This document shows positions 1 through 64,000 of a stretch of 64,000 nucleotides of DNA, piece after piece. The stretch is from Ruegeria sp. THAF33 (GTDB taxonomy: Bacteria; Pseudomonadota; Alphaproteobacteria; Rhodobacterales; Rhodobacteraceae). The notes beneath the pieces were generated by a model. The model was not told the origin of the DNA. It worked only from the letters and a program-made list of their open reading frames with translations, and made no database searches. How positions within the stretch are numbered: the stretch's first letter is position 1; the number at the start of each line of letters is the position of its first letter. The DNA is taken from positions 2,726,501-2,790,500 of the forward strand of contig NZ_CP045384.1 in assembly GCF_009363615.1 (NCBI RefSeq), given 5' to 3'. The translations under genes and the position numbers were made by a program.

Positions 1-621
1 CATAACGGTATCAACGCTTTCGTCAGCGGCCAACGCGGCGGCAACTTTGGACTCGATCTCGGACGGATCGTTCGAGGTCGGCAGAACGGTTACTTTACCG
101 CCGAACCCTTCGGTGAAGCCTTCGCAGCGCAGGTCAAGTGACACGTTGCCGACCTCGTGGTTAACACAGATCGCATTCGTTCCACCCATCGAGGCCAGCT
201 CTTCACCAGCCGCCTTGCCCGCATCATATTCGTCCTGACCCACATGCAGCAAAGCACCCAGTTCCTTGGCCACTTCCGCACCCGAGTTGATCGAGATCAC
301 CGGGATACCGGCGGCAACCGCACGTTCGATCGAGGGGCCAAGCGCATCGGCATCCGGGATCGAGACGATCAGCCCGTCAGGCTCCTGGTTCACGGCTGCG
401 TCGATCAGCTGCGACATGGCAACCATGTCAAAGGTCTCAGGTGCACGATATTCCACGTTGACACCGACATCTTTTCCGGCCTGCTCAACGCCGTTCTTCA
501 CGACGTTCCAGAATGCGTCATTGGCCTGGCCATGCGACACGACCACGATTTCCTGCGCAAATGCAGGTGTGGCCAAGGCCAGTGCCCCCGCAGCAAGCGC
601 GCCTTTAACGAATTTCTTCAT
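1..621 (-). CDS. Periplasmic sugar-binding protein of an ABC importer (3' part outside the window)
   Basis: Only the first 207 codons are present; the gene continues past base 1. The product starts with a classical signal peptide ([22 protein letters not shown], cleavage after AFA) and then reads as a type I periplasmic binding protein: an [18 protein letters not shown] first strand and helix, then a [13 protein letters not shown] hinge-side segment and [11 protein letters not shown]. This resembles binding proteins for ribose, inositol or rhizopine-like sugars. The start follows a strong GGAGGAAA ribosome site. The neighbouring inositol-dehydrogenase-like gene and a shared LacI-type operator suggest cyclitol or sugar uptake. 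Substrate is inferred, not shown. Confidence 0.85.
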
Positions 622-745
622 TTCAGTTTCCTCCCAATGGTTCAGTCTGATCTTCTGTCGGGGTACCAGCCCCGATCATCCGGCTGTGCCGAATCTCAGT
701 GGCTGCGGCGCTGGGCCGAGCTGATGTTAGTTTGAAGAATTTCGA

Positions 746-1759
746 TCATTTTGCAACCGGTTTCAAAATTTCTTCCATCCGTACCGGTTTTCCTGCCCGC
801 GCCGACAGGGTTGCGGCCTCGGCCATCGCCAGCGCTGCAACACCGTCCTTCAGCGTGACCGGAACTTCGGATCCACTTTCAACAGCGTCGACAAATGCGG
901 CCCATTCCACGCGGTATGCAGGCATGTAGCGTTCCAGGAAGAAATAGGTAGGCTTGGCACCCACGACACCGTCCGCCGTTGACTTGACGACAGTGTTTTC
1001 CAGCATGTTCTGAGCCTGTAGCAACCCCTGGGAGCCCAGCAGTTCGACCCGCTGGTCATAGCCATAGGCCGCGCGCCGCGAATTCTTGATGACCGCGATG
1101 CGGCCATCCGCGTAAGTCATTGTAACTGCCGCTGTATCCACATCCCCCGCGGCGCCGATTTCAGCATCCACAAGCGAAGACCCAACCGCCGAGATTGTTT
1201 CGGGAACGTCCCCCATCAGGAAGTTCGCCATGTCAAAATCATGAATCATCATGTCCCGAAACAAACCGCCAGACACCTTTACGTAGCTGACCGGTGGCGG
1301 CGCCGGGTCAAACGATGTGATCGACAAGAGCTCTGCCTTGCCAATCTCACCCGCATCCAACCCCGCCTTCAAGGTCGCAAAATTGGGATCAAATCGCCGA
1401 TTGAACCCTATCATGACCGGCTTGCCGCGTTCCGAGACCGAATTGAGACATTCCATGGCGCGCTTCAGGTCCAAATCAACGGGCTTTTCACACAGGACGG
1501 CTTTTCCTGCGCCTGTCGCTGCTTCAATCAGGTCAGAATGCGTATCTGTCGGAGTTGCAATCAGAACCGCGCAGATTTCCGGATCCGCAATGATCTCTTC
1601 GGAACTGCGCGCCTTGGCCCCATGATCGCTGGCAAGGCTGGCCGCGGCCTCTGGCAAGGCATCGGAAACAGCAATGAGTTTGCTGCCCGGATGCGATGCA
1701 ATCGCCTGCGCATGAACACGCCCGATGCGCCCGGCACCCAACAATCCGACGTTCAACAT
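746..1759 (-). CDS. iolG: Gfo/Idh/MocA oxidoreductase, probable inositol 2-dehydrogenase
   Basis: 337-residue NAD(P)-dependent sugar or cyclitol dehydrogenase. The N-terminus is a Rossmann fold (GLLGAGRIGRVHA, residues 4-16), followed by the family EKP motif (CEKPVDLD) whose Lys is catalytic, and GGLFRDMMIHDFDMANFL carrying the Asp and His of the active site. Length fits IolG. ATG 1759 is preferred over an upstream start at 1867 because the Rossmann strand begins directly after it and a GGGAGA ribosome site precedes it. It is transcribed toward the ABC binding-protein gene, with 124 bp between them, and a perfect palindromic operator lies 45 bp upstream. Inositol versus another polyol cannot be settled from sequence alone. 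Confidence 0.8.
   Translation of the reverse strand: MLNVGLLGAGRIGRVHAQAIASHPGSKLIAVSDALPEAAASLASDHGAKARSSEEIIADPEICAVLIATPTDTHSDLIEAATGAGKAVLCEKPVDLDLKRAMECLNSVSERGKPVMIGFNRRFDPNFATLKAGLDAGEIGKAELLSITSFDPAPPPVSYVKVSGGLFRDMMIHDFDMANFLMGDVPETISAVGSSLVDAEIGAAGDVDTAAVTMTYADGRIAVIKNSRRAAYGYDQRVELLGSQGLLQAQNMLENTVVKSTADGVVGAKPTYFFLERYMPAYRVEWAAFVDAVESGSEVPVTLKDGVAALAMAEAATLSARAGKPVRMEEILKPVAK
751..766. promoter_or_regulatory. LacI-type operator, imperfect copy
   Basis: TTGCAACCGGTTTCAA differs at one base from the perfect palindrome at 1804-1819. It overlaps the last codons of the oxidoreductase gene and lies 130 bp upstream of the binding-protein start, so it is placed to control the transporter promoter. 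A central CCGG flanked by AT-rich arms is typical of LacI-family sites. Confidence 0.6.
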
Positions 1760-1803
1760 ACAGATCTCCCGAATCTTGTTGTTGCGCGCAACAATGATTC
1801 TAT

Positions 1804-1819
1804 TTGCAACCGGTTGCAA
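1804..1819. promoter_or_regulatory. LacI-type operator, perfect 16-bp palindrome
   Basis: TTGCAACCGGTTGCAA is a perfect inverted repeat lying 45 bp upstream of the oxidoreductase start. With the copy at 751-766 it indicates that one LacI-family repressor controls both genes. No such regulator gene is inside the window. Confidence 0.7.
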
Positions 1820-1867
1820 TATTTTTTTCACAACCTTGGCGCTTTTACGGCTCAGGCCCCAAATCAT

Positions 1868-2140
1868 CCTGAAGAATTCGCGTTATGACCCCGGATCCCG
1901 ATCCGCCAGCTGCAACTCACACGCTGAAATCCGCGCATTGGCCGTCCTACGGGAATCCCCCAATTTCGGAACATGGTGAATCAGGTTAATGTTTGGTTAA
2001 GGAACACACACTACCACTCTGTGACCCCTTAGAAGGGCTGGCATGACCCCCTCGTCCAGCCCTTCATACCTCACCCAACAACCGCGAAGAAACAGCCCGC
2101 ATTGCGGCCTGACGTGTTCATCGAAATTGACGTTCGAGAA
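1868..2140. other. Intergenic stretch with CtrA-like motif and a hairpin
   Basis: No convincing gene is seen between the sugar genes and the tRNA. Two structures stand out: TTAA-N7-TTAA at 1986-2000, the full CtrA recognition pattern of alphaproteobacteria, and a perfect 9-bp inverted repeat (AAGGGCTGG at 2033-2041 with CCAGCCCTT at 2056-2064). The hairpin is not followed by a T run, so it is not a typical terminator. Confidence 0.5.
1986..2000. promoter_or_regulatory. CtrA-like binding motif TTAA-N7-TTAA
   Basis: Two TTAA half sites are separated by exactly seven bases (TGTTTGG). CtrA is the response regulator controlling motility and gene-transfer-agent genes in Rhodobacterales. No gene start lies immediately downstream in either direction, which lowers confidence that the site is functional. 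Confidence 0.3.
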
Positions 2141-2217
2141 TGGCGATCCCTGAAGGACTCGAACCCTCAACCTGCTGATTAGAAGTCAGCTGCTCTATCC
2201 AGTTGAGCTAAGGGACC
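2141..2217 (-). tRNA. tRNA-Arg (anticodon TCT)
   Basis: 77-base tRNA read on the minus strand. The acceptor stem GGTCCCT pairs with AGGGATC with one G-T wobble. The anticodon arm GCTGA-CTTCTAA-TCAGC gives anticodon TCT (reads AGA), the T arm carries GGTTCGAGTCC, and CCA is encoded. All arms fold normally. Confidence 0.95.
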
Positions 2218-2238
2218 GCTGCACCCTTCTTGCGGTTT

Positions 2239-2715
2239 TTACGAGCGGGGTTCAAGAGCCAAGCGCATGAATGCGCTGTTCGGATCGTCACTGTACCCAA
2301 AGATCGGTCTGCAATAGGAATAACCCAACTCTTCGTAAAGCTTGCGGGCGGCATCATACTCTGGAAGATGGTCTGCCCCGGTTTCCAAAACCAAAGCTTC
2401 GACGCCTTCTGCGCGCGCCAGATCGGCCAGATGAGCCATCATGACACGCGCCAGTCCGCGCCCCCGTACCTGTGCGAGGATATGCACCGATTTCACCTCG
2501 GCCGTGCCATCGGGCAACAGTTTCAAGGCGCCGCAGCCCAACGCCTGCTGATCGTCGTAAATCGCACAGAATCGAATGCCCGGTCCGGCCAGTGATTCTG
2601 CGCTCATCGTATGGTTGCTTTCCGCAGGACCGGCCGATTCGCTGTGGGCGAAATGAGCTTCCACAATCGGACGCAACACGTCCGAGGTGGGGTCGGCCTC
2701 GCGAATTTCGATCAT
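2239..2715 (-). CDS. GNAT-family N-acetyltransferase
   Basis: 158-residue single-domain acetyltransferase. The acetyl-CoA-binding signature is visible as EVKSVHILAQVRGRGLARVMM (residues about 72-92), containing the Q/R-x-x-G-x-G/A loop. It is followed by AEGVEALVLETG and the C-terminal YEELGYSYC aromatic segment typical of small-molecule GNATs. Its ATG directly abuts the stop of the complex I accessory gene (zero spacing), so the two are co-transcribed and probably translationally coupled. The acceptor substrate cannot be told from sequence. The gene ends 21 bp from the tRNA-Arg. Confidence 0.85.
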   Translation of the reverse strand: MIEIREADPTSDVLRPIVEAHFAHSESAGPAESNHTMSAESLAGPGIRFCAIYDDQQALGCGALKLLPDGTAEVKSVHILAQVRGRGLARVMMAHLADLARAEGVEALVLETGADHLPEYDAARKLYEELGYSYCRPIFGYSDDPNSAFMRLALEPRS

Positions 2716-3027
2716 TCAGTGAGTCCAGGGGCCACGGCGGTCAGTGGCGAAGTTTTCTCCGTAGCCGCGTGCGCGCAGGTTGGGTTTGCGCTTGTGCGGC
2801 TCGCTGACTTGCGCATCGATGCCATTGTCCCTGGCATAATCCATCGCCTCTTTCTTGGTGTCGAATTTCAGGCGTATCTGGGTTTGCGTATCATTGGATG
2901 ATGTCCAGCCCATCAGCGGATCAACCTCACGTGCCGAAGCGGGAGCATATTCCAGAACCCACTTGCGTGTCTTGGCCATCCCTGAAGTCATCGCATTCCT
3001 TGCAGGCTGGTAAATCCGTGCGCGCAT
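2716..3027 (-). CDS. NDUFS4-like accessory subunit of respiratory complex I
   Basis: 103-residue protein matching the ETC complex I conserved-region family (the mitochondrial NDUFS4, 18 kDa subunit). Recognisable segments are [15 protein letters not shown] at the start, [22 protein letters not shown] and [15 protein letters not shown], then a basic C-terminus with [15 protein letters not shown]. The family occurs in alphaproteobacterial complex I and stabilises the peripheral arm. It starts at an ATG preceded by GGAGAGG and is translationally linked to the acetyltransferase. No other nuo gene is nearby, as is usual for this subunit. Confidence 0.85.
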
Positions 3028-3184
3028 GTCGCCTCTCCGTACTCACTTGGCTGGACCTGTTTATGCGTCAGAGCGCAGCCCGGGACAAGACAACAATTGT
3101 CGCGGATTGTCGAAGCAAGCCTATGACAGAAACTGTCATCAGGGCCAACTATGATCTTCGACAAATCAGCCGAAGGATAAGCAG

Positions 3185-3442
3185 ATGATCCATCGTGAGT
3201 GCATTCTGGGCGTCGACGCGAACCCCGGGAACAACCGGGCGATGCCCTCGACCGAAGCCCATGCCGTGATCGCCGGCCAACCGATGATGACGAAGGCTCT
3301 CGAAGGCGAGCTTGCCGCGTTGGCCGGCAAGGTTGGTTCGGATCACAATCCGGATGCGTATCTGCCCAGTGTCGAAACTGGGAGATTTGTACCGGATCAG
3401 CCCTTGCAGTTGGACAAAATAAGAACAAGTGTAAGGGCCTGA
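3185..3442 (+). CDS. Small hypothetical protein upstream of uvrB
   Basis: 85-codon reading frame starting at ATG 3185 behind AAGGA. The first 60 codons have the GC-rich third positions expected of coding DNA here. The last dozen (AAA ATA AGA ACA AGT GTA AGG) do not, and they overlap the LexA-like box before uvrB. I recognise no family; it contains no membrane segment or motif. It may be a real small gene, or an old gene whose 3' end has decayed. Stop is 14 bp before the uvrB ATG. Confidence 0.4.
3412..3426. promoter_or_regulatory. LexA-like SOS box upstream of uvrB
   Basis: GGAC-N7-GAAC, one base from GAAC-N7-GAAC, which is the complement of the alphaproteobacterial LexA site GTTC-N7-GTTC. 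It lies 30 bp before the uvrB start, where repression by LexA would be expected. Confidence 0.45.
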
Positions 3443-3456
3443 TCCGGAGCCTGCCC

Positions 3457-5642
<2,186 letters not shown>

Positions 5643-5643
<1 letters not shown>

Positions 5644-5665
5644 TACGCGCCAAGTTAACGCGTAT
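5643..5665. repeat. Inverted repeat after uvrB
   Basis: Perfect 7-bp arms ATACGCG (5643-5649) and CGCGTAT (5659-5665) with a 9-base spacer begin inside the uvrB stop codon. No clean T run follows. It may be a weak terminator or an operator for the next gene; a direct repeat of GTTGACGC also lies downstream before 5715. Confidence 0.4.
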
Positions 5666-5743
5666 ACATATTTTATTGCAACGTTGACGCCATATGTTGA
5701 CGCACCCCTCCGAATCGCGTAGCAATGCGTTAAGGAGGCTGCA

Positions 5744-6292
5744 ATGGCTCAGGACTACTCATTTGATGCACTTATCGATTTCTTAGGCTACCTAGGAAAA
5801 AAGGGGCTAATGAATCGTAACACGGTTGTTTCGAGAAAGGCGTCTTGCAACAAAGTGCTCTCTGTGCTCGATCCAGAAGAATTGGCAGACTTGCGAAATT
5901 TGGATCTAGATGTTGTAGCCCAAAGATTCGCCAACCTCCAAGGAGGCGAATATGCACCGAAGAGTCTGAGGGTCTATAAGTCCCGTGTTAACAGTTCTCT
6001 TGATGACTTTTTTCGCTACAAGGAAAACCCCGCTAATTTTTCAGTAAGCGCCACTCCTCGAAAACGCACAGCAACTCGCATTGAGTCTGAAGTAGAAATG
6101 CCTCGCCCGTCGGACCGCCCTCCACGAGTTGATACTGATATCTCAAGTCGCCGCGGCCCCACAATTAATGTGCCAATCGCCTTGTCATCCGACTGTATAG
6201 TTCAGATTAATGGGCTACCTGTTGACGTGTCACATAGCGAGGCGAAAAAGATTGCAAATGTGATTATGGCAATGGCTCCAGAAGCAGAATAA
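5744..6292 (+). CDS. Protein with tyrosine-recombinase-like N-terminal (SAM-like) fold, function unknown
   Basis: 182 residues. Residues 8-95 read like the helical core-binding domain that precedes the catalytic domain in phage integrases (FDALIDFLGYLGKKGLMNRN, LDVVAQRFANL, SLRVYKSRVNSSLDDFFRY). No catalytic domain with R..HxxR..Y follows. Instead there is a Pro- and Arg-rich linker (about 100-135) and a terminal beta-alpha unit (INVPIALSSDCIVQINGLPV, then a helix). The base composition is visibly more AT-rich than uvrB, with rare codons such as CTA, AGA and ATA, which points to horizontal transfer. AAGGAGG is well placed before the ATG. It is likely a DNA-binding accessory protein; no function is assigned. 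Confidence 0.7.
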   Translation: MAQDYSFDALIDFLGYLGKKGLMNRNTVVSRKASCNKVLSVLDPEELADLRNLDLDVVAQRFANLQGGEYAPKSLRVYKSRVNSSLDDFFRYKENPANFSVSATPRKRTATRIESEVEMPRPSDRPPRVDTDISSRRGPTINVPIALSSDCIVQINGLPVDVSHSEAKKIANVIMAMAPEAE

Positions 6293-6343
6293 GCGCTCCC
6301 TTCCACAAGGAGTTGCTTCGCGGGTTTTCCCGCACGGCGCGGT

Positions 6344-6381
6344 CCTGCTAGAGGTGGCTTCCAACCCCACACTCTAGCAGG
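6344..6381. repeat. Perfect 10-bp inverted repeat
   Basis: CCTGCTAGAG (6344-6353) and CTCTAGCAGG (6372-6381) with an 18-base spacer, 52 bp after the integrase-like gene. It is preceded by a smaller GCGGG-TTTT-CCCGC hairpin. Neither has a T run. It could be a terminator-like 3' structure or the end of a small mobile unit. Confidence 0.5.
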
Positions 6382-6514
6382 CCACACAATTTATTTAGCG
6401 GCCCGAGCAGCAATTTGCAAATTTGGTCCATATTAGTTCGTGCGCGATCTAAATGACAAACTTGAGCCCCAACACTCCACCCTTGCAGCCCAGCGCACAC
6501 TCCTCCACGTTTGA

Positions 6515-6531
6515 AATCACAAATTGTGATT
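6515..6531. promoter_or_regulatory. Operator-like palindrome upstream of the ORF6N gene
   Basis: AATCACAAATTGTGATT is a perfect palindrome around a central base, 14 bp before the ATG of the ORF6N-domain gene. A closely similar palindrome lies inside that gene at 6750-6765. The position suits an autoregulatory operator. Confidence 0.5.
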
Positions 6532-6544
6532 CCAAACGGTTGCC

Positions 6545-7252
6545 ATGACGAACCCTAAAAATCTGCCCAGCACGCATGAGGTCCAAAGCGCCATTCACCG
6601 GGTGCGCGGCACCCGTGTGGTACTTGCCGAGGATCTGGCGCAGTTCTACGGAAAATCCGTCAGCGCCTTCAATCAGGCCGTCTCGCGCAACAAGGACCTG
6701 TTCGAGGGCTACCGTTTTCAGCTGACCGATGCCGAGGTCGCCGATTTGCAATCACAGAATGTGATCTCAAAACCCAAGGGCCGCGGCGGGCGGCGGATTA
6801 ATCCTTGGGTCTATACCGATTACGGCGTGGCCATCGCTTCGGCCCTGTTCAAAGACCCGCGCGCGATCAAGATCACCCGCATGATCACCGAGGCATTCGT
6901 CGACGGCGCCAACGCCGTGACCGAAACCCCAGGCAGCGCGCCCGAGATCCTGCCACCCCAAGACGCCGCCGCCCCGTTGCTGCCCAATGGCGATCAGTTG
7001 CGGGCGCTGGCCGAAAACATCCTCGATTCCGGGCAACAAAGCCTGGTCGATTACATCGCCAACCCCACCACCAAACGCCAGCAGGCAGTGGCGGTGATCA
7101 TGAAGACCCTGGCCGAAACCGCAGGCGAAGAGGTGCGCACCCAGCACGAGCGTCTGCGCCTGCGGATCGCCGAACGGTTGGCCGCCGGCGATTATGCCGA
7201 TGATGACGACCGCAAGGGGTTGCTGGAATTGCTGAATGCGATGAAAGGCTGA
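6545..7252 (+). CDS. ORF6N-domain DNA-binding protein (phage-type)
   Basis: 235 residues. Residues 1-125 form an ORF6N domain: HEVQSAIHRVRGTRVVLAEDLAQFY, SAFNQAVSRNKDLF, YRFQLTDAEVADLQSQNVIS, GRGGRRINPWVYTDYGVAIASALF. This family is found in phage antirepressor-like and accessory-gene proteins and is thought to bind DNA. The C-terminal half is helical and ends in a charged stretch (AAGDYADDDDRKGLLELLNAMKG) that I do not recognise. It has GC-rich codons like the host, unlike the preceding gene. The ribosome site is weak. A perfect palindrome precedes the start and a near copy lies within the LQSQNVIS codons, suggesting self-regulation. It is an isolated gene with no phage genes beside it. Confidence 0.8.
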   Translation: MTNPKNLPSTHEVQSAIHRVRGTRVVLAEDLAQFYGKSVSAFNQAVSRNKDLFEGYRFQLTDAEVADLQSQNVISKPKGRGGRRINPWVYTDYGVAIASALFKDPRAIKITRMITEAFVDGANAVTETPGSAPEILPPQDAAAPLLPNGDQLRALAENILDSGQQSLVDYIANPTTKRQQAVAVIMKTLAETAGEEVRTQHERLRLRIAERLAAGDYADDDDRKGLLELLNAMKG

Positions 7253-7295
7253 CGCAGCCCTTGCCCCGGACCTTTCGGCCGCTAGACTCCGCCCC

Positions 7296-7724
7296 ATGCG
7301 CGTTGTCCTGTTATCATTGATCCTCGGCACACCCGCCGCCGCATGGGAAGCAACGGTGGGCCAGATCTGCACCCTGTCACACGTAACGGACACGGCAGAG
7401 ATATTCCTGACCTATGACCCGGCAAAGCCGCTCTATACCCTGTCCGTGACCCGCATGACCGAAGGTTGGACCAATACCCCATGGTTCGCGATGCGGTTCG
7501 AGGGGCCGAACCCCATCGAAATCGCCACTCCGCATCATGTTCTGTCCGACGGTGCATCGATGCTGACAGTCACCGATACCGGATTTGGAAACGTGCTGGA
7601 CGGGCTGGAATACAACCGGACCGCCTATGCGTTTACGCAGGACAGGGTGAGTGAATTTCCCTTGGACGGTGCAGCGCCCCAGGTTCGCATTTTCCGCGAA
7701 TGTGCCGGGGCTCAGCTGTCCTGA
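7296..7724 (+). CDS. Secreted hypothetical protein
   Basis: 142 residues with a short signal peptide (MRVVLLSLILGTPAAA, cleavage before WEA), so it is exported. The mature part contains two cysteines (GQICTL and FRECAG, near the two ends) that could form a disulphide, and alternating beta-type segments (EIFLTYDPAKPLYTLSVT, WFAMRFEGPNPIEI). No known domain is recognised. It follows the ORF6N gene by 43 bp in the same direction but has host-like composition and is probably independent. It ends 5 bp from the convergently transcribed zinc-ribbon gene. Confidence 0.65.
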   Translation: MRVVLLSLILGTPAAAWEATVGQICTLSHVTDTAEIFLTYDPAKPLYTLSVTRMTEGWTNTPWFAMRFEGPNPIEIATPHHVLSDGASMLTVTDTGFGNVLDGLEYNRTAYAFTQDRVSEFPLDGAAPQVRIFRECAGAQLS

Positions 7725-7729
7725 CCGGG

Positions 7730-7966
7730 TCAGAAATCGAACAGATCTTCCAGAAAACCGCCACGTTTCTTTTTCTTGCGATAGCCGTGATCCGCTCGGT
7801 CATCGTAACCGGGCTTTGGCGGAGAATACGCTGTTGACCGCTCGATGATCTTGTCCAGTTCGCCCCGATCCAGCCAGACACCTCGGCATTGCGGACAATA
7901 GTCGATTTCAACCCCGTTTCTGTCCGTGATGACCAGTTGAGTTCCGTCAATCGGGCATTGCATCAT
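7730..7966 (-). CDS. TFIIB-type zinc-ribbon protein
   Basis: 78-residue small protein with a zinc ribbon made by Cys4 and the paired CPQC near residue 24-27, followed by the family signature RGVWLDRGELDKI. A basic KKKKR stretch and an acidic-aromatic tail (FLEDLFDF) close it. Proteins of this kind are common in proteobacteria; the molecular role is unknown, with nucleic-acid or protein binding presumed. ATG 7966 is chosen because GGAGAT lies just upstream and the cysteine motif starts immediately after; the longer frame to 8314 upstream is not protein-like. Confidence 0.8.
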   Translation of the reverse strand: MMQCPIDGTQLVITDRNGVEIDYCPQCRGVWLDRGELDKIIERSTAYSPPKPGYDDRADHGYRKKKKRGGFLEDLFDF

Positions 7967-8120
7967 ACGATCTCCTGTTTTGCTATTTATATGAGATGGG
8001 GTTGATCCGCTGCATTGCCATCCCTCTGTGACATGACGCCCGTTCGCTTGGGTCAAGCTGGATGACACAAGCAACTGGCCCCGGCCCAGGCACAATTTCT
8101 GGACTTCGCGATTACAACCG

Positions 8121-8543
8121 TCAGGGGCGCACGAACTTTGCCGTTCCAAGAGACCGCTGTTGCGGTTCGGGATCGTTGTGAACTGGCGGCGCAGTTGCCC
8201 GCGGCACGCTGGCAGCGCCACAGGCGACCCCGTCGCCATCCGGGTCATTGCGCTTGTGATAACCCGCCTGCCCCTCGTAAAACGGCCCCACCCCCAGCGA
8301 CTGCGTCGCATCACAACCTGCCAATGCGATCAGGTGGATCACCGCCTCTTCCCGCTCAAATTCGGACAGGCGCAGAAAAACACCCGTGGCGATCAGCACG
8401 GTGGTCAGCGGCAACAACAGAACCATGACCAGTATGCGTAGCGGAGACAGCGCATGCCTGCGCGTCGCTTCTGCGCGCCGGTGTCGTCTGGACGGCCGCG
8501 GCTTCGGATCAGGCGTATCCTGCGAGGGTTTCTTGAACAGCAT
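8121..8543 (-). CDS. Membrane-anchored excalibur calcium-binding domain protein
   Basis: About 140 residues if started at ATG 8543 (a TTG at 8573 would add ten). A basic N-terminus (RPSRRHRRAEATRRHA) precedes one transmembrane helix (ILVMVLLLPLTTVLIATGVFL). Outside is an excalibur motif, YHKRNDPDGDGVACG, an EF-hand-like DxDxDG calcium loop with paired cysteines (the other is in GCDATQS). The family occurs in extracellular or envelope proteins. Its function here is unknown. It is transcribed alone on the minus strand, 154 bp upstream of the zinc-ribbon gene. Confidence 0.75.
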   Translation of the reverse strand: MLFKKPSQDTPDPKPRPSRRHRRAEATRRHALSPLRILVMVLLLPLTTVLIATGVFLRLSEFEREEAVIHLIALAGCDATQSLGVGPFYEGQAGYHKRNDPDGDGVACGAASVPRATAPPVHNDPEPQQRSLGTAKFVRP

Positions 8544-8635
8544 TGCCTGATCTGTAACGTCGATTTGTGGCAAAGCCGAGGCAATCCCATATCGCTGAGG
8601 TAAAACAAATGGCGCAATCCATTTCAGGCACTTAA

Positions 8636-8656
8636 GATGACAGGGAACCTGTCATC
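8636..8656. promoter_or_regulatory. Strong hairpin before the FMN-binding gene
   Basis: Perfect 9-bp stem GATGACAGG / CCTGTCATC with a GAA loop, followed by TGCCCGATTTTTTG. This looks like a rho-independent terminator for plus-strand transcription, but no plus-strand gene lies directly upstream. It could instead be an attenuator in a leader, or an operator. A similar ATGACAG-AAA-CTGTCAT palindrome lies at 3123-3139. Confidence 0.45.
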
Positions 8657-8686
8657 TGCCCGATTTTTTGCTGCCGAACCGATATC

Positions 8687-9169
8687 GTGACCCTATCCGA
8701 TCCTTATCACACGCCCGACGCAGCGGCGCGCTTGCAAGCACAAGACCTTCTCTTTAAGGCCAAATTTGCCGCACTGGCCTTTCTGCGCCCTGACACCGAG
8801 TTGCCGTCTGTCTCACGGATCGCGTTGGCCACGGATGAAGCAGGTTGCCCTGTCTCGCTGATTTCAACCCTTGCGGAACATACGCGCGCGCTGAGCACTT
8901 GCCCCAACTGCGCCCTTCTGATCGGAGAGCCCGCAGACAAGGGCGAACCGCTGACCCATCCGCGCCTGACATTGCACGTGATCGCTCAGCCAGTTCACCG
9001 GGACATGGCAGGCTATGGTGACTTGCGCGACCGGTACTTGGCGCGACGGCCCAAAGCGAAACTCTATATCGATTTCGCCGATTTCGGACTGGTCCGGTTC
9101 GCCATTCAGGACGGTCTTTTGAACGCCGGATTTGGCAAGGCCTATCGCCTTACAGCACAGGATTTCTAG
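8687..9169 (+). CDS. Pyridoxamine-phosphate-oxidase-like FMN-binding protein (HugZ-like)
   Basis: 160 residues of a split-barrel flavin fold: an N-terminal helix (DAAARLQAQDLLFKAKFAALAFL), then RIALATDEAGCPVSLISTLAEHTRAL, CALLIGEPADKGEPLTHPRLTLHVIAQPV, and a C-terminal FADFGLVRFAIQDGLLNAGFGKAYRL. The pattern fits the HugZ / PPOX-like group involved in haem or flavin chemistry. It begins with GTG and lacks a strong ribosome site, so the start is uncertain by a few codons. A strong hairpin stands 30 bp upstream. It converges with uspA, with only 3 bp between stops. The exact substrate is unknown. Confidence 0.75.
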   Translation: MTLSDPYHTPDAAARLQAQDLLFKAKFAALAFLRPDTELPSVSRIALATDEAGCPVSLISTLAEHTRALSTCPNCALLIGEPADKGEPLTHPRLTLHVIAQPVHRDMAGYGDLRDRYLARRPKAKLYIDFADFGLVRFAIQDGLLNAGFGKAYRLTAQDF

Positions 9170-9172
9170 CCA

Positions 9173-9580
9173 TCAGCGGACCACATGCACGGCACATCCC
9201 GCATGACGAACGACATGAGACGCGGTAGAGCCCAGAAGCAGGTCCTGCATCCCCGGCCGGTGGGACGCAATTATGATCAGATCGGGCTTGTTCGCCTCGG
9301 CCCAATCCAGAATGGTCCGGCCGGAATGTCCCTCGATCACCAAACCCTTGGCATTCGGCAGCTGCGATGCCAGTTCATCCAGTTCTGTCTGAATCGCCTT
9401 ACGCGCCTCTGTCAGATATTCGGACGGCATATACGAGATTGCATAGTTTGGAATATGCTCGACCACATGCAACAATGTCACCTGCGCGTCTGGCGTGGCC
9501 AGAATCTGGGCCAGCTTCAAAGGCCCGGATGTATCTCTTTCAGCATCGAACGAGATGGGGACCAGAATGTTGTGATACAT
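9173..9580 (-). CDS. Universal stress protein, UspA family
   Basis: 135-residue single Usp domain. It begins YHNILVPISFD, has the central LLHVVEHIPNY strand, then DLIIIASHRPGMQDLLLGSTASHVVRHAGCAVHVV. The latter carries the ATP-loop pattern G-x2-G-x9-G-S/T in a slightly altered form (RPGMQDLLLGSTA). Usp proteins respond to starvation and redox stress, often binding ATP. The start at ATG 9580 sits eight bases behind GGAGG; a TTG at 9595 overlaps the ribosome site and is unlikely. The gene is monocistronic. Confidence 0.9.
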   Translation of the reverse strand: MYHNILVPISFDAERDTSGPLKLAQILATPDAQVTLLHVVEHIPNYAISYMPSEYLTEARKAIQTELDELASQLPNAKGLVIEGHSGRTILDWAEANKPDLIIIASHRPGMQDLLLGSTASHVVRHAGCAVHVVR

Positions 9581-9645
9581 GATGTGAGCCTCCAATTTTG
9601 CAGGCTAACTTTGAAACAGATATGAATTGCAGGCTTTGATTCAGG

Positions 9646-9972
9646 TCAGGAACTGCCGAATGTCTCAGCGACGTCATACATGACCGGCTCAAAGCTTTTG
9701 CAGAGTTCGTTGATCTTGCGGTTGCGATCGCGCATTTCAGGCGTGCGCAGCATGGCAAGGAAATCTTCGCGGCGCTCCCATTGCGAATAGTTTGCTATTC
9801 GGGTTTGTGCGTCATTGACGTGCAGCCCGGCGGAAACGAAACCTGGCTGCTTCGAAATGAACTCGGCATAGGCATCCGTCAAAGCTTCCAGAAGGTCCTG
9901 ACAGGTGCCAGGCGTCATTTCAAAGGTCGTGATAACTGTTTGAACACTGGCGTTTTTGGCGATTTTCAGCAT
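9646..9972 (-). CDS. Antibiotic-biosynthesis-monooxygenase-like (ABM) domain protein
   Basis: 108 residues of a ferredoxin-like dimeric alpha/beta barrel: VQTVITTFEMTPGTCQDLLEALTDAYAEFISKQPGFVSAGLHV, then IANYSQWERREDFLAML. The phrase PGFVS and NYSQWE are the usual ABM landmarks. Members are small quinone or polyketide oxygenases, or detoxification proteins. No pathway genes adjoin it, so no substrate is proposed. It precedes uspA in the same direction by 65 bp and might be cotranscribed with it. Confidence 0.8.
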   Translation of the reverse strand: MLKIAKNASVQTVITTFEMTPGTCQDLLEALTDAYAEFISKQPGFVSAGLHVNDAQTRIANYSQWERREDFLAMLRTPEMRDRNRKINELCKSFEPVMYDVAETFGSS

Positions 9973-10115
9973 CGGGATTCTCCACTTTCTGTCCCAAGCC
10001 TAACACATCAAAATGAAACGTCGCCTATTTCCTGCCGACCTTGCAAACCGGGTCAGTCATTTACGGTCAGATCAGAGTGAAATGGCCACCCGTTTCGGAG
10101 TGGCCAGACAGCCTT

Positions 10116-12404
10116 TTAACGTTCCATGCGCATCAGAACCGAGGCCGTACCCTTCACATGCTCTGGCCAGCGCAACAGAAAACTGTCGCCTGTCGCCCCC
10201 TGTTCGACCTCAACATGAGGCGCACTGAAGACATGGTTGTTGAACACTCCCGAGAGCACACCGATCGTCGCAACCCCATCGCAGCTTCGTGCCTTGCCGT
10301 CGAATGGCAACTGTCCGTTTGCCGAAACAGGCCAAAGATTGGACACCGAGTTCTGCGTATAGCGAACCCTCAACGGGTTTGCGGATTTCCTGGTTACGCC
10401 ATGATACGTATTGTTCTGGAAGGTCACGTTGGTGTGCCTGTCTTTGTTCAAGTCGGCAAAGCTTGTATCCACCCGTTCCGCTCGGAAGATTTCACCGCTC
10501 GTGGCACGAAACTTGTTGCCGGTCACGACCAGGCCATTGAGAAAATGCCCGGGCCCATAGGGGCGAATGACGATGAAACTAAACCAGGACGGGGCCTGAC
10601 TAGAATAAAAGATGTTGTCCGTGATGCTCATCGCACTGAACGAAAAACCACTCGTGTATGTCGGCGACGGGTCGCGTTCATTCGTCCATTCGATGAAACA
10701 GTTGTCGACATAATTCTCGGCGATAGTGGAACTGTTGTAGGTGCCGATCATGATCAAACCGGCCGTACGCACACCTTGCGGGATGCTATCGCCCTGAAAG
10801 ACATGGTTGCCCAGAATCATGTTGTTGTCACCGCCCAGAACAGCGAAATGCCTGAAACGCACGGCTCGGTTGTGGCGCAGCTTCACATCGTTTGAATTGG
10901 TATTCAACGCAATGGAATACCGGTCCGTAACGACAAGGGCTTCTTCTGCTGACAGGAACTGGCAATTGTCGATCAGCATGCCCTTGCACCCCGTTCCGGT
11001 CGACGTGATCCCCCGGTCTTTCGGGCGGCTGACAAAACAGTCGTTCAACGAAAATGTACTGCCGGCGGCCGCCAAACGAATTCCGCTGCATCGGCTGTTG
11101 CATTGAAATTCGATCTGCTCCATGCCGAATTTTCGAAGCGTGCTGAAGCCGCTGAAATCCAGCAGGTACTTGAATGAATAGAACGAAAAGGACTGGGTCC
11201 CCGACGCCCCCACAAGGGGCGCGCTCAGTGTGATCTCACCCGCACCGACGTTCTTTGACCGTACATAGATTTCACGCCCGACTCCGCTGCCGGCAACGTA
11301 GGACCCGACGGGAATGTTGGCGACATTCGCGACATTGGTCAGACGCGTTTTGTCCGACGGATCATAGGTCGCAGTCGAGGTGAACGTTTCCGTATCCCAA
11401 GCCGAACTGCTTTTGACGTCAAACTGACCATTCCGGATCACGCGACGGGTTGAAAAACCACTCTGCTTGTTGGGAACCGCTGCGGCCATGTCGATCGGCG
11501 CGGTGACGGAAATCTTGCGACCACCCAAATCCAGCGAGTCATGATCCGAATTGTTCAGAAGGGCCTGAAACGCTTTTTTGAACGCCAGTTCTTCGTCTCC
11601 GAAAGCCGAAATGTAAGCCGGCAGATGGAAATCCTTTGTCAGCAACAGCATCTTGTCATCCGGCATGGTAACTGTGCCTTCAAAGTCCATTTCGGAGGTC
11701 ATACTGGTGTTTTCGGCCAGATGATAAGTCCCTTGCGGAACGTAAACCCGACGGCCACCCGCCGCCTGATCGGTCGCTTCAAACGCAGCTGAATCGTCCG
11801 TCACACCGTCGCCGATGGCCCCATAGTCACGCACATCCACAACACTGATCATCTCACGCAGGAAAACACCGGTGACATCCGTGATCTCCAGGTCGTCGAC
11901 ACGCACCAGCGCCCCATTCGCGCCCTCAATATCCAGACCGAAATGGCCATACAGGGCGGCCAGCCCCCAAGGCATGTCCACGCCGGGGCGTTTGCCGGTT
12001 CCGACGATCGCCGTTATTTCATGCACGCTTCCATAGCCCGACAGCTGTGTGGCAGGCCCCTGCTCCACGACTCCTGCCACATGCGTGTCCCCTGCGCCCC
12101 CGGCCCAGGCCGCTATGCGCACCGACGGCAAAGGGCCGCTGATCGCCTTGACCCGCGCTTTGATCTGCAAATAGCAACCGGGCAAAATCGGCGTCTGGCC
12201 CATATACCGAAGCTGTTGGGTGGTTTGGACTTTCAGGATCTCCAGACAGCCACCAAAATCGGCATCCGCAGGCACGAAAACCCCCGTGCCGGATCCGCCA
12301 TATGTGGGCGAGCCGGGCGTTCCGTCCCCCGCAGACCAAACGGTCAGGCCATTCGCGAATTGAGGCGGCATGAAGACGATGCCGTCAGTGATTGCCTTGT
12401 TCAT
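10116..12404 (-). CDS. Large pectate-lyase-like right-handed beta-helix protein
   Basis: 762 residues. The first 190 form a beta-rich carbohydrate-binding-like region. At about residue 190 comes the pectate-lyase-3 / glycosyl-hydrolase-28-related start motif, VVDVRDYGAIGDGVTDDSAAFE with GGRRVYVPQGTYHLAEN. It then has many short beta turns with Asn-rich rungs (IDNCQFLSAEEALVVTDR, LNTNSNDVKLRHNRAVRF, MILGNHVFQGD, ITDNIFYSSQAP) typical of a parallel beta-helix, as in phage tailspikes and polysaccharide lyases. No signal peptide is visible. It may be secreted by a signal-less route or be a prophage-derived tailspike-like protein, though no phage genes flank it. AAAGGG precedes the ATG. Confidence 0.8.
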   Translation of the reverse strand: MNKAITDGIVFMPPQFANGLTVWSAGDGTPGSPTYGGSGTGVFVPADADFGGCLEILKVQTTQQLRYMGQTPILPGCYLQIKARVKAISGPLPSVRIAAWAGGAGDTHVAGVVEQGPATQLSGYGSVHEITAIVGTGKRPGVDMPWGLAALYGHFGLDIEGANGALVRVDDLEITDVTGVFLREMISVVDVRDYGAIGDGVTDDSAAFEATDQAAGGRRVYVPQGTYHLAENTSMTSEMDFEGTVTMPDDKMLLLTKDFHLPAYISAFGDEELAFKKAFQALLNNSDHDSLDLGGRKISVTAPIDMAAAVPNKQSGFSTRRVIRNGQFDVKSSSAWDTETFTSTATYDPSDKTRLTNVANVANIPVGSYVAGSGVGREIYVRSKNVGAGEITLSAPLVGASGTQSFSFYSFKYLLDFSGFSTLRKFGMEQIEFQCNSRCSGIRLAAAGSTFSLNDCFVSRPKDRGITSTGTGCKGMLIDNCQFLSAEEALVVTDRYSIALNTNSNDVKLRHNRAVRFRHFAVLGGDNNMILGNHVFQGDSIPQGVRTAGLIMIGTYNSSTIAENYVDNCFIEWTNERDPSPTYTSGFSFSAMSITDNIFYSSQAPSWFSFIVIRPYGPGHFLNGLVVTGNKFRATSGEIFRAERVDTSFADLNKDRHTNVTFQNNTYHGVTRKSANPLRVRYTQNSVSNLWPVSANGQLPFDGKARSCDGVATIGVLSGVFNNHVFSAPHVEVEQGATGDSFLLRWPEHVKGTASVLMRMER

Positions 12405-12542
12405 TGAAAACCCTTTCTAAATCGCGCCGCACCAATCTGGCGACGCGTCCAAACCCCGTGTCCAGGTCCGCCCCGAACGCGTCAGTCTGAATACCGAAAG
12501 AGAGTTAACCACGGCTCATATCACCGTGACGGTGGTGTTGCC

Positions 12543-12944
12543 TCAGGCCGCAGGGTCAGCGGTGCCCAACAATTGGACGCCGTTGACTTTCCAACCGTCC
12601 TCCAGAGGGATCATCTGATAGTCCAGTATGTGCACACGCCCGTTTGCGTCGGTGATCATCACCTTCTGCCACAGGGCTCCTGCAATTTCACGCAACTCCA
12701 GAAAACGAAATTCGGAAGGACGCCAGACCATCGGATACCCATTGCGTACCATTGCTCCGAAATTGTCGGGGTTCTGAAAAAGGCGCTGGATGCTGGGGCT
12801 GGCAAAGGTGAAGGCCGTGGCAAAATCATCCGCCTTGAAGGCTTGTATCTGCGCCGAAATGTTTGCTTCGATCTCTGCGTTTTGCGCAAATGCGCCCGAC
12901 CCCAGCCCAACACTCAGGGATACAGCAAGCAAAAATCGACGCAT
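12543..12944 (-). CDS. Secreted DUF4864 protein
   Basis: 133 residues with a signal peptide (MRRFLLAVSLSVGLGSGAFA, cleaved before QNAEIE). The mature region matches the DUF4864 type common in Rhodobacterales: ISAQIQAFKADDFATAFTFASPSIQRLFQNPDNFGAMVRNGYPMVWRPSEFRF, then a YQMIPLEDGWKVNGVQL close. The fold is presumably NTF2/cystatin-like. The role is unknown. It lies 50 bp downstream of lysK in the same direction and may be read from that promoter. Confidence 0.85.
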   Translation of the reverse strand: MRRFLLAVSLSVGLGSGAFAQNAEIEANISAQIQAFKADDFATAFTFASPSIQRLFQNPDNFGAMVRNGYPMVWRPSEFRFLELREIAGALWQKVMITDANGRVHILDYQMIPLEDGWKVNGVQLLGTADPAA

Positions 12945-12994
12945 GGGGCCACCTCCTGCAAAAAAAGAGTAGCCCCATACGGGATCAGGTCAAA

Positions 12995-14569
12995 TCAGAC
13001 CAGCTCTCCGGCCAGCGCCTTGTCGATCAGGGAAATTGTTTCAGGCACACCGTACAGCGCGATAAAGCCGCCAAAACGCGGGCCCTGCGATGCACCCAGA
13101 AGCACTTCGTACAACGCCGTGAACCAACCGCGCATGGGGTCGAACCGCTCACGCCCGATGGAATAGACCACTGATTGCAGCGCCTCGTCCTCGGTCGGGC
13201 CATCATAAGCCTCAAGCGCGGCTTTCAGCGCTTCCAGCGCCTCACGCTCCTGATCCGTGGGTGAGCGATGTTTGCGCGTTGGTTTGGCGAAATCGTTGAA
13301 GTAGCGAACCGCAAAGCCCGCGGCCTGATCCAGATCGGGATGGCTTTCAGCCGTTGCTTCCGGCGCATAGCGGCGAATAAAGCCCCACAGCGTCTCCTTG
13401 TCTTCCGCGCCCGAAACCGACGCCAGGTTCAGCAACATCGCAAACGGTACGATCAGGGTCGATTCGGGAACGTCGCCACCGTGAATGTGCCAGACCGGAT
13501 TGTTCAGCTGAGCTTTTAGGTCCTGCCCCGGATAGGCGCGCAACTGTTGATGATATTCGTCATAAGCCTTCGGGATCACGTCGAAGTGCATCCGCTTGGC
13601 TGTCTTGGGCTTTTGATACATGAAATACGCCAGGCTTTCGGTCGGCGCGTAGGTCAGCCATTCGTCGATCGACACGCCATTGCCGGACGATTTCGAGATC
13701 TTCTGGCCATTCTCATCCAGGAACAGCTCATAGGAAAAATGCTCGGGCGCACGGCCGCCCAATGCACGGCAGATCGCGTCATAGATCTTTTCGTTGGTAG
13801 CATGTTCCTTGCCGTACATCTCGAAATCGACGCCCAGCGCTGCCCAGCGCGCCCCGAAATCAGGCTTCCATTGCAATTTCACGTTGCCGCCAGTGACGGG
13901 CACGGTCCATTCCTTGCCGTCCTCGTCATCGAATGTGACGGTATAGGTCTCTGCACACACTTTCTTCATCGGCACATACAGAACCCGCCCGGTTTCCGGA
14001 TGGATCGGCAGGAAAATCGAATAGGTCCGTTGGCGCTCTTCCCGCAGGCTTTTGAGCATGATGGCCATCACGTCATCATACTTGTGGACCGCGCGCTTCA
14101 GGATCTCGTCGAACTGGCCTGACCGATAGAAATCGCGTGCAGAATAGAACTCATAGTCGAATCCGAAGGTATCGAGGAACCGGCGCAACATCGCGTTGTT
14201 GTGCTCGCCGAAGCTGGGGTATTCGCCAAATGGATCGGGAACCGAAGTCAACGGGCGCTGCAAATGTTCTTCAAGCGCCTCCGGGTTGGGCACGTTGCTG
14301 GGCACTTTGCGCATCCCGTCCAGATCGTCCGAAAAACAGATCAGCTTGGTCGGTATGTCCGAAAGCGCCTCGAACGCGCGCTTGACCATCGTGGTCCGCG
14401 CGACCTCGCCGAATGTTCCGATATGCGGCAAGCCAGACGGGCCGTAACCGGTTTCGAACAGCACATACCCCTTTTCCGGAGCGCCCTTCTGATAGCGTTT
14501 GAGCAACCGGCGCGCCTCTTCAAAAGGCCAGGCCTTGGACGACATCGCGGTTTCACGCAGTTCAGACAT
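12995..14569 (-). CDS. lysK: Class I lysyl-tRNA synthetase
   Basis: 524-residue archaeal-type LysRS, which charges tRNA-Lys. The Rossmann catalytic core shows the HIGH-equivalent in [16 protein letters not shown] (residues about 44-59) and the KMSKS-equivalent in [16 protein letters not shown]. Alphaproteobacteria commonly use this class I enzyme rather than the class II LysS. The frame is open to 14614 but ATG 14569 gives the standard MSELRETAM start with GGAG ten bases upstream. The gene is transcribed away from the methyltransferase gene at 14934. DUF4864 follows. Confidence 0.95.
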
Positions 14570-14933
14570 TTCAATGTGCTCCATCGGGGAAAGTGTCGCG
14601 GTCACCCCATGCAACCGGACCGGCCCCTCCTATTGTGCCAGTGCAGCATGAGTCAATAAAGCAGTGGCGCAATTCGCGACACACTGCGCCAAAAAACAGT
14701 CGCCCTCGGGCAGGTAGGGAAACGTTCCTTGGCCCGCAAACACTCTGTCCGGGATATCTGCGCTGCATTTTCACCGGCCAGTGTTGCTCAGGCCACAATG
14801 GTGGGCCGATTGTTCCCCCGAAACAAAAAAGACACGCGCGCGGGCGCAAACTTGACCTGGTTGTTTCGCACGCTCACCGGGCAGTGTTAGACAAAGGCGA
14901 CACGGGGGGGTTCCCCGGACCAGAGGAAACGGG
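14570..14933. other. Intergenic region between divergent lysK and methyltransferase genes
   Basis: About 360 bp that should hold both promoters. I see no gene, no tRNA and no clear sigma-70 pair. Several small reading frames here have no ribosome site and poor codon use. Confidence 0.5.
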
Positions 14934-15659
14934 ATGCGACGCGAAACCACCAACCGTATACGCTTTGTACTCGAAGATATCGTGCCGCCTATCCTGCGTG
15001 ACAGCGCCGCGTTTCATTGGCTGGCATGCAGGGTTTGGGGCGACCATATCACGCGCCTTGCCGAATTCCGTGAACGCGCAACCTATCTGACGGATGACGA
15101 ATACGAAAAGCTCTACCGCGATCATCCGCGCGTGCATCAGGGCACCGACAATTCCGAAGCCTGCATCAAGCGGATTGCCACGGATATCGTCGGGCAGAGC
15201 ATCTGCGATATCGGCTGCGGCACCGGAGTTCTTTTGCAACGCATAAAGGCCGCCCGGCCCGACATCACGCAACTGACAGGGGTGGATTTCGTCGTCGATG
15301 ATGCGGCTGCCATCGACAATATCGACTATGTTGCAGCTCGGATCGAAGAACTGCCGTTTGAAGACAACAGCTTTGACACCGTAATCTGTACCCACGTGAT
15401 CGAGCATCTTCTGGAATACCGTCAAGCAATCGCTGAACTGCGTCGTGTCGCGCGAAAACGCGTCATTATCGTCGTCCCGCGTGAACGCGAAAGCAGGTAC
15501 ACCTTCAATCCGCATTTCAACTTTTTCCCCTACACCCACAGCTTTCTGCGCGCGGTGTATCCCAGCCCGGACATCCATGTCTGCGAAGACCTGGGGCGCG
15601 ACATCTACTATTGCGAAGACCGCCCCGAGGAAAAACCGGAACCGGAGCACCAAGGATGA
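14934..15659 (+). CDS. SAM-dependent class I methyltransferase
   Basis: 241 residues. The methyltransferase core begins near residue 85: motif I ICDIGCGTGVLLQRI (SAM binding), acidic motif LTGVDFVVDD, then IEELPFEDNSFDTVICTHVIEHLLEYRQAI, a Methyltransf_11 pattern, followed by RRVARKRVIIVVPRERE. The N-terminal 80 residues are helical and specific to this subgroup. The context is a stop-start ATGA overlap with a small EmrE/ArnE-like transporter, a pairing seen in surface-polysaccharide or lipid-modification loci, so a glycan or lipid substrate is plausible but unproven. Confidence 0.85.
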   Translation: MRRETTNRIRFVLEDIVPPILRDSAAFHWLACRVWGDHITRLAEFRERATYLTDDEYEKLYRDHPRVHQGTDNSEACIKRIATDIVGQSICDIGCGTGVLLQRIKAARPDITQLTGVDFVVDDAAAIDNIDYVAARIEELPFEDNSFDTVICTHVIEHLLEYRQAIAELRRVARKRVIIVVPRERESRYTFNPHFNFFPYTHSFLRAVYPSPDIHVCEDLGRDIYYCEDRPEEKPEPEHQG

Positions 15660-16030
15660 CTCCGCCCGCCCCAACGACACTGGTCTGGGCTGGTTTGCTG
15701 TTCACACCAGTTATGATCTCGGCCGGGCAAATTCTGTTCAAACTGGCGGGAAACCGGATTGATGGGCGCGAAGCCACCGGATTGGCGGGCCTCATCCAGA
15801 CGCTGTTCGATCCTTTCCTTTTGACAGCCTTTGCCATCTATGGCTCGGCTACAGTGCTGTGGGTGTATGTCTTGAGGTATCTGACTCTGTCCCAGGCCTA
15901 CCCTTTTATGGCCCTCAGTTTCGTTCTTGTGCCACTGGCCTCGCACGTCTTCTTCGGCGAAACACTTGGGCTGCGCTACTGGCTGGGGGCCGCGCTTTTG
16001 ATTTCGGGAATGATGGTCATGAATACCTGA
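15656..16030 (+). CDS. Small four-helix EamA/SMR-type transporter
   Basis: 124 residues with four predicted membrane helices: LVWAGLLFTPVMISAGQILFKLA, LLTAFAIYGSATVLWVYVL, AYPFMALSFVLVPLASHVFF and YWLGAALLISGMMVMNT. It resembles EmrE-like or ArnE/ArnF-like half transporters that flip undecaprenyl-linked sugars, including the G-E-x-LG-x-RY-x-LG loop (FGETLGLRYWLG). ATG 15656 overlaps the methyltransferase stop by four bases, so translation is coupled. It may form a dimer or pair with another subunit. The substrate is unknown. Confidence 0.75.
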   Translation: MTPPAPTTLVWAGLLFTPVMISAGQILFKLAGNRIDGREATGLAGLIQTLFDPFLLTAFAIYGSATVLWVYVLRYLTLSQAYPFMALSFVLVPLASHVFFGETLGLRYWLGAALLISGMMVMNT

Positions 16031-16118
16031 TCGCGCGGGATGGATGAAACAAGGTGTTGAACCTGACCCGCTGCGCTCATATCGTGCGTCCTCGAACGAC
16101 CCCAATCAGGACCATCCC

Positions 16119-16541
16119 ATGACCGAGCAAGTGCCCCACCCGATGTCCCCGCAGGATTGCCTTGTGGCGATCATGGTTGCAGTCTCGGCGTCTGACGAAA
16201 ACATCCGAACCGCCGAGCTGGTCAAGATCGAGGTTGCCGTGAACATGCTGCCGGTCTTTGCCGGGTATGACATCGATCGGACCCGTCGTGTATCACAGAT
16301 TGTTTTTGACCTGTTCGAACAGGAAGACGGTTTGGATGCGCTGTTTGGCCTGATCCGCGAAAACCTCCCCGAGCGTCTGAACGAAACGGCCTATGCGCTG
16401 GCTTGCGATGTCGCAGCCGCCGATGGTTCGCTGGCCGAAACGGAACTGCGCCTGCTGGAAGAAATCCGGTACGAACTGAATATCGACCGTCTGCATGCCG
16501 CCGCAATCGAACGCGGGGCACGCGCGCGCCACACGGTCTGA
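16119..16541 (+). CDS. TerB-like (tellurite-resistance TerB family) helical protein
   Basis: 140 residues, all helical. It shows the TerB repeat pattern: CLVAIMVAVSASDENIRTAELVKIEVAVNMLPVF with an acidic SASDENI metal-loop candidate, and later ALACDVAAADGSLAETELRLLEEIRYELNI, whose AADGSLAxxE is the family signature. Such proteins are linked to stress and membrane sensing, and tellurite resistance should not be assumed. ATG 16119 follows AGGA; the open frame upstream to 16044 is not protein-like. It converges with dacB 19 bp away. Confidence 0.8.
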   Translation: MTEQVPHPMSPQDCLVAIMVAVSASDENIRTAELVKIEVAVNMLPVFAGYDIDRTRRVSQIVFDLFEQEDGLDALFGLIRENLPERLNETAYALACDVAAADGSLAETELRLLEEIRYELNIDRLHAAAIERGARARHTV

Positions 16542-16560
16542 TCTTGGCAATCTGCGAGTT

Positions 16561-18039
16561 TTAGCTTCCGTAGAGCGAACCCCAACGTTCCAGCAAGGCC
16601 CGTTGCAGTTTCCGCGACCTGCGGTTCCAGCTTCGCGCGCCTTCAGGCCGTTCGCGTTGTGCGCGGGGAATCTTGGCGCGATGGGCCACGTCCGCCGTAA
16701 AAATGGCAAAGGCCAGATCGACCCCGTCCGCCGTTGTCAGGAAACCGCCCAACCCAGATACGAAGTTCAATGTGCCTGTCTTGGCATCGACCTTGATCGG
16801 GTGGTTCTTGACCGGCCGCCCATTGCGATCCGTCAAGGCAAAAGGCTTCATCAATGGGCGCAATGCGCCCATTTTCCGGGCCGCGACAAGGGCCGCGACC
16901 AGATCCGCCGGCACCATACGCGAGGCATCGCCAAGACCGGAATGATCGACCATCGCGATCCCGTTCACGCCAAAGCTCTGAGACGCCCAACGGTTCATCT
17001 CGGCCGCCGACTCCGCCAGGTTGCGCGGGTCAACGCCCCGCGCTTTGGTTGCGGCCAGTCCGACCATCTCGGCCGTCAGGTTCGTCGAGTATTTCAGCAT
17101 CCCGCGCAAAATACTGTTCAATGGATCGCTGCGATGCACCACAAGGTCGACGCCTTTTGGCGCCTCTCGTGTCACTTGCGCGTGGTTCAGAACGATTCCA
17201 TTGGATCGGGCCAAAGTGCGAAACACATCACCTGCGTACAATGCGGGTTTGCGCACAGGCAGCCAGCGTGCCCCGCCATTGCCCAGCGCGCCCTTGGCCA
17301 CGGTCCAGCGGTCCTGCCGCGCGCTTGGCTGATAGGTATAGATCGGCAAGCTGCGGTTCTCGACCCGCATGGCTGCCACATCAACTGCCGGCACATATCG
17401 CGCGCTGCGGGCATCCATGGTCACATCGTAACCCTTACCGGCACGCTTCCACTCGAAATGGACCCGATTGAAATTCAACGATATCCCGCTTACCGCCGGG
17501 CTGTACCCCACATGATCCGGCTGACCGGGATCAATGCTGAACACGAAGGGCAGCGCCCCGTCATAGACCTTGAAGGCTCCTCGAACCTCGGTGATTCCGG
17601 CCTCGCGCAGGTTGGCCGCCATCGTAGCCAGCGCATCCGTATCCAAAAGCGGGTCACCCCCGCCTGCCAGTATCAGATCGCCATGCAAAATCCCGTTTTC
17701 AATTGGCCCATCTGCGATCAAACGGGTTTCGAACCGGTGGTCGGGTCCCAGAACGTCCAGCGCGTAAAGCGCGGTCATCGCCTTGCCGACACTGGCCGGG
17801 GGCAAGCCCGCACCTTCACCAAAAACCTCCAGCGGCTTTCCGGTCGCCACATCCGCGACGGCGAAAACAACTTCGCCCGTCAACCCTGCGGCCGCAACCA
17901 AACGCTCGGCGCCACTCAACAGCGCCACACGCGCGCGCGGCCTGAGCGAGACCAGCGGCGCCTGTGCCAGACCAGCTGCCGGGATCAGAGACGCCCCCAA
18001 TCCTCCCAGAAACTCACGACGTGAAAAACGACCAGCCAT
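16561..18039 (-). CDS. dacB: D-alanyl-D-alanine carboxypeptidase/endopeptidase (PBP4 type), Tat-exported
   Basis: 492 residues, class C low-molecular-weight penicillin-binding protein that trims or cuts peptidoglycan cross-links in the periplasm. Active-site motifs: SVGK (Ser83, Lys86), SxN as STN in YSTNLTAEMVG, and KTG in KTGTLNFVSGLGG. The N-terminus carries a twin-arginine signal (FSRREFLGGLGASLIPAAGLA), so it is probably exported folded, which is uncommon for PBP4. ATG 18039 is preferred since the longer frame lacks a ribosome site. It is followed at the 5' side by nadD. Confidence 0.9.
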   Translation of the reverse strand: MAGRFSRREFLGGLGASLIPAAGLAQAPLVSLRPRARVALLSGAERLVAAAGLTGEVVFAVADVATGKPLEVFGEGAGLPPASVGKAMTALYALDVLGPDHRFETRLIADGPIENGILHGDLILAGGGDPLLDTDALATMAANLREAGITEVRGAFKVYDGALPFVFSIDPGQPDHVGYSPAVSGISLNFNRVHFEWKRAGKGYDVTMDARSARYVPAVDVAAMRVENRSLPIYTYQPSARQDRWTVAKGALGNGGARWLPVRKPALYAGDVFRTLARSNGIVLNHAQVTREAPKGVDLVVHRSDPLNSILRGMLKYSTNLTAEMVGLAATKARGVDPRNLAESAAEMNRWASQSFGVNGIAMVDHSGLGDASRMVPADLVAALVAARKMGALRPLMKPFALTDRNGRPVKNHPIKVDAKTGTLNFVSGLGGFLTTADGVDLAFAIFTADVAHRAKIPRAQRERPEGARSWNRRSRKLQRALLERWGSLYGS

Positions 18040-18105
18040 AGTTGGAATAAAATCCCACAGATCAAATGCGCGCAACCGCTCGCTGCGATTATGCGCCGCG
18101 CAAGG

Positions 18106-18726
18106 CTATTCCGGCAACACTTCCGCGCGCCATTCGCCGCGCGTCCGAATCTCGGTGGAACTGACATCAACCATCGGCACATTCACGAAACACCAGGCCG
18201 GAGCCTGCGCCCGCCCCAAAAGATGCCGCGCCTGCCCGTCGATCCTGTACTTGGCATAGACCCGCGCCGCCCTGGACATCCGGGCGGATATCCGGTCGCC
18301 GGGCCGTGCGACCACACCGACAGGGACACTGTCCATGATCCCTCGCCAATCTTTCCAGCGGTGGAATTGCGCCAGATTGTCCGCCCCCATCAGCCAGACA
18401 AATCGCACCTGTGGATACAATCGCTGCAACGCTGTCAGAGTATCCGCAGTCGCGCGTGTACCTGTCAGCGCCTCGATGTCCGTCACCTCGACACGCGGAT
18501 GCTGCATCACATTCCGCGCTGCCGCCATTCGCCTGTCCATGGGCGCGGGCCCGCGTTCCTTCAACGGATTGCCCGGCGATACCAGCCACCAAACCCGATC
18601 CAGCCCGAACGCCTTCATCGCCTCAAGCGTGACATGCACATGGCCCTGATGCGGTGGATCAAACGACCCGCCGAACAGACCGACGACCTGCCCAGGTCGC
18701 GCATAGGGTATGCCGTACCGCTCCAT
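18106..18726 (-). CDS. nadD: Nicotinate-nucleotide adenylyltransferase
   Basis: 206 residues. It adenylates nicotinate mononucleotide in NAD synthesis. The nucleotidyltransferase signature [11 protein letters not shown] (residues 19-29) is complete, followed by [28 protein letters not shown] and the C-terminal [12 protein letters not shown] (ISSTxIR motif). An alternative TTG start at 18762 would overlap the MOSC gene stop as TTGA; ATG 18726 behind CAGGG is favoured because the conserved fold begins soon after it. It is co-directional with the MOSC gene. The usual neighbour rsfS is not adjacent. Confidence 0.95.
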
Positions 18727-18758
18727 ACCCTGCTGATGTTCAGAACTGCGGGGCGTTG

Positions 18759-19229
18759 TCAATCAACAGGTTGCACCACATCACCCAGCCGAACCCGCCC
18801 GGGCCGCACGACTTCGGCGCACCATCCTCCGTGCCCACGCACGGCGGAATAGCCACCCTTGCCCAGCGCTTCTTCCATCCGGCTGCACGGCGCACAAATC
18901 ACGGTGAGGCGCAAAATCGCCTCGCCCACCTGCACCTCGCGCCCTTTGAGCGCCACCAGATTGATCCCCGAAACCACCAGGTTGCGCCGTAGGATTTCAG
19001 GCGCAACCGGCCCCTGCCCCAGGCACGACCCAATCGCCGCCAGATGCTCCTGCTGGATCAGGGTAACCGCCCGCTTGCCAACGCGGGCACGGTCACTGAT
19101 CAGACCGGCCTCGGTAATCACGGATTCCTCGAGTGACACCATCTCGGCCCGGCGCTCTGGTCGCGCTCCGATCCAAGTCACGCAACCGGGCTGCGCCCAA
19201 CCCGCAATCAACTCGGCCAGTTCCGACAT
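18759..19229 (-). CDS. MOSC-domain protein
   Basis: 156 residues of the MOSC (molybdenum cofactor sulfurase C-terminal) fold. Visible are [36 protein letters not shown], the [27 protein letters not shown] strand pair, and [29 protein letters not shown], whose conserved Cys probably binds the sulfur or Mo cofactor. Such stand-alone MOSC proteins resemble YiiM and the substrate-binding part of mARC enzymes. It lies in a likely operon with nadD and runs divergently from ettA. Confidence 0.9.
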
Positions 19230-19365
19230 AACACCCCCATTTACAACGCACCCACACTATGCCGCCCGACCCAAAGACGAAATTCACAATACCACCAGCT
19301 TGCCCCGCCCGTCCCGCTCGGATATCCAGCGTTTCAACCCAATTTCCCGACCCAGAGGACGCGAC

Positions 19366-21033
19366 ATGGCCGCCTATCAATATGTCTACCACATGCAGAG
19401 TGTCTCCAAGACCTATCCCGGTGGCAAGAAGTGCTTTGAAAACATCCACCTCAGTTTTCTGCCCGGCGTGAAAATCGGTGTCGTCGGTGTCAACGGCGCC
19501 GGTAAATCGACGCTGATGAAGATTATGGCCGGCCTCGACACCGACTTCACCGGCGAGGCATGGGCCGCCGAGGGCGCCAAGGTCGGCTATCTGCCGCAGG
19601 AACCGCAACTGGATGAATCCCTGACCGTTCGCGAAAACGTCATGCTGGGCGTGGCCGGGAAAAAGGCCAAGGTCGACCGCTTCAACGAGATCGCGATGGA
19701 GATCGCCGAGAATTATTCGGACGAGCTGATGGAGGAAATGACCACCCTTCAGGACGCGATCGACGCGGAAAACCTGTGGGATCTGGACAGCCAGATCGAC
19801 GTGTCGATGGAGGCGCTGCGCTGCCCGCCGGACGACGCCGACATCGCCAACCTTTCGGGTGGTGAGAAACGCCGCGTGGCGCTGTGCAAGCTGCTGCTGG
19901 AAGCGCCCGACATGCTGCTCTTGGACGAACCGACCAACCACCTGGACGCGGAAACCATCGCCTGGCTGCAACAGCACCTGATCGACTACAAAGGCACCAT
20001 CCTGATCGTCACCCACGACCGTTATTTCCTGGATGACATCACCGGCTGGATTCTCGAGTTGGACCGCGGCCGTGGCATTCCGTACGAGGGCAACTATTCC
20101 TCGTGGCTGGAGCAGAAAGCCAAGCGGCTTGAGCAAGAGGCCCGCGAGGACAAATCCAAGCAGAAGACGCTTCAGCGCGAACTGGAATGGATGCGTCAGG
20201 GTCAAAAGGCGCGTCAGGCCAAATCCAAGGCCCGGATCAACGCCTATAACGAGTTGGCGGAACAGTCCGAACGCGAAAAGCTGACCCGCGCCCAGATCGT
20301 CATCCCCAACGGCCCGCGCCTTGGCAGCAAGGTGATCGAGGTCAGCGGGCTGGCCAAGCACATGGGCGACAAGCAACTGATCGAAAATCTCTCGTTCAGC
20401 CTGCCGCCCGGTGGCATCGTCGGTGTGATCGGCCCCAACGGCGCCGGTAAATCGACCCTGTTCAAAATGCTCACCGGCCATGAAAAGCCCGATGCCGGCA
20501 TCATCGAATACGGCGACACGGTGCAGCTGTCCTATGTCGACCAGTCCCGCGACGACCTGAAAGACAACGACACCGTGTGGGAGGCAATCACCGGCGGCGC
20601 CGAGATCATTCAACTGGGCGACGCACAGGTCAATTCCCGCGCCTATTGCTCGTCCTTCAACTTCAAGGGCGGCGACCAGCAGAAAAAGGTCTCGCTGCTA
20701 TCGGGTGGTGAGCGTAACCGCGTCCACATGGCCCGCCTGCTGAAAGAGGGCGGCAACGTCCTGCTGCTGGACGAACCGACCAACGATCTGGACGTCGAAA
20801 CCCTGCGCGCACTGGAAGACGCCCTGGTCGATTTCGCCGGCTGCGCCGTGGTGATCTCGCACGATCGTTTCTTCCTCGACCGGATCTGTACGCATATTCT
20901 GGCCTTTGAAGGTGATGCCCACGTGGAATGGTTCGAGGGCAACTTCGAGGACTACGAAGAGGACAAAAAGCGCCGTTTGGGACCGGATGCGCTGGAGCCC
21001 AAGCGGTTGAAGCATAAGAAGTTTGCGAGGTAA
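19366..21033 (+). CDS. ettA: Energy-dependent translational throttle protein, ABC-F ATPase
   Basis: 555 residues, identical in length to the E. coli protein. Two ABC domains are seen: Walker A GVNGAGKSTL (41-50) with signature LSGGEKRRVALCKLL and Walker B MLLLDEPTNHLDAET, then a second set GPNGAGKSTL, LSGGERNRVHMARLL and VLLLDEPTNDLDVET. Between them is the charged PtIM linker (LEQEAREDKSKQKTLQRELEW). EttA binds the ribosomal E site and gates entry into elongation when ADP is high. ATG 19366 follows AGAGGA; the open frame upstream to 18859 is spurious. Confidence 0.95.
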   Translation: MAAYQYVYHMQSVSKTYPGGKKCFENIHLSFLPGVKIGVVGVNGAGKSTLMKIMAGLDTDFTGEAWAAEGAKVGYLPQEPQLDESLTVRENVMLGVAGKKAKVDRFNEIAMEIAENYSDELMEEMTTLQDAIDAENLWDLDSQIDVSMEALRCPPDDADIANLSGGEKRRVALCKLLLEAPDMLLLDEPTNHLDAETIAWLQQHLIDYKGTILIVTHDRYFLDDITGWILELDRGRGIPYEGNYSSWLEQKAKRLEQEAREDKSKQKTLQRELEWMRQGQKARQAKSKARINAYNELAEQSEREKLTRAQIVIPNGPRLGSKVIEVSGLAKHMGDKQLIENLSFSLPPGGIVGVIGPNGAGKSTLFKMLTGHEKPDAGIIEYGDTVQLSYVDQSRDDLKDNDTVWEAITGGAEIIQLGDAQVNSRAYCSSFNFKGGDQQKKVSLLSGGERNRVHMARLLKEGGNVLLLDEPTNDLDVETLRALEDALVDFAGCAVVISHDRFFLDRICTHILAFEGDAHVEWFEGNFEDYEEDKKRRLGPDALEPKRLKHKKFAR

Positions 21034-21168
21034 CTACTACATTTTGTAGCGCGCGGTGTTGCTTGTACAAAGTGGCACCAAGCTCATCTTTAATTCACTT
21101 GAAAGGTATGGTTCTTAATGCTAAGTGCGATTCAGGAGATGCGGAATCCTTTCCGCGCTCGTTCCAGG

Positions 21169-21189
21169 GCCCGCACTTTAGGTGCGGGC
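21169..21189 (+). terminator. GC-rich hairpin after ettA
   Basis: Perfect 8-bp stem GCCCGCAC / GTGCGGGC with loop TTTAG, followed by TTCTGAGTT. It ends 10 bp before the DUF3800 ATG, so it is either the distal ettA terminator or a structure that occludes DUF3800 translation, as that gene has no obvious ribosome site. Confidence 0.5.
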
Positions 21190-21199
21190 TTCTGAGTTA

Positions 21200-22006
21200 A
21201 TGTACTTCGTCTACCTCGATGAGTTTGGGCATATTGGCCCATACATAGAAAGATCGTCCAGAAAACACAATGAAAGCCCAGTTTTTGGGCTAGCCGGGAT
21301 AATACTGCCGGAGGAAGCCGTTCGCCCTTTTGCGAGCTATTTTCTTAAGCAAAAGGGGCTGAACTTCAAAGCCGAAATCGATAGCACTGGCAAGATGGCC
21401 GCGAAGTGGGAGAAGAAAGGCACCTCATTTATTCGACCAAAGCCGATGCGGCAATACACGGAAGCTCGTCGCTTGTTACATCGCGTAATGAAAAAAGTCG
21501 GCGATTCTGGGGGACATCTATTCTACTACGGGCGAGAGAAAAAGCGCGGGCTACACGAGGACCTGAACTCAATAGGTCTTTACACTACCTGCTTCGCTCA
21601 TACGCTGCGGCAACTTGATCGTTTTTGCCATGCGCGCAATAGCAGTTTCGTAGTTATCGTCGACCAACATTCAGCACGTAAAGAACTGTTAGAATGTGCC
21701 GCAAAAACAATGTTCGGGCATAAACCGTGTATTCACCTTGCAAGCCCGCCATTTGAAGTGGAGAGTTACCTCAACCAGAACATTCAAGCCGCAGATTGGA
21801 TTGCGACGTTGGTAGGCCGCTTGGCCGCATATGAAGTTTGCCCAGAAGAATACCAAGACTACGCTTATCTGCGAGAGATCTTTTCGGACCGCCTGAACGA
21901 CTTAAAAAAGAACAGTCTATTGGACAAAAGACCTCGCAGAGAGGTAAAATCTCCAGCTAGCGGACCATTTGCAAGTTTGGCCGTTCTGCGCGACAGCATG
22001 AAGTGA
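21200..22006 (+). CDS. DUF3800 protein (RNase-H-like fold family), AT-rich
   Basis: 268 residues. It opens with the DUF3800 hallmark YFVYLDEFGHIGP, where an Asp-Glu pair sits on the first strand, and contains later family landmarks: FVVIVDQHSARKELLE, and ESYLNQNIQAADWIATLVGRLAAYE with the near-invariant QAADW. The carboxylate pattern suggests a metal-dependent nuclease-like fold, but activity is not established for the family. Composition is more AT-rich than ettA or rplB and rare codons are common. Together with flanking palindromes this suggests horizontal gain. DUF3800 genes are frequent in mobile or defence-rich loci. No partner gene is adjacent here. Confidence 0.8.
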   Translation: MYFVYLDEFGHIGPYIERSSRKHNESPVFGLAGIILPEEAVRPFASYFLKQKGLNFKAEIDSTGKMAAKWEKKGTSFIRPKPMRQYTEARRLLHRVMKKVGDSGGHLFYYGREKKRGLHEDLNSIGLYTTCFAHTLRQLDRFCHARNSSFVVIVDQHSARKELLECAAKTMFGHKPCIHLASPPFEVESYLNQNIQAADWIATLVGRLAAYEVCPEEYQDYAYLREIFSDRLNDLKKNSLLDKRPRREVKSPASGPFASLAVLRDSMK

Positions 22007-22579
22007 CCAACAAGCGTAGGATGGGGTTTTACCCCATCTTTCACCCAACGACCCTACTCGAACACCCGCACGATCTGTTCCCGCGCACCAAATCACCTCC
22101 AAAACCCGACCTTCCGCATGATGGGGTAAAACCCCATCCTACAGCTCTCCGAATGCGCCGTCCGTCACACCATCACTCCAACCCGGATCAACCCGACCCA
22201 CAATAATACCGCGATAGATTGACGATTGCGGTCACTCGGTAGTGTGCTTCTCCAGCCCACTCATGAATGCGGCCGCCAAGAAACAGCACCTCAAAACATA
22301 ATGTTGGACTGATTGCAGGGGCAGCACCTTTCCAGATCGGTTTACGCGAAACCTTCCGACCCGACACCAATAAACCCGATCTCCGAGCCTTCCGATCGGG
22401 ACTCACTGCACCGAAGTTCAAAGGAAACGGTTTCAATCCTTTCTGTCAGGTCCTGTTCCCGCTCTGTGAGTTCCAGCAACAGTTCGTGCATTTCTGGGTT
22501 TAACATCCCGGCCGCAAACCACGACGCGTTCGGCCAGGGTGCGGTTTTCACGGCCACAGAAGAAGTTTGACACTCTCTC
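22007..22579. other. Non-coding stretch upstream of the rplB promoter
   Basis: This stretch contains the inverted-repeat element at 22016-22142 and about 430 bp without a recognisable gene. Two minus-strand frames between 22188 and 22611 give peptides with a coiled-coil-like start (MLNPEMHELLLELTEREQDL) that run in different frames, so a decayed gene is possible. This is one of the two joints where the S10 operon was broken. Confidence 0.5.
22016..22142. repeat. 127-bp inverted-repeat element (BIME/MITE-like)
   Basis: A 23-bp sequence at 22016-22038 recurs exactly as its reverse complement at 22120-22142. Each copy is itself a hairpin, GATGGGGT with ACCCCATC around a T- or A-rich loop. Paired palindromic units in opposite orientation are the structure of REP/BIME elements or a short MITE. 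No coding capacity lies between the arms. Confidence 0.8.
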
Positions 22580-22608
22580 TTGTCACCCGGCCCCAACACT
22601 GCTAAACG
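22580..22608 (+). promoter_or_regulatory. Promoter of the rplB ribosomal operon
   Basis: TTGTCA (22580-22585), 17-base spacer, TAAACG (22603-22608). The same two hexamers with the same spacing occur upstream of rplK, which supports both. It leaves a leader of about 140 bases before rplB. Confidence 0.55.
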
Positions 22609-22621
22609 CACCCAATCTTGC

Positions 22622-22655
22622 GGCCTCGGATTCGTTCCGGGGCCTTAGATATTTT
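22622..22655 (+). promoter_or_regulatory. Candidate attenuator hairpin in the rplB leader
   Basis: GGCCTCGG (22622-22629) pairs with CCGGGGCC (22637-22644) through eight pairs including one G-T, and is followed by the T-rich TTAGATATTTT. Further GC-rich hairpins follow before the rplB start. The arrangement resembles a leader attenuator, but no regulatory ligand protein is evident. Confidence 0.35.
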
Positions 22656-22753
22656 GAACCGGGGACCTTCGGGGCCCTATACCCTTGGCACCTACGGGGG
22701 CCTCTCACATAGCGGGGAACCCCCTCGCACTTGCTAAACGGAAGACAGAAAGC

Positions 22754-23596
22754 ATGGCACTCAAGTCGTACAAGCCGACGACGCCGGGCCAGCGCGGGCT
22801 GGTGCTGATCGACCGTTCGGAGCTTTGGAAAGGACGTCCGGTCAAGTCTCTCACTGAGGGTTTGACCAAATCGGGCGGCCGGAACAACACCGGACGGATC
22901 ACTTCACGCCGCCGCGGCGGTGGCGCAAAGCGTCTCTACCGGATCGTTGACTTCAAACGGAACAAATTTGATGTCGCGGCAACCGTCGAGCGGATCGAAT
23001 ACGACCCGAACCGGACCGCATTCATCGCACTGGTAAAATACGAAGACGGCGAGCAGGCCTATATCCTGGCTCCGCAGCGTCTGGCTGTTGGTGACAAAGT
23101 CGTGGCATCTGCCAAGGCCGACATCAAGCCGGGCAACGCAATGCCGTTCTCGGGCATGCCCATTGGTACCATCGTCCACAATATCGAGATGAAGCCTGGC
23201 AAAGGCGGTCAGATCGCACGTGCGGCCGGTACTTACGCTCAGTTCGTTGGTCGCGATGGCGGCTACGCTCAGATCCGTCTGAGCTCGGGCGAGCTGCGCA
23301 TGGTCCGTCAGGAATGCATGGCCACCGTTGGTGCCGTGTCCAACCCCGACAACTCGAACCAGAACCTCGGTAAAGCCGGTCGTATGCGCCACAAAGGCGT
23401 TCGTCCGTCGGTTCGTGGTGTTGCAATGAACCCGATCGATCACCCGCACGGTGGTGGTGAAGGTCGTACCTCGGGTGGCCGTACACCGGTTACACCGTGG
23501 GGTAAGGACACCAAGGGTAAGCGTACCCGCAACAAGAACAAAGCGTCCCAGAAGCTGATCATCCGCTCGCGGCACGCCAAGAAGAAGGGACGTTAA
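22754..23596 (+). CDS. rplB: 50S ribosomal protein L2
   Basis: 280 residues, full length. L2 binds 23S rRNA near the peptidyl-transferase centre. The conserved C-terminal [14 protein letters not shown] loop and the [22 protein letters not shown]-terminal region are intact. Normally rplB directly follows rplW; here rplW lies at 34567-34863 on the opposite strand, so rplB is the first gene of its transcript, with its own promoter and leader. ATG 22754 is preferred over 22685. Followed 3 bp later by rpsS. Confidence 0.98.
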
Positions 23597-23599
23597 TCT

Positions 23600-23878
23600 A
23601 TGTCTCGCTCTGTTTGGAAGGGTCCTTTCGTCGATGCTTATGTGCTGAAAAAAGCCGAAGCAGCGCGCGAGTCGGGCCGCAACGAAGTCATCAAGATCTG
23701 GTCGCGTCGTTCCACCATTCTGCCCCAATTCGTGGGTCTGACCTTTGGTGTGTACAATGGCCAGAAGCATATCCCGGTAAACGTCACGGAAGACATGATT
23801 GGTCAGAAGTTCGGTGAATACTCGCCAACTCGTACCTACTATGGTCACGCCGCAGACAAAAAAGCGAAGCGGAAGTAA
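23600..23878 (+). CDS. rpsS: 30S ribosomal protein S19
   Basis: 92 residues. S19 forms a complex with S13 in the head of the 30S subunit near the A-site tRNA. The start [21 protein letters not shown] and the core [30 protein letters not shown] are canonical, as is the [14 protein letters not shown] end ([19 protein letters not shown]). Spacing is 3 bp to rplB and 3 bp to rplV, so it is tightly operonic and in the ancestral S10 order. Confidence 0.98.
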
Positions 23879-23881
23879 GTC

Positions 23882-24262
23882 ATGGGCAAGGAAAAGAACC
23901 CCCGCCGCGTGGCTGAAAACGAAGCAATGGCGAAAACTCGCATGCTTCGCACCAGCCCGCAGAAACTGAACCTGGTTGCGCAAATGATCCGCGGCAAGAA
24001 AGTCGAGAAGGCTCTGACCGACCTGACTTTCTCGAACAAGCGTGTCGCGCAGGACGTCAAGAAGTGCCTGCAGTCCGCAATCGCGAATGCCGAAAACAAC
24101 CACAACCTGGACGTTGACGAACTGATCGTCGCCGAAGCTTGGGTTGGCAAGAACCTGGTCATGAAGCGCGGTCGCCCGCGTGCCCGTGGCCGTTTCGGCA
24201 AGATCATGAAGCCGTTCTCGGAGATCACCATCAAGGTGCGTCAAGTTGAGGAGCAAGCCTAA
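23882..24262 (+). CDS. rplV: 50S ribosomal protein L22
   Basis: 126 residues. L22 lines the nascent-peptide exit tunnel; its beta-hairpin loop is the segment [23 protein letters not shown] near the C-terminus, with no macrolide-resistance-like deletion visible. The N-terminal extension ([14 protein letters not shown]) is typical of alphaproteobacteria. Its stop codon shares one base with the rpsC start, so the two are translationally coupled. Confidence 0.98.
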
Positions 24263-24969
24263 TGGGACATAAAGTCAATCCGATCGGCATGCGCCTGCAG
24301 GTCAACCGCACCTGGGACAGCCGCTGGTACGCTGACACCAAGGATTACGGTGATCTTCTGCTGGAAGACATCAAGATCCGTGAGTTCATTCAGAAAGAGT
24401 GCAAGCAGGCCGGTGTTGCACGTGTGATCATCGAACGTCCGCACAAGAAGTGCCGCGTAACGATCCACACCGCACGTCCGGGTGTCATCATCGGCAAGAA
24501 AGGTGCAGACATCGAAGTTCTGCGCAAAAAGCTTGCTGGTATGACCGACAGCGAACTGCACCTGAACATCGTCGAAGTGCGCAAGCCCGAGCTTGACGCG
24601 CAGCTGGTTGCCGAGTCGATCGCTCAGCAGCTGGAACGTCGTGTTTCGTTCCGTCGCGCAATGAAGCGCTCGGTTCAGAACGCCATGCGCATGGGCGCCC
24701 TGGGTATCCGGGTGAACGTCGCTGGCCGTCTGGGCGGCGCCGAAATCGCACGGACCGAATGGTATCGCGAAGGCCGCGTGCCTCTGCATACCCTGCGTGC
24801 CGACATCGATTACGCACATGCCGAAGCGATGACTCCTTACGGGATCATCGGGATCAAGGTCTGGATCTTCAAAGGTGAGATCATGGAGCACGATCCGCAG
24901 GCACGTGACCGTAAAGCACAGGAACTCCAGGATGGTCCGGCACCTCGCGGTGCAGGCGGCCGTCGCTAA
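24262..24969 (+). CDS. rpsC: 30S ribosomal protein S3
   Basis: 235 residues. S3 forms part of the mRNA entry channel and helicase site. It has the start [23 protein letters not shown], the KH domain with [20 protein letters not shown] (GxxG loop as GKKG), and the C-terminal [17 protein letters not shown]. It overlaps rplV by one base and precedes rplP by 12 bp with GGAGG between. Confidence 0.98.
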
Positions 24970-24981
24970 GGAGGATTTGAG

Positions 24982-25395
24982 ATGCTTCAACCAAAGCGTA
25001 CGAAATTCCGCAAGATGCACAAAGGCCGGATCAAGGGAGAAGCCAAGGGCGGCTCTGATCTGAACTTTGGCACCTACGGTCTGAAAGCCTTGCAGCCCGA
25101 GCGCGTCACCGCACGTCAGATCGAAGCTGCACGTCGTGCCATGACCCGTCACATGAAACGTCAGGGTCGTGTCTGGATCCGTATCTTCCCCGACACTCCG
25201 GTCACTGCAAAGCCGATCGAAGTTCGTATGGGTAAAGGTAAGGGTTCGGTGGACCGCTGGGTTTGCAAGGTCAAGCCCGGCCGCGTGATGTTCGAGATCG
25301 ACGGCGTCAATGACGACATCGCCCGCGAGGCCCTGCGCCTGGCCGCGATGAAGCTGCCGATCAAGACCCGCGTCGTGGTTCGCGAAGACTGGTAA
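24982..25395 (+). CDS. rplP: 50S ribosomal protein L16
   Basis: 137 residues. L16 helps position the aminoacyl-tRNA acceptor stem. The sequence begins [24 protein letters not shown] and carries the arginine site [26 protein letters not shown] and [17 protein letters not shown], all canonical. In the ancestral operon rpmC follows immediately; here a terminator comes 35 bp after the stop and rpmC is 1.7 kb away. Confidence 0.98.
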
Positions 25396-25429
25396 GCGAT
25401 CCGGGGTTTCCCCGTTCGTGACAAAATTG

Positions 25430-25465
25430 ACCCCCGTCGGGAAACCGGCGGGGGTTTATTATTTG
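25430..25465 (+). terminator. Terminator after rplP
   Basis: Ten-pair stem CCCCCGTCGG / CCGGCGGGGG (25431-25440, 25445-25454) with loop GAAA, then TTTATTATTT. It splits the S10 operon after rplP. Confidence 0.85.
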
Positions 25466-25564
25466 GGGGCGCTGCCCCCGCCGCGGCAAGCCGCGACTCC
25501 CCCGGGATATTTAAAGCCAGATGAAGCGGGGGATCCGGATTTCATCTGGCAAAAAATATCCCGG
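25466..25564. repeat. REP/BIME-like paired palindromes
   Basis: Arms 25502-25525 and 25541-25564 form a large, slightly imperfect inverted repeat (CCGGGATATTT...GCCAGATGAA with TTCATCTGGC...AATATCCCGG). They are preceded by nested hairpins GGGGGC-GCT-GCCCCC and CGCGGC-AA-GCCGCG. The GGGGGC..GCCCCCGCC..CCCCGGGATATTT style is one I associate with dispersed intergenic repeats in Rhodobacterales genomes. Confidence 0.75.
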
Positions 25565-25629
25565 AGCGCGAGGCAGAGCCTCGCAAAAGAGCCATCGCAA
25601 TCGCGATGAAGCTAGGTTAAGAGGGCGCT

Positions 25630-26250
25630 ATGGCACAGATTGAATCTCTCTTCGTAACCCGTCTTTATCGCGCAGCCCTGTCCGAGTTCGATCCCGCGAT
25701 CGATGCGGAAGAGTTGGAAGACTCGTGCCTTGTCATCGCCGAAGATGACGAGGCCGGGCAGCAATGGTGTGAGGAAAACGGCTATCCCGGCTACACCAGC
25801 TATGCCTCGCTGACCGATCTGCCCTGGCGCTTCCCGATCTTTGCCGATCTGGTGGAGGTACTGGATCAGCACGTGGCGGCCTTTGCCAAGGATCTGGAGT
25901 TCGATCTGGGCGAGGGCGCGTTGAAACTGGAAGACCTTTGGATCAACATCCTGCCCGAGGGTGGCATGCACTCCAGCCACCTGCACCCGCACAGCGTGAT
26001 CTCGGGCACGACCTATGTGGCGATGCCCGAGGGGGCGAGCGCGCTGAAACTGGAGGACCCCCGTTCAGGCCGCATGATGGCTGCGCCGACGCGTCTGAAA
26101 GGCGGGCGGCGCGATTTGCAGCCATTCATCTACATGAAACCGCAGGTGGGGGATGTCCTGCTTTGGGAAAGCTGGCTGCGCCACGAGGTCCCGATGAACA
26201 TGGCCGAGGAAGAGCGGATATCTGTCAGTTTTAACTATCGGTGGGACTGA
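25630..26250 (+). CDS. 2OG-Fe(II) oxygenase-like protein (TIGR02466 type)
   Basis: 206 residues. The sequence fits the TIGR02466 / 2OG-FeII_Oxy_5 group: FVTRLYRAAL at the start, then WINILPEGGMHSSHLHPHSVISGTTYVAMPEGASALKLEDPR, with His residues that could bind iron, and a C-terminal VGDVLLWESWLRHEVPMNMAEEERISVSFNYRW carrying the distal His and the Arg that would hold 2-oxoglutarate. The substrate is unknown. It lies inside the ribosomal block between rplP and rpmC, on the same strand, separated by a terminator and repeats. It is not a ribosomal gene, but a ribosome-hydroxylase role would be an attractive speculation. Confidence 0.8.
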   Translation: MAQIESLFVTRLYRAALSEFDPAIDAEELEDSCLVIAEDDEAGQQWCEENGYPGYTSYASLTDLPWRFPIFADLVEVLDQHVAAFAKDLEFDLGEGALKLEDLWINILPEGGMHSSHLHPHSVISGTTYVAMPEGASALKLEDPRSGRMMAAPTRLKGGRRDLQPFIYMKPQVGDVLLWESWLRHEVPMNMAEEERISVSFNYRWD

Positions 26251-26327
26251 ACGCTCCCACCGAATAACGGCATCTTGAATGCCGGAGAACACCGTTGGCA
26301 CTCCGCCCAGAATGAACGAAAGCCCTG

Positions 26328-26771
26328 TCAGGCGGCAGGTGAAGGCCAAGAAAATTCTGGACGGAACGCTTCATATACCGGTCGTCCGTCATCAGGCTTG
26401 GGGTACCCTTTGCTGTCATCGTAAAACGCGTGGTAAGTCGCTGCAGGAAACTTGCTGTCATCATACCCCATCACGTTGGGTACAGCCACGCGTATGCGTT
26501 TTTGCTTATCATCCAGCATCAGCGCGGCCCCGCACTCAGAACAGGTGCAAAGCTCTAAAGGGCCATCGGGATTGTTGGCGTTGAATGGTTGACGGTTCAT
26601 CTTGTCTTCGGGGTCTGCTGACAGGTCTGTGTAGTTAAAGAACGCAACATGGGTTGTGTGCTGTCCGGTCACGGACTTACAGACATCACAGTGGCATTCA
26701 TGGTTGTCTATCGGTTCTGCCGTCGCGACTATCTTGACGTGTTCACATCCTCCTGAATAAGGGCTGGTCAT
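26328..26771 (-). CDS. GFA-family (glutathione-dependent formaldehyde-activating-like) zinc protein
   Basis: 147 residues. GFA proteins use two zinc sites made by several cysteines. Here CHCDVC (with KSVTG after) and CTCSECGAALML are intact. The first motif, normally CxCG, reads GGCEHVKI, with His where the second Cys is expected, so a zinc ligand may differ. AGGAGGTAA stands just before ATG 26771; the frame upstream to 26924 is not protein-like. It is on the opposite strand to the ribosomal genes that flank it, between rplP and rpmC. Its substrate is unknown; few GFA proteins truly act on formaldehyde. Confidence 0.8.
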   Translation of the reverse strand: MTSPYSGGCEHVKIVATAEPIDNHECHCDVCKSVTGQHTTHVAFFNYTDLSADPEDKMNRQPFNANNPDGPLELCTCSECGAALMLDDKQKRIRVAVPNVMGYDDSKFPAATYHAFYDDSKGYPKPDDGRPVYEAFRPEFSWPSPAA

Positions 26772-26962
26772 TTTCTTACCTCCTCTGTGAACTTCAGGCT
26801 TTTGGGCCTTCTCTATTGGGCGCCGAACGCGGCACGTTGGCAATACAGACCTTGGCCTGAGTTTGGATGAGGAATACTTCGCGGAAGTTTCGTGATTGGT
26901 AACCCGTTCGGCGACCGAGAGCATCCAATTCCCTCGCCATCAAGAAGACGTCAAACTTTCCC

Positions 26963-26990
26963 TTGCCCCCCACTCCCTAAACCCTTATAC
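26963..26990 (+). promoter_or_regulatory. Putative promoter of the rpmC-rpmD operon
   Basis: TTGCCC (26963-26968), 16-base spacer, TTATAC (26985-26990), 120 bp before rpmC. A new promoter is expected here because rplP ends in a terminator and an antisense gene intervenes. Small hairpins follow in the leader. Confidence 0.35.
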
Positions 26991-27110
26991 GGCGGCATCC
27001 TGCGTGTCGCCCGGCGTTGTCGGGAGATTCGCATGTCTATCATTCATCCACCAGGTCCAAGGTGACCCGTGTACGGGGCCTTCTGGTGTTTTGAGCAAAG
27101 GAAAAAGGCG

Positions 27111-27317
27111 ATGAACGCCCAAGAACTGCGTGAAAAGACCCCGGACCAGCTCCGCGAGGAACTGGCCAACCTGAAGAAAGAAAGCTTTAACCTGCGCTTT
27201 CAACAGGCAACCGGTCAGCTGGAAAACACTGCCGGCATCAAAGCGGCCCGCCGCAATGCTGCCCGCGTCAAAACCATTCTGAACGAAAAGGCCGCTGCTG
27301 CGGCATCGGAGGAGTAA
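27111..27317 (+). CDS. rpmC: 50S ribosomal protein L29
   Basis: 68 residues, two helices ([56 protein letters not shown]), lying beside the tunnel exit where SRP and trigger factor dock. It is the first gene of the second plus-strand ribosomal unit, with an upstream leader of about 100 bases. ATG 27111 follows AAAGGAAAAAGG; an upstream in-frame start at 27069 is unlikely. rpsQ follows after 4 bp. Confidence 0.97.
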
Positions 27318-27321
27318 TCCC

Positions 27322-27552
27322 ATGCCTAAGCGTATCCTGTCCGGAGTAGTAACCAGCGACGCCAACGAGCAGACCGTGACTGTTTCGGTTGAACGCCGTT
27401 TCAAGCACCCGCTGCTGCACAAAACCGTTCGTAAGTCCAAGAAATACCGGGCTCATGACGAAAAGAACGCCTTCAAGGTCGGCGACACTGTACGCATCAT
27501 CGAATGCGCGCCGAAATCGAAGACGAAACGTTGGGAGGTTCTGGAGGCATAA
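27322..27552 (+). CDS. rpsQ: 30S ribosomal protein S17
   Basis: 76 residues, OB-fold primary 16S-binding protein. Canonical segments are [45 protein letters not shown] and [25 protein letters not shown]. It follows rpmC by 4 bp. The gap to rplN is 75 bp and contains a 7-bp hairpin (27554-27560 with 27582-27588) that lacks a T run, so read-through is expected. Confidence 0.97.
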
Positions 27553-27627
27553 GCCCCCAGACCTTTCCATTTGTCGAAACCCTGGGGGAATTAACAAGAC
27601 CAGCCCCCACAGGTCGGGAGAAACCAC

Positions 27628-27996
27628 ATGATCCAGATGCAGACCAATCTGGATGTCGCTGACAACTCCGGCGCTCGCCGAGTTCAGTGCATCAAGGTCC
27701 TGGGTGGTTCCAAGCGTAAATACGCCTCCGTCGGCGACATCATTGTCGTCTCGGTGAAGGAAGCCATCCCGCGCGGTCGCGTGAAGAAAGGTGACGTCCG
27801 CAAGGCCGTCGTCGTACGCACCGCCAAGGAAGTCCGTCGCGAAGACGGCACCGCGATCCGTTTCGATCGCAACGCCGCCGTCATCCTGAACAACAACAAC
27901 GAGCCGATCGGTACCCGTATCTTTGGCCCCGTTGTTCGTGAACTGCGCGGCAAGAACTTCATGAAAATCATCTCGCTGGCTCCGGAGGTGCTGTAA
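27628..27996 (+). CDS. rplN: 50S ribosomal protein L14
   Basis: 122 residues, beta-barrel protein at the subunit interface. It begins [37 protein letters not shown] and ends with the conserved [31 protein letters not shown]. It is spaced 2 bp from rplX. This gene starts the spc part of the ancestral superoperon. Confidence 0.98.
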
Positions 27997-27998
27997 TC

Positions 27999-28310
27999 AT
28001 GGCTGCTAAACTCCGCAAAGGCGACAAGGTCGTCGTGCTGGCCGGCAAGGACAAGGGCAAAGAGGGAACCATTTCCTCGGTTGACCCCAAAGCCGGAAAA
28101 GCTGTTGTTGATGGCATCAACATCGCCATCCGTCACACCCGCCAGTCGCAGAACTCGCAAGGTGGTCGTCTGCCTCAGGCAAACCCGATCGACCTGTCGA
28201 ACCTGGCACTGCTGGACAAGAACGGCAAAGCGACCCGCGTTGGCTTCCGCATGGAAGGTGACAAGAAGGTCCGCTTCGCCAAGACCACAGGGGACGTGAT
28301 CGATGCTTGA
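27999..28310 (+). CDS. rplX: 50S ribosomal protein L24
   Basis: 103 residues with an N-terminal KOW motif ([25 protein letters not shown]) that initiates 50S assembly on 23S rRNA. The 3' end overlaps rplE by 8 bases, which implies translational coupling. Length and sequence are normal. Confidence 0.98.
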
Positions 28311-28863
28311 TAACGCAACCTACACCCCGCGTCTGAAAACTCAGTACGTTGAAACCATCCGTGCCGCTCTGAAAGAAGAGTTCGGTTACAAGAACGACAT
28401 GCAGCTGCCCAAGCTGGAGAAGATCGTTCTGAACATCGGTTGTGGTGCCGAGGCCGTCAAAGACTCGAAGAAAGCGAAAGCTGCGGTCGAGGATCTGACT
28501 GCGATTGCCGGTCAAAAGGCCGTTGCAACCAAGGCAAAGAAATCGATCGCGGGCTTCCGCGTCCGTGAAGACATGCCGCTGGGCGCGAAAGTGACCCTGC
28601 GTGGTGACCGGATGTACGAATTCTTGGATCGTCTGATCACCATCGCGCTGCCGCGCGTGCGTGACTTCCGCGGTGTAAAGCCTTCTTTCGATGGTCAGGG
28701 CAACTTTGCCATGGGCATGAAAGAGCACATCGTTTTCCCGGAAATCGATTTCGACAAGGTCGACGAGGTCTGGGGCATGGATATCGTAATTGCCACCACA
28801 GCGAAAACCGACGCTGAAGCAAAGGCACTGTTGAAAGCGTTCAACATGCCGTTCAACGCGTAA
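28303..28863 (+). CDS. rplE: 50S ribosomal protein L5
   Basis: 186 residues. L5 binds 5S rRNA in the central protuberance. Landmarks: [82 protein letters not shown] and the C-terminal [22 protein letters not shown]. It overlaps rplX and lies 19 bp before rpsN. Confidence 0.98.
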
Positions 28864-28882
28864 GCGCCGGGAGGATTGAGAC

Positions 28883-29188
28883 ATGGCTAAAAAAGCAATG
28901 ATCGAACGCGAAAAGAAGCGCGAACGCCTGGTGGCCAAATATGCCGCAAAGCGTGCCGAGCTGAAAGAAATCGCGAATGACGAAAGCAAGCCGATGGAAG
29001 AGCGCTTCAAAGCGCGTCTGAAACTGGCGAAGCTGCCGCGCAACAGCTCGGCCACTCGTCTGCACAACCGCTGTCAGCTGACAGGTCGTCCCCACGCTTA
29101 CTACCGTAAGCTGAAGGTCAGCCGTATCGCGCTGCGCGAGCTGGGTTCTGCTGGTCAGATCCCCGGCATGGTGAAATCGAGCTGGTAA
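28883..29188 (+). CDS. rpsN: 30S ribosomal protein S14 (zinc-free form)
   Basis: 101 residues, the long C-minus form without the CxxC zinc motif, as in most proteobacteria. It begins [27 protein letters not shown] and ends [51 protein letters not shown]. It sits in the head of the 30S subunit. GGGAGGA precedes the start. Confidence 0.98.
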
Positions 29189-29201
29189 GGGAGACATAGA
29201 T

Positions 29202-29594
29202 ATGAATGATCCTATCGGCGATATGCTCACCCGTATCCGCAACGCGCAAATGCGCGGCAAGTCCACCGTTTCCACCCCGGCTTCCAAGCTGCGCGGTTGG
29301 GTTCTGGACGTGCTGGCGGACGAAGGCTACATCCGTGGCTATGAAAAAACGACCGGTGAAAACGGTCATCCGGCCATCGAAATCAGCCTGAAGTACTACG
29401 AAGGCACCCCTGTCATTCGCGAACTGAAGCGGGTCTCGAAGCCCGGCCGTCGCGTATACATGGGCGTCAATGACATCCCGCAGGTCCGTCAGGGTCTGGG
29501 TGTGTCGATTGTCAGCACTCCGAAAGGTGTGATGTCGGACGCAAACGCTCGCTCCAACAATGTTGGCGGCGAAGTGCTCTGCACCGTCTTCTAA
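29202..29594 (+). CDS. rpsH: 30S ribosomal protein S8
   Basis: 130 residues. S8 nucleates the 30S central domain and in E. coli represses spc-operon translation. It begins [29 protein letters not shown] and ends [31 protein letters not shown], all canonical. No obvious S8-site mimic was identified around rplE, so autoregulation is only presumed. It ends 11 bp before rplF. Confidence 0.98.
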
Positions 29595-29605
29595 GGAGGT
29601 CTGCA

Positions 29606-30139
29606 ATGTCTCGTATTGGTAAAAAACCGGTCGAGCTGCCCAGCGGCGTTACCGCCACTGTGTCGGGTCAGACCATCGAAGTGAAAGGTCCGAAGGGCAC
29701 CCGCAGCTTTACCGCCACCGACGACGTAACGCTGTCGGTTGAAGACAACGTGGTCAAGATCGACCCCCGCGGCATGTCCAAACGTGCTCGCCAGCAATGG
29801 GGCATGAGCCGCACCATGGTTGCCAACCTGGTAACCGGTGTGACGACTGGCTTCAAAAAAGAGCTGGAGATCCAGGGTGTTGGTTACCGGGCTCAGATGC
29901 AGGGCAACACCCTGAAGCTGAACCTGGGCTACAGCCACGATGTTGATTTCACTGCTCCGGAAGGTGTCACCATCACCGCCCCGAAGCAGACCGAGATCGT
30001 TGTGGAAGGTATCGACCAGCAGCTGGTGGGCGAAACCGCGGCCAAAATCCGCGAATGGCGCCGCCCCGAGCCTTACAAAGGCAAAGGCATCCGCTACAAG
30101 GGCGAGTTCATCTTCCGCAAGGAAGGCAAGAAGAAGTAA
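29606..30139 (+). CDS. rplF: 50S ribosomal protein L6
   Basis: 177 residues in two similar domains near the sarcin-ricin loop and factor-binding site. It has [31 protein letters not shown] at the start and the C-terminal [33 protein letters not shown] precedes its ATG. Spacing to rplR is 11 bp. Confidence 0.98.
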
Positions 30140-30150
30140 GGACGAACACA

Positions 30151-30510
30151 ATGGCAAACAGCAAAAGAACCCTGTTTCTGAAGCGCCGCCTGCGCGTTCG
30201 GAACAAACTTCGCAAGGTCAACGCGGGTCGTCCGCGTCTGTCCGTACACCGTTCGAACAAGAACATCTCTGTTCAGTTGATAGACGACGTACGTGGCGTG
30301 ACCCTGGCCTCGGCCTCGACCCTGGAAAAGGATCTGGGCGTTGTTGGCAAAAACAACATCGATGCGGCGACCAAAGTCGGCGCGGCCATTGCAGAGCGTG
30401 CCAAGAAGGCAGGCGTCGAAGAGGCCTATTTCGATCGTGGTGGCTTCCTGTTCCACGGCAAGGTGAAGGCTCTGGCCGACGCTGCGCGTGAAGGTGGTCT
30501 GAAGATCTAA
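30151..30510 (+). CDS. rplR: 50S ribosomal protein L18
   Basis: 119 residues, 5S rRNA-binding protein that partners L5. Canonical segments: [39 protein letters not shown] and the C-terminal [38 protein letters not shown] 30151 is chosen; the longer frame overlaps rplF. The following 116-bp gap before rpsE is unusually long for this pair. Confidence 0.98.
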
Positions 30511-30626
30511 GACCTGCGGGCGGGTTTCGATCCGCCCCGATGATCCGGGGGCCTCGGCACTAGTCGGGGCTCACTTGGATTGAACAAACGGCGCCGAGAG
30601 CGCCTCTAGAGAAAAGGGATGCCAAG

Positions 30627-31196
30627 ATGGCAGAACGTGAAAACCGTCGGGGCCGTGGCCGCGACCGTGACGAAGCACCGGAATTTGCAGATCGCCTGGT
30701 TGCGATCAACCGTGTGTCGAAAACCGTAAAAGGTGGTAAGCGCTTTGGCTTCGCCGCTCTGGTGGTTGTCGGCGATCAGAAAGGCCGCGTCGGCTTTGGT
30801 AAAGGTAAAGCGAAAGAAGTACCTGAAGCCATCCGTAAGGCGACCGAACAAGCCAAGCGTCAGATGATCCGCGTGCAACTGCGCGAAGGTCGTACCCTGC
30901 ACCACGATATCGAAGGCCGTCACGGCGCTGGTAAAGTGGTTATGCGTACCGCACCTGAAGGTACCGGTATCATCGCCGGTGGTCCGATGCGTGCCGTGTT
31001 CGAAATGCTGGGCGTCAAGGACGTTGTGTCCAAGTCGCTGGGCTCGCAGAACCCGTACAACATGATCCGCGCCACCATCAACGGCCTGCAAAAAGAGCAG
31101 AGCCCGCGTTCGGTTGCCGCACGTCGTGGCAAAAAGGTTGCCGACATCCTGCCCAAGCGGGACGAAGCACCGGCTGCTGCTGAAGCAGAAGCATAA
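30627..31196 (+). CDS. rpsE: 30S ribosomal protein S5
   Basis: 189 residues. S5 acts in decoding accuracy and the mRNA entry channel. It shows the dsRNA-binding-like N-domain ([53 protein letters not shown]) and the C-domain with [26 protein letters not shown] short Ala-Glu-rich tail ends it. Separated from rplR by 116 bp with GC-rich hairpin potential; rpmD follows after 12 bp. Confidence 0.98.
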
Positions 31197-31208
31197 GGAG
31201 AGCGACCC

Positions 31209-31397
31209 ATGGCAAAAACCATCGTCGTCAAGCAGATCGGTTCCCCGATCCGCCGCCCCGCCGAACAGCGCGCAACTCTGATCGGTCTGGGCCTGAACAA
31301 GATGCACAAAACCCGTGAACTGGAAGACACTCCTTCGGTCCGCGGCATGATCCGCAAGATCCCGCATCTGGTAGAGATCGTCGAAGAGCGCGGCTAA
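31209..31397 (+). CDS. rpmD: 50S ribosomal protein L30
   Basis: 62 residues. The canonical start is [46 protein letters not shown]. In most proteobacteria rplO, secY, adk, rpsM, rpsK, rpoA and rplQ follow. Here a strong terminator comes 25 bp after the stop and none of these genes is in the window, so the spc operon is cut at this point too. Confidence 0.98.
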
Positions 31398-31422
31398 TCG
31401 CTAAATCTTCGCAGAGTTCGAA

Positions 31423-31453
31423 ACGCCCCTGATATTTTTCAGGGGCGTTTTTT
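31423..31453 (+). terminator. Strong terminator after rpmD
   Basis: Perfect 10-bp stem ACGCCCCTGA / TCAGGGGCGT with a 6-base loop, followed by six T residues. It ends the rpmC-rpmD transcript. Confidence 0.92.
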
Positions 31454-31514
31454 CTTGCGTTTAACTGCGTCTGACGTATCGTTTTGATCCATTTTGATTA
31501 AAGAGTGAGAAAAG

Positions 31515-31898
31515 ATGAAACTGTTCCTATCCGCGCTTTGCGCGACGGCCATTGGTGTCTCAGCGCACGCAGCCTGCCCTAACAAGGCTCCAAAACTTTC
31601 GAAAAGCTATTTCTCAGACGGCGACCAGAAAGTGAATGCAGCCTGGCTCCAAAACAACCTTGCGGGACGCAAAGTCGTTTACACTGGCAAAGACACAGAA
31701 ACATATTTTTCCGACGGAACCTATTCCTACAAAAGGGATGGCCAAACATGGAAAGCAAACTCATACAAATTCTATGACAACGGGATGCGTTGCATTGGAT
31801 ACCAAAACCCCCGGTTTGATCTTTACGTCGTGAACAACGGCAAACTGATTCTGGTTAATGAACAAAAAGAGCGATACGAGGGGAAGATTAGGAAATAG
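31515..31898 (+). CDS. Secreted hypothetical protein, AT-rich
   Basis: 127 residues with a signal peptide (MKLFLSALCATAIGVSAHA, cleaved before ACPNKAP). The mature protein has two cysteines (ACPN and MRCIGY), Tyr/Lys-rich strands (AGRKVVYTGKDTETYFSDGTYSYKRDGQTWKANSYKFYDNGMRC), and a basic end. It resembles small periplasmic proteins with a lipocalin-like or beta-sandwich fold, but I recognise no family. Composition is more AT-rich than the ribosomal genes beside it, suggesting later arrival in the region where rplO would normally be found. Confidence 0.65.
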   Translation: MKLFLSALCATAIGVSAHAACPNKAPKLSKSYFSDGDQKVNAAWLQNNLAGRKVVYTGKDTETYFSDGTYSYKRDGQTWKANSYKFYDNGMRCIGYQNPRFDLYVVNNGKLILVNEQKERYEGKIRK

Positions 31899-32207
31899 TC
31901 GGTTTTTAGGGCATTTCGTACAGGTTTATCGCAAGGTGTTAGCACTGCCACACGGCCTGCGTTCAATAGGAGAAGCGCCGTTACAGCAGTTTCTGAGTGC
32001 TTCTGACGCAAGTACATAATATTCCGAATGTCTTGCGCGATCCGTAATGCGTTGGGATCAACCTTTGTCATACCGAAAACGCATAACGGCTAGACCGAAA
32101 CCTATATTGTTAGCGATAACCATCAGCCCTATCTCAGCCTTGTCCAAACAAGGAACACAAAAGGTGACGTCAGGGAATTCGCCCTGATTTGAGAAAGGAA
32201 CACAGAA
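31899..32207. other. Non-coding stretch upstream of the DUF1127 gene
   Basis: No convincing gene. An open minus-strand frame at 31823-32071 starts plausibly (MTKVDPNALRIAQDIRNIMY) but then overlaps the secreted protein gene antisense and loses protein-like composition. A TCAGGG / CCCTGA hairpin lies near 32167, in the presumed DUF1127 leader. Confidence 0.4.
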
Positions 32208-32420
32208 ATGACAACCGCAACACTGACAAATACCGGCTTCAACTTCGGCACCCGGATCATGGACATGATCGAACGGATCAAAACCGCACGCAAACGGGCC
32301 GCTGAATATCAGCGCACATACCGCGAACTGCAGAGCCTGACCAACCGCGAACTGGATGACATCGGCATCCGCCGCTGCGACATCGCAGATATTGCGCACA
32401 AACATGTTTACTGCTCTTGA
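32208..32420 (+). CDS. DUF1127 small Arg-rich protein
   Basis: 70 residues. The C-terminal half has the DUF1127 pattern: RTYRELQSLTNRELDDIGIRRCDIADIAHKHV, with the helix-turn NRELDDIGIxRxDI motif. Members in alphaproteobacteria affect RNA turnover, phosphate and carbon physiology, and some work with sRNAs. GAAAGGA stands before the ATG and a textbook terminator follows, so it is a stand-alone gene likely to be strongly expressed. Confidence 0.9.
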   Translation: MTTATLTNTGFNFGTRIMDMIERIKTARKRAAEYQRTYRELQSLTNRELDDIGIRRCDIADIAHKHVYCS

Positions 32421-32443
32421 TCGCGGATAATCCGCAGAAATAC

Positions 32444-32471
32444 AAAAAGGCGCCGAATGGCGCCTTTTTTT
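32444..32471 (+). terminator. Terminator after the DUF1127 gene
   Basis: Stem AAAAAGGCGCC / GGCGCCTTTTT with loop GAAT, ending in a run of seven T. The A and T tracts on both sides make it potentially bidirectional. Confidence 0.92.
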
Positions 32472-32635
32472 GTATCACGCGTTGGCTCACAGCACGACCA
32501 GTAAACGCGTAACAGCAGGATAGGCCCACTGAAGATCACAATGCCGCTGTACGGAGCTAAAATCCGGCTCTACGGCGCTTTCCAACCGTGGGCTCCCGCA
32601 ACATACGTTTCCCTGACCCCTGGCCTTCTGACGCC

Positions 32636-33316
32636 CTACCCCAAAGACCGCCTGCGGCAGAGTGGTTCAGACTCCACTGCAATCCGCTGTTTGAGCTTGA
32701 TATGGCCAAGAACCTCTCGAAACGCACGGTGCTTGGGTTTGCCTTCCAGATAATCCGCCAGTTTTAGCAGGTTGATTGGGTGCTTCTCAACAAGCACTTC
32801 GATCCGCTGCACGGCGTCGTCCAAAATATAATGATCGATGAACTGGCAAGCCACCTGCGTCGGGGTCAGCAGGCAATAGTCCTGAGCGCGCTTGTCTGTG
32901 TAGCGCGTAATGTCAAAGGGCGACGCGCCGAGGGCGTGGAACTTTGGAATATGTACACGCATGTCGGCTTTCACATGCTCCAGCACCGTACCGGAAATCT
33001 GTCGAAACCCCAGCGGACCAAGCTTGGTGACAACATGCTTACGCATCGCCGGAGAGATCATGTCCACATCCGCCCGATCGTATTTCAGATCATCGAATAC
33101 CGACAAGAGCCCCAGCTTTTCATCTGCTATCTGGAAATACGGCTCACCGTTAAACGCGCGCATCTTCTCCAGCACCTGCTCACGTTCAGCTGATGGATCA
33201 GAGACGAAAGCGACCTCGTCGGTTTGATCCGCCGAGGTCGCGAAACCACCTAGCAAGCGTCGTAGCAGGGTGTGCTGCTTTTTTCCATGCTGCGGTGTGT
33301 TCTTTGAGTCAGCCAT
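32636..33316 (-). CDS. Conserved-looking hypothetical protein, function unknown
   Basis: 226 residues from ATG 33316 (238 from an earlier start at 33352). It is soluble and charged, with a basic N-terminus (GKKQHTLLRRLLGGF) and alternating helices: EREQVLEKMRAFNGEPYFQIADEKLGLLSVFDDLKYDRADVDMISPAMRKHVVTKLGPLGF, then VHIPKFHALGASPFDITRYTDKRAQDYCLLTPTQVACQFIDHYILDDAVQRIEVLVEKHPINLLKLADYL. No signal peptide, membrane segment or known motif is seen. It follows yceI in the same direction by 38 bp and may share its transcript. I do not recognise it. Confidence 0.65.
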   Translation of the reverse strand: MADSKNTPQHGKKQHTLLRRLLGGFATSADQTDEVAFVSDPSAEREQVLEKMRAFNGEPYFQIADEKLGLLSVFDDLKYDRADVDMISPAMRKHVVTKLGPLGFRQISGTVLEHVKADMRVHIPKFHALGASPFDITRYTDKRAQDYCLLTPTQVACQFIDHYILDDAVQRIEVLVEKHPINLLKLADYLEGKPKHRAFREVLGHIKLKQRIAVESEPLCRRRSLG

Positions 33317-33354
33317 AGCATTCAATGTAGCGCCAGCGGGCTGACTTACCATTC

Positions 33355-33936
33355 TTACCCGTCAGCCTTCATCTCGGTGTCGATGAGGATGGTGATCGGC
33401 CCGGTCGAGAATGGTCCGACGCCAAACTCCGTATGGTCAATCTCAGCTTCTGCCGAGAACGCCACCCAGTCGCCTTGATAGTATTCAATGGCACCGCCCA
33501 GCGGATGCGGGCCTTGGTGAGTCAGCGTGGCTTTCAGAGTTACGGGTTTGGTTACACCATGAATGGTGAGGTCGCCGGTCACATCCGCCGTGGTGTCGCC
33601 CGTCCGTTCAATTCCCGTGCTGACGAAAGTGATTTCCGGATAGGTTTCGACCTCGAGAAAATCCGCCGACTTAAGGTGATCGTCCAAAGGCCCAAACCCC
33701 GAGGACAAGCTGTTAGTGTCGATCGTCACGTTCAGTGTCGATGCCTCTACATCATCAGCGTTCAGATCCAGCACACCTTCGACTTTGGTGAATTCGCCAT
33801 GCTGGGTGGACACGCCTGCATGGCTCCAGCTGAAGCGGACTTCTGTATGCCCCTGGTCAGTCTTGTAGGTCTGCGCAAAGGCAGGTGCCACGGCAACGGT
33901 CAGGGCGGCGGCAGCGATCATAGAGTAAAAGCTCAT
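33355..33936 (-). CDS. YceI-family periplasmic lipid-binding-type protein
   Basis: 193 residues with a signal peptide ending AVAPAFAQ. The mature part is a YceI lipocalin-like barrel: YKTDQGHTEVRFSWSHAGVSTQHGEFTKVEGVLDLNADDVEASTLNVTIDTNSL, HLKSADFLEVETYPEITFVST, DVTGDLTIHGVTKPVTLKATL. The family binds polyisoprenoid or amphiphilic ligands in the periplasm and is often stress-induced. It is divergent from a MarR regulator with a palindrome between them, so MarR control is likely. Confidence 0.92.
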   Translation of the reverse strand: MSFYSMIAAAALTVAVAPAFAQTYKTDQGHTEVRFSWSHAGVSTQHGEFTKVEGVLDLNADDVEASTLNVTIDTNSLSSGFGPLDDHLKSADFLEVETYPEITFVSTGIERTGDTTADVTGDLTIHGVTKPVTLKATLTHQGPHPLGGAIEYYQGDWVAFSAEAEIDHTEFGVGPFSTGPITILIDTEMKADG

Positions 33937-33969
33937 GGCTAAGTTCCTTTCATCCGGTAGGGGCTGGAT

Positions 33970-33991
33970 ATTAGTTGAATTTTCATCTAAT
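33970..33991. promoter_or_regulatory. Operator-like palindrome between yceI and marR
   Basis: ATTAGTTGAA (33970-33979) and TTCATCTAAT (33982-33991) form an inverted repeat with nine of ten pairs and a 2-base centre. Its size and AT-rich form suit a MarR dimer controlling both divergent genes. Confidence 0.5.
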
Positions 33992-34037
33992 TGAACACGC
34001 TAGAAACCGCAATCTGAATCTAGGAGAACACGAAGTT

Positions 34038-34475
34038 GTGAAGAGTGATCTGCCAACATCACTGGAAACCGACATCTGGGTTGCAATGAACCGGACGACA
34101 CGGCTCATCCAGTTTGAAATCAGTGCCGCCCTGAAAGACGCTGGCCTGCCGCCTTTGAAATGGTACGATATCCTTTGGTCCCTCGAGCGGCACGGCGGCC
34201 AACTGCGTCCCTACGAGCTGGCTCAGGACACCATATTCGAGCAATCGAACCTGTCCCATTTGAGCAGGCGCCTGGTTGCAGAAGGGCTGATCACATATGT
34301 GTCCTTTGACGGTGACCGGCGGGGTAAAGTCCTGAAGATCACCGACAAGGGGAAAGAGCTGCGAAAACGTATGTGGGAAATCTACGGCCCCTTGCTGCAC
34401 GAAAAGATGCGCGCCTTTGGCAAGTCGGATGGCTGGCAGGCCTTCATCGAAACCGCGCGCAAGCAAGCTGAATAG
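34038..34475 (+). CDS. MarR-family transcriptional regulator
   Basis: 145 residues from GTG 34038, which follows AGGAG; a TTG at 33975 would run through the operator and is less likely. The winged helix is clear: LPPLKWYDILWSLERHGGQLRPYELAQDTIFEQSNLSHLSRRLVAEGLITYVSFDGDRRGKVLKITDKGKEL, where the DRRGKVLKIT segment is the wing. It is divergent from yceI across a palindrome, so it probably represses itself and yceI in response to a small ligand. Confidence 0.88.
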   Translation: MKSDLPTSLETDIWVAMNRTTRLIQFEISAALKDAGLPPLKWYDILWSLERHGGQLRPYELAQDTIFEQSNLSHLSRRLVAEGLITYVSFDGDRRGKVLKITDKGKELRKRMWEIYGPLLHEKMRAFGKSDGWQAFIETARKQAE

Positions 34476-34513
34476 GAAGCCGTCCGGGGCAACGAGCAAA
34501 CGACGTGTGCCAA

Positions 34514-34541
34514 ACAAAAAACCCCCGCTTGCGCGGGGGTT
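34514..34541 (-). terminator. Terminator after rplW
   Basis: Minus-strand stem AACCCCCGC / GCGGGGGTT with a 4-base loop, followed by TTTTTTG. It ends the rpsJ-rplC-rplD-rplW transcript at the point where rplB would normally follow. Confidence 0.92.
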
Positions 34542-34566
34542 CTGATTGTCCAAGTGACGGGTCCGA

Positions 34567-34863
34567 TCAGAGACCGGTGGCCACGTCGATGGTGTTCCCC
34601 TCTTCCAGGGTCACATAGGCCTTCTTGACGTCTTTCCGCTTGCCCAGCTGGCCGCGGAACCGCTTGACCTTGCCTTTGGTCACGGTGGTGTTCACCGCTT
34701 TGACCTTCACGCCAAACAGCGCCTCAACGGCCTCTTTGATCTGCGGCTTGTTGCTGTCGATCGCCACTTCAAAGACAACCGCGCCGTTTTCGGACGCCAT
34801 GGTCGACTTTTCAGTGATGATCGGCTTGCGGATCACGTCGTAGTGTTCTGCCTTCGCGCTCAT
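34567..34863 (-). CDS. rplW: 50S ribosomal protein L23
   Basis: 98 residues. L23 sits at the tunnel exit and docks trigger factor and SRP. It has the start [54 protein letters not shown] and [25 protein letters not shown]. Its ATG overlaps the rplD stop (ATGA). It is the last gene before a strong terminator; the normal next gene, rplB, is 12 kb away on the opposite strand. Confidence 0.98.
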
Positions 34864-35477
34864 TTCAGTCGAGCCTCCAGTGCTTCGACAGCCGCTTTGG
34901 TGAGCACCAGGGTGTCACGCTTGAGGATGTCATAAACGTTTGCACCCATCGACGGCAGGATATCCAGACCTTCGATGTTGCGCGACGCCTTCAGGAAACC
35001 TTCGTTCACGGTCGCACCGTCGATGACCAGAGCGCGTTTCCAGCCCAGGTTTGCAACCTGTTTGGCCAGAGCGGCGGTCTTGCCTTCGGCTTCGGCGCTC
35101 TCGATCACAACCAGTTCACCTGCTTTGGCTTTTGCCGACAGAGCGTGGCGCAGGCCAAGCTTGCGGAACTTCTTCGGCAGGTCGTGGCCGTGCGAACGAG
35201 GGGTCGGGCCCTTGTAGATGCCACCCTTGCGGAAGATCGGCGCGTTGCGGTCACCATGGCGTGCGCCACCGGTGCCCTTCTGGCGATAGATCTTCTTGGT
35301 CGAGTAGCTGGTTTCCGAGCGGGTCTTGACCTTGTGGGTGCCGGCCTGCGCGTTGTTGCGCTGCCAACGGACCACACGGTGCAGGATGTCTGCACGCGGC
35401 TCGAGACCGAACAGATCGGCGTTCAGCTCGATGTCGCCGGCTTTGCCGCCGTCCAGTTTGATTACATCAAGTTTCAT
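34860..35477 (-). CDS. rplD: 50S ribosomal protein L4
   Basis: 205 residues. L4 lines the exit tunnel with a loop ([30 protein letters not shown]) that is intact, with no macrolide-type changes evident. In E. coli L4 also represses the S10 operon by attenuation and translational block. It overlaps rplC and rplW by four bases each, so translation is coupled through all three. Confidence 0.98.
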
Positions 35478-36199
35478 GCTTCACCACCTTCCGCGGGAGC
35501 TTCTTCCGCAGGTGCATCAGATGCAGCCGATTTCACAGCAGCCGGGAAAGGCAGGCCTTCCGGTGCTTTCTTCTTCACGGCGTCCTTGACGGTGACCCAG
35601 CCCGATTTCGGTCCGGGAACGGCGCCTTTGATGAAGACCAGACCACGCTCGGCGTCGGTTTTGACGACTTCCAGGTTCTGGGTCGTTACACGGGCAGCAC
35701 CCATGTGACCGGCCATCTTCTTGCCTTTGAACACCTTGCCCGGGTCCTGACACTGACCGGTCGAACCGTGCGAACGGTGGCTGATCGAAACACCGTGCGA
35801 GGCGCGCAGACCACCGAAGTTGTGGCGCTTCATCGCACCGGCAAAGCCTTTACCGATCGAGGTGCCCGAAACGTCAACCTTCTGACCTTCCAGGAAGTGT
35901 TCTGCCGAAATCTCGGCACCCACTTCGATCAGGCCATCTTCGGAGACGCGGAACTCGGCCAGCTTACGCTTGGGCTCGACCTTGGCAGCGGCATAGTGAC
36001 CGCGCATGGCTTTCGAGGTGCGTTTTGCCTTGGCAGCACCGGCGCCCAGCTGAACGGCAGTGTAGCCATCTTTGTCAGCGGTCCGCTGTGCAACGACCTG
36101 CAGGTTGTCCAAGTGAAGAACGGTCACAGGGATCTGCTTGCCGTCTTCCATGAACAGGCGGGTCATGCCAACTTTTTTTGCGATAATACCAGAGCGCAT
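35474..36199 (-). CDS. rplC: 50S ribosomal protein L3
   Basis: 241 residues. It has the N-terminal [28 protein letters not shown] and the central methylation-loop region [43 protein letters not shown]-terminal Pro-Ala-Glu-rich extension ([17 protein letters not shown]) makes it longer than the E. coli protein, as in related alphaproteobacteria. ATG 36199 has GGAGG eight bases upstream; an ATG at 36205 is too close to that site. Confidence 0.97.
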
Positions 36200-36214
36200 T
36201 CTCATACCCTCCGA

Positions 36215-36529
36215 TTACGACTGCAACTTGATCTCGACGTCCACACCAGCAGCGAGGTCGAGCTTCATCAGCGCGTCAACGGTCTGGGGGGTCGGATCAA
36301 CGATGTCGAGAAGACGCTTGTGCGTGCGGATCTCGAACTGGTCGCGGGATTTCTTGTCAACGTGAGGGCCACGGAGAACCGTGAACTTCTCGATCTTGTT
36401 CGGCAGCGGGATCGGTCCGCGCACGTTCGCGCCGGTCCGCTTGGCAGTGTTGACGATCTCTTGCGTGCTGGCATCCAGAACGCGATAGTCAAATGCCTTC
36501 AGCCGAATACGGATGTTTTGGCTTTGCAT
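36215..36529 (-). CDS. rpsJ: 30S ribosomal protein S10 (NusE)
   Basis: 104 residues. S10 is both a 30S head protein and NusE, the antitermination partner of NusB. Canonical: [69 protein letters not shown]. It is the first gene of the S10-operon front fragment, with a promoter and hairpin leader upstream. It normally follows tuf, but here an amidohydrolase gene stands between. Confidence 0.98.
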
Positions 36530-36603
36530 ATTAACAGCCTTTTATTCAGGCGTTGGAGTTGAGAGGAGGACAGACGCGCATCGCCAACCCTCATCGAACC
36601 CAA

Positions 36604-36625
36604 AAGGCGGGAATCACCCCGCCTT
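36604..36625 (-). promoter_or_regulatory. Terminator-like hairpin in the rpsJ leader
   Basis: Minus-strand stem AAGGCGGG / CCCGCCTT with loop GTGATT, followed by TTGGG, lying between the likely rpsJ promoter and its start codon. It may be an attenuator of the S10 operon (compare L4 attenuation in E. coli) or the terminator of the amidohydrolase transcript. Confidence 0.45.
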
Positions 36626-36651
36626 GATGTTCTTATTGAGAACCCGCGCGT

Positions 36652-36679
36652 ACTATAGCGACCTGAGCGTTTTTGCAAG
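36652..36679 (-). promoter_or_regulatory. Putative promoter of the rpsJ operon
   Basis: On the minus strand CTTGCA, 16-base spacer, TATAGT (within GCTATAGT, close to the alphaproteobacterial -10 pattern). It lies between the amidohydrolase stop and rpsJ. Confidence 0.4.
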
Positions 36680-36704
36680 AGGCAAATGCCAGAATGAAAA
36701 CCTT

Positions 36705-38546
36705 CTATTCACCTCCAGAAACGCCATTGGTTAACCATGGACTTTCGACCTTCATTCCTTGGTAAACCGCGTGCATAAAAAGATGCGCAATAACTGGGTC
36801 ACTGGAAAATGGAGAAAAACGCATCTTTCCCTCTCTGACACCTTCTTCAGCTTCGTAAACAACCTCATCACCTTTGACGGTTACAAGCACTTTGAGCTCG
36901 GCTAGGGTCTCTGGATCGACCGTCGTAGGATCGTCAGACAAGATCACAAAGTCTGCAACTTTTCCGACTTCAATCGACCCCTTCTCGTTTTCCTCAAAAT
37001 GCTGCCACGCAGGCCAAATAGTCATGGCCTTAAGTGCAGTCATGACGTCCACCCTTTGATGCGGCCCCAATATGTCGCCCGAACGGGTGCGGCGAGTGAC
37101 CGTCGCGGCAAGAACCCGCATACTGTCGGGAAACGCGACCGGGGCATCGTGATGTGTGCCGAACATCATGTCCCTTTCTCGCAGCCATCCCGTGGGTGAG
37201 ATGTTGTCGGCATTGACCGGTCCCACAGTATGATCCCGGTGCCAATCGCCCCAATAGAACGTGTGCATCGGGAAAAGCGACGGGAACACGCCAAGCCGTT
37301 TGAAACTGGCAACCTGATCCTCCCTCAGAAACTGGCCGTGTATCAGAACGGGGCGGTTGCCTGGGTCGCCATACTTGATCTGCGCTTCTTCAAGGGCCGC
37401 AATCAGCATATCGGATGCTCCTTCGCCGTTGGAATGCACAAGGATCTGGAAGCCGTTCTCATAACACCAGTTCACCGCGTCCTGAAGCTGCTCCATCGTT
37501 ATGGCGGCATATCCGGCATACCCGGCGGCATAATTTCCAACCGGATTGTAATAGGGTCGATCCCGCAAGGCTGTGAAACCCTGCGGTGAACCGTCGATTG
37601 TCAGCTTGCAACCCCCAACCCGGACCCGGTTCTCATAGTCTGCCGATGTGTTTTCTCTGATGAACTCCCGAGCTTCCAAAACGTCTGGAAACGCGACCAC
37701 GTCGATGGGCAGCCCTTCTTCGGCAGCAACTTTCCTGAGAACCTCGACAATCTCGCCGGACGATCGGCCTTCTTGTCCGGTTGTATATCCAAACTTTGCC
37801 CAAAGCTCTGTTCCGGCCTTCGCGAATGCCGCCAAGCCTTTCTCACCCAGATTTCCAAGCATAGGAACAAGAACCGAAAAGAACGCGTATTCCTCCAGAA
37901 CGCCGTTAGGCTCACCAGCTTCATCGCGCTGAATCACACCGCCCGGAGGTGCTTCTGAGGTGGCGGTGATACCTGCCAACTCCAGAGCTTTTGAATTTGC
38001 GACCCCCAAATGCCCGGATTGATGAATGATGATGACCGGCAAGTCTTGGGACACCATATCCAGTTCTTGCCGTGTCGGGTGACGCAGCTCCTTCAGCTGC
38101 GCGTTGTCGTAACCAAAGCCAACGATCATTTTCACCTGCTCAACGGCTTCCGCATTCTCAGCGGCCCAGTTGGACAGTGTTGATTGCAGGCTTGCGATAT
38201 CAACGACATCTCCATCCGGCGGCGCGAGAAGGTTGGCTGACAGTGCCTGCAAACCTCCCATGACAACATGCCCGTGGCTGTCCACAAAGCCCGGCAGCAT
38301 CGCGCGTCCGTTCAGATCGAAGGTTTCCGTTCTATCACCTTGGTACGCAGATAGATCAGACAGCGATCCAACGGCCAGAATACGCCCGTCTTTGACTGCA
38401 ACCGCTTCGGCAGAGGGGCCTTCGTCATTCATCGTGACGATTGGACCGCCAAGATAAATGCGATCCGCGATTTGTTGGGACGATGCCGAGGTTGATGAAA
38501 ACGCGATTGCTGCGACAAGACAGAGTGAACGTGCCGATACGTGCAT
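36705..38546 (-). CDS. Exported amidohydrolase-family protein (YtcJ-like)
   Basis: 613 residues with a signal peptide (SLCLVAAIAFSSTSASSQQ), so it acts in the periplasm. It is a metal-dependent TIM-barrel hydrolase of the amidohydrolase-3 / YtcJ group: GFVDSHGHVVMGG (first HxH metal pair), IIIHQSGHLGVANSKALELAGI, ILVHSNGEGASDMLI, VLIHGQFLREDQV, MFGTHHDAPVAFPDSMR and the C-terminal GSIEVGKVADFVILSDDP. The substrate is unknown (N-acyl or formamide type possible). It stands between tuf and rpsJ, which are normally adjacent, and its codon use is less GC-biased than theirs, so it is probably an insertion. Confidence 0.88.
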   Translation of the reverse strand: MHVSARSLCLVAAIAFSSTSASSQQIADRIYLGGPIVTMNDEGPSAEAVAVKDGRILAVGSLSDLSAYQGDRTETFDLNGRAMLPGFVDSHGHVVMGGLQALSANLLAPPDGDVVDIASLQSTLSNWAAENAEAVEQVKMIVGFGYDNAQLKELRHPTRQELDMVSQDLPVIIIHQSGHLGVANSKALELAGITATSEAPPGGVIQRDEAGEPNGVLEEYAFFSVLVPMLGNLGEKGLAAFAKAGTELWAKFGYTTGQEGRSSGEIVEVLRKVAAEEGLPIDVVAFPDVLEAREFIRENTSADYENRVRVGGCKLTIDGSPQGFTALRDRPYYNPVGNYAAGYAGYAAITMEQLQDAVNWCYENGFQILVHSNGEGASDMLIAALEEAQIKYGDPGNRPVLIHGQFLREDQVASFKRLGVFPSLFPMHTFYWGDWHRDHTVGPVNADNISPTGWLRERDMMFGTHHDAPVAFPDSMRVLAATVTRRTRSGDILGPHQRVDVMTALKAMTIWPAWQHFEENEKGSIEVGKVADFVILSDDPTTVDPETLAELKVLVTVKGDEVVYEAEEGVREGKMRFSPFSSDPVIAHLFMHAVYQGMKVESPWLTNGVSGGE

Positions 38547-38612
38547 CTTATGACCTCTTTCGAATTGCAATGCTTCAATACAGAAAAGGGTAGCATCTCG
38601 TTGTGCGTTTAC

Positions 38613-38647
38613 GAAAATGAAAAAGGGCGCCCCGCGGGACGCCCTTT
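38613..38647 (-). terminator. Terminator after tuf
   Basis: Minus-strand stem AAAGGGCG / CGCCCTTT (38640-38647, 38622-38629), with an inner CCCGCGGG that can extend it, followed by TTCATTTTC. Confidence 0.8.
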
Positions 38648-38672
38648 CCGTCTGATCATTCGCTTGCGCGAA

Positions 38673-39848
38673 TTACTCGATGATTTTCGACACAACGCCG
38701 GCGCCGACGGTGCGGCCGCCTTCGCGGATCGCGAAACGCAGGCCGTTTTCCATCGCGATCGGCGCGATCAGCTCAACGCCGAACGACACGTTGTCGCCGG
38801 GCATGACCATCTCGGTGCCTTCGGCCAGGGTCACGGTGCCGGTCACGTCCGTGGTCCGGAAGTAGAACTGCGGACGGTAGTTCGCGAAGAACGGGGTGTG
38901 ACGACCGCCTTCTTCCTTGGTCAGGATATAGGCTTCGGCTTCGAACTTGGTGTGAGGGGTCACCGAACCCGGCTTGCACAGAACCTGGCCACGCTCAACG
39001 CCGTCACGGTCAACACCACGCAGCAGCGCGCCGATGTTGTCGCCCGCTTCACCGCGGTCCAGCAGCTTGCGGAACATTTCAACGCCGGTGCAGGTCGTCT
39101 TGGTGGTGTCGCGGATGCCGACGATTTCAATCTCGTCACCAACGTTGATCACGCCACGCTCGACACGACCGGTCACAACGGTACCACGACCCGAGATCGA
39201 GAACACGTCTTCGATCGGCATCAGGAACGGCTGGTCAACGGCACGCTCGGGGGTGTCGATATACTCATCAACAGCCGCCATCAGCTCGCGGATCTTGTTC
39301 TCGCCGATTTCCGGGTTGTTGCCTTCCATCGCCGCCAGAGCCGAACCTGCGATGATCGGGATATCGTCGCCGGGGTAGTCGTAGCTAGACAGCAGTTCGC
39401 GAACTTCCATCTCAACCAGTTCCAGCAGCTCTTCGTCGTCAACCTGGTCAACTTTGTTCAGGAACACGACCATCTTCGGGATGCCAACCTGGCGGCCCAG
39501 CAGGATGTGCTCGCGCGTCTGCGGCATCGGGCCGTCAGCGGCGTTCACAACCAGGATCGCGCCGTCCATCTGCGCCGCACCAGTGATCATGTTCTTGACG
39601 TAGTCAGCGTGGCCGGGGCAGTCGACATGCGCATAGTGGCGGTTGTCGGTCTCGTATTCCACGTGGGCGGTCGAGATGGTGATGCCGCGCGCTTTTTCTT
39701 CCGGCGCACCGTCAATCTGGTCATACGCTTTGAAGTCACCGAAATACTTGGTGATTGCTGCGGTCAGCGTGGTCTTGCCGTGGTCAACGTGGCCAATCGT
39801 GCCGATGTTGACGTGCGGTTTTGTACGCTCAAACTTTTCCTTTGCCAT
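38673..39848 (-). CDS. tuf: Elongation factor Tu
   Basis: 391 residues. The GTPase that delivers aminoacyl-tRNA. G motifs: GHVDHGKTT (P loop), [20 protein letters not shown]-terminal domains 2 and 3 are complete to [11 protein letters not shown]. The ATG at 39848 follows AAGGAGG. It is 60 bp after fusA in the str operon and ends in its own terminator. Only one tuf copy lies in this window. Confidence 0.98.
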
Positions 39849-39908
39849 GATGGCCTCCTTTTTCGGTAATGAAGGGAGCGTGATACCCACGCTCCCTCAA
39901 ATCTTCGC

Positions 39909-42026
39909 TTATGCGTATTTCGCCTGGATCTCGTCCGAGATGTTCTGCGGAACCGGATCGTAGTGGTCGAACTGCATGGTGAACTGGGCACGGCCCGACG
40001 ACATCGAACGCAGAGTGTTGATGTAGCCGAACATGTTCGCCAGCGGAACGAACGCGTCGATCGCGATTGCGTTGCCGCGCGGTTCCTGACCAGACACCTG
40101 GCCACGACGCGAGGTCAGGTCGCCAATGATACCGCCGGTGTATTCTTCCGGGGTGATCACTTCGACCTTCATGATCGGTTCCAGCAGTTTCGCGCCGGCT
40201 TTGCGCATGCCTTCACGCATGCACATACGGGCAGCGATTTCGAACGCCAGAACGCTCGAGTCAACGTCGTGGAACTTACCGTCCAGCAGGGCAACCTTGA
40301 AGTCGATCACGGGGAAGCCAGCCAGAGGGCCGCTGTCCATGACAGACTGGATGCCTTTTTCGACACCCGGGATGTATTCCTTCGGAACAGCACCACCAAC
40401 GATGCGGCTTTCGAACGAATAACCTTCGCCCGGCTCGGTCGGAGTGATCTCAAGCTTGACCTCGGCGAACTGACCCGAACCACCCGACTGTTTCTTGTGG
40501 GTGTAGGTGTGCTCGACCGGCATCGAGATGGTTTCACGATAGGCCACCTGCGGCGCACCGATATTGGCCTCGACCTTGAACTCGCGCTTGAGGCGGTCAA
40601 CCAGGATGTCCAGGTGAAGTTCGCCCATGCCCTTCATGATGGTCTGACCCGATTCCAGATCGGTTTCCACACGGAAGGACGGGTCTTCGGCCGCCAGACG
40701 CGCCAGACCCTGAGACATTTTCTCCTGGTCGCCCTTGGTTTTGGGCTCGACCGCGATCTCGATCACCGGATCGGGGAAGGTCATGGTTTCCAGAACCACC
40801 GGATCCTTCGCATCACACAGGGTGTCACCGGTGGTGGTGTCTTTCAGACCCGCCAGCGCGATGATGTCGCCTGCAAATGCTTCTTCGATCTCTTCCCGGT
40901 TGTTCGAGTGCATCATCATCATACGACCGATGCGCTCTTTCTTGCCTTTGGTCGAGTTCAGGATCGAGTCACCCTTGTTAAGCACGCCCGAATAAATCCG
41001 GGTGAAGGTCAGCGAACCGACGAAGGGGTCGTTCATGATTTTGAACGCCAGACCCGAGAACGCCATGTTGTCGTCAGCACGACGGGCGATGTCCCGAACT
41101 TCGTCCTCGTCACCGGGTTTGAAGCCCATGTAATCGACAACGTCCAGCGGGCTGGGCAGATAGTCGATCACAGCGTTGAGCAGCGGCTGAACGCCTTTGT
41201 TCTTGAACGCAGAACCACCCAGTACCGGAACGAACGCGATTTCCAGTGTGCCCTTGCGCAGCAGTTTACGCAGGGTCGGAACGTCGGGCTCATTGCCTTC
41301 CAGGTATTCCATCATCGCGTCGTCGTCCATTTCGACGGCCGCTTCGATCATCTTGCCGCGCCATTCTTCAGCCATGTCTTTCAGGCTGTCGCGGATCGGA
41401 GCTTTGATCCAGCTTGCGCCCAGGTCTTCACCCTGCCACAGCCATTCTTCCATGGTGACCAGATCGATCAAACCTTCCAGCTCGGATTCGGCGCCAATCG
41501 GGATACCAACCGGAACAGCACGTGCGCCGGTGCGGTCTTCGATCATGCGAACGCAGTTGAAGAAGTCCGCGCCGATCTTGTCCATCTTGTTGACGAAAAC
41601 CATACGCGGAACCTTGTAGCGGTCAGCCTGACGCCACACGGTTTCGGTCTGGGGCTCAACACCGGCGTTTGCGTCGAGAACGCAGACGGCACCGTCGAGA
41701 ACCGCCAGCGAGCGTTCGACTTCGATGGTGAAGTCAACGTGGCCGGGGGTGTCGATGATGTTCAGGCGGTGCTTGGGGGTATCGGCGGTTTTACCGTCCT
41801 CGGTGCGTTCCCAAAACGTGGTGGTCGCAGCCGAAGTGATGGTGATGCCGCGTTCCTGCTCCTGCTCCATCCAGTCCATGGTGGCGGCACCATCGTGCAC
41901 CTCACCGATGTTGTGGGATTTGCCAGTATAATACAGGATGCGTTCCGAGCAGGTCGTCTTGCCTGCATCGATGTGCGCCATGATACCGAAGTTACGGTAT
42001 AGTTCGAGCGGATATTCGCGTGCCAT
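39909..42026 (-). CDS. fusA: Elongation factor G
   Basis: 705 residues, the translocase GTPase. Motifs: [46 protein letters not shown], then domains II to V, with [27 protein letters not shown] near the C-terminus. It lies 18 bp after rpsG. A 660-codon open frame on the opposite strand is only its shadow. Confidence 0.98.
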
Positions 42027-42044
42027 TTGGATAAGCCTCTAGAA

Positions 42045-42530
<486 letters not shown>

Positions 42531-42902
42531 TTACTTGGGACGCTTCGCGCCGTATTTCGAACGACGTTGCTTACGGTCTTTGACGCCCTGAGTATCCAGA
42601 ACACCGCGCAGGATGTGGTAACGCACACCGGGAAGGTCTTTCACACGGCCGCCACGGATCAGAACAACCGAGTGTTCCTGCAGGTTGTGGCTTTCACCGG
42701 GGATGTACGAGATGACCTCGAACCCGTTGGTCAGGCGCACTTTGGCAACCTTACGCATCGCCGAGTTCGGCTTTTTAGGCGTTGTGGTATAGACACGTGT
42801 GCAGACACCGCGCTTTTGCGGGCACTGCTCCAGGTGCATGGACTTCGAGCGTTTGACTTTGGGCTGCCGCGGCTTGCGGATCAGCTGTTGAATAGTTGGC
42901 AT
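42531..42902 (-). CDS. rpsL: 30S ribosomal protein S12
   Basis: 123 residues, decoding-centre protein. The positions changed in streptomycin resistance are wild type: the Lys in [17 protein letters not shown] and the Lys in [17 protein letters not shown]. The start at ATG 42902 gives the standard [12 protein letters not shown]. It heads the str operon, with a consensus-like promoter about 230 bp upstream. Confidence 0.98.
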
Positions 42903-43292
42903 TCCGGTTCTTTCCCCGTTTTGCAACACACATGACATGCACGCGCGTTGCGTGCGGCTAAATTCGCTGCACTTATGCGTCCACAAGCGCAAAACCCACG
43001 AGCGTTCCCATTCCGAGGTGAACGTCGCGGTTGGTTCTCAGAGGGCGCGAACTATAAAATTGTCCGGGCCTTGACCAGTTCATTACTGGAATCGGCTACG
43101 GGGCGGCCCCCGGTACCGAGATGACGCGCGTATAGGGGGAGTCGTCCCAAGTGTCAACAGCCCTATCCCAGCGCCCCGGCGCGCGCGTTGAATGCAGCCT
43201 GTAGGATTGCCTTTCCTGCGCGCCGCTGTCCCGGTTGCGGCTGAACCGCGGCAAGGGCATAGTCGGGTCGAATATCTGCTGATGGATTACAG
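42903..43292. other. Long leader and promoter region between divergent rpsL and glycosyltransferase genes
   Basis: 390 bp with no gene. It contains the strong minus-strand promoter at 43129-43157, leaving an untranslated rpsL leader of about 220 bases, long enough for regulatory structure. No promoter for the glycosyltransferase gene was identified with confidence. Confidence 0.6.
43129..43157 (-). promoter_or_regulatory. Promoter of the str operon (rpsL-rpsG-fusA-tuf)
   Basis: Minus strand: TTGACA (43152-43157), 17-base spacer, TATACG (43129-43134). The -35 is a perfect sigma-70 consensus, in keeping with a very strong operon. Confidence 0.75.
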
Positions 43293-44099
43293 ATGCAAGT
43301 GATTGGCCTTTGCCGGTTTTCCTATCCCGCAACCGGCGGTTTTCGGCTGAACCGGGATACGATTGAAGAACAACGGCAATTTCTGTATGCCCTCGACCGG
43401 CTGGAAGAACGCTTTCGTCTTTTCGAGGCAATCACCCTGCCCGGTTTTGGCACCCAGACCGATGAGACGTTCGAGTTGTATGTTTTGACCGGGACGTGCC
43501 TGCCTCAGATCCATGCGGACCGGCTGCGCGACCTGACCGCCGGGATCAAACAGATCCGTATCATTGCAAAAGAACCAGGGTATCATAAGCAGATTGTGCG
43601 AGAGGTGCTGAACACCGCCCGCGCGGACCCGCATCAGCCCTGCCTACAGTTTCGGCATGATGACGATGACGCCGTTTCCGTTGATTTCATGGAACGCCTT
43701 CGCGCTGCTGTTGTCGAAAACACAGGGCTGATGCAGCAGAGCGAGTCCGTCGGTATAGACTTCAATCAAGGGTACATCGCCCGGCGCGAGGCCCGCGGAA
43801 TTCGGGCCGCTCGGGTCTATCGATCGCTGCTGGGCGTTGGCCTGGGCATGTATGTTCAAGCCGGCAGCACGCGGACGATCTTTGACCGGTTGCACAACAG
43901 GCTCGCCCGGTTCATGCCCGTGGTCAGCTATCCGGACACGCCCATGTGGGTAAGGATGCTGCACGATTTCAACGACTCGGACCACGCGCGCAAAGATACC
44001 AGCGAGCTATCGCCTTTCACGCCTGAACAGGCAGAAGGCTTGCGGGTACGGTTCTCGATCGACCCTGACGCGTTCGAGGCCAGATATGCGGCGCGCTGA
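43293..44099 (+). CDS. Putative rhamnosyltransferase-family glycosyltransferase, copy 1
   Basis: 268 residues. It fits the family annotated as putative rhamnosyl transferase in Rhodobacterales: QVIGLCRFSYPATGGF at the start, an RFRLFEAITLPGF segment, and CLQFRHDDDDAVSVDFMERL, whose Asp cluster is the likely nucleotide-sugar or metal site. Near the C-terminus is MPVVSYPDTPMWVRMLHDFNDSDHARKD. It is one of two tandem paralogues separated by 4 bp, presumably modifying a surface polysaccharide. There is no signal peptide. The donor and acceptor are unknown. It is divergent from rpsL. Confidence 0.8.
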   Translation: MQVIGLCRFSYPATGGFRLNRDTIEEQRQFLYALDRLEERFRLFEAITLPGFGTQTDETFELYVLTGTCLPQIHADRLRDLTAGIKQIRIIAKEPGYHKQIVREVLNTARADPHQPCLQFRHDDDDAVSVDFMERLRAAVVENTGLMQQSESVGIDFNQGYIARREARGIRAARVYRSLLGVGLGMYVQAGSTRTIFDRLHNRLARFMPVVSYPDTPMWVRMLHDFNDSDHARKDTSELSPFTPEQAEGLRVRFSIDPDAFEARYAAR

Positions 44100-44103
44100 G
44101 AAA

Positions 44104-44910
44104 ATGCAAGTGATTGGCCTTTGTCGGTTTTCCTATCCCGCAATTGGCGGCTTTCAGACAACGCACGAGAGTGTCGAAGAAAGACGGCAATTCCTGTACC
44201 AGCACGACAGGTTGGAAGAACGGTTTCGCTTGTTCGAGACGGTCGCCCTGCCCGGTTTCAAAAAACAGTCCGACGAAGATTTCCAGTTGGTGATCGTGGT
44301 CGGTGACTGCCTGCCCAAGCCGGCATTTGACCGCCTCAACGATCTGACCGGTGGGCTGAAACAGGTGCGCATTGTCGCGAAACCTCCGGGGCGGCACAGA
44401 AAAATCATGCAGGATGTCCTGAATTCGGCGCGGAACGATCCCGATCAACCCTGCCTTCAGTTTCGCCATGACGATGATGATGCAGTGGCCGTGGATTTTG
44501 TCGAGCGGTTCCGGGGCTGTGTCAGGGAATGCGTTGGCTTGTTCGAAAGGCACGCGATGGTCGCCGTTGACTTCAACTGCGGTTATCTGGCTCGCGCCAA
44601 TTCCGAGGGGATACAGGCCACGCGCGTGCATCGCCCGTTGATCACTGCCGGTCTGGGAATGTACGTGCGGGGCGGGCAGCGGAAATCGATCATGAATTTT
44701 GCCCATAACAGGATCAACCGCGCGATGCCCGTTGTGACCCGACCCGATAGTCCGATGTGGGTACGGGGATTGAACCGGTTCAATGACTCACCGCGAACCA
44801 GAAACACGGATGTCGCGCTCAACCCTCTTACCCGGCAGCAGGAGCTCGAGTTTCAAACCCGTTTCGCCATTGATCCGGACGTGGTCAGACGGCGTCACGC
44901 CAAGCCCTGA
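44104..44910 (+). CDS. Putative rhamnosyltransferase-family glycosyltransferase, copy 2
   Basis: 268 residues, the same length as copy 1. The first 40 bases after the ATG differ at only two positions, the clearest sign of a tandem duplication. Shared blocks are QVIGLCRFSYPAIGGF, CLQFRHDDDDAVAVDFVERF and MPVVTRPDSPMWVRGLNRFNDS. Divergence elsewhere shows that the copies are not recent and probably have different acceptors. ATG 44104 is chosen by alignment to copy 1 over an earlier start at 44086, inside the preceding gene. The 3' end overlaps the convergent EamA gene by 16 bp. Confidence 0.8.
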   Translation: MQVIGLCRFSYPAIGGFQTTHESVEERRQFLYQHDRLEERFRLFETVALPGFKKQSDEDFQLVIVVGDCLPKPAFDRLNDLTGGLKQVRIVAKPPGRHRKIMQDVLNSARNDPDQPCLQFRHDDDDAVAVDFVERFRGCVRECVGLFERHAMVAVDFNCGYLARANSEGIQATRVHRPLITAGLGMYVRGGQRKSIMNFAHNRINRAMPVVTRPDSPMWVRGLNRFNDSPRTRNTDVALNPLTRQQELEFQTRFAIDPDVVRRRHAKP

Positions 44911-45764
44911 CGCGCACGTGCCCGGAACAAGGTGAACAGACCGGCACCCACGATCAGGACAGCACCCAGCATCGTCAGGCTGTCAGGCCATTCGTCAAAC
45001 ACGACCCAACCCAACCCGAGCGCCCAGATCAGGCTGGAATATCTGAATGGTGCAACGAATCCGACATCTCCCTGACGCATGACCATGACGCTGAACAAAT
45101 AGCCAAGCAGCACAAACACGGCCGCCGCCGCGACCAGGGAACCCGCCGTTGCCGAAACCGCAACCCATCCTTCGAAAACCGAAGCTATTGCCGCGGCCCC
45201 CGCTATGGAAACCGATGTGGCCAGGGTAACCAGCATTGACGGCACGTCGGCTGACATGCGTCGCGTGATGAGGTCCCGAACTGTAATCGAAACCACTGCA
45301 ACCAGCGCATAGATGGAATACACGCTGAACCCCTCTGGCCCGGGTCTTACGATCAGCAGCATTCCGACGAAACCCACGGCGATTGCCAAAGCGCGTCGCC
45401 AACCAACCTGTTCGGAAAAAACCAAAGCAGCACCCAATGTTACCGTAAGAGGCAATGCCTGAAGAATGGCCGTAACATTGGCAAGCGGCATGTTCTTCAG
45501 CGCCGTCAGGAAAAAGAATGTCGCCGCCAGCTCTGCAAGGCAGCGCAGTGCAACCAGCCACTTGTCATGGCGCGAAAAATTCAGATGCAACGTGCCCAGT
45601 GACCGGGCAAGCACATAAATCAGAAATACCGCCAGAAACCCGCGCATGGCCACCAGCTGAAACAATGGCAGATCCTGCAAGGCAACCTTCACCAGCGTGT
45701 CGTTCAGGGTGAAGGCAGCCATGCTGCCCATCATCAGCAAAGCGCCTTTGGTGTTTGGGGTCAT
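44895..45764 (-). CDS. EamA-family (DMT superfamily) membrane transporter
   Basis: 289 residues with about ten membrane helices in two repeated halves, each half an EamA domain: GALLMMGSMAAFTLNDTLVKVAL and later VSITVRDLITRRMSADVPSMLVTLATSVSIAGAAAIASVF. The close (FRYSSLIWALGLGWVVFDEWPDSLTMLGAVLIVGAGLFTL) is typical of drug/metabolite exporters. The substrate is not predictable. A palindrome GGGGCAAT-TG-ATTGCCCC at 45780-45797 lies directly upstream and may be its operator. Its 3' end overlaps the glycosyltransferase gene tail to tail. Confidence 0.88.
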   Translation of the reverse strand: MTPNTKGALLMMGSMAAFTLNDTLVKVALQDLPLFQLVAMRGFLAVFLIYVLARSLGTLHLNFSRHDKWLVALRCLAELAATFFFLTALKNMPLANVTAILQALPLTVTLGAALVFSEQVGWRRALAIAVGFVGMLLIVRPGPEGFSVYSIYALVAVVSITVRDLITRRMSADVPSMLVTLATSVSIAGAAAIASVFEGWVAVSATAGSLVAAAAVFVLLGYLFSVMVMRQGDVGFVAPFRYSSLIWALGLGWVVFDEWPDSLTMLGAVLIVGAGLFTLFRARARQGLA

Positions 45765-45779
45765 GCTGCTTCGGGCTCC

Positions 45780-45797
45780 GGGGCAATTGATTGCCCC
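45780..45797. promoter_or_regulatory. Palindrome upstream of the EamA gene
   Basis: GGGGCAATTGATTGCCCC, perfect 8-bp arms around TG, 15 bp upstream of the EamA start codon. No T run on either side, so an operator is more likely than a terminator. Confidence 0.4.
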
Positions 45798-45854
45798 GCA
45801 TTGGCCGCCGAGTCGGGCTGGATGTCAACAACGCTCCAAGGGGTGCAGAGATCA

Positions 45855-46337
45855 TCAACCGAATGGAAGGATGGTCCCGAACAGGTTCAGGCTGGAAGGC
45901 TCTGTCGTGTCTTTTACAAACTCTACCCAGTCTTCCCCGTATACAAGTTCGAAAAACACAGGATATTTCCACACGAAATTATGAAAGGAAAAGGTCGTCA
46001 CCAACGCACCAACCGTGAGCGCCCCGGCGAACTCTCGCAGTTTACCTTTCAGAAACAGCATAACCATGATGCAGGCCCCGCCTGCAAGGCCGAGGCTTAC
46101 GAAATCCTGCGTTCCCACCTTTCCGGGCACCGGAATGCCAACCGATTGGTATTGAATCAGGCGGGACAGGAAGACCGCAAAAACACCCAGTAAAAAAGCC
46201 CCCATAAACGCAGCGGGATACCCCAGACGTTGCCAGATACTCTCGGTTCGAGGCATAGGCGAGTTGTGTGTGTTTTCTGCCGAACGCTTTTTGATCCGCG
46301 CCACACGGTCCTCGAAAGAGTTGCTTTTGGTGTCCAT
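45855..46337 (-). CDS. Small membrane protein, function unknown
   Basis: 160 residues. A charged cytoplasmic N-terminus (SFEDRVARIKKRSAENTHN) leads into three likely membrane helices: YPAAFMGAFLLGVFAVFLSRLI, DFVSLGLAGGACIMVMLFL and LREFAGALTVGALVTTFSFHNFVW. The C-terminal part (FELVYGEDWVEFVKDTTEP) is soluble. I recognise no family. It lies between rpoC and the EamA gene on the same strand, with 90 bp to the latter. The rpoC terminator lies upstream, so it needs its own promoter. Confidence 0.6.
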   Translation of the reverse strand: MDTKSNSFEDRVARIKKRSAENTHNSPMPRTESIWQRLGYPAAFMGAFLLGVFAVFLSRLIQYQSVGIPVPGKVGTQDFVSLGLAGGACIMVMLFLKGKLREFAGALTVGALVTTFSFHNFVWKYPVFFELVYGEDWVEFVKDTTEPSSLNLFGTILPFG

Positions 46338-46471
46338 TGTTCAGCTCAAAATAATCCGAAAACACAGAATATCGCTAAACCACCGATTGAAGAACCACAA
46401 GCCTGATGCAATCGCGTCAAAGGCTGTGCTCTGTCACGACGGTTCACAATTGCGTAGCAGGAGAGGCGACG

Positions 46472-46505
46472 AAAAAAGGCCCCACGAAATCGCAGGGCCT
46501 TTTTT
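46472..46505 (-). terminator. Terminator after rpoC
   Basis: Minus strand AAAAAAGGCCC / GGGCCTTTTTT with a 12-base loop, 18 bp after the rpoC stop. The A and T tracts make it strong in both directions. Confidence 0.92.
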
Positions 46506-46523
46506 GGTTCTGAATGACGCGGT

Positions 46524-50765
<4,242 letters not shown>

Positions 50766-50815
50766 TTGTTACCTCAAATCTTGCGGAAGGGGGGACGGGA
50801 GAAAGGGCAGCGCCC

Positions 50816-54952
<4,137 letters not shown>

Positions 54953-55088
54953 GTCAGATGTCACCTTTCGATGTTCTCAGCGGGCAAAGACACCGTCGGG
55001 CCCCGGCATCTTGCACAATCGAGACAACACGTACGGATCAATTCATGGCCACCGTCCCGAAGGCGGCCTCCCGATCCGAAAACCGTGC

Positions 55089-55125
55089 CTTAGAAAACGC
55101 CTCGCGTCTTGAGGCCTTTTCTAAG
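55089..55125 (-). promoter_or_regulatory. Large hairpin between rplL and rpoB, possible RNase III site
   Basis: Arms 55089-55103 and 55111-55125 pair for 14 of 15 positions (CTTAGAAAA-C-GCCTC with GAGGC-C-TTTTCTAAG) around a 7-base loop, with one C-C mismatch. Its position matches the rplL-rpoB intercistronic processing and attenuation region known in E. coli, where RNase III cuts. No T run follows, so it is unlikely to be a strict terminator. Confidence 0.6.
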
Positions 55126-55202
55126 ACAGGTTCGGCTGGACCCGGATTTCTCCGGACCCAGCCAAATTTTTCGGCACATCAGCGATGCACCTGAGAATAA
55201 GC

Positions 55203-55580
55203 TTAGGCCAGTTCGACTTCGGCGCCAGCTGCTTCCAGCTTGGCTTTGACGTCTTCTGCTTCTGCTTTGTCCACGCCTTCTTTGATCTTGCCGCCGGCTT
55301 CGACCAGTTCCTTGGCTTCTTTCAGGCCCAGGCCGGTGATGCCGCGAACTTCTTTGATGACGTTGATTTTCGATGCGCCGGCGTTCTTCAGAACGACGTC
55401 GAATTCGGTTTTTTCTTCCTCAGCTGCGCCGCCGGCGTCGCCAGCTGCACCTGCGACCATTACGGCGCCGCCAGCTGCGGGCTCGATGCCGTATTCGTCT
55501 TTGAGGATGGTTTTCAGTTCTTGTGCTTCCAGCAGGGTCAGACCCACGATGCTTTCTGCGAGTGCTTTCAGATCAGCCAT
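55203..55580 (-). CDS. rplL: 50S ribosomal protein L7/L12
   Basis: 125 residues. The dimerisation domain ([25 protein letters not shown]), an Ala-Gly-rich hinge ([22 protein letters not shown]) and the factor-binding C-domain ([38 protein letters not shown]) are all present. It forms the GTPase-recruiting stalk on L10. It lies 79 bp after rplJ. Confidence 0.98.
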
Positions 55581-55659
55581 TTTATCAGCTCTTTCCGTTT
55601 ACAGTGTGTGTTCCAACGTCAGGGCACATGCCCCACGCAGATCATTCAGTGCCAACCGC

Positions 55660-56178
55660 TTACGCAGCTTCCGCCTTCTCTTCGATGGTGGAAAGGATGC
55701 TTGCGATATTGCTTGCAGGTGCGCCAATCGCGCCGGCGATGTTCGAAGCAGGTGCGCCAATGCAGCCAACGATCGAAGCAATAAGCTCCTCGCGAGACGG
55801 CATTTTCGAAACAGCTTCGACGCCTTTGCGGTCCAGAGCGTTCTCGCCCATTGCACCGCCAAGGATTTCGAACTTTTTGTTCTCCTTGGCGAAGTCCTCG
55901 GCTACCTTGGCTGCTGCCACGGGGTCCTCGGAATAGGTCAGAACGGTCATCCCTGTCAGCAGGTCGGCCATGTTTGCACACGGCTTACCCTCAAGGGCGA
56001 TTTTGGCGAGCCTGTTCTTGGCAACACGCACGGAACCGCCCGCTTCGCGTGCACGCGCGCGCAGGTCCTGCATCTCGGCAACTGTCAGACCGGCGTAGTG
56101 GGCAACCACTACGACGCCAGAGCTTTCGAAGATTTGGCCGAGTTCCTCGACCACTTTCTCTTTCTGGGCTCTATCCAC
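55660..56178 (-). CDS. rplJ: 50S ribosomal protein L10
   Basis: 172 residues, the stalk base that carries L7/L12 dimers on its C-terminal helix ([17 protein letters not shown]). N-domain: [39 protein letters not shown]. The start is GTG 56178 behind GGAGAG; a TTG at 56190 lies inside the ribosome site. L10 represses its own mRNA through a long leader, and a 320-base non-coding leader is present here. Confidence 0.97.
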
Positions 56179-56500
56179 AGTTCTCTCCAAGTTAGGGGCG
56201 AAATCTCACCCCGGCTCATATTTGCCGCAGCTTTCGCTCCGGCGTTCAGGTCCTTGTTACGGGATTGGCCAAAATGCGCCCGAGGGTGGGACCCCCAGAA
56301 TTCTTTGGTCTTACCCGTCTCAGGCAGGGAATTAAGGGGCCGAACGGACCCACCCACCGTCTTGGACGAAACGAAACAAAGCGCACGACGAATCGCACGC
56401 TTTGTTCCGCAGGTCTTCTTAGGGCAGATGGAGGGGGTTTCCAAGGGGTAAATTGCACCCAATTCAGATCATACAGCACCCAAATTCCAAGGGCATCTTT
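56179..56500 (-). promoter_or_regulatory. Putative L10 leader region upstream of rplJ
   Basis: About 320 bases without a gene between the SnoaL-like gene and rplJ. It is rich in stem-forming sequence, including on the minus strand CCTGAGACGGGTAAGACC and CCCACCCTCGGGCGC. The position and length fit the autoregulatory L10 leader RNA of bacteria. I saw no confident promoter hexamers, so the transcript start is uncertain. Confidence 0.45.
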
Positions 56501-57265
56501 TCAGAACTTCCCGTTGTCGTTTTTCCATTCCTCGCGCGGCGGAACCGCTTCGATGGTGCTCCAATGTTCGACGATCTGATCAGCGTCCCAACGATACAAA
56601 TCATAAAAGCTGGAATGCACCCCATTTCTTTCCCCTTCACACACGCAAAGGACGAAATTTCCCTCTGCCAAAACCCGATGCAAATGCTTGTAGACAAATT
56701 TTGTCCCGCTTTCGTTTGTTCCTTCCAACACGTTCTTGAGCGCTACGATTCCGTCGGCCATGTCCGGATTGTGCTGTTTTAGATCCTCTGCAACAAAGTC
56801 CGCCAATCTGTCAAACCTGCGCTTTATCAGAACCTCTGTGACAAACATGCTGCTAGCGGCCCGGTTTTCTTCCGTCTTCTCCAGGTCCGTTACTTCGGTG
56901 TGGCCATCCAGCATTCCACGCCCAGAAAGGTTTGGACTGCGCAAGGGCTGAATGTTGTCCCAATGCTCTACGGCTTTGCCATCTTCGAACCGAAACACCT
57001 CGAACGCGGCGCGCAGGCTACTGAAATCGTACTCAATATGCGCAAAGGCAAAGTCGCCATCCTCGAAAACCCTTTTAAATGTAACCTTGGGTGAGGTTTT
57101 GGACAGCCTTGCGAACAGGTCGGCAATACCTTCGCTGCCTTCGTGAGTTTGAGGGTTGTGCTGGATGTACTTCTCTTCATTCACAACCGCTGCCGCCATG
57201 GCGTCACCGGTCTCCAAACCCTTAAGAAATCTTTGGAGGAGTTCGCGCTTAGTTTCCATAGCCAT
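56501..57265 (-). CDS. Duplicated SnoaL-like (NTF2-fold) protein
   Basis: 254 residues made of two NTF2-like halves. First half: ETKRELLQRFLKGLETGDAMAAAVVNEEKYIQHNPQTHEGSEGI, then FAFAHIEYDFSSLRAAFEVFRFEDGKAVEHWDNIQPL. Second half: RFDRLADFVAEDLKQHNPDMADGIVALKNVL, then DLYRWDADQIVEHWSTIEAVP. The repeated Y/LKQHNP and VEHWD/S motifs define the SnoaL-like group seen in polyketide cyclases and detoxification proteins. It is not ribosomal. It sits between rplA, which ends in a terminator, and rplJ, so it splits the rplKAJL cluster. Its substrate is unknown and its composition is less GC-rich than its neighbours. Confidence 0.85.
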   Translation of the reverse strand: MAMETKRELLQRFLKGLETGDAMAAAVVNEEKYIQHNPQTHEGSEGIADLFARLSKTSPKVTFKRVFEDGDFAFAHIEYDFSSLRAAFEVFRFEDGKAVEHWDNIQPLRSPNLSGRGMLDGHTEVTDLEKTEENRAASSMFVTEVLIKRRFDRLADFVAEDLKQHNPDMADGIVALKNVLEGTNESGTKFVYKHLHRVLAEGNFVLCVCEGERNGVHSSFYDLYRWDADQIVEHWSTIEAVPPREEWKNDNGKF

Positions 57266-57327
57266 GGTCCGTTCGATTCCTAGAACTGAAATGCATGCGA
57301 TTTATCTTCGCACCGAACCCGGCAAAA

Positions 57328-57360
57328 TGAAAATCCCGGGCAGTTTGCACCACCCGGGAT
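57328..57360 (-). terminator. Terminator after rplA
   Basis: Minus strand ATCCCGGG / CCCGGGAT with a 12-base loop, followed by TTTCATTTT, 27 bp after the rplA stop. It separates rplK-rplA from the SnoaL-like gene and rplJ. Confidence 0.82.
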
Positions 57361-57387
57361 CAATTCTTTTCATCAGATTTGTCTGAC

Positions 57388-58086
57388 TTACTCGCCCGAG
57401 GCCTCTGCTACATCAACGGTCACACCGGGGCCCATGGTCGAGCTCAGCGCGATTTTCTTCATGTAGGTGCCTTTGGCGCCCGACGGTTTCGCCTTGGCAA
57501 CAGCTGAGACAAACGCGCGGACGTTTTCAGCCAGTTTGGCTTCGTCGAACGACGCTTTGCCAACACCGGCATGCACAACGCCGCCTTTTTCCGCCTTGAA
57601 CTGAACTTCACCACCCTTGGCTGCTTCCACGGCCGCTTTCACGTCCATGGTCACGGTACCAACTTTGGGGTTCGGCATCAGGTTGCGGGGGCCCAGAACT
57701 TTACCCAAACGACCGACGATCGGCATCATGTCCGGGGTAGCAATGCAGCGATCAAATTCGATGGTGCCACCCTGAATGGTTTCCATCAGGTCTTCTGCAC
57801 CAACGATATCCGCGCCTGCTTCTTTCGCTTCGTCTGCCTTGGGGCCACGAGCGAAAACAGCAACGCGCATCGCTTTACCGGTGCCGTTCGGCAGGCCGAC
57901 AACACCGCGAACCATCTGGTCTGCGTGACGGGTGTCAACGCCCAGGTTCATCGCGATTTCGATGGTCTCGTCGAATTTCGCGGTTGCGTTGGCTTTGACC
58001 AGGGCAACTGCTTCATCAACCGACAGGTTTTCCTTGCCGACGACGGCTTCGCGCGCAGCGCGGGTACGTTTACCGAGTTTTGCCAT
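57388..58086 (-). CDS. rplA: 50S ribosomal protein L1
   Basis: 232 residues. L1 forms the mobile L1 stalk at the E site and represses its own operon in E. coli. Canonical: [103 protein letters not shown]. It is 1 bp after rplK and ends at a terminator, so rplKA is a closed two-gene unit. Confidence 0.98.
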
Positions 58087-58087
58087 C

Positions 58088-58537
58088 TTACTTCACCTCG
58101 ATGCCCATGGAGCGGGCCGAGCCCAGGATGATCTGCATTGCGCCTTCGATGTCGTTGGCGTTCAGATCTTTCATTTTGGCTTCGGCGATTTCGCGAACCT
58201 GCTTCGAGGTCACGGTTGCCACGGTCTCACGACCTGGGTTTTCCGCGCCGCGGGGACGGTTACGCTTGCCGACCGGCTTCAGACCAGCTGCTTTTTTCAG
58301 GTAATAAGACGCGGGCGGCGTCTTGATGTCCATGGTGAAGGACTTGTCCTGATAATAGGTGATCACGGTCGGGCACGGAGCGCCGGGCTCCATGTCTGCT
58401 GTCTTGGCGTTGAACGCCTTGCAGAATTCCATGATGTTGATACCGCGCTGACCCAGCGCCGGACCAACTGGCGGCGACGGGTTCGCCTGACCTGCAGGAA
58501 CCTGCAGTTTCATTGTACCAGCAAGCTTCTTGGCCAT
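58088..58537 (-). CDS. rplK: 50S ribosomal protein L11
   Basis: 149 residues. L11 binds the GTPase-associated 23S region and is needed for RelA activation. It has the Pro-rich N-domain ([40 protein letters not shown]) and the RNA-binding C-domain ending [24 protein letters not shown]. It is the first gene of its operon and is separated from nusG by a plus-strand gene. Its promoter matches that of rplB. Confidence 0.98.
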
Positions 58538-58919
58538 TTGGTTTTCCTTTCAACTTGGGTGAAACGCGTCCCACCCAGATTATGTTGCGTGGTCCGGTCC
58601 GGGATCGCGACCCCAGCAACCTCCCACGAGAGAATCTCGCCCGAAGACGATAAAGGCGGCGTTTACATGGGATCAGGAGAGATGACAAGTGGTTGGTGCA
58701 CCATTCGGGTTGTACCGAATCAAACCCTGAGAGGATTCTTTCTGCCTGCGTGATTGCACGCGAATGTCCGTACAGTTTCGAATTCCTCTAACAATCTGCA
58801 AAGACATGTAAAACCGCCAGTTTGCCGCCAATTGAACGCGACATTGGCGCTTGCTTCGCCACAACGCAGATGACCGTGCTATACTCCTTAAAAATTGTGA
58901 TTATTGGTGGAGATTAATT
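58538..58919. other. Divergent intergenic region between rplK and the peptidoglycan-binding gene
   Basis: About 380 bp holding the rplK promoter at 58660-58688 and, for the plus-strand gene, a TATACT -10 candidate (58880-58885) without a good -35. A TGGGTG / CACCCA hairpin lies just upstream of rplK. No gene is seen. Confidence 0.5.
58660..58688 (-). promoter_or_regulatory. Promoter of rplK-rplA
   Basis: Minus strand TTGTCA (58683-58688), 17-base spacer, TAAACG (58660-58665). Both hexamers and the spacing are identical to those upstream of rplB. Confidence 0.55.
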
Positions 58920-60149
58920 ATGATACTTCGTTTAGCTTTAACTCTTGGCATCGCCTTTTCTCTTGCTGCTGCTATCCCTCAAACGGCGCGGGCCGACGCT
59001 GGAGAGTTTCTTGGTGGTGCGGTCGTCGGCGGGATCGTTGGTTACGCGATCGGCAAGGACCAACAAAAGAAAAAATCTCAGAGAACAACTTCATCGAACC
59101 GCACCTATCGGTCAGGTATTCCATCGACCACGCAAGGCGCGCAAACTCAGACCGCGCTCAATTACTTCGGGTACAATGCAGGACGGGTCGATGGTCAGGT
59201 CGGTCGCGGCACCCGGTCCGCAATCGAACGCTATCAGGCCTCGATGGGTTATCCTATAAACGGCTATGATTTTCAGCCGTATCAGTATGACTTTCTGATG
59301 CAAGCCTACTATTGGGCCACAAGCGGTGGACAGGCGACGACTCAACTTGCGGGCCAACCACTTCTGATGGCGTATCGCCGTCAGGTGCAGACGGGATCTG
59401 CTTTGGCTACTGCCCCGCAAGCTCCGGCACAAGCCGCCCCGGCACAACCTGTTCCGGTTGCGACACCGCAAGAACCTGAGCCGGAGACAACCGAAACAAC
59501 GTCTGCCAGCCTGCCGAGCCTGTTTTCCGGCGGCACCGGAGGCCCGTCGCTGGCCAATCGCTGTAGCGGGGTCATGCTGCAAACATCTACCAATGGCGGT
59601 TATACGACCCTGGCGAACATGTCGGATCCCGACTTTGCGCTCAGCGAACAGTTCTGTCTTGCCCGCAGCTACGCGATGGCGCGCGGTGAAGATCTGATTC
59701 AGGATATCCAGGGGCTCACGCCGGATCAGGTCAGTGCTCAATGCGACTCGTATGGTGAAATGGTGGCGCCTCAGGTTGATGCTCTGTCTATCAACTCGAA
59801 AACCGAGGCTGAAACCCAGATGCGTAAGCTGGCGCTGGACTCGGGCCTCAGCCCCCAAGATCTTGCCGCGACAAGCAAGGTCTGCCTGGCGATTGGCTAT
59901 CGTCAGGACAACATGGATGCCGCTCTTGGGTCTGCCCTGATGCTGGTCGCAATGGGTGAGCCCGCCTATGGCGAGCTGATTGGCCACCATCTGCGCGAAG
60001 GCTTCGGTGTACAGAAACGTCGCGATCTTGCGATGCAGTGGTATGACGCGAGCCTGTCGGCACTGGATGCCGGATCGCAGGCTGTGTTCCTGCCCTCGCA
60101 GACCGACCGCCCGCAACTCTTGCGCGCGGCCATGGTTCAGGCGCAATAG
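58920..60149 (+). CDS. Secreted peptidoglycan-binding-domain protein
   Basis: 409 residues. A signal peptide (LRLALTLGIAFSLAAAIPQTARA) is followed by a glycine-zipper-like segment (GGAVVGGIVGYAIG) and a PG_binding_1 domain at about residues 57-88 (ALNYFGYNAGRVDGQVGRGTRSAIERYQ). A Pro-Ala-rich linker leads to a helical C-terminal region with cysteines (NRCSGVM, EQFCLARSYAM, AQCDSY, SKVCLAIGY). This looks like an envelope protein anchored to the cell wall. GGAG stands before ATG 58920. It is on the plus strand between nusG and rplK, which normally adjoin. Confidence 0.82.
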   Translation: MILRLALTLGIAFSLAAAIPQTARADAGEFLGGAVVGGIVGYAIGKDQQKKKSQRTTSSNRTYRSGIPSTTQGAQTQTALNYFGYNAGRVDGQVGRGTRSAIERYQASMGYPINGYDFQPYQYDFLMQAYYWATSGGQATTQLAGQPLLMAYRRQVQTGSALATAPQAPAQAAPAQPVPVATPQEPEPETTETTSASLPSLFSGGTGGPSLANRCSGVMLQTSTNGGYTTLANMSDPDFALSEQFCLARSYAMARGEDLIQDIQGLTPDQVSAQCDSYGEMVAPQVDALSINSKTEAETQMRKLALDSGLSPQDLAATSKVCLAIGYRQDNMDAALGSALMLVAMGEPAYGELIGHHLREGFGVQKRRDLAMQWYDASLSALDAGSQAVFLPSQTDRPQLLRAAMVQAQ

Positions 60150-60181
60150 GTCGATCCGTTTTCAGCGAATACCCAAACAAA

Positions 60182-60214
60182 AAACGCCGCGTTGCCCTTG
60201 GCATCGCGGCGTTT
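60182..60214. terminator. Bidirectional terminator between the PG-binding gene and nusG
   Basis: Stem AAACGCCGCG / CGCGGCGTTT with a 13-base loop. On the minus strand it is followed by TTTTTTG, so it serves nusG best; on the plus strand GTTTC follows, a weaker stop for the convergent gene. Confidence 0.85.
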
Positions 60215-60235
60215 CAATTCTCGAGGAATGTTTCC

Positions 60236-60769
60236 TCAGCTCTGCTTGGTGACCTGCGTGAAATCCAGCTCGACCGGAGTTTCCCGGCCGAAGATCGAAA
60301 CCGAAACCTTCAGCTTCTGGTTCTCGTCGTCCACACCTTCGACCATGCCGTCGAAATCTTCGAACGGGCCGTCGTTGACTTTGACCTTCTCACCGACCTC
60401 GAAGCTGATCATCAGCTTGGGTGCTTCTTCACCTTCCTGAACACGGTTCAGGATCTGGTTCACTTCGGCGTCGCGCATCGGCATCGGGCGGCCTTGCGGG
60501 CCCAGGAAACCGGTGACGCGGTTGATCGAGTTGATCAGGTGATACCCCTGATCCGACATTTCCATATGCACCAGAACGTAACCAGGCATAAAGCGGCGTT
60601 CGGTCGTGACCTTCTTGCCCCGGCGCACTTCGATCACCTCTTCGGTGGGCACCAGAACTTCGTCGATATCGTCCTCAAGGCCCTGTTCAGCCACCGACGT
60701 GCGGATCTGTTCTGCGATCTTCTTTTCGAAATTCGAAAGAACGCTGACCGAGTACCACCGTTTCGCCAT
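60236..60769 (-). CDS. nusG: Transcription antitermination factor NusG
   Basis: 177 residues. The NGN domain ([71 protein letters not shown]) binds RNA polymerase and the KOW domain ([25 protein letters not shown]) binds S10 or Rho. ATG 60769 is used since the upstream frame is not protein-like. The 199-bp gap to secE is longer than usual. nusG ends at a terminator and is cut off from rplK by a convergent gene. Confidence 0.98.
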
Positions 60770-60968
60770 GAACCTGTCGTCCTTGTTTTTCTTCGGGGCA
60801 TCAAGCGTACCGGACACACCCGTCATTAAAATCTTGTCACGCCATCCGGAATAAAAAGCGGCGCGCAGCCCGAATCGCCACACGCCCATTCCGAATAGTA
60901 CCGCGTCACCTACTCTGACATTGCCCGCAGCGCAAGGGGGCAGAGACGTTTCAGCGCGCTGATCCCGT

Positions 60969-61166
60969 CTAGCTAAAAGCACCCAGGATCAGTTGAAGAC
61001 CACCCCGAATACCCAAATCGACCAAAGCGAAAAATACAGCCGTCAGCGCCGCCATGATGAAGACCATTACCGTGGTCAGCAGCACCTCGCGCCGGGTCGG
61101 CCAGACGACCTTGGAGACTTCGGCACGGACTTGCTGAATGAACTGGATCGGATTGGTGGTGGCCAT
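60969..61166 (-). CDS. secE: Preprotein translocase subunit SecE
   Basis: 65 residues, the single-helix form of SecE found in many bacteria. The amphipathic segment ([49 protein letters not shown]) contains the conserved V-x-WP-T-R/K motif followed by the membrane helix. It stabilises SecY. A promoter lies upstream. No tRNA-Trp precedes it, although that arrangement is common in other bacteria. Confidence 0.96.
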
Positions 61167-61198
61167 TTGGCGTGTTCTCTCTGCTAGCGGATGGGCCG

Positions 61199-61227
61199 GA
61201 CATAGCCGGGCATTGCGGCAATTTCAA
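61199..61227 (-). promoter_or_regulatory. Putative secE promoter
   Basis: Minus strand TTGAAA (61222-61227), 17-base spacer, TATGTC (61199-61204), 33 bp before the secE start. The -35 matches at five of six positions; the -10 is weak. Confidence 0.35.
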
Positions 61228-61265
61228 GGGCAGTTGGTTCAACTCTGCCTCTATAGGGCATTCGT

Positions 61266-61424
61266 TCAGGGTTTGGGTTTGTCATCCCATTCGTCGCTCA
61301 GGATCCGGCGCGCATCACCTTCGGGGTCTTCGTACTGGTTCGTACGAACGGTATATACGAAGGCAGCCAGACCAACGCCCCCCAGGAACAGGGAAATCGG
61401 GATCAGATAAGCAAGCACTTCCAT
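61266..61424 (-). CDS. ccoS: cbb3-type cytochrome oxidase assembly protein CcoS
   Basis: 52-residue protein too short for most gene finders. It starts MEVLAYLIPISLFLGGVGLAAFVYTV, a single membrane helix with the conserved IP-x-S/A-x2-LG pattern. It continues RTNQYEDPEGDARRILSDEWDDKPKP, where the Q-Y/F-D/E-D-P/L-E-G-DA-x-RIL segment is diagnostic of CcoS. The role is insertion of copper and haem into cbb3 oxidase. Its ATG lies 5 bp after the ccoI stop, the last gene of the ccoGHIS cluster. Confidence 0.95.
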   Translation of the reverse strand: MEVLAYLIPISLFLGGVGLAAFVYTVRTNQYEDPEGDARRILSDEWDDKPKP

Positions 61425-61429
61425 TCAGG

Positions 61430-63607
61430 TTACCTCAGCCGCAGGGCGTTCAGGGACACGGTAATGGACGAGGTCGACATCGCCAAGGCCGCGATCAGCG
61501 GTGTCGCCAATCCGATCACGGCCAGAGGAACGGCGATCACGTTGTAAACGGTTGCGATCTGGAAGTTTTCGCGAATGCGTCTGGTGGCTTTGACGGCCGT
61601 GTCACACGCATCCGCAATGGGCGAAAGATCATTGCCCAACAGCACGATATCCGACGCGACCCGCGCCGCATCCAGCGCAGAGGCCGGAGAGATCGACACA
61701 TGCGCCGCGGCCAAAGCGGCGGTATCGTTCAGCCCGTCGCCAACCATCAGAACTTTGTGGCCTTCATCGCTGAGATCCTGAATGCGTCTTGCCTTGTCCT
61801 GCGGCAAAGCCTCGGCGATCCAATCCGTGATTCCCAGTTTTTCGGCCAAGGCGCGCACCGCCCCCTGCGAATCCCCTGAAATCAAAAGTACACGTTTGCC
61901 CGAAGCACGCAGGGCATCCGCCGCCTCAGCAGCGCCGGGGCGCAACGCGTCCGAGAATCGGAAGGCCACGGGTGCGTCCTCGCCGATTGCAAGCCAGGCT
62001 GAAGTATCGGCGCCCTGATCCGCGCCGACCCAGGCCGCCCGCCCCAGACGAACACGTTGACCACGGAATTCGCCCTCGGTGCCATAGCCGGGAACCTCGG
62101 CTATTCCCCGCACATTTGCTGGTTTAATCCCTGCCGCACGCGCCGCTTTTGCCAGTGATACGGACAAAGGATGTGCAGAAGCCTCGGCCAGCGCCAGAGC
62201 GACCTCGACCTTGGCGCGTGCATGGTCTGCCAGATTGACCAGTTCGGGTGCGCCGGATGTCAGCGTGCCCGTCTTGTCGAATACAACCGTGTCGGCTTCG
62301 GACAGCCGTTCCAGAGCTGTGGCGTGCTTGATCAGCATTCCCTTGCGGAACAACCGGCCCGACGCGGCCGTGGTTACTGCTGGCACGGCCAGACCCAACG
62401 CACAGGGGCAGGTAATAATCAGAACAGCCGCCGCGATATTCAGCGCCGTGCGCAAGTCACCGGAATAGATGTACCACCCAACAAAGCTGAGCGCCGACAG
62501 AATGTGAACACCCGGCGCATACAGCTTGGCGGCCTTGTCGGCCAACGAGGTATAACGGGACCGGCCAGACTCGGCGATGGCGACCAGATCAGCCATACGA
62601 TGGAGCGACGTGTCTTCACCCACCGCCGTTGCCCGGATTGTCAACGGACCCGTCAGATTGACTTCACCCGCGCTCACAGTCTGCCCGGCTTCGGCAAAGA
62701 CTGGCACCGTCTCGCCTGTCAGAAGGGATCGATCCAGTTCGGACTGACCCGACACGATCTGGCCGTCCACGGGCATGCGCCCACCCGGTCGCACAAGGAT
62801 CAGGTCTCCGACGCGCAACTCGGCAACGGGAACTTCATCTTCAACCCCATCGGCGACACGAATGGCGCGGGGAACTTCCAACGCGGTCAATTCCTCGGCC
62901 GCAGATCGCGCCGCGGCACGGGTGCGGTAATCAAGATACCGTCCGGCCAGCAGAAAGAAGGTCAATGTCAGGGCTGCGTCGAAATAGGCATGCTCGCCGC
63001 TCAACGCGGTTTCCCACAACGACGTGACCAGCGCCAACAGGATCGCCAGCACAATCGGCACATCCATATTCAGCCGTCGCACGCGCAGGGCGCTCCAGGC
63101 ATTGGCAAAGAACGGCTGGGCCGAGAACGCAATGGCGGGCAGCGCGATGGCCGCTGAAATCCAGTGGAACATGTCCCGCGTTGCATCCGTCGCACCGGAC
63201 CAGACCGACACCGACAGCAACATCACGTTCATGGATGCAAACCCGGCCACGGCCAGCCGCATCAAAAGATCACGCCCGGCCTTGTCCGTCTGCGTTGCGG
63301 ACAAAGCCCCCGGATCAAGCTCATGTGCTTCGAATCCTGCCTGTTCAAGCACCGGGATCAGATCGCTTGCACGCGTTTCCGGCGTGGCTTTGATCATCGC
63401 GCGTTTGAGCGTCAGGTTCACCCGGGCGTCTTCGACGCCGGGATGCGCGTTCAGTTCACGCTCGACCGTCGCGATACAGGCCGAGCAATGAATGCCCGGC
63501 AGCGACAAGGCGATCTGTACATCTTCCGGTATGGGCCGGGCCGGTTCTGCCGGGGCCGCAAGGCAGCCCGGGCAAGCTGCTGTGCCGGATGAAAGCTGAG
63601 CCGTCAT
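61430..63607 (-). CDS. ccoI: Copper-exporting P1B-ATPase for cbb3 oxidase assembly
   Basis: 725 residues (CcoI/FixI). An N-terminal Cys pair (ACPGC) and an HMA domain with GIHCSACIATVE (CxxC) precede eight membrane helices. The ion-site CPC motif is ITCPCALGLAVP; the phosphorylation site is VVFDKTGTLT; the HP motif and GDGLNDTAALAAA hinge follow. This pump supplies copper to the oxidase rather than conferring copper resistance, judged by its place between ccoH and ccoS. It starts 2 bp after the ccoH stop. Confidence 0.95.
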   Translation of the reverse strand: MTAQLSSGTAACPGCLAAPAEPARPIPEDVQIALSLPGIHCSACIATVERELNAHPGVEDARVNLTLKRAMIKATPETRASDLIPVLEQAGFEAHELDPGALSATQTDKAGRDLLMRLAVAGFASMNVMLLSVSVWSGATDATRDMFHWISAAIALPAIAFSAQPFFANAWSALRVRRLNMDVPIVLAILLALVTSLWETALSGEHAYFDAALTLTFFLLAGRYLDYRTRAAARSAAEELTALEVPRAIRVADGVEDEVPVAELRVGDLILVRPGGRMPVDGQIVSGQSELDRSLLTGETVPVFAEAGQTVSAGEVNLTGPLTIRATAVGEDTSLHRMADLVAIAESGRSRYTSLADKAAKLYAPGVHILSALSFVGWYIYSGDLRTALNIAAAVLIITCPCALGLAVPAVTTAASGRLFRKGMLIKHATALERLSEADTVVFDKTGTLTSGAPELVNLADHARAKVEVALALAEASAHPLSVSLAKAARAAGIKPANVRGIAEVPGYGTEGEFRGQRVRLGRAAWVGADQGADTSAWLAIGEDAPVAFRFSDALRPGAAEAADALRASGKRVLLISGDSQGAVRALAEKLGITDWIAEALPQDKARRIQDLSDEGHKVLMVGDGLNDTAALAAAHVSISPASALDAARVASDIVLLGNDLSPIADACDTAVKATRRIRENFQIATVYNVIAVPLAVIGLATPLIAALAMSTSSITVSLNALRLR

Positions 63608-63609
63608 GC

Positions 63610-64000
63610 TTACCCCTTCACGTAAAGCGGGACGCGCTGCGAGAATTCGGCACCGTTTCCGTCACGCGCCACCAATCGGATGTTCCAGTTGCCCTTACCC
63701 AGTGTAGCAGGCGTGGCATAGGCTGTACCGTCGAACGTAAAATCCGGCACGAAGTCGTCGCGCAAATGGGTTGCCCGGCCGACCACGGCCTGCAATTCGC
63801 TCACCTCAACTGGCGCACCGCTTTCGTCGGTGATGTGCAGGATTAGAAGGCCGCCTTTGGTTTCCGCCCGAACTGTCCAGCCCAGCGCCTGCTGCTCTTT
63901 CAGGCGCTCGTTGAACTCCTGACTGGCGACGTAGGAGTTCTTGACCTCCAGCCCGGGAAAGGTTTTCACCGCATTATACGCCAGCACGAGGTTCACCGCG
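63610..64000 (-). CDS. ccoH: CcoH/FixH assembly protein (5' part outside the window)
   Basis: The last 129 or so codons are present; the gene continues beyond base 64000. The visible part reads AVNLVLAYNAVKTFPGLEVKNSYVASQEFNERLKEQQALGWTV, the typical FixH segment after its membrane helix, followed by a periplasmic Ig-like domain and a C-terminal LYVKG. It helps assemble cbb3 oxidase. The methionine at 63996 is internal and not the start. Confidence 0.9.
   Translation of the reverse strand, partial: AVNLVLAYNAVKTFPGLEVKNSYVASQEFNERLKEQQALGWTVRAETKGGLLILHITDESGAPVEVSELQAVVGRATHLRDDFVPDFTFDGTAYATPATLGKGNWNIRLVARDGNGAEFSQRVPLYVKG

Follow-up and report, generated by a model that had tools for sequence, protein, structure and literature searches.

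Organization of the split S10-spc cluster

The S10-spc cluster of ribosomal protein genes has a conserved gene order in its standard form. In the window, the whole 64,000-nt stretch of Ruegeria sp. THAF33 DNA that was analysed, this cluster was found in separate pieces (Table 1). The front half, rpsJ-rplC-rplD-rplW, lies on the minus strand. The 16 ribosomal genes from rplB (22754–23596, ATG start) through rplP (24982–25395) to rpmD lie 11 kb off on the plus strand. The gene order and strands were as claimed in an earlier note on this DNA, and the minus-strand terminator after rplW was placed at 34543–34518.

Relative to the standard order, the cluster is cut at rplW/rplB, rplP/rpmC and rpmD/rplO, and the middle pieces are inverted. 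The second gap, between rplP and rpmC, is occupied by the gene for a TIGR02466 protein. The GC skew of the window genome indicates that the rear block runs against the replication fork.

Table 1. Features of the split cluster, with positions in the window
Feature	Position	Strand	Evidence
rpsJ (S10), opens front half	36215–36529	-	NCBIfam NF001861, 1.1e-50
rplC (L3)	35474–36205	-	TIGR03625, 8.1e-86
rplD (L4)	34860–35477	-	TIGR03953, 1.7e-63
rplW (L23), closes front half	34567–34863	-	NF004360, 1.5e-47
Intrinsic terminator 3' of rplW	34518–34543	-	Terminator scan; CCCCCGC stem in relatives
MarR-like cargo gene, rplW side	33975–34475	+	Pfam MarR_2, 4e-7
YceI-like cargo gene	33355–33936	-	Pfam YceI, 1e-42
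Cargo gene orf32, no family match	32636–33352	-	Profile searches; homologues in rplW–rplB interval of relatives
Left inversion breakpoint, DUF1127 terminator/orf32	32469–32632		Single alignment with G236, 32081–33240, 82%
Small DUF1127 gene, ends inverted block	32208–32420	+	PF06568, 1.1e-13
rpmC-rpsQ-rplN-rplX-rplE-rpsN-rpsH-rplF-rplR-rpsE-rpmD, rear of inverted block	27111–31397	+	Profile matches; rpmC start 27111 chosen in this analysis
TIGR02466/2OG-Fe(II) oxygenase-like gene, rplP/rpmC gap	25630–26250	+	TIGR02466, 6.7e-87; PF13759, 1.8e-34
Terminator-like site 3' of rplP	25429–25456	+	Terminator scan
rplB-rpsS-rplV-rpsC-rplP, front of inverted block	22754–25395	+	Profile matches
L2 leader RNA RF03142, abutting rplB 5'	22686–22751	+	60.8 bits (gathering 37.8), E 3.7e-12
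Promoter-like block TTGTCA-17-TAAACG (putative promoter)	22580–22608	+	Genus alignment upstream of rplB
Flank of later junction replacing desaturase/rplO	22011–22579		Among 7 other inverted genomes compared, common only to G208 (from 22141) and G232

Separation of rplW and rplB in related genomes

All 139 genomes of the class outside the family had rplW and rplB adjacent, with a gap of 387–470 nt between the Pfam matches. Within the family (231 genomes), the gap was below 700 nt, with the genes adjacent, in 75 and 0.7–20 kb in 135. The two genes were adjacent in none of the 53 Ruegeria genomes. Thirty-nine of these were collinear, yet other DNA separated rplW from rplB, the spacing being 1.5–6.6 kb between Pfam matches (n = 39) or 1.1–6.2 kb from gene to gene (36 measured).

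From two match lists, the located genomes used were 149 of the 171 and 150 of the 175 with matches. The analysis excluded the second L23 rows of G160, G279, G342, G415 and G228 and, for L2, the second row in G415; the two L23 pieces of G441 were merged into one.

As read from these sequences, the inversion is not the cause of the rplW/rplB split; the split came before it. The inversion put forward in the earlier note is real and common to related species, but it is not what separated the two genes. The note had set its reading against an arrangement ancestral to the whole order. The split largely fits such ancestry, and the inversion does not: among 229 genomes of other family genera, rplW and rplB were on the same strand and contig in 211, on opposite strands in 2 and on different contigs in 16. 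No account of a split ribosomal operon in Rhodobacterales, of an S10 operon inversion in Ruegeria, of insertion at rplW in Rhodobacteraceae or of an rplW genomic island in Roseobacter was found among the open-access papers searched.

Signals around rplB and rplW

The RF03142 leader was detected in 147 of 198 family genomes (113 above the cut-off) and in none of 140 genomes outside the family. Above the cut-off, it was present in 62 of the 71 gapped or split genomes versus 23 of the 52 adjacent ones, an association that is not built from independent cases because family members share ancestry. That those 23 adjacent genomes already bear the leader counts against the course of events proposed below.

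We take RF03142, from its name, lineage and genes, to be the L2-Alphaproteobacteria ribosomal leader of Eckert and Weinberg (2020, PMC7247131). The parts of that paper used here give L2 as the best guess for the ligand, and L2 binding and repression by the leader are predictions there as well.

When the 230 nt preceding rplB were aligned across 52 Ruegeria loci, conservation began at about a -35-like hexamer. This conservation suggests that rplB likely has its own promoter; a consensus promoter scan of the window picked up none for rplB. The note's reading that each half carries expression signals of its own is supported, these signals being likely ones. A CCCCCGC stem followed rplW in 32 of 49 Ruegeria tails. 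Terminator-like sites numbered 21 overall versus 17.1 in shuffles, so the terminator scan by itself proves little.

The inversion and a second break

The rear block was inverted in 8 of the 53 Ruegeria genomes. Trees of the flank genes c0, c1, c6 and c8 (33–34 genomes, pieces with internal stops being trimmed or dropped) each united all eight carriers with a support of 0.95–1.0; the flank trees overall covered 33–35 of the 53 genomes. The ribosomal-gene trees did not recover the inverted clade, a mismatch that we read as putative recombination or weak signal.

A desaturase/rplO junction was common to G230, G235, G236, G247, G000, G208 and G232, and in G043 its two sides are present but the desaturase is gone. 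This junction indicated that the inverted block carried cargo along. On the left, positions 32081–33240 of the window aligned unbroken with G236 across DUF1127/orf32, a junction also common to G235. The block therefore ends at about 32.47–32.63 kb, and not at 34.5 kb as had been proposed. A DUF1127 gene is found 3' of rpmD in many Ruegeria loci. From these comparisons, the inversion appears to go back to a single old event in one Ruegeria clade.

In the window genome, the desaturase/rplO junction sits about 1 Mb away (C1, ~329.4–330.9 kb). In this genome and two relatives, a later break parts rplB from desaturase-rplO-secY, and the resulting right junction is common to G208 and G232. The rplB-side junction in this genome is therefore not the original joint of the inversion but this later break. 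Since rplO-secY has moved away and the left breakpoint is at ~32.5 kb, reversing a single inversion of 22.3–34.5 kb would not restore the ancestral order.

Cargo genes and copies of the rplW 3' end

The rplW–rplB interval gathers unrelated cargo genes, some of which resemble phage-defence genes, and neighbouring cargo units hold unrelated genes. MarR and YceI matches occurred together in 13 of 57 Ruegeria loci, the window included. Homologues of orf32 were found within the interval of 8 of 36 collinear loci.

In 28 of the 53 Ruegeria genomes, partial copies of rplW that cover its 3' end were present (45 copies at E ≤ 1e-6), and the rplW terminator often accompanies them. The other 25 had none at this threshold, and none was detectable in the window. 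Forty copies are on the same strand as rplW. Four are on the opposite strand, all in the inverted G230, G235 and G247, and one lies beside the moved rplB block of G224.

Arrays reach up to four copies. In G228 the copy closer to rplW is the more decayed one. G208 contains a scar in which the rplB leader and ~21 nt of rplB are fused to a decayed rplW 3' copy. The left ends of the copies gather at about nt 190–225 of rplW, which could be a preferred site.

In a control of 21 genes, 17 had no extra copy of the 5', middle or 3' part. The extra copies of rplW were of the 3' part only, three 5' matches falling where the true gene was masked in the maps. The ends of the TIGR02466 gene and rplP were also copied, with TIGR02466 3' copies in five relatives.

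Alternative explanations

We infer that one-sided homologous insertion is the likeliest cause of the copies. An alternative is a site-specific recombinase that targets the 3' end of rplW, much as integrases target tRNA genes at the 3' end, so that every cassette would supply a fresh gene end along with a terminator. Consistent with such an enzyme are the short units, the many copy starts near nt 192–225 and the direct repeats, which derive from the 3' end of a single gene and share an orientation. On the other hand, the copies start at different distances before the end of the stop codon (~134 nt in L086, ~183 nt in L205 and ~72–105 nt in most Ruegeria copies), and ends of two other genes were copied as well. 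None of the Ruegeria cargo proteins scanned (32 of the 39 representatives, with cargo of at least 150 aa) matched an integrase, transposase or recombinase. We consider a site-specific recombinase unlikely. A local tandem duplication of the rplW end with its neighbour, whose duplicate was later replaced or decayed, would give direct repeats in tandem order, but adjoining units carry unrelated genes, and the G208 fusion of an rplB start to an rplW end is not given by simple duplication of rplW and one cargo gene. The chance of this is small.

The scattering of carriers in the ribosomal-gene tree prompted the idea that the block flips to and fro by recurrent inversion at repeats, and inverted rplW-end copies (87–111 nt, 76–79%) now exist on the far side of the block in G235, G230 and G247. 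However, prior to the inversion these copies would have stood as direct repeats, and we take them as such. Apart from them, no inverted match longer than 13 nt was found between the two joints in the five genomes inverted in place, and G235 had none (the search started from behind rplW, so that the inverted rplW-end copies of these three genomes were left out). Inverted repeats as the cause of the inversion were rejected on these matches. Recurrent flipping was dropped after the flank-gene trees, which gave one clade, and with junctions common to carriers it is very improbable. That the inversion itself split the operon, as the earlier note held, would fit the window, where a single inversion would place rplW beside rplB; with all the collinear relatives split already and cargo travelling inside the inverted block, it is hardly credible. 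Many draft contigs stop near rpsJ, which could point to an assembly artefact, but the window is inside a 3.46-Mb contig, and its right junction is shared with G208 and G232 and its left with G235 and G236, all separate genomes. An assembly error can thus be practically dismissed.

Proposed course of events

The family would have acquired a promoter and an L2 leader of its own for rplB while rplW ended in a terminator; the distribution of these signals was observed, and their order is presumed. With these signals in place, the rplW/rplB joint would no longer be needed intact. The joint was filled with cargo, and about half of the Ruegeria genomes have rplW 3'-end copies among it, often with the terminator. 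One clade of Ruegeria underwent an in-place inversion, between rplW and rplO, of the stretch that reaches from the desaturase cargo through rplB and rpmD to DUF1127. A second break, between rplB and desaturase-rplO-secY, followed in the genome of the window and in two relatives. We regard this sequence of four steps as quite probable.

For the filling of the joint by one-sided insertion, homologous recombination may have anchored one end of an incoming fragment within rplW, and illegitimate joining may have attached the other end to the 3' end of the recipient rplW and so displaced the old end downstream. We lean towards this account of the insertions. Both halves would now be independent units, the rear half being driven by its own promoter, with L2 feedback if the leader works as predicted.

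More tentatively, and with less than even likelihood, the rplW end may be a recombinase-free landing pad. After rplB had acquired its promoter and leader, the gap, which lies in an operon that ranks among the most conserved in bacteria, would have become a cassette array fed by fragments of the rplW–rplB intervals of other genomes and sampling single genes, including anti-phage defence genes. This would have loosened the operon until 16 ribosomal genes were inverted against replication and kept so.

The S10-spc cluster is a classic example of conserved gene order, and the family offers a range of arrangements (adjacent, with leader, filled with cargo, inverted and dispersed) that lets one ask what keeps an operon together. 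The present data suggest that the constraint on the operon was lifted by the separate regulation of rplB. Eight related species in which a large ribosomal block runs opposite to the front half provide a natural test of the cost of head-on ribosomal genes. The arrays also merit a search for small defence genes.

Comparison with known systems

The gene set and the order inside each piece are like those of the standard S10-spc cluster, whereas the window is cut in three places with the middle pieces flipped. Integron cassette arrays likewise consist of short units, many in the same direction, with several followed by a shared repeat. In Ruegeria, however, the repeat is a gene end, often with a terminator, and no integrase (IntI) was seen among the 32 cargo proteins, although IntI may sit elsewhere.

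The L2-Alphaproteobacteria leader (PMC7247131) resembles that of the window in standing before rplB, and the listed genes rplB, rpsS, rplV and rpsC match. Unlike the present reading, the parts of that paper used here draw no tie to the break-up of an operon.

In the orphan immunity-gene arrays of the Vibrio cholerae T6SS, as given in the parts of Kirchberger et al. (2017, PMC5361080) used here, modules enter beside a conserved anchor, and older genes or 3' ends are thereby shifted downstream. Something akin to homology-facilitated illegitimate recombination was suggested there, and no evidence of an integrase was reported in those parts. The rplW interval may be alike in its anchor-adjacent insertion and in a displacement of older ends. 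The two differ in that the Vibrio arrays have a secretion-system anchor with effector and immunity cargo, whereas in Ruegeria a ribosomal gene end serves as the anchor and the cargo is of mixed kinds.

Gene order in the window

The window spans positions 2726501-2790500 of a 3.46-Mb contig, and the nearest named relatives of its genome by rplW were mostly Ruegeria. Family scans placed rpsJ-rplC-rplD-rplW on the minus strand, and rplB-rpsS-rplV-rpsC-rplP, a TIGR02466 gene and then rpmC to rpmD on the plus strand. The earlier note's reading of the two halves on opposite strands was thereby borne out.

Coordinates of features in the window and in two compared loci
Feature	Sequence	Position	Strand	Remark
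DUF3800 gene	window	21182-22006		between ABCF and rplB upstream region; sequence there unmatched in G208 and G232
Perfect 23-nt inverted repeat	window	22016-22038 / 22120-22142		beside DUF3800 gene; stretch also in G232
Amidohydrolase gene	window	36705-38570	minus	between tuf and rpsJ; one more gene within the str-S10 run
Rhodo-rpoB RNA (RF03074)	window	54985-55077	minus	76.8 bits
rplW to rplB	L203 (G351)	1245-18251		17 kb; 2862-aa adhesin-like ORF and type I export-like ORFs (read from translations)
Interval cargo	L205 (G279)	2050-6908		5 kb behind rplW, metabolic-looking (read from translations), bounded by an rplW-end copy

The split is older than the inversion

L23 and L2 were placed by Pfam in whole genomes, and the gap was taken between the matches. 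Among the matches listed, all 139 Alphaproteobacteria outside Rhodobacteraceae having both carried them on one strand at 387-470 nt, which is the spacing of adjacent genes. Among the matches listed for 231 Rhodobacteraceae, both lay on one strand of one contig in 211 (75 below 700 nt, 135 at 0.7-20 kb, one at 72 kb), on opposite strands in four, including the window genome (G000) and G043, and on different contigs in 16, a number that may include draft ends. Of 54 Ruegeria genomes, 53 carried both genes. In 39 they were collinear with a gap of 1.5-6.6 kb between the matches, in one collinear with a gap of 147 kb, in 10 on opposite strands and in three on different contigs. By this placement none of the 53 had rplW and rplB adjacent. 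In much of Rhodobacteraceae the joint is thus loose, and the inversion came later.

The positions of secY showed an in-place inversion of rplB-rpmD, flanked by rplW on one side and rplO-secY on the other, in five genomes (G043, G230, G235, G236 and G247). In three more, the block was inverted with secY away, by about 1.04 Mb round the circle in G000 (if the contig is circular), 34 kb in G208 and 1.1 Mb in G232. The inversion's other junction, desaturase|rplO, was common to G235, G236, G230 and G247; G000, G208 and G232 also carried it, but away from rplB, and G043 kept both its sides with the desaturase gone. The left junction of the window (DUF1127/orf32 side) matched G236 in a single piece over 1.16 kb and G235 in two pieces.

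Each of four flank genes outside the block (c0, c1, c6 and c8; trees of 33-34 genomes) grouped all eight inverted genomes, a fifth (c4) grouped the five in which it was found, and rplO+secY placed the eight together with support 0.82. The ribosomal-gene trees did not group them. This conflict between ribosomal-gene and flank-gene trees within the genus (loci L146-L202) possibly reflects recombination inside the ribosomal cluster.

The earlier note's interpretation was therefore borne out in part: the inversion was real, apparently single and old. It did not cause the split, which came earlier and separately. G227 (rplB-rplP only), G223 and G224 had separate rearrangements. In G223 (L192), the rplB block is located upstream of rpsJ and points away from it; the sequence preceding rplB also occurs behind rplW as an inverted copy (183 columns, 79%).

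GC skew was sampled at 20 points along the chromosome contig. Apart from one value near zero, it was positive up to about 1.45 Mb; it was negative at 1.62-3.26 Mb and positive again at 3.44 Mb. From this profile, forks should pass the window toward lower coordinates, with the front half co-oriented and the 16-gene rear block head-on. For the other inverted genomes, local skew agreed in flank loci of G236, G232, G235 and G208; in joint loci it was negative in G235, G247 and G043, and near zero in G230.

The L2 leader and a putative rplB promoter

Rfam placed an L2 leader (RF03142) immediately 5' of rplB in the window. With stricter filters, it was found in 147 of 198 family genomes (over cut-off in 113) but in none of 140 Alphaproteobacteria from other families. 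It was over cut-off in 49/57 gapped, 13/14 split and 23/52 adjacent family genomes and in 0/15 with a gap below 490, counts whose statistics overstate independence as the genomes are related. In the 230 nt before rplB, 52 aligned Ruegeria loci were conserved from a TTGTCA/TAGACA-like hexamer onward, not before; 17 nt later came a TAAACG-like hexamer. We take this pair as a putative promoter.

Copies of the rplW 3' end

The extra rplW matches that gene maps showed between rplW and rplB were without exception to its 3' end. With a profile of the last 103 nt (E<=1e-6), 45 further copies were found in 28 of 53 Ruegeria genomes. In self-comparison, most repeats began at about nt 190-225 of rplW, crossed the stop and ended about 50-70 nt past it, where the terminator ends; several ended within about 5-20 nt of the stop codon, with the terminator unmatched. 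In a control over 21 genes, extra copies other than those of rplW came from rplP (one middle, one 3'), TIGR02466 (one 5', one middle, five 3') and rplR (one 3'). Three rplW 5' matches (G204, G221, G225) were the true gene, hidden in the map; assuming the same of three middle matches, rplW has 3' copies only. TIGR02466 3' ends were copied downstream in L156, L160, L165, L185 and L201, and in L156 the rplP end too.

A further set of 100 loci, 80 of them named and 20 taken from other genera, contained 15 with a copy at E<=0.01, nine of these outside named Ruegeria and KLH11; the match in L040, its true rplW, was excluded. Young copies occurred in Shimia gijangensis L086 (225 nt, 94%), G342 (104 nt, 88%) and G279 (239 nt, 82%).

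Cargo and its proposed insertion

Across 36 collinear loci, the recurrent cargo was fatty-acid desaturase (19), orf32, which has no family match (8), MarR-like (7), YceI (7) and aldose epimerase (4). Of 39 representatives of at least 150 aa, 32 were scanned with Pfam; none of these was an integrase, transposase or recombinase, and 11 were assigned no family. PADLOC, applied to ten cargo proteins, gave an AbiU match over nearly the full model (8e-186), a TIR-TM match (1.7e-61), partial matches to a kinase, a type IV restriction enzyme and a capP-like protease, and weak or no matches for the rest. The matched proteins may serve in defence, although names are no proof.

By eye, many of 41 copies were preceded by a cargo frame that ended no more than about 20 nt away; others (G203, G207, G243) were not. 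The copies' start points differed between insertions, which speaks against one fixed crossover. In G208, a fusion of the leader and about 21 nt of rplB with a decayed 3' copy of rplW lay behind rplW, followed by DUF1127. A fragment of an rplW-rplB interval ending in rplB, if joined to a recipient's rplW end, would leave such a scar; transformation or gene transfer agents might bring in the DNA. This scenario resembles the insertion model proposed for Vibrio T6SS arrays (PMC5361080). Counting against it, the copy closer to rplW in G228 was the more decayed one, which suggests that insertion is not always at rplW itself.
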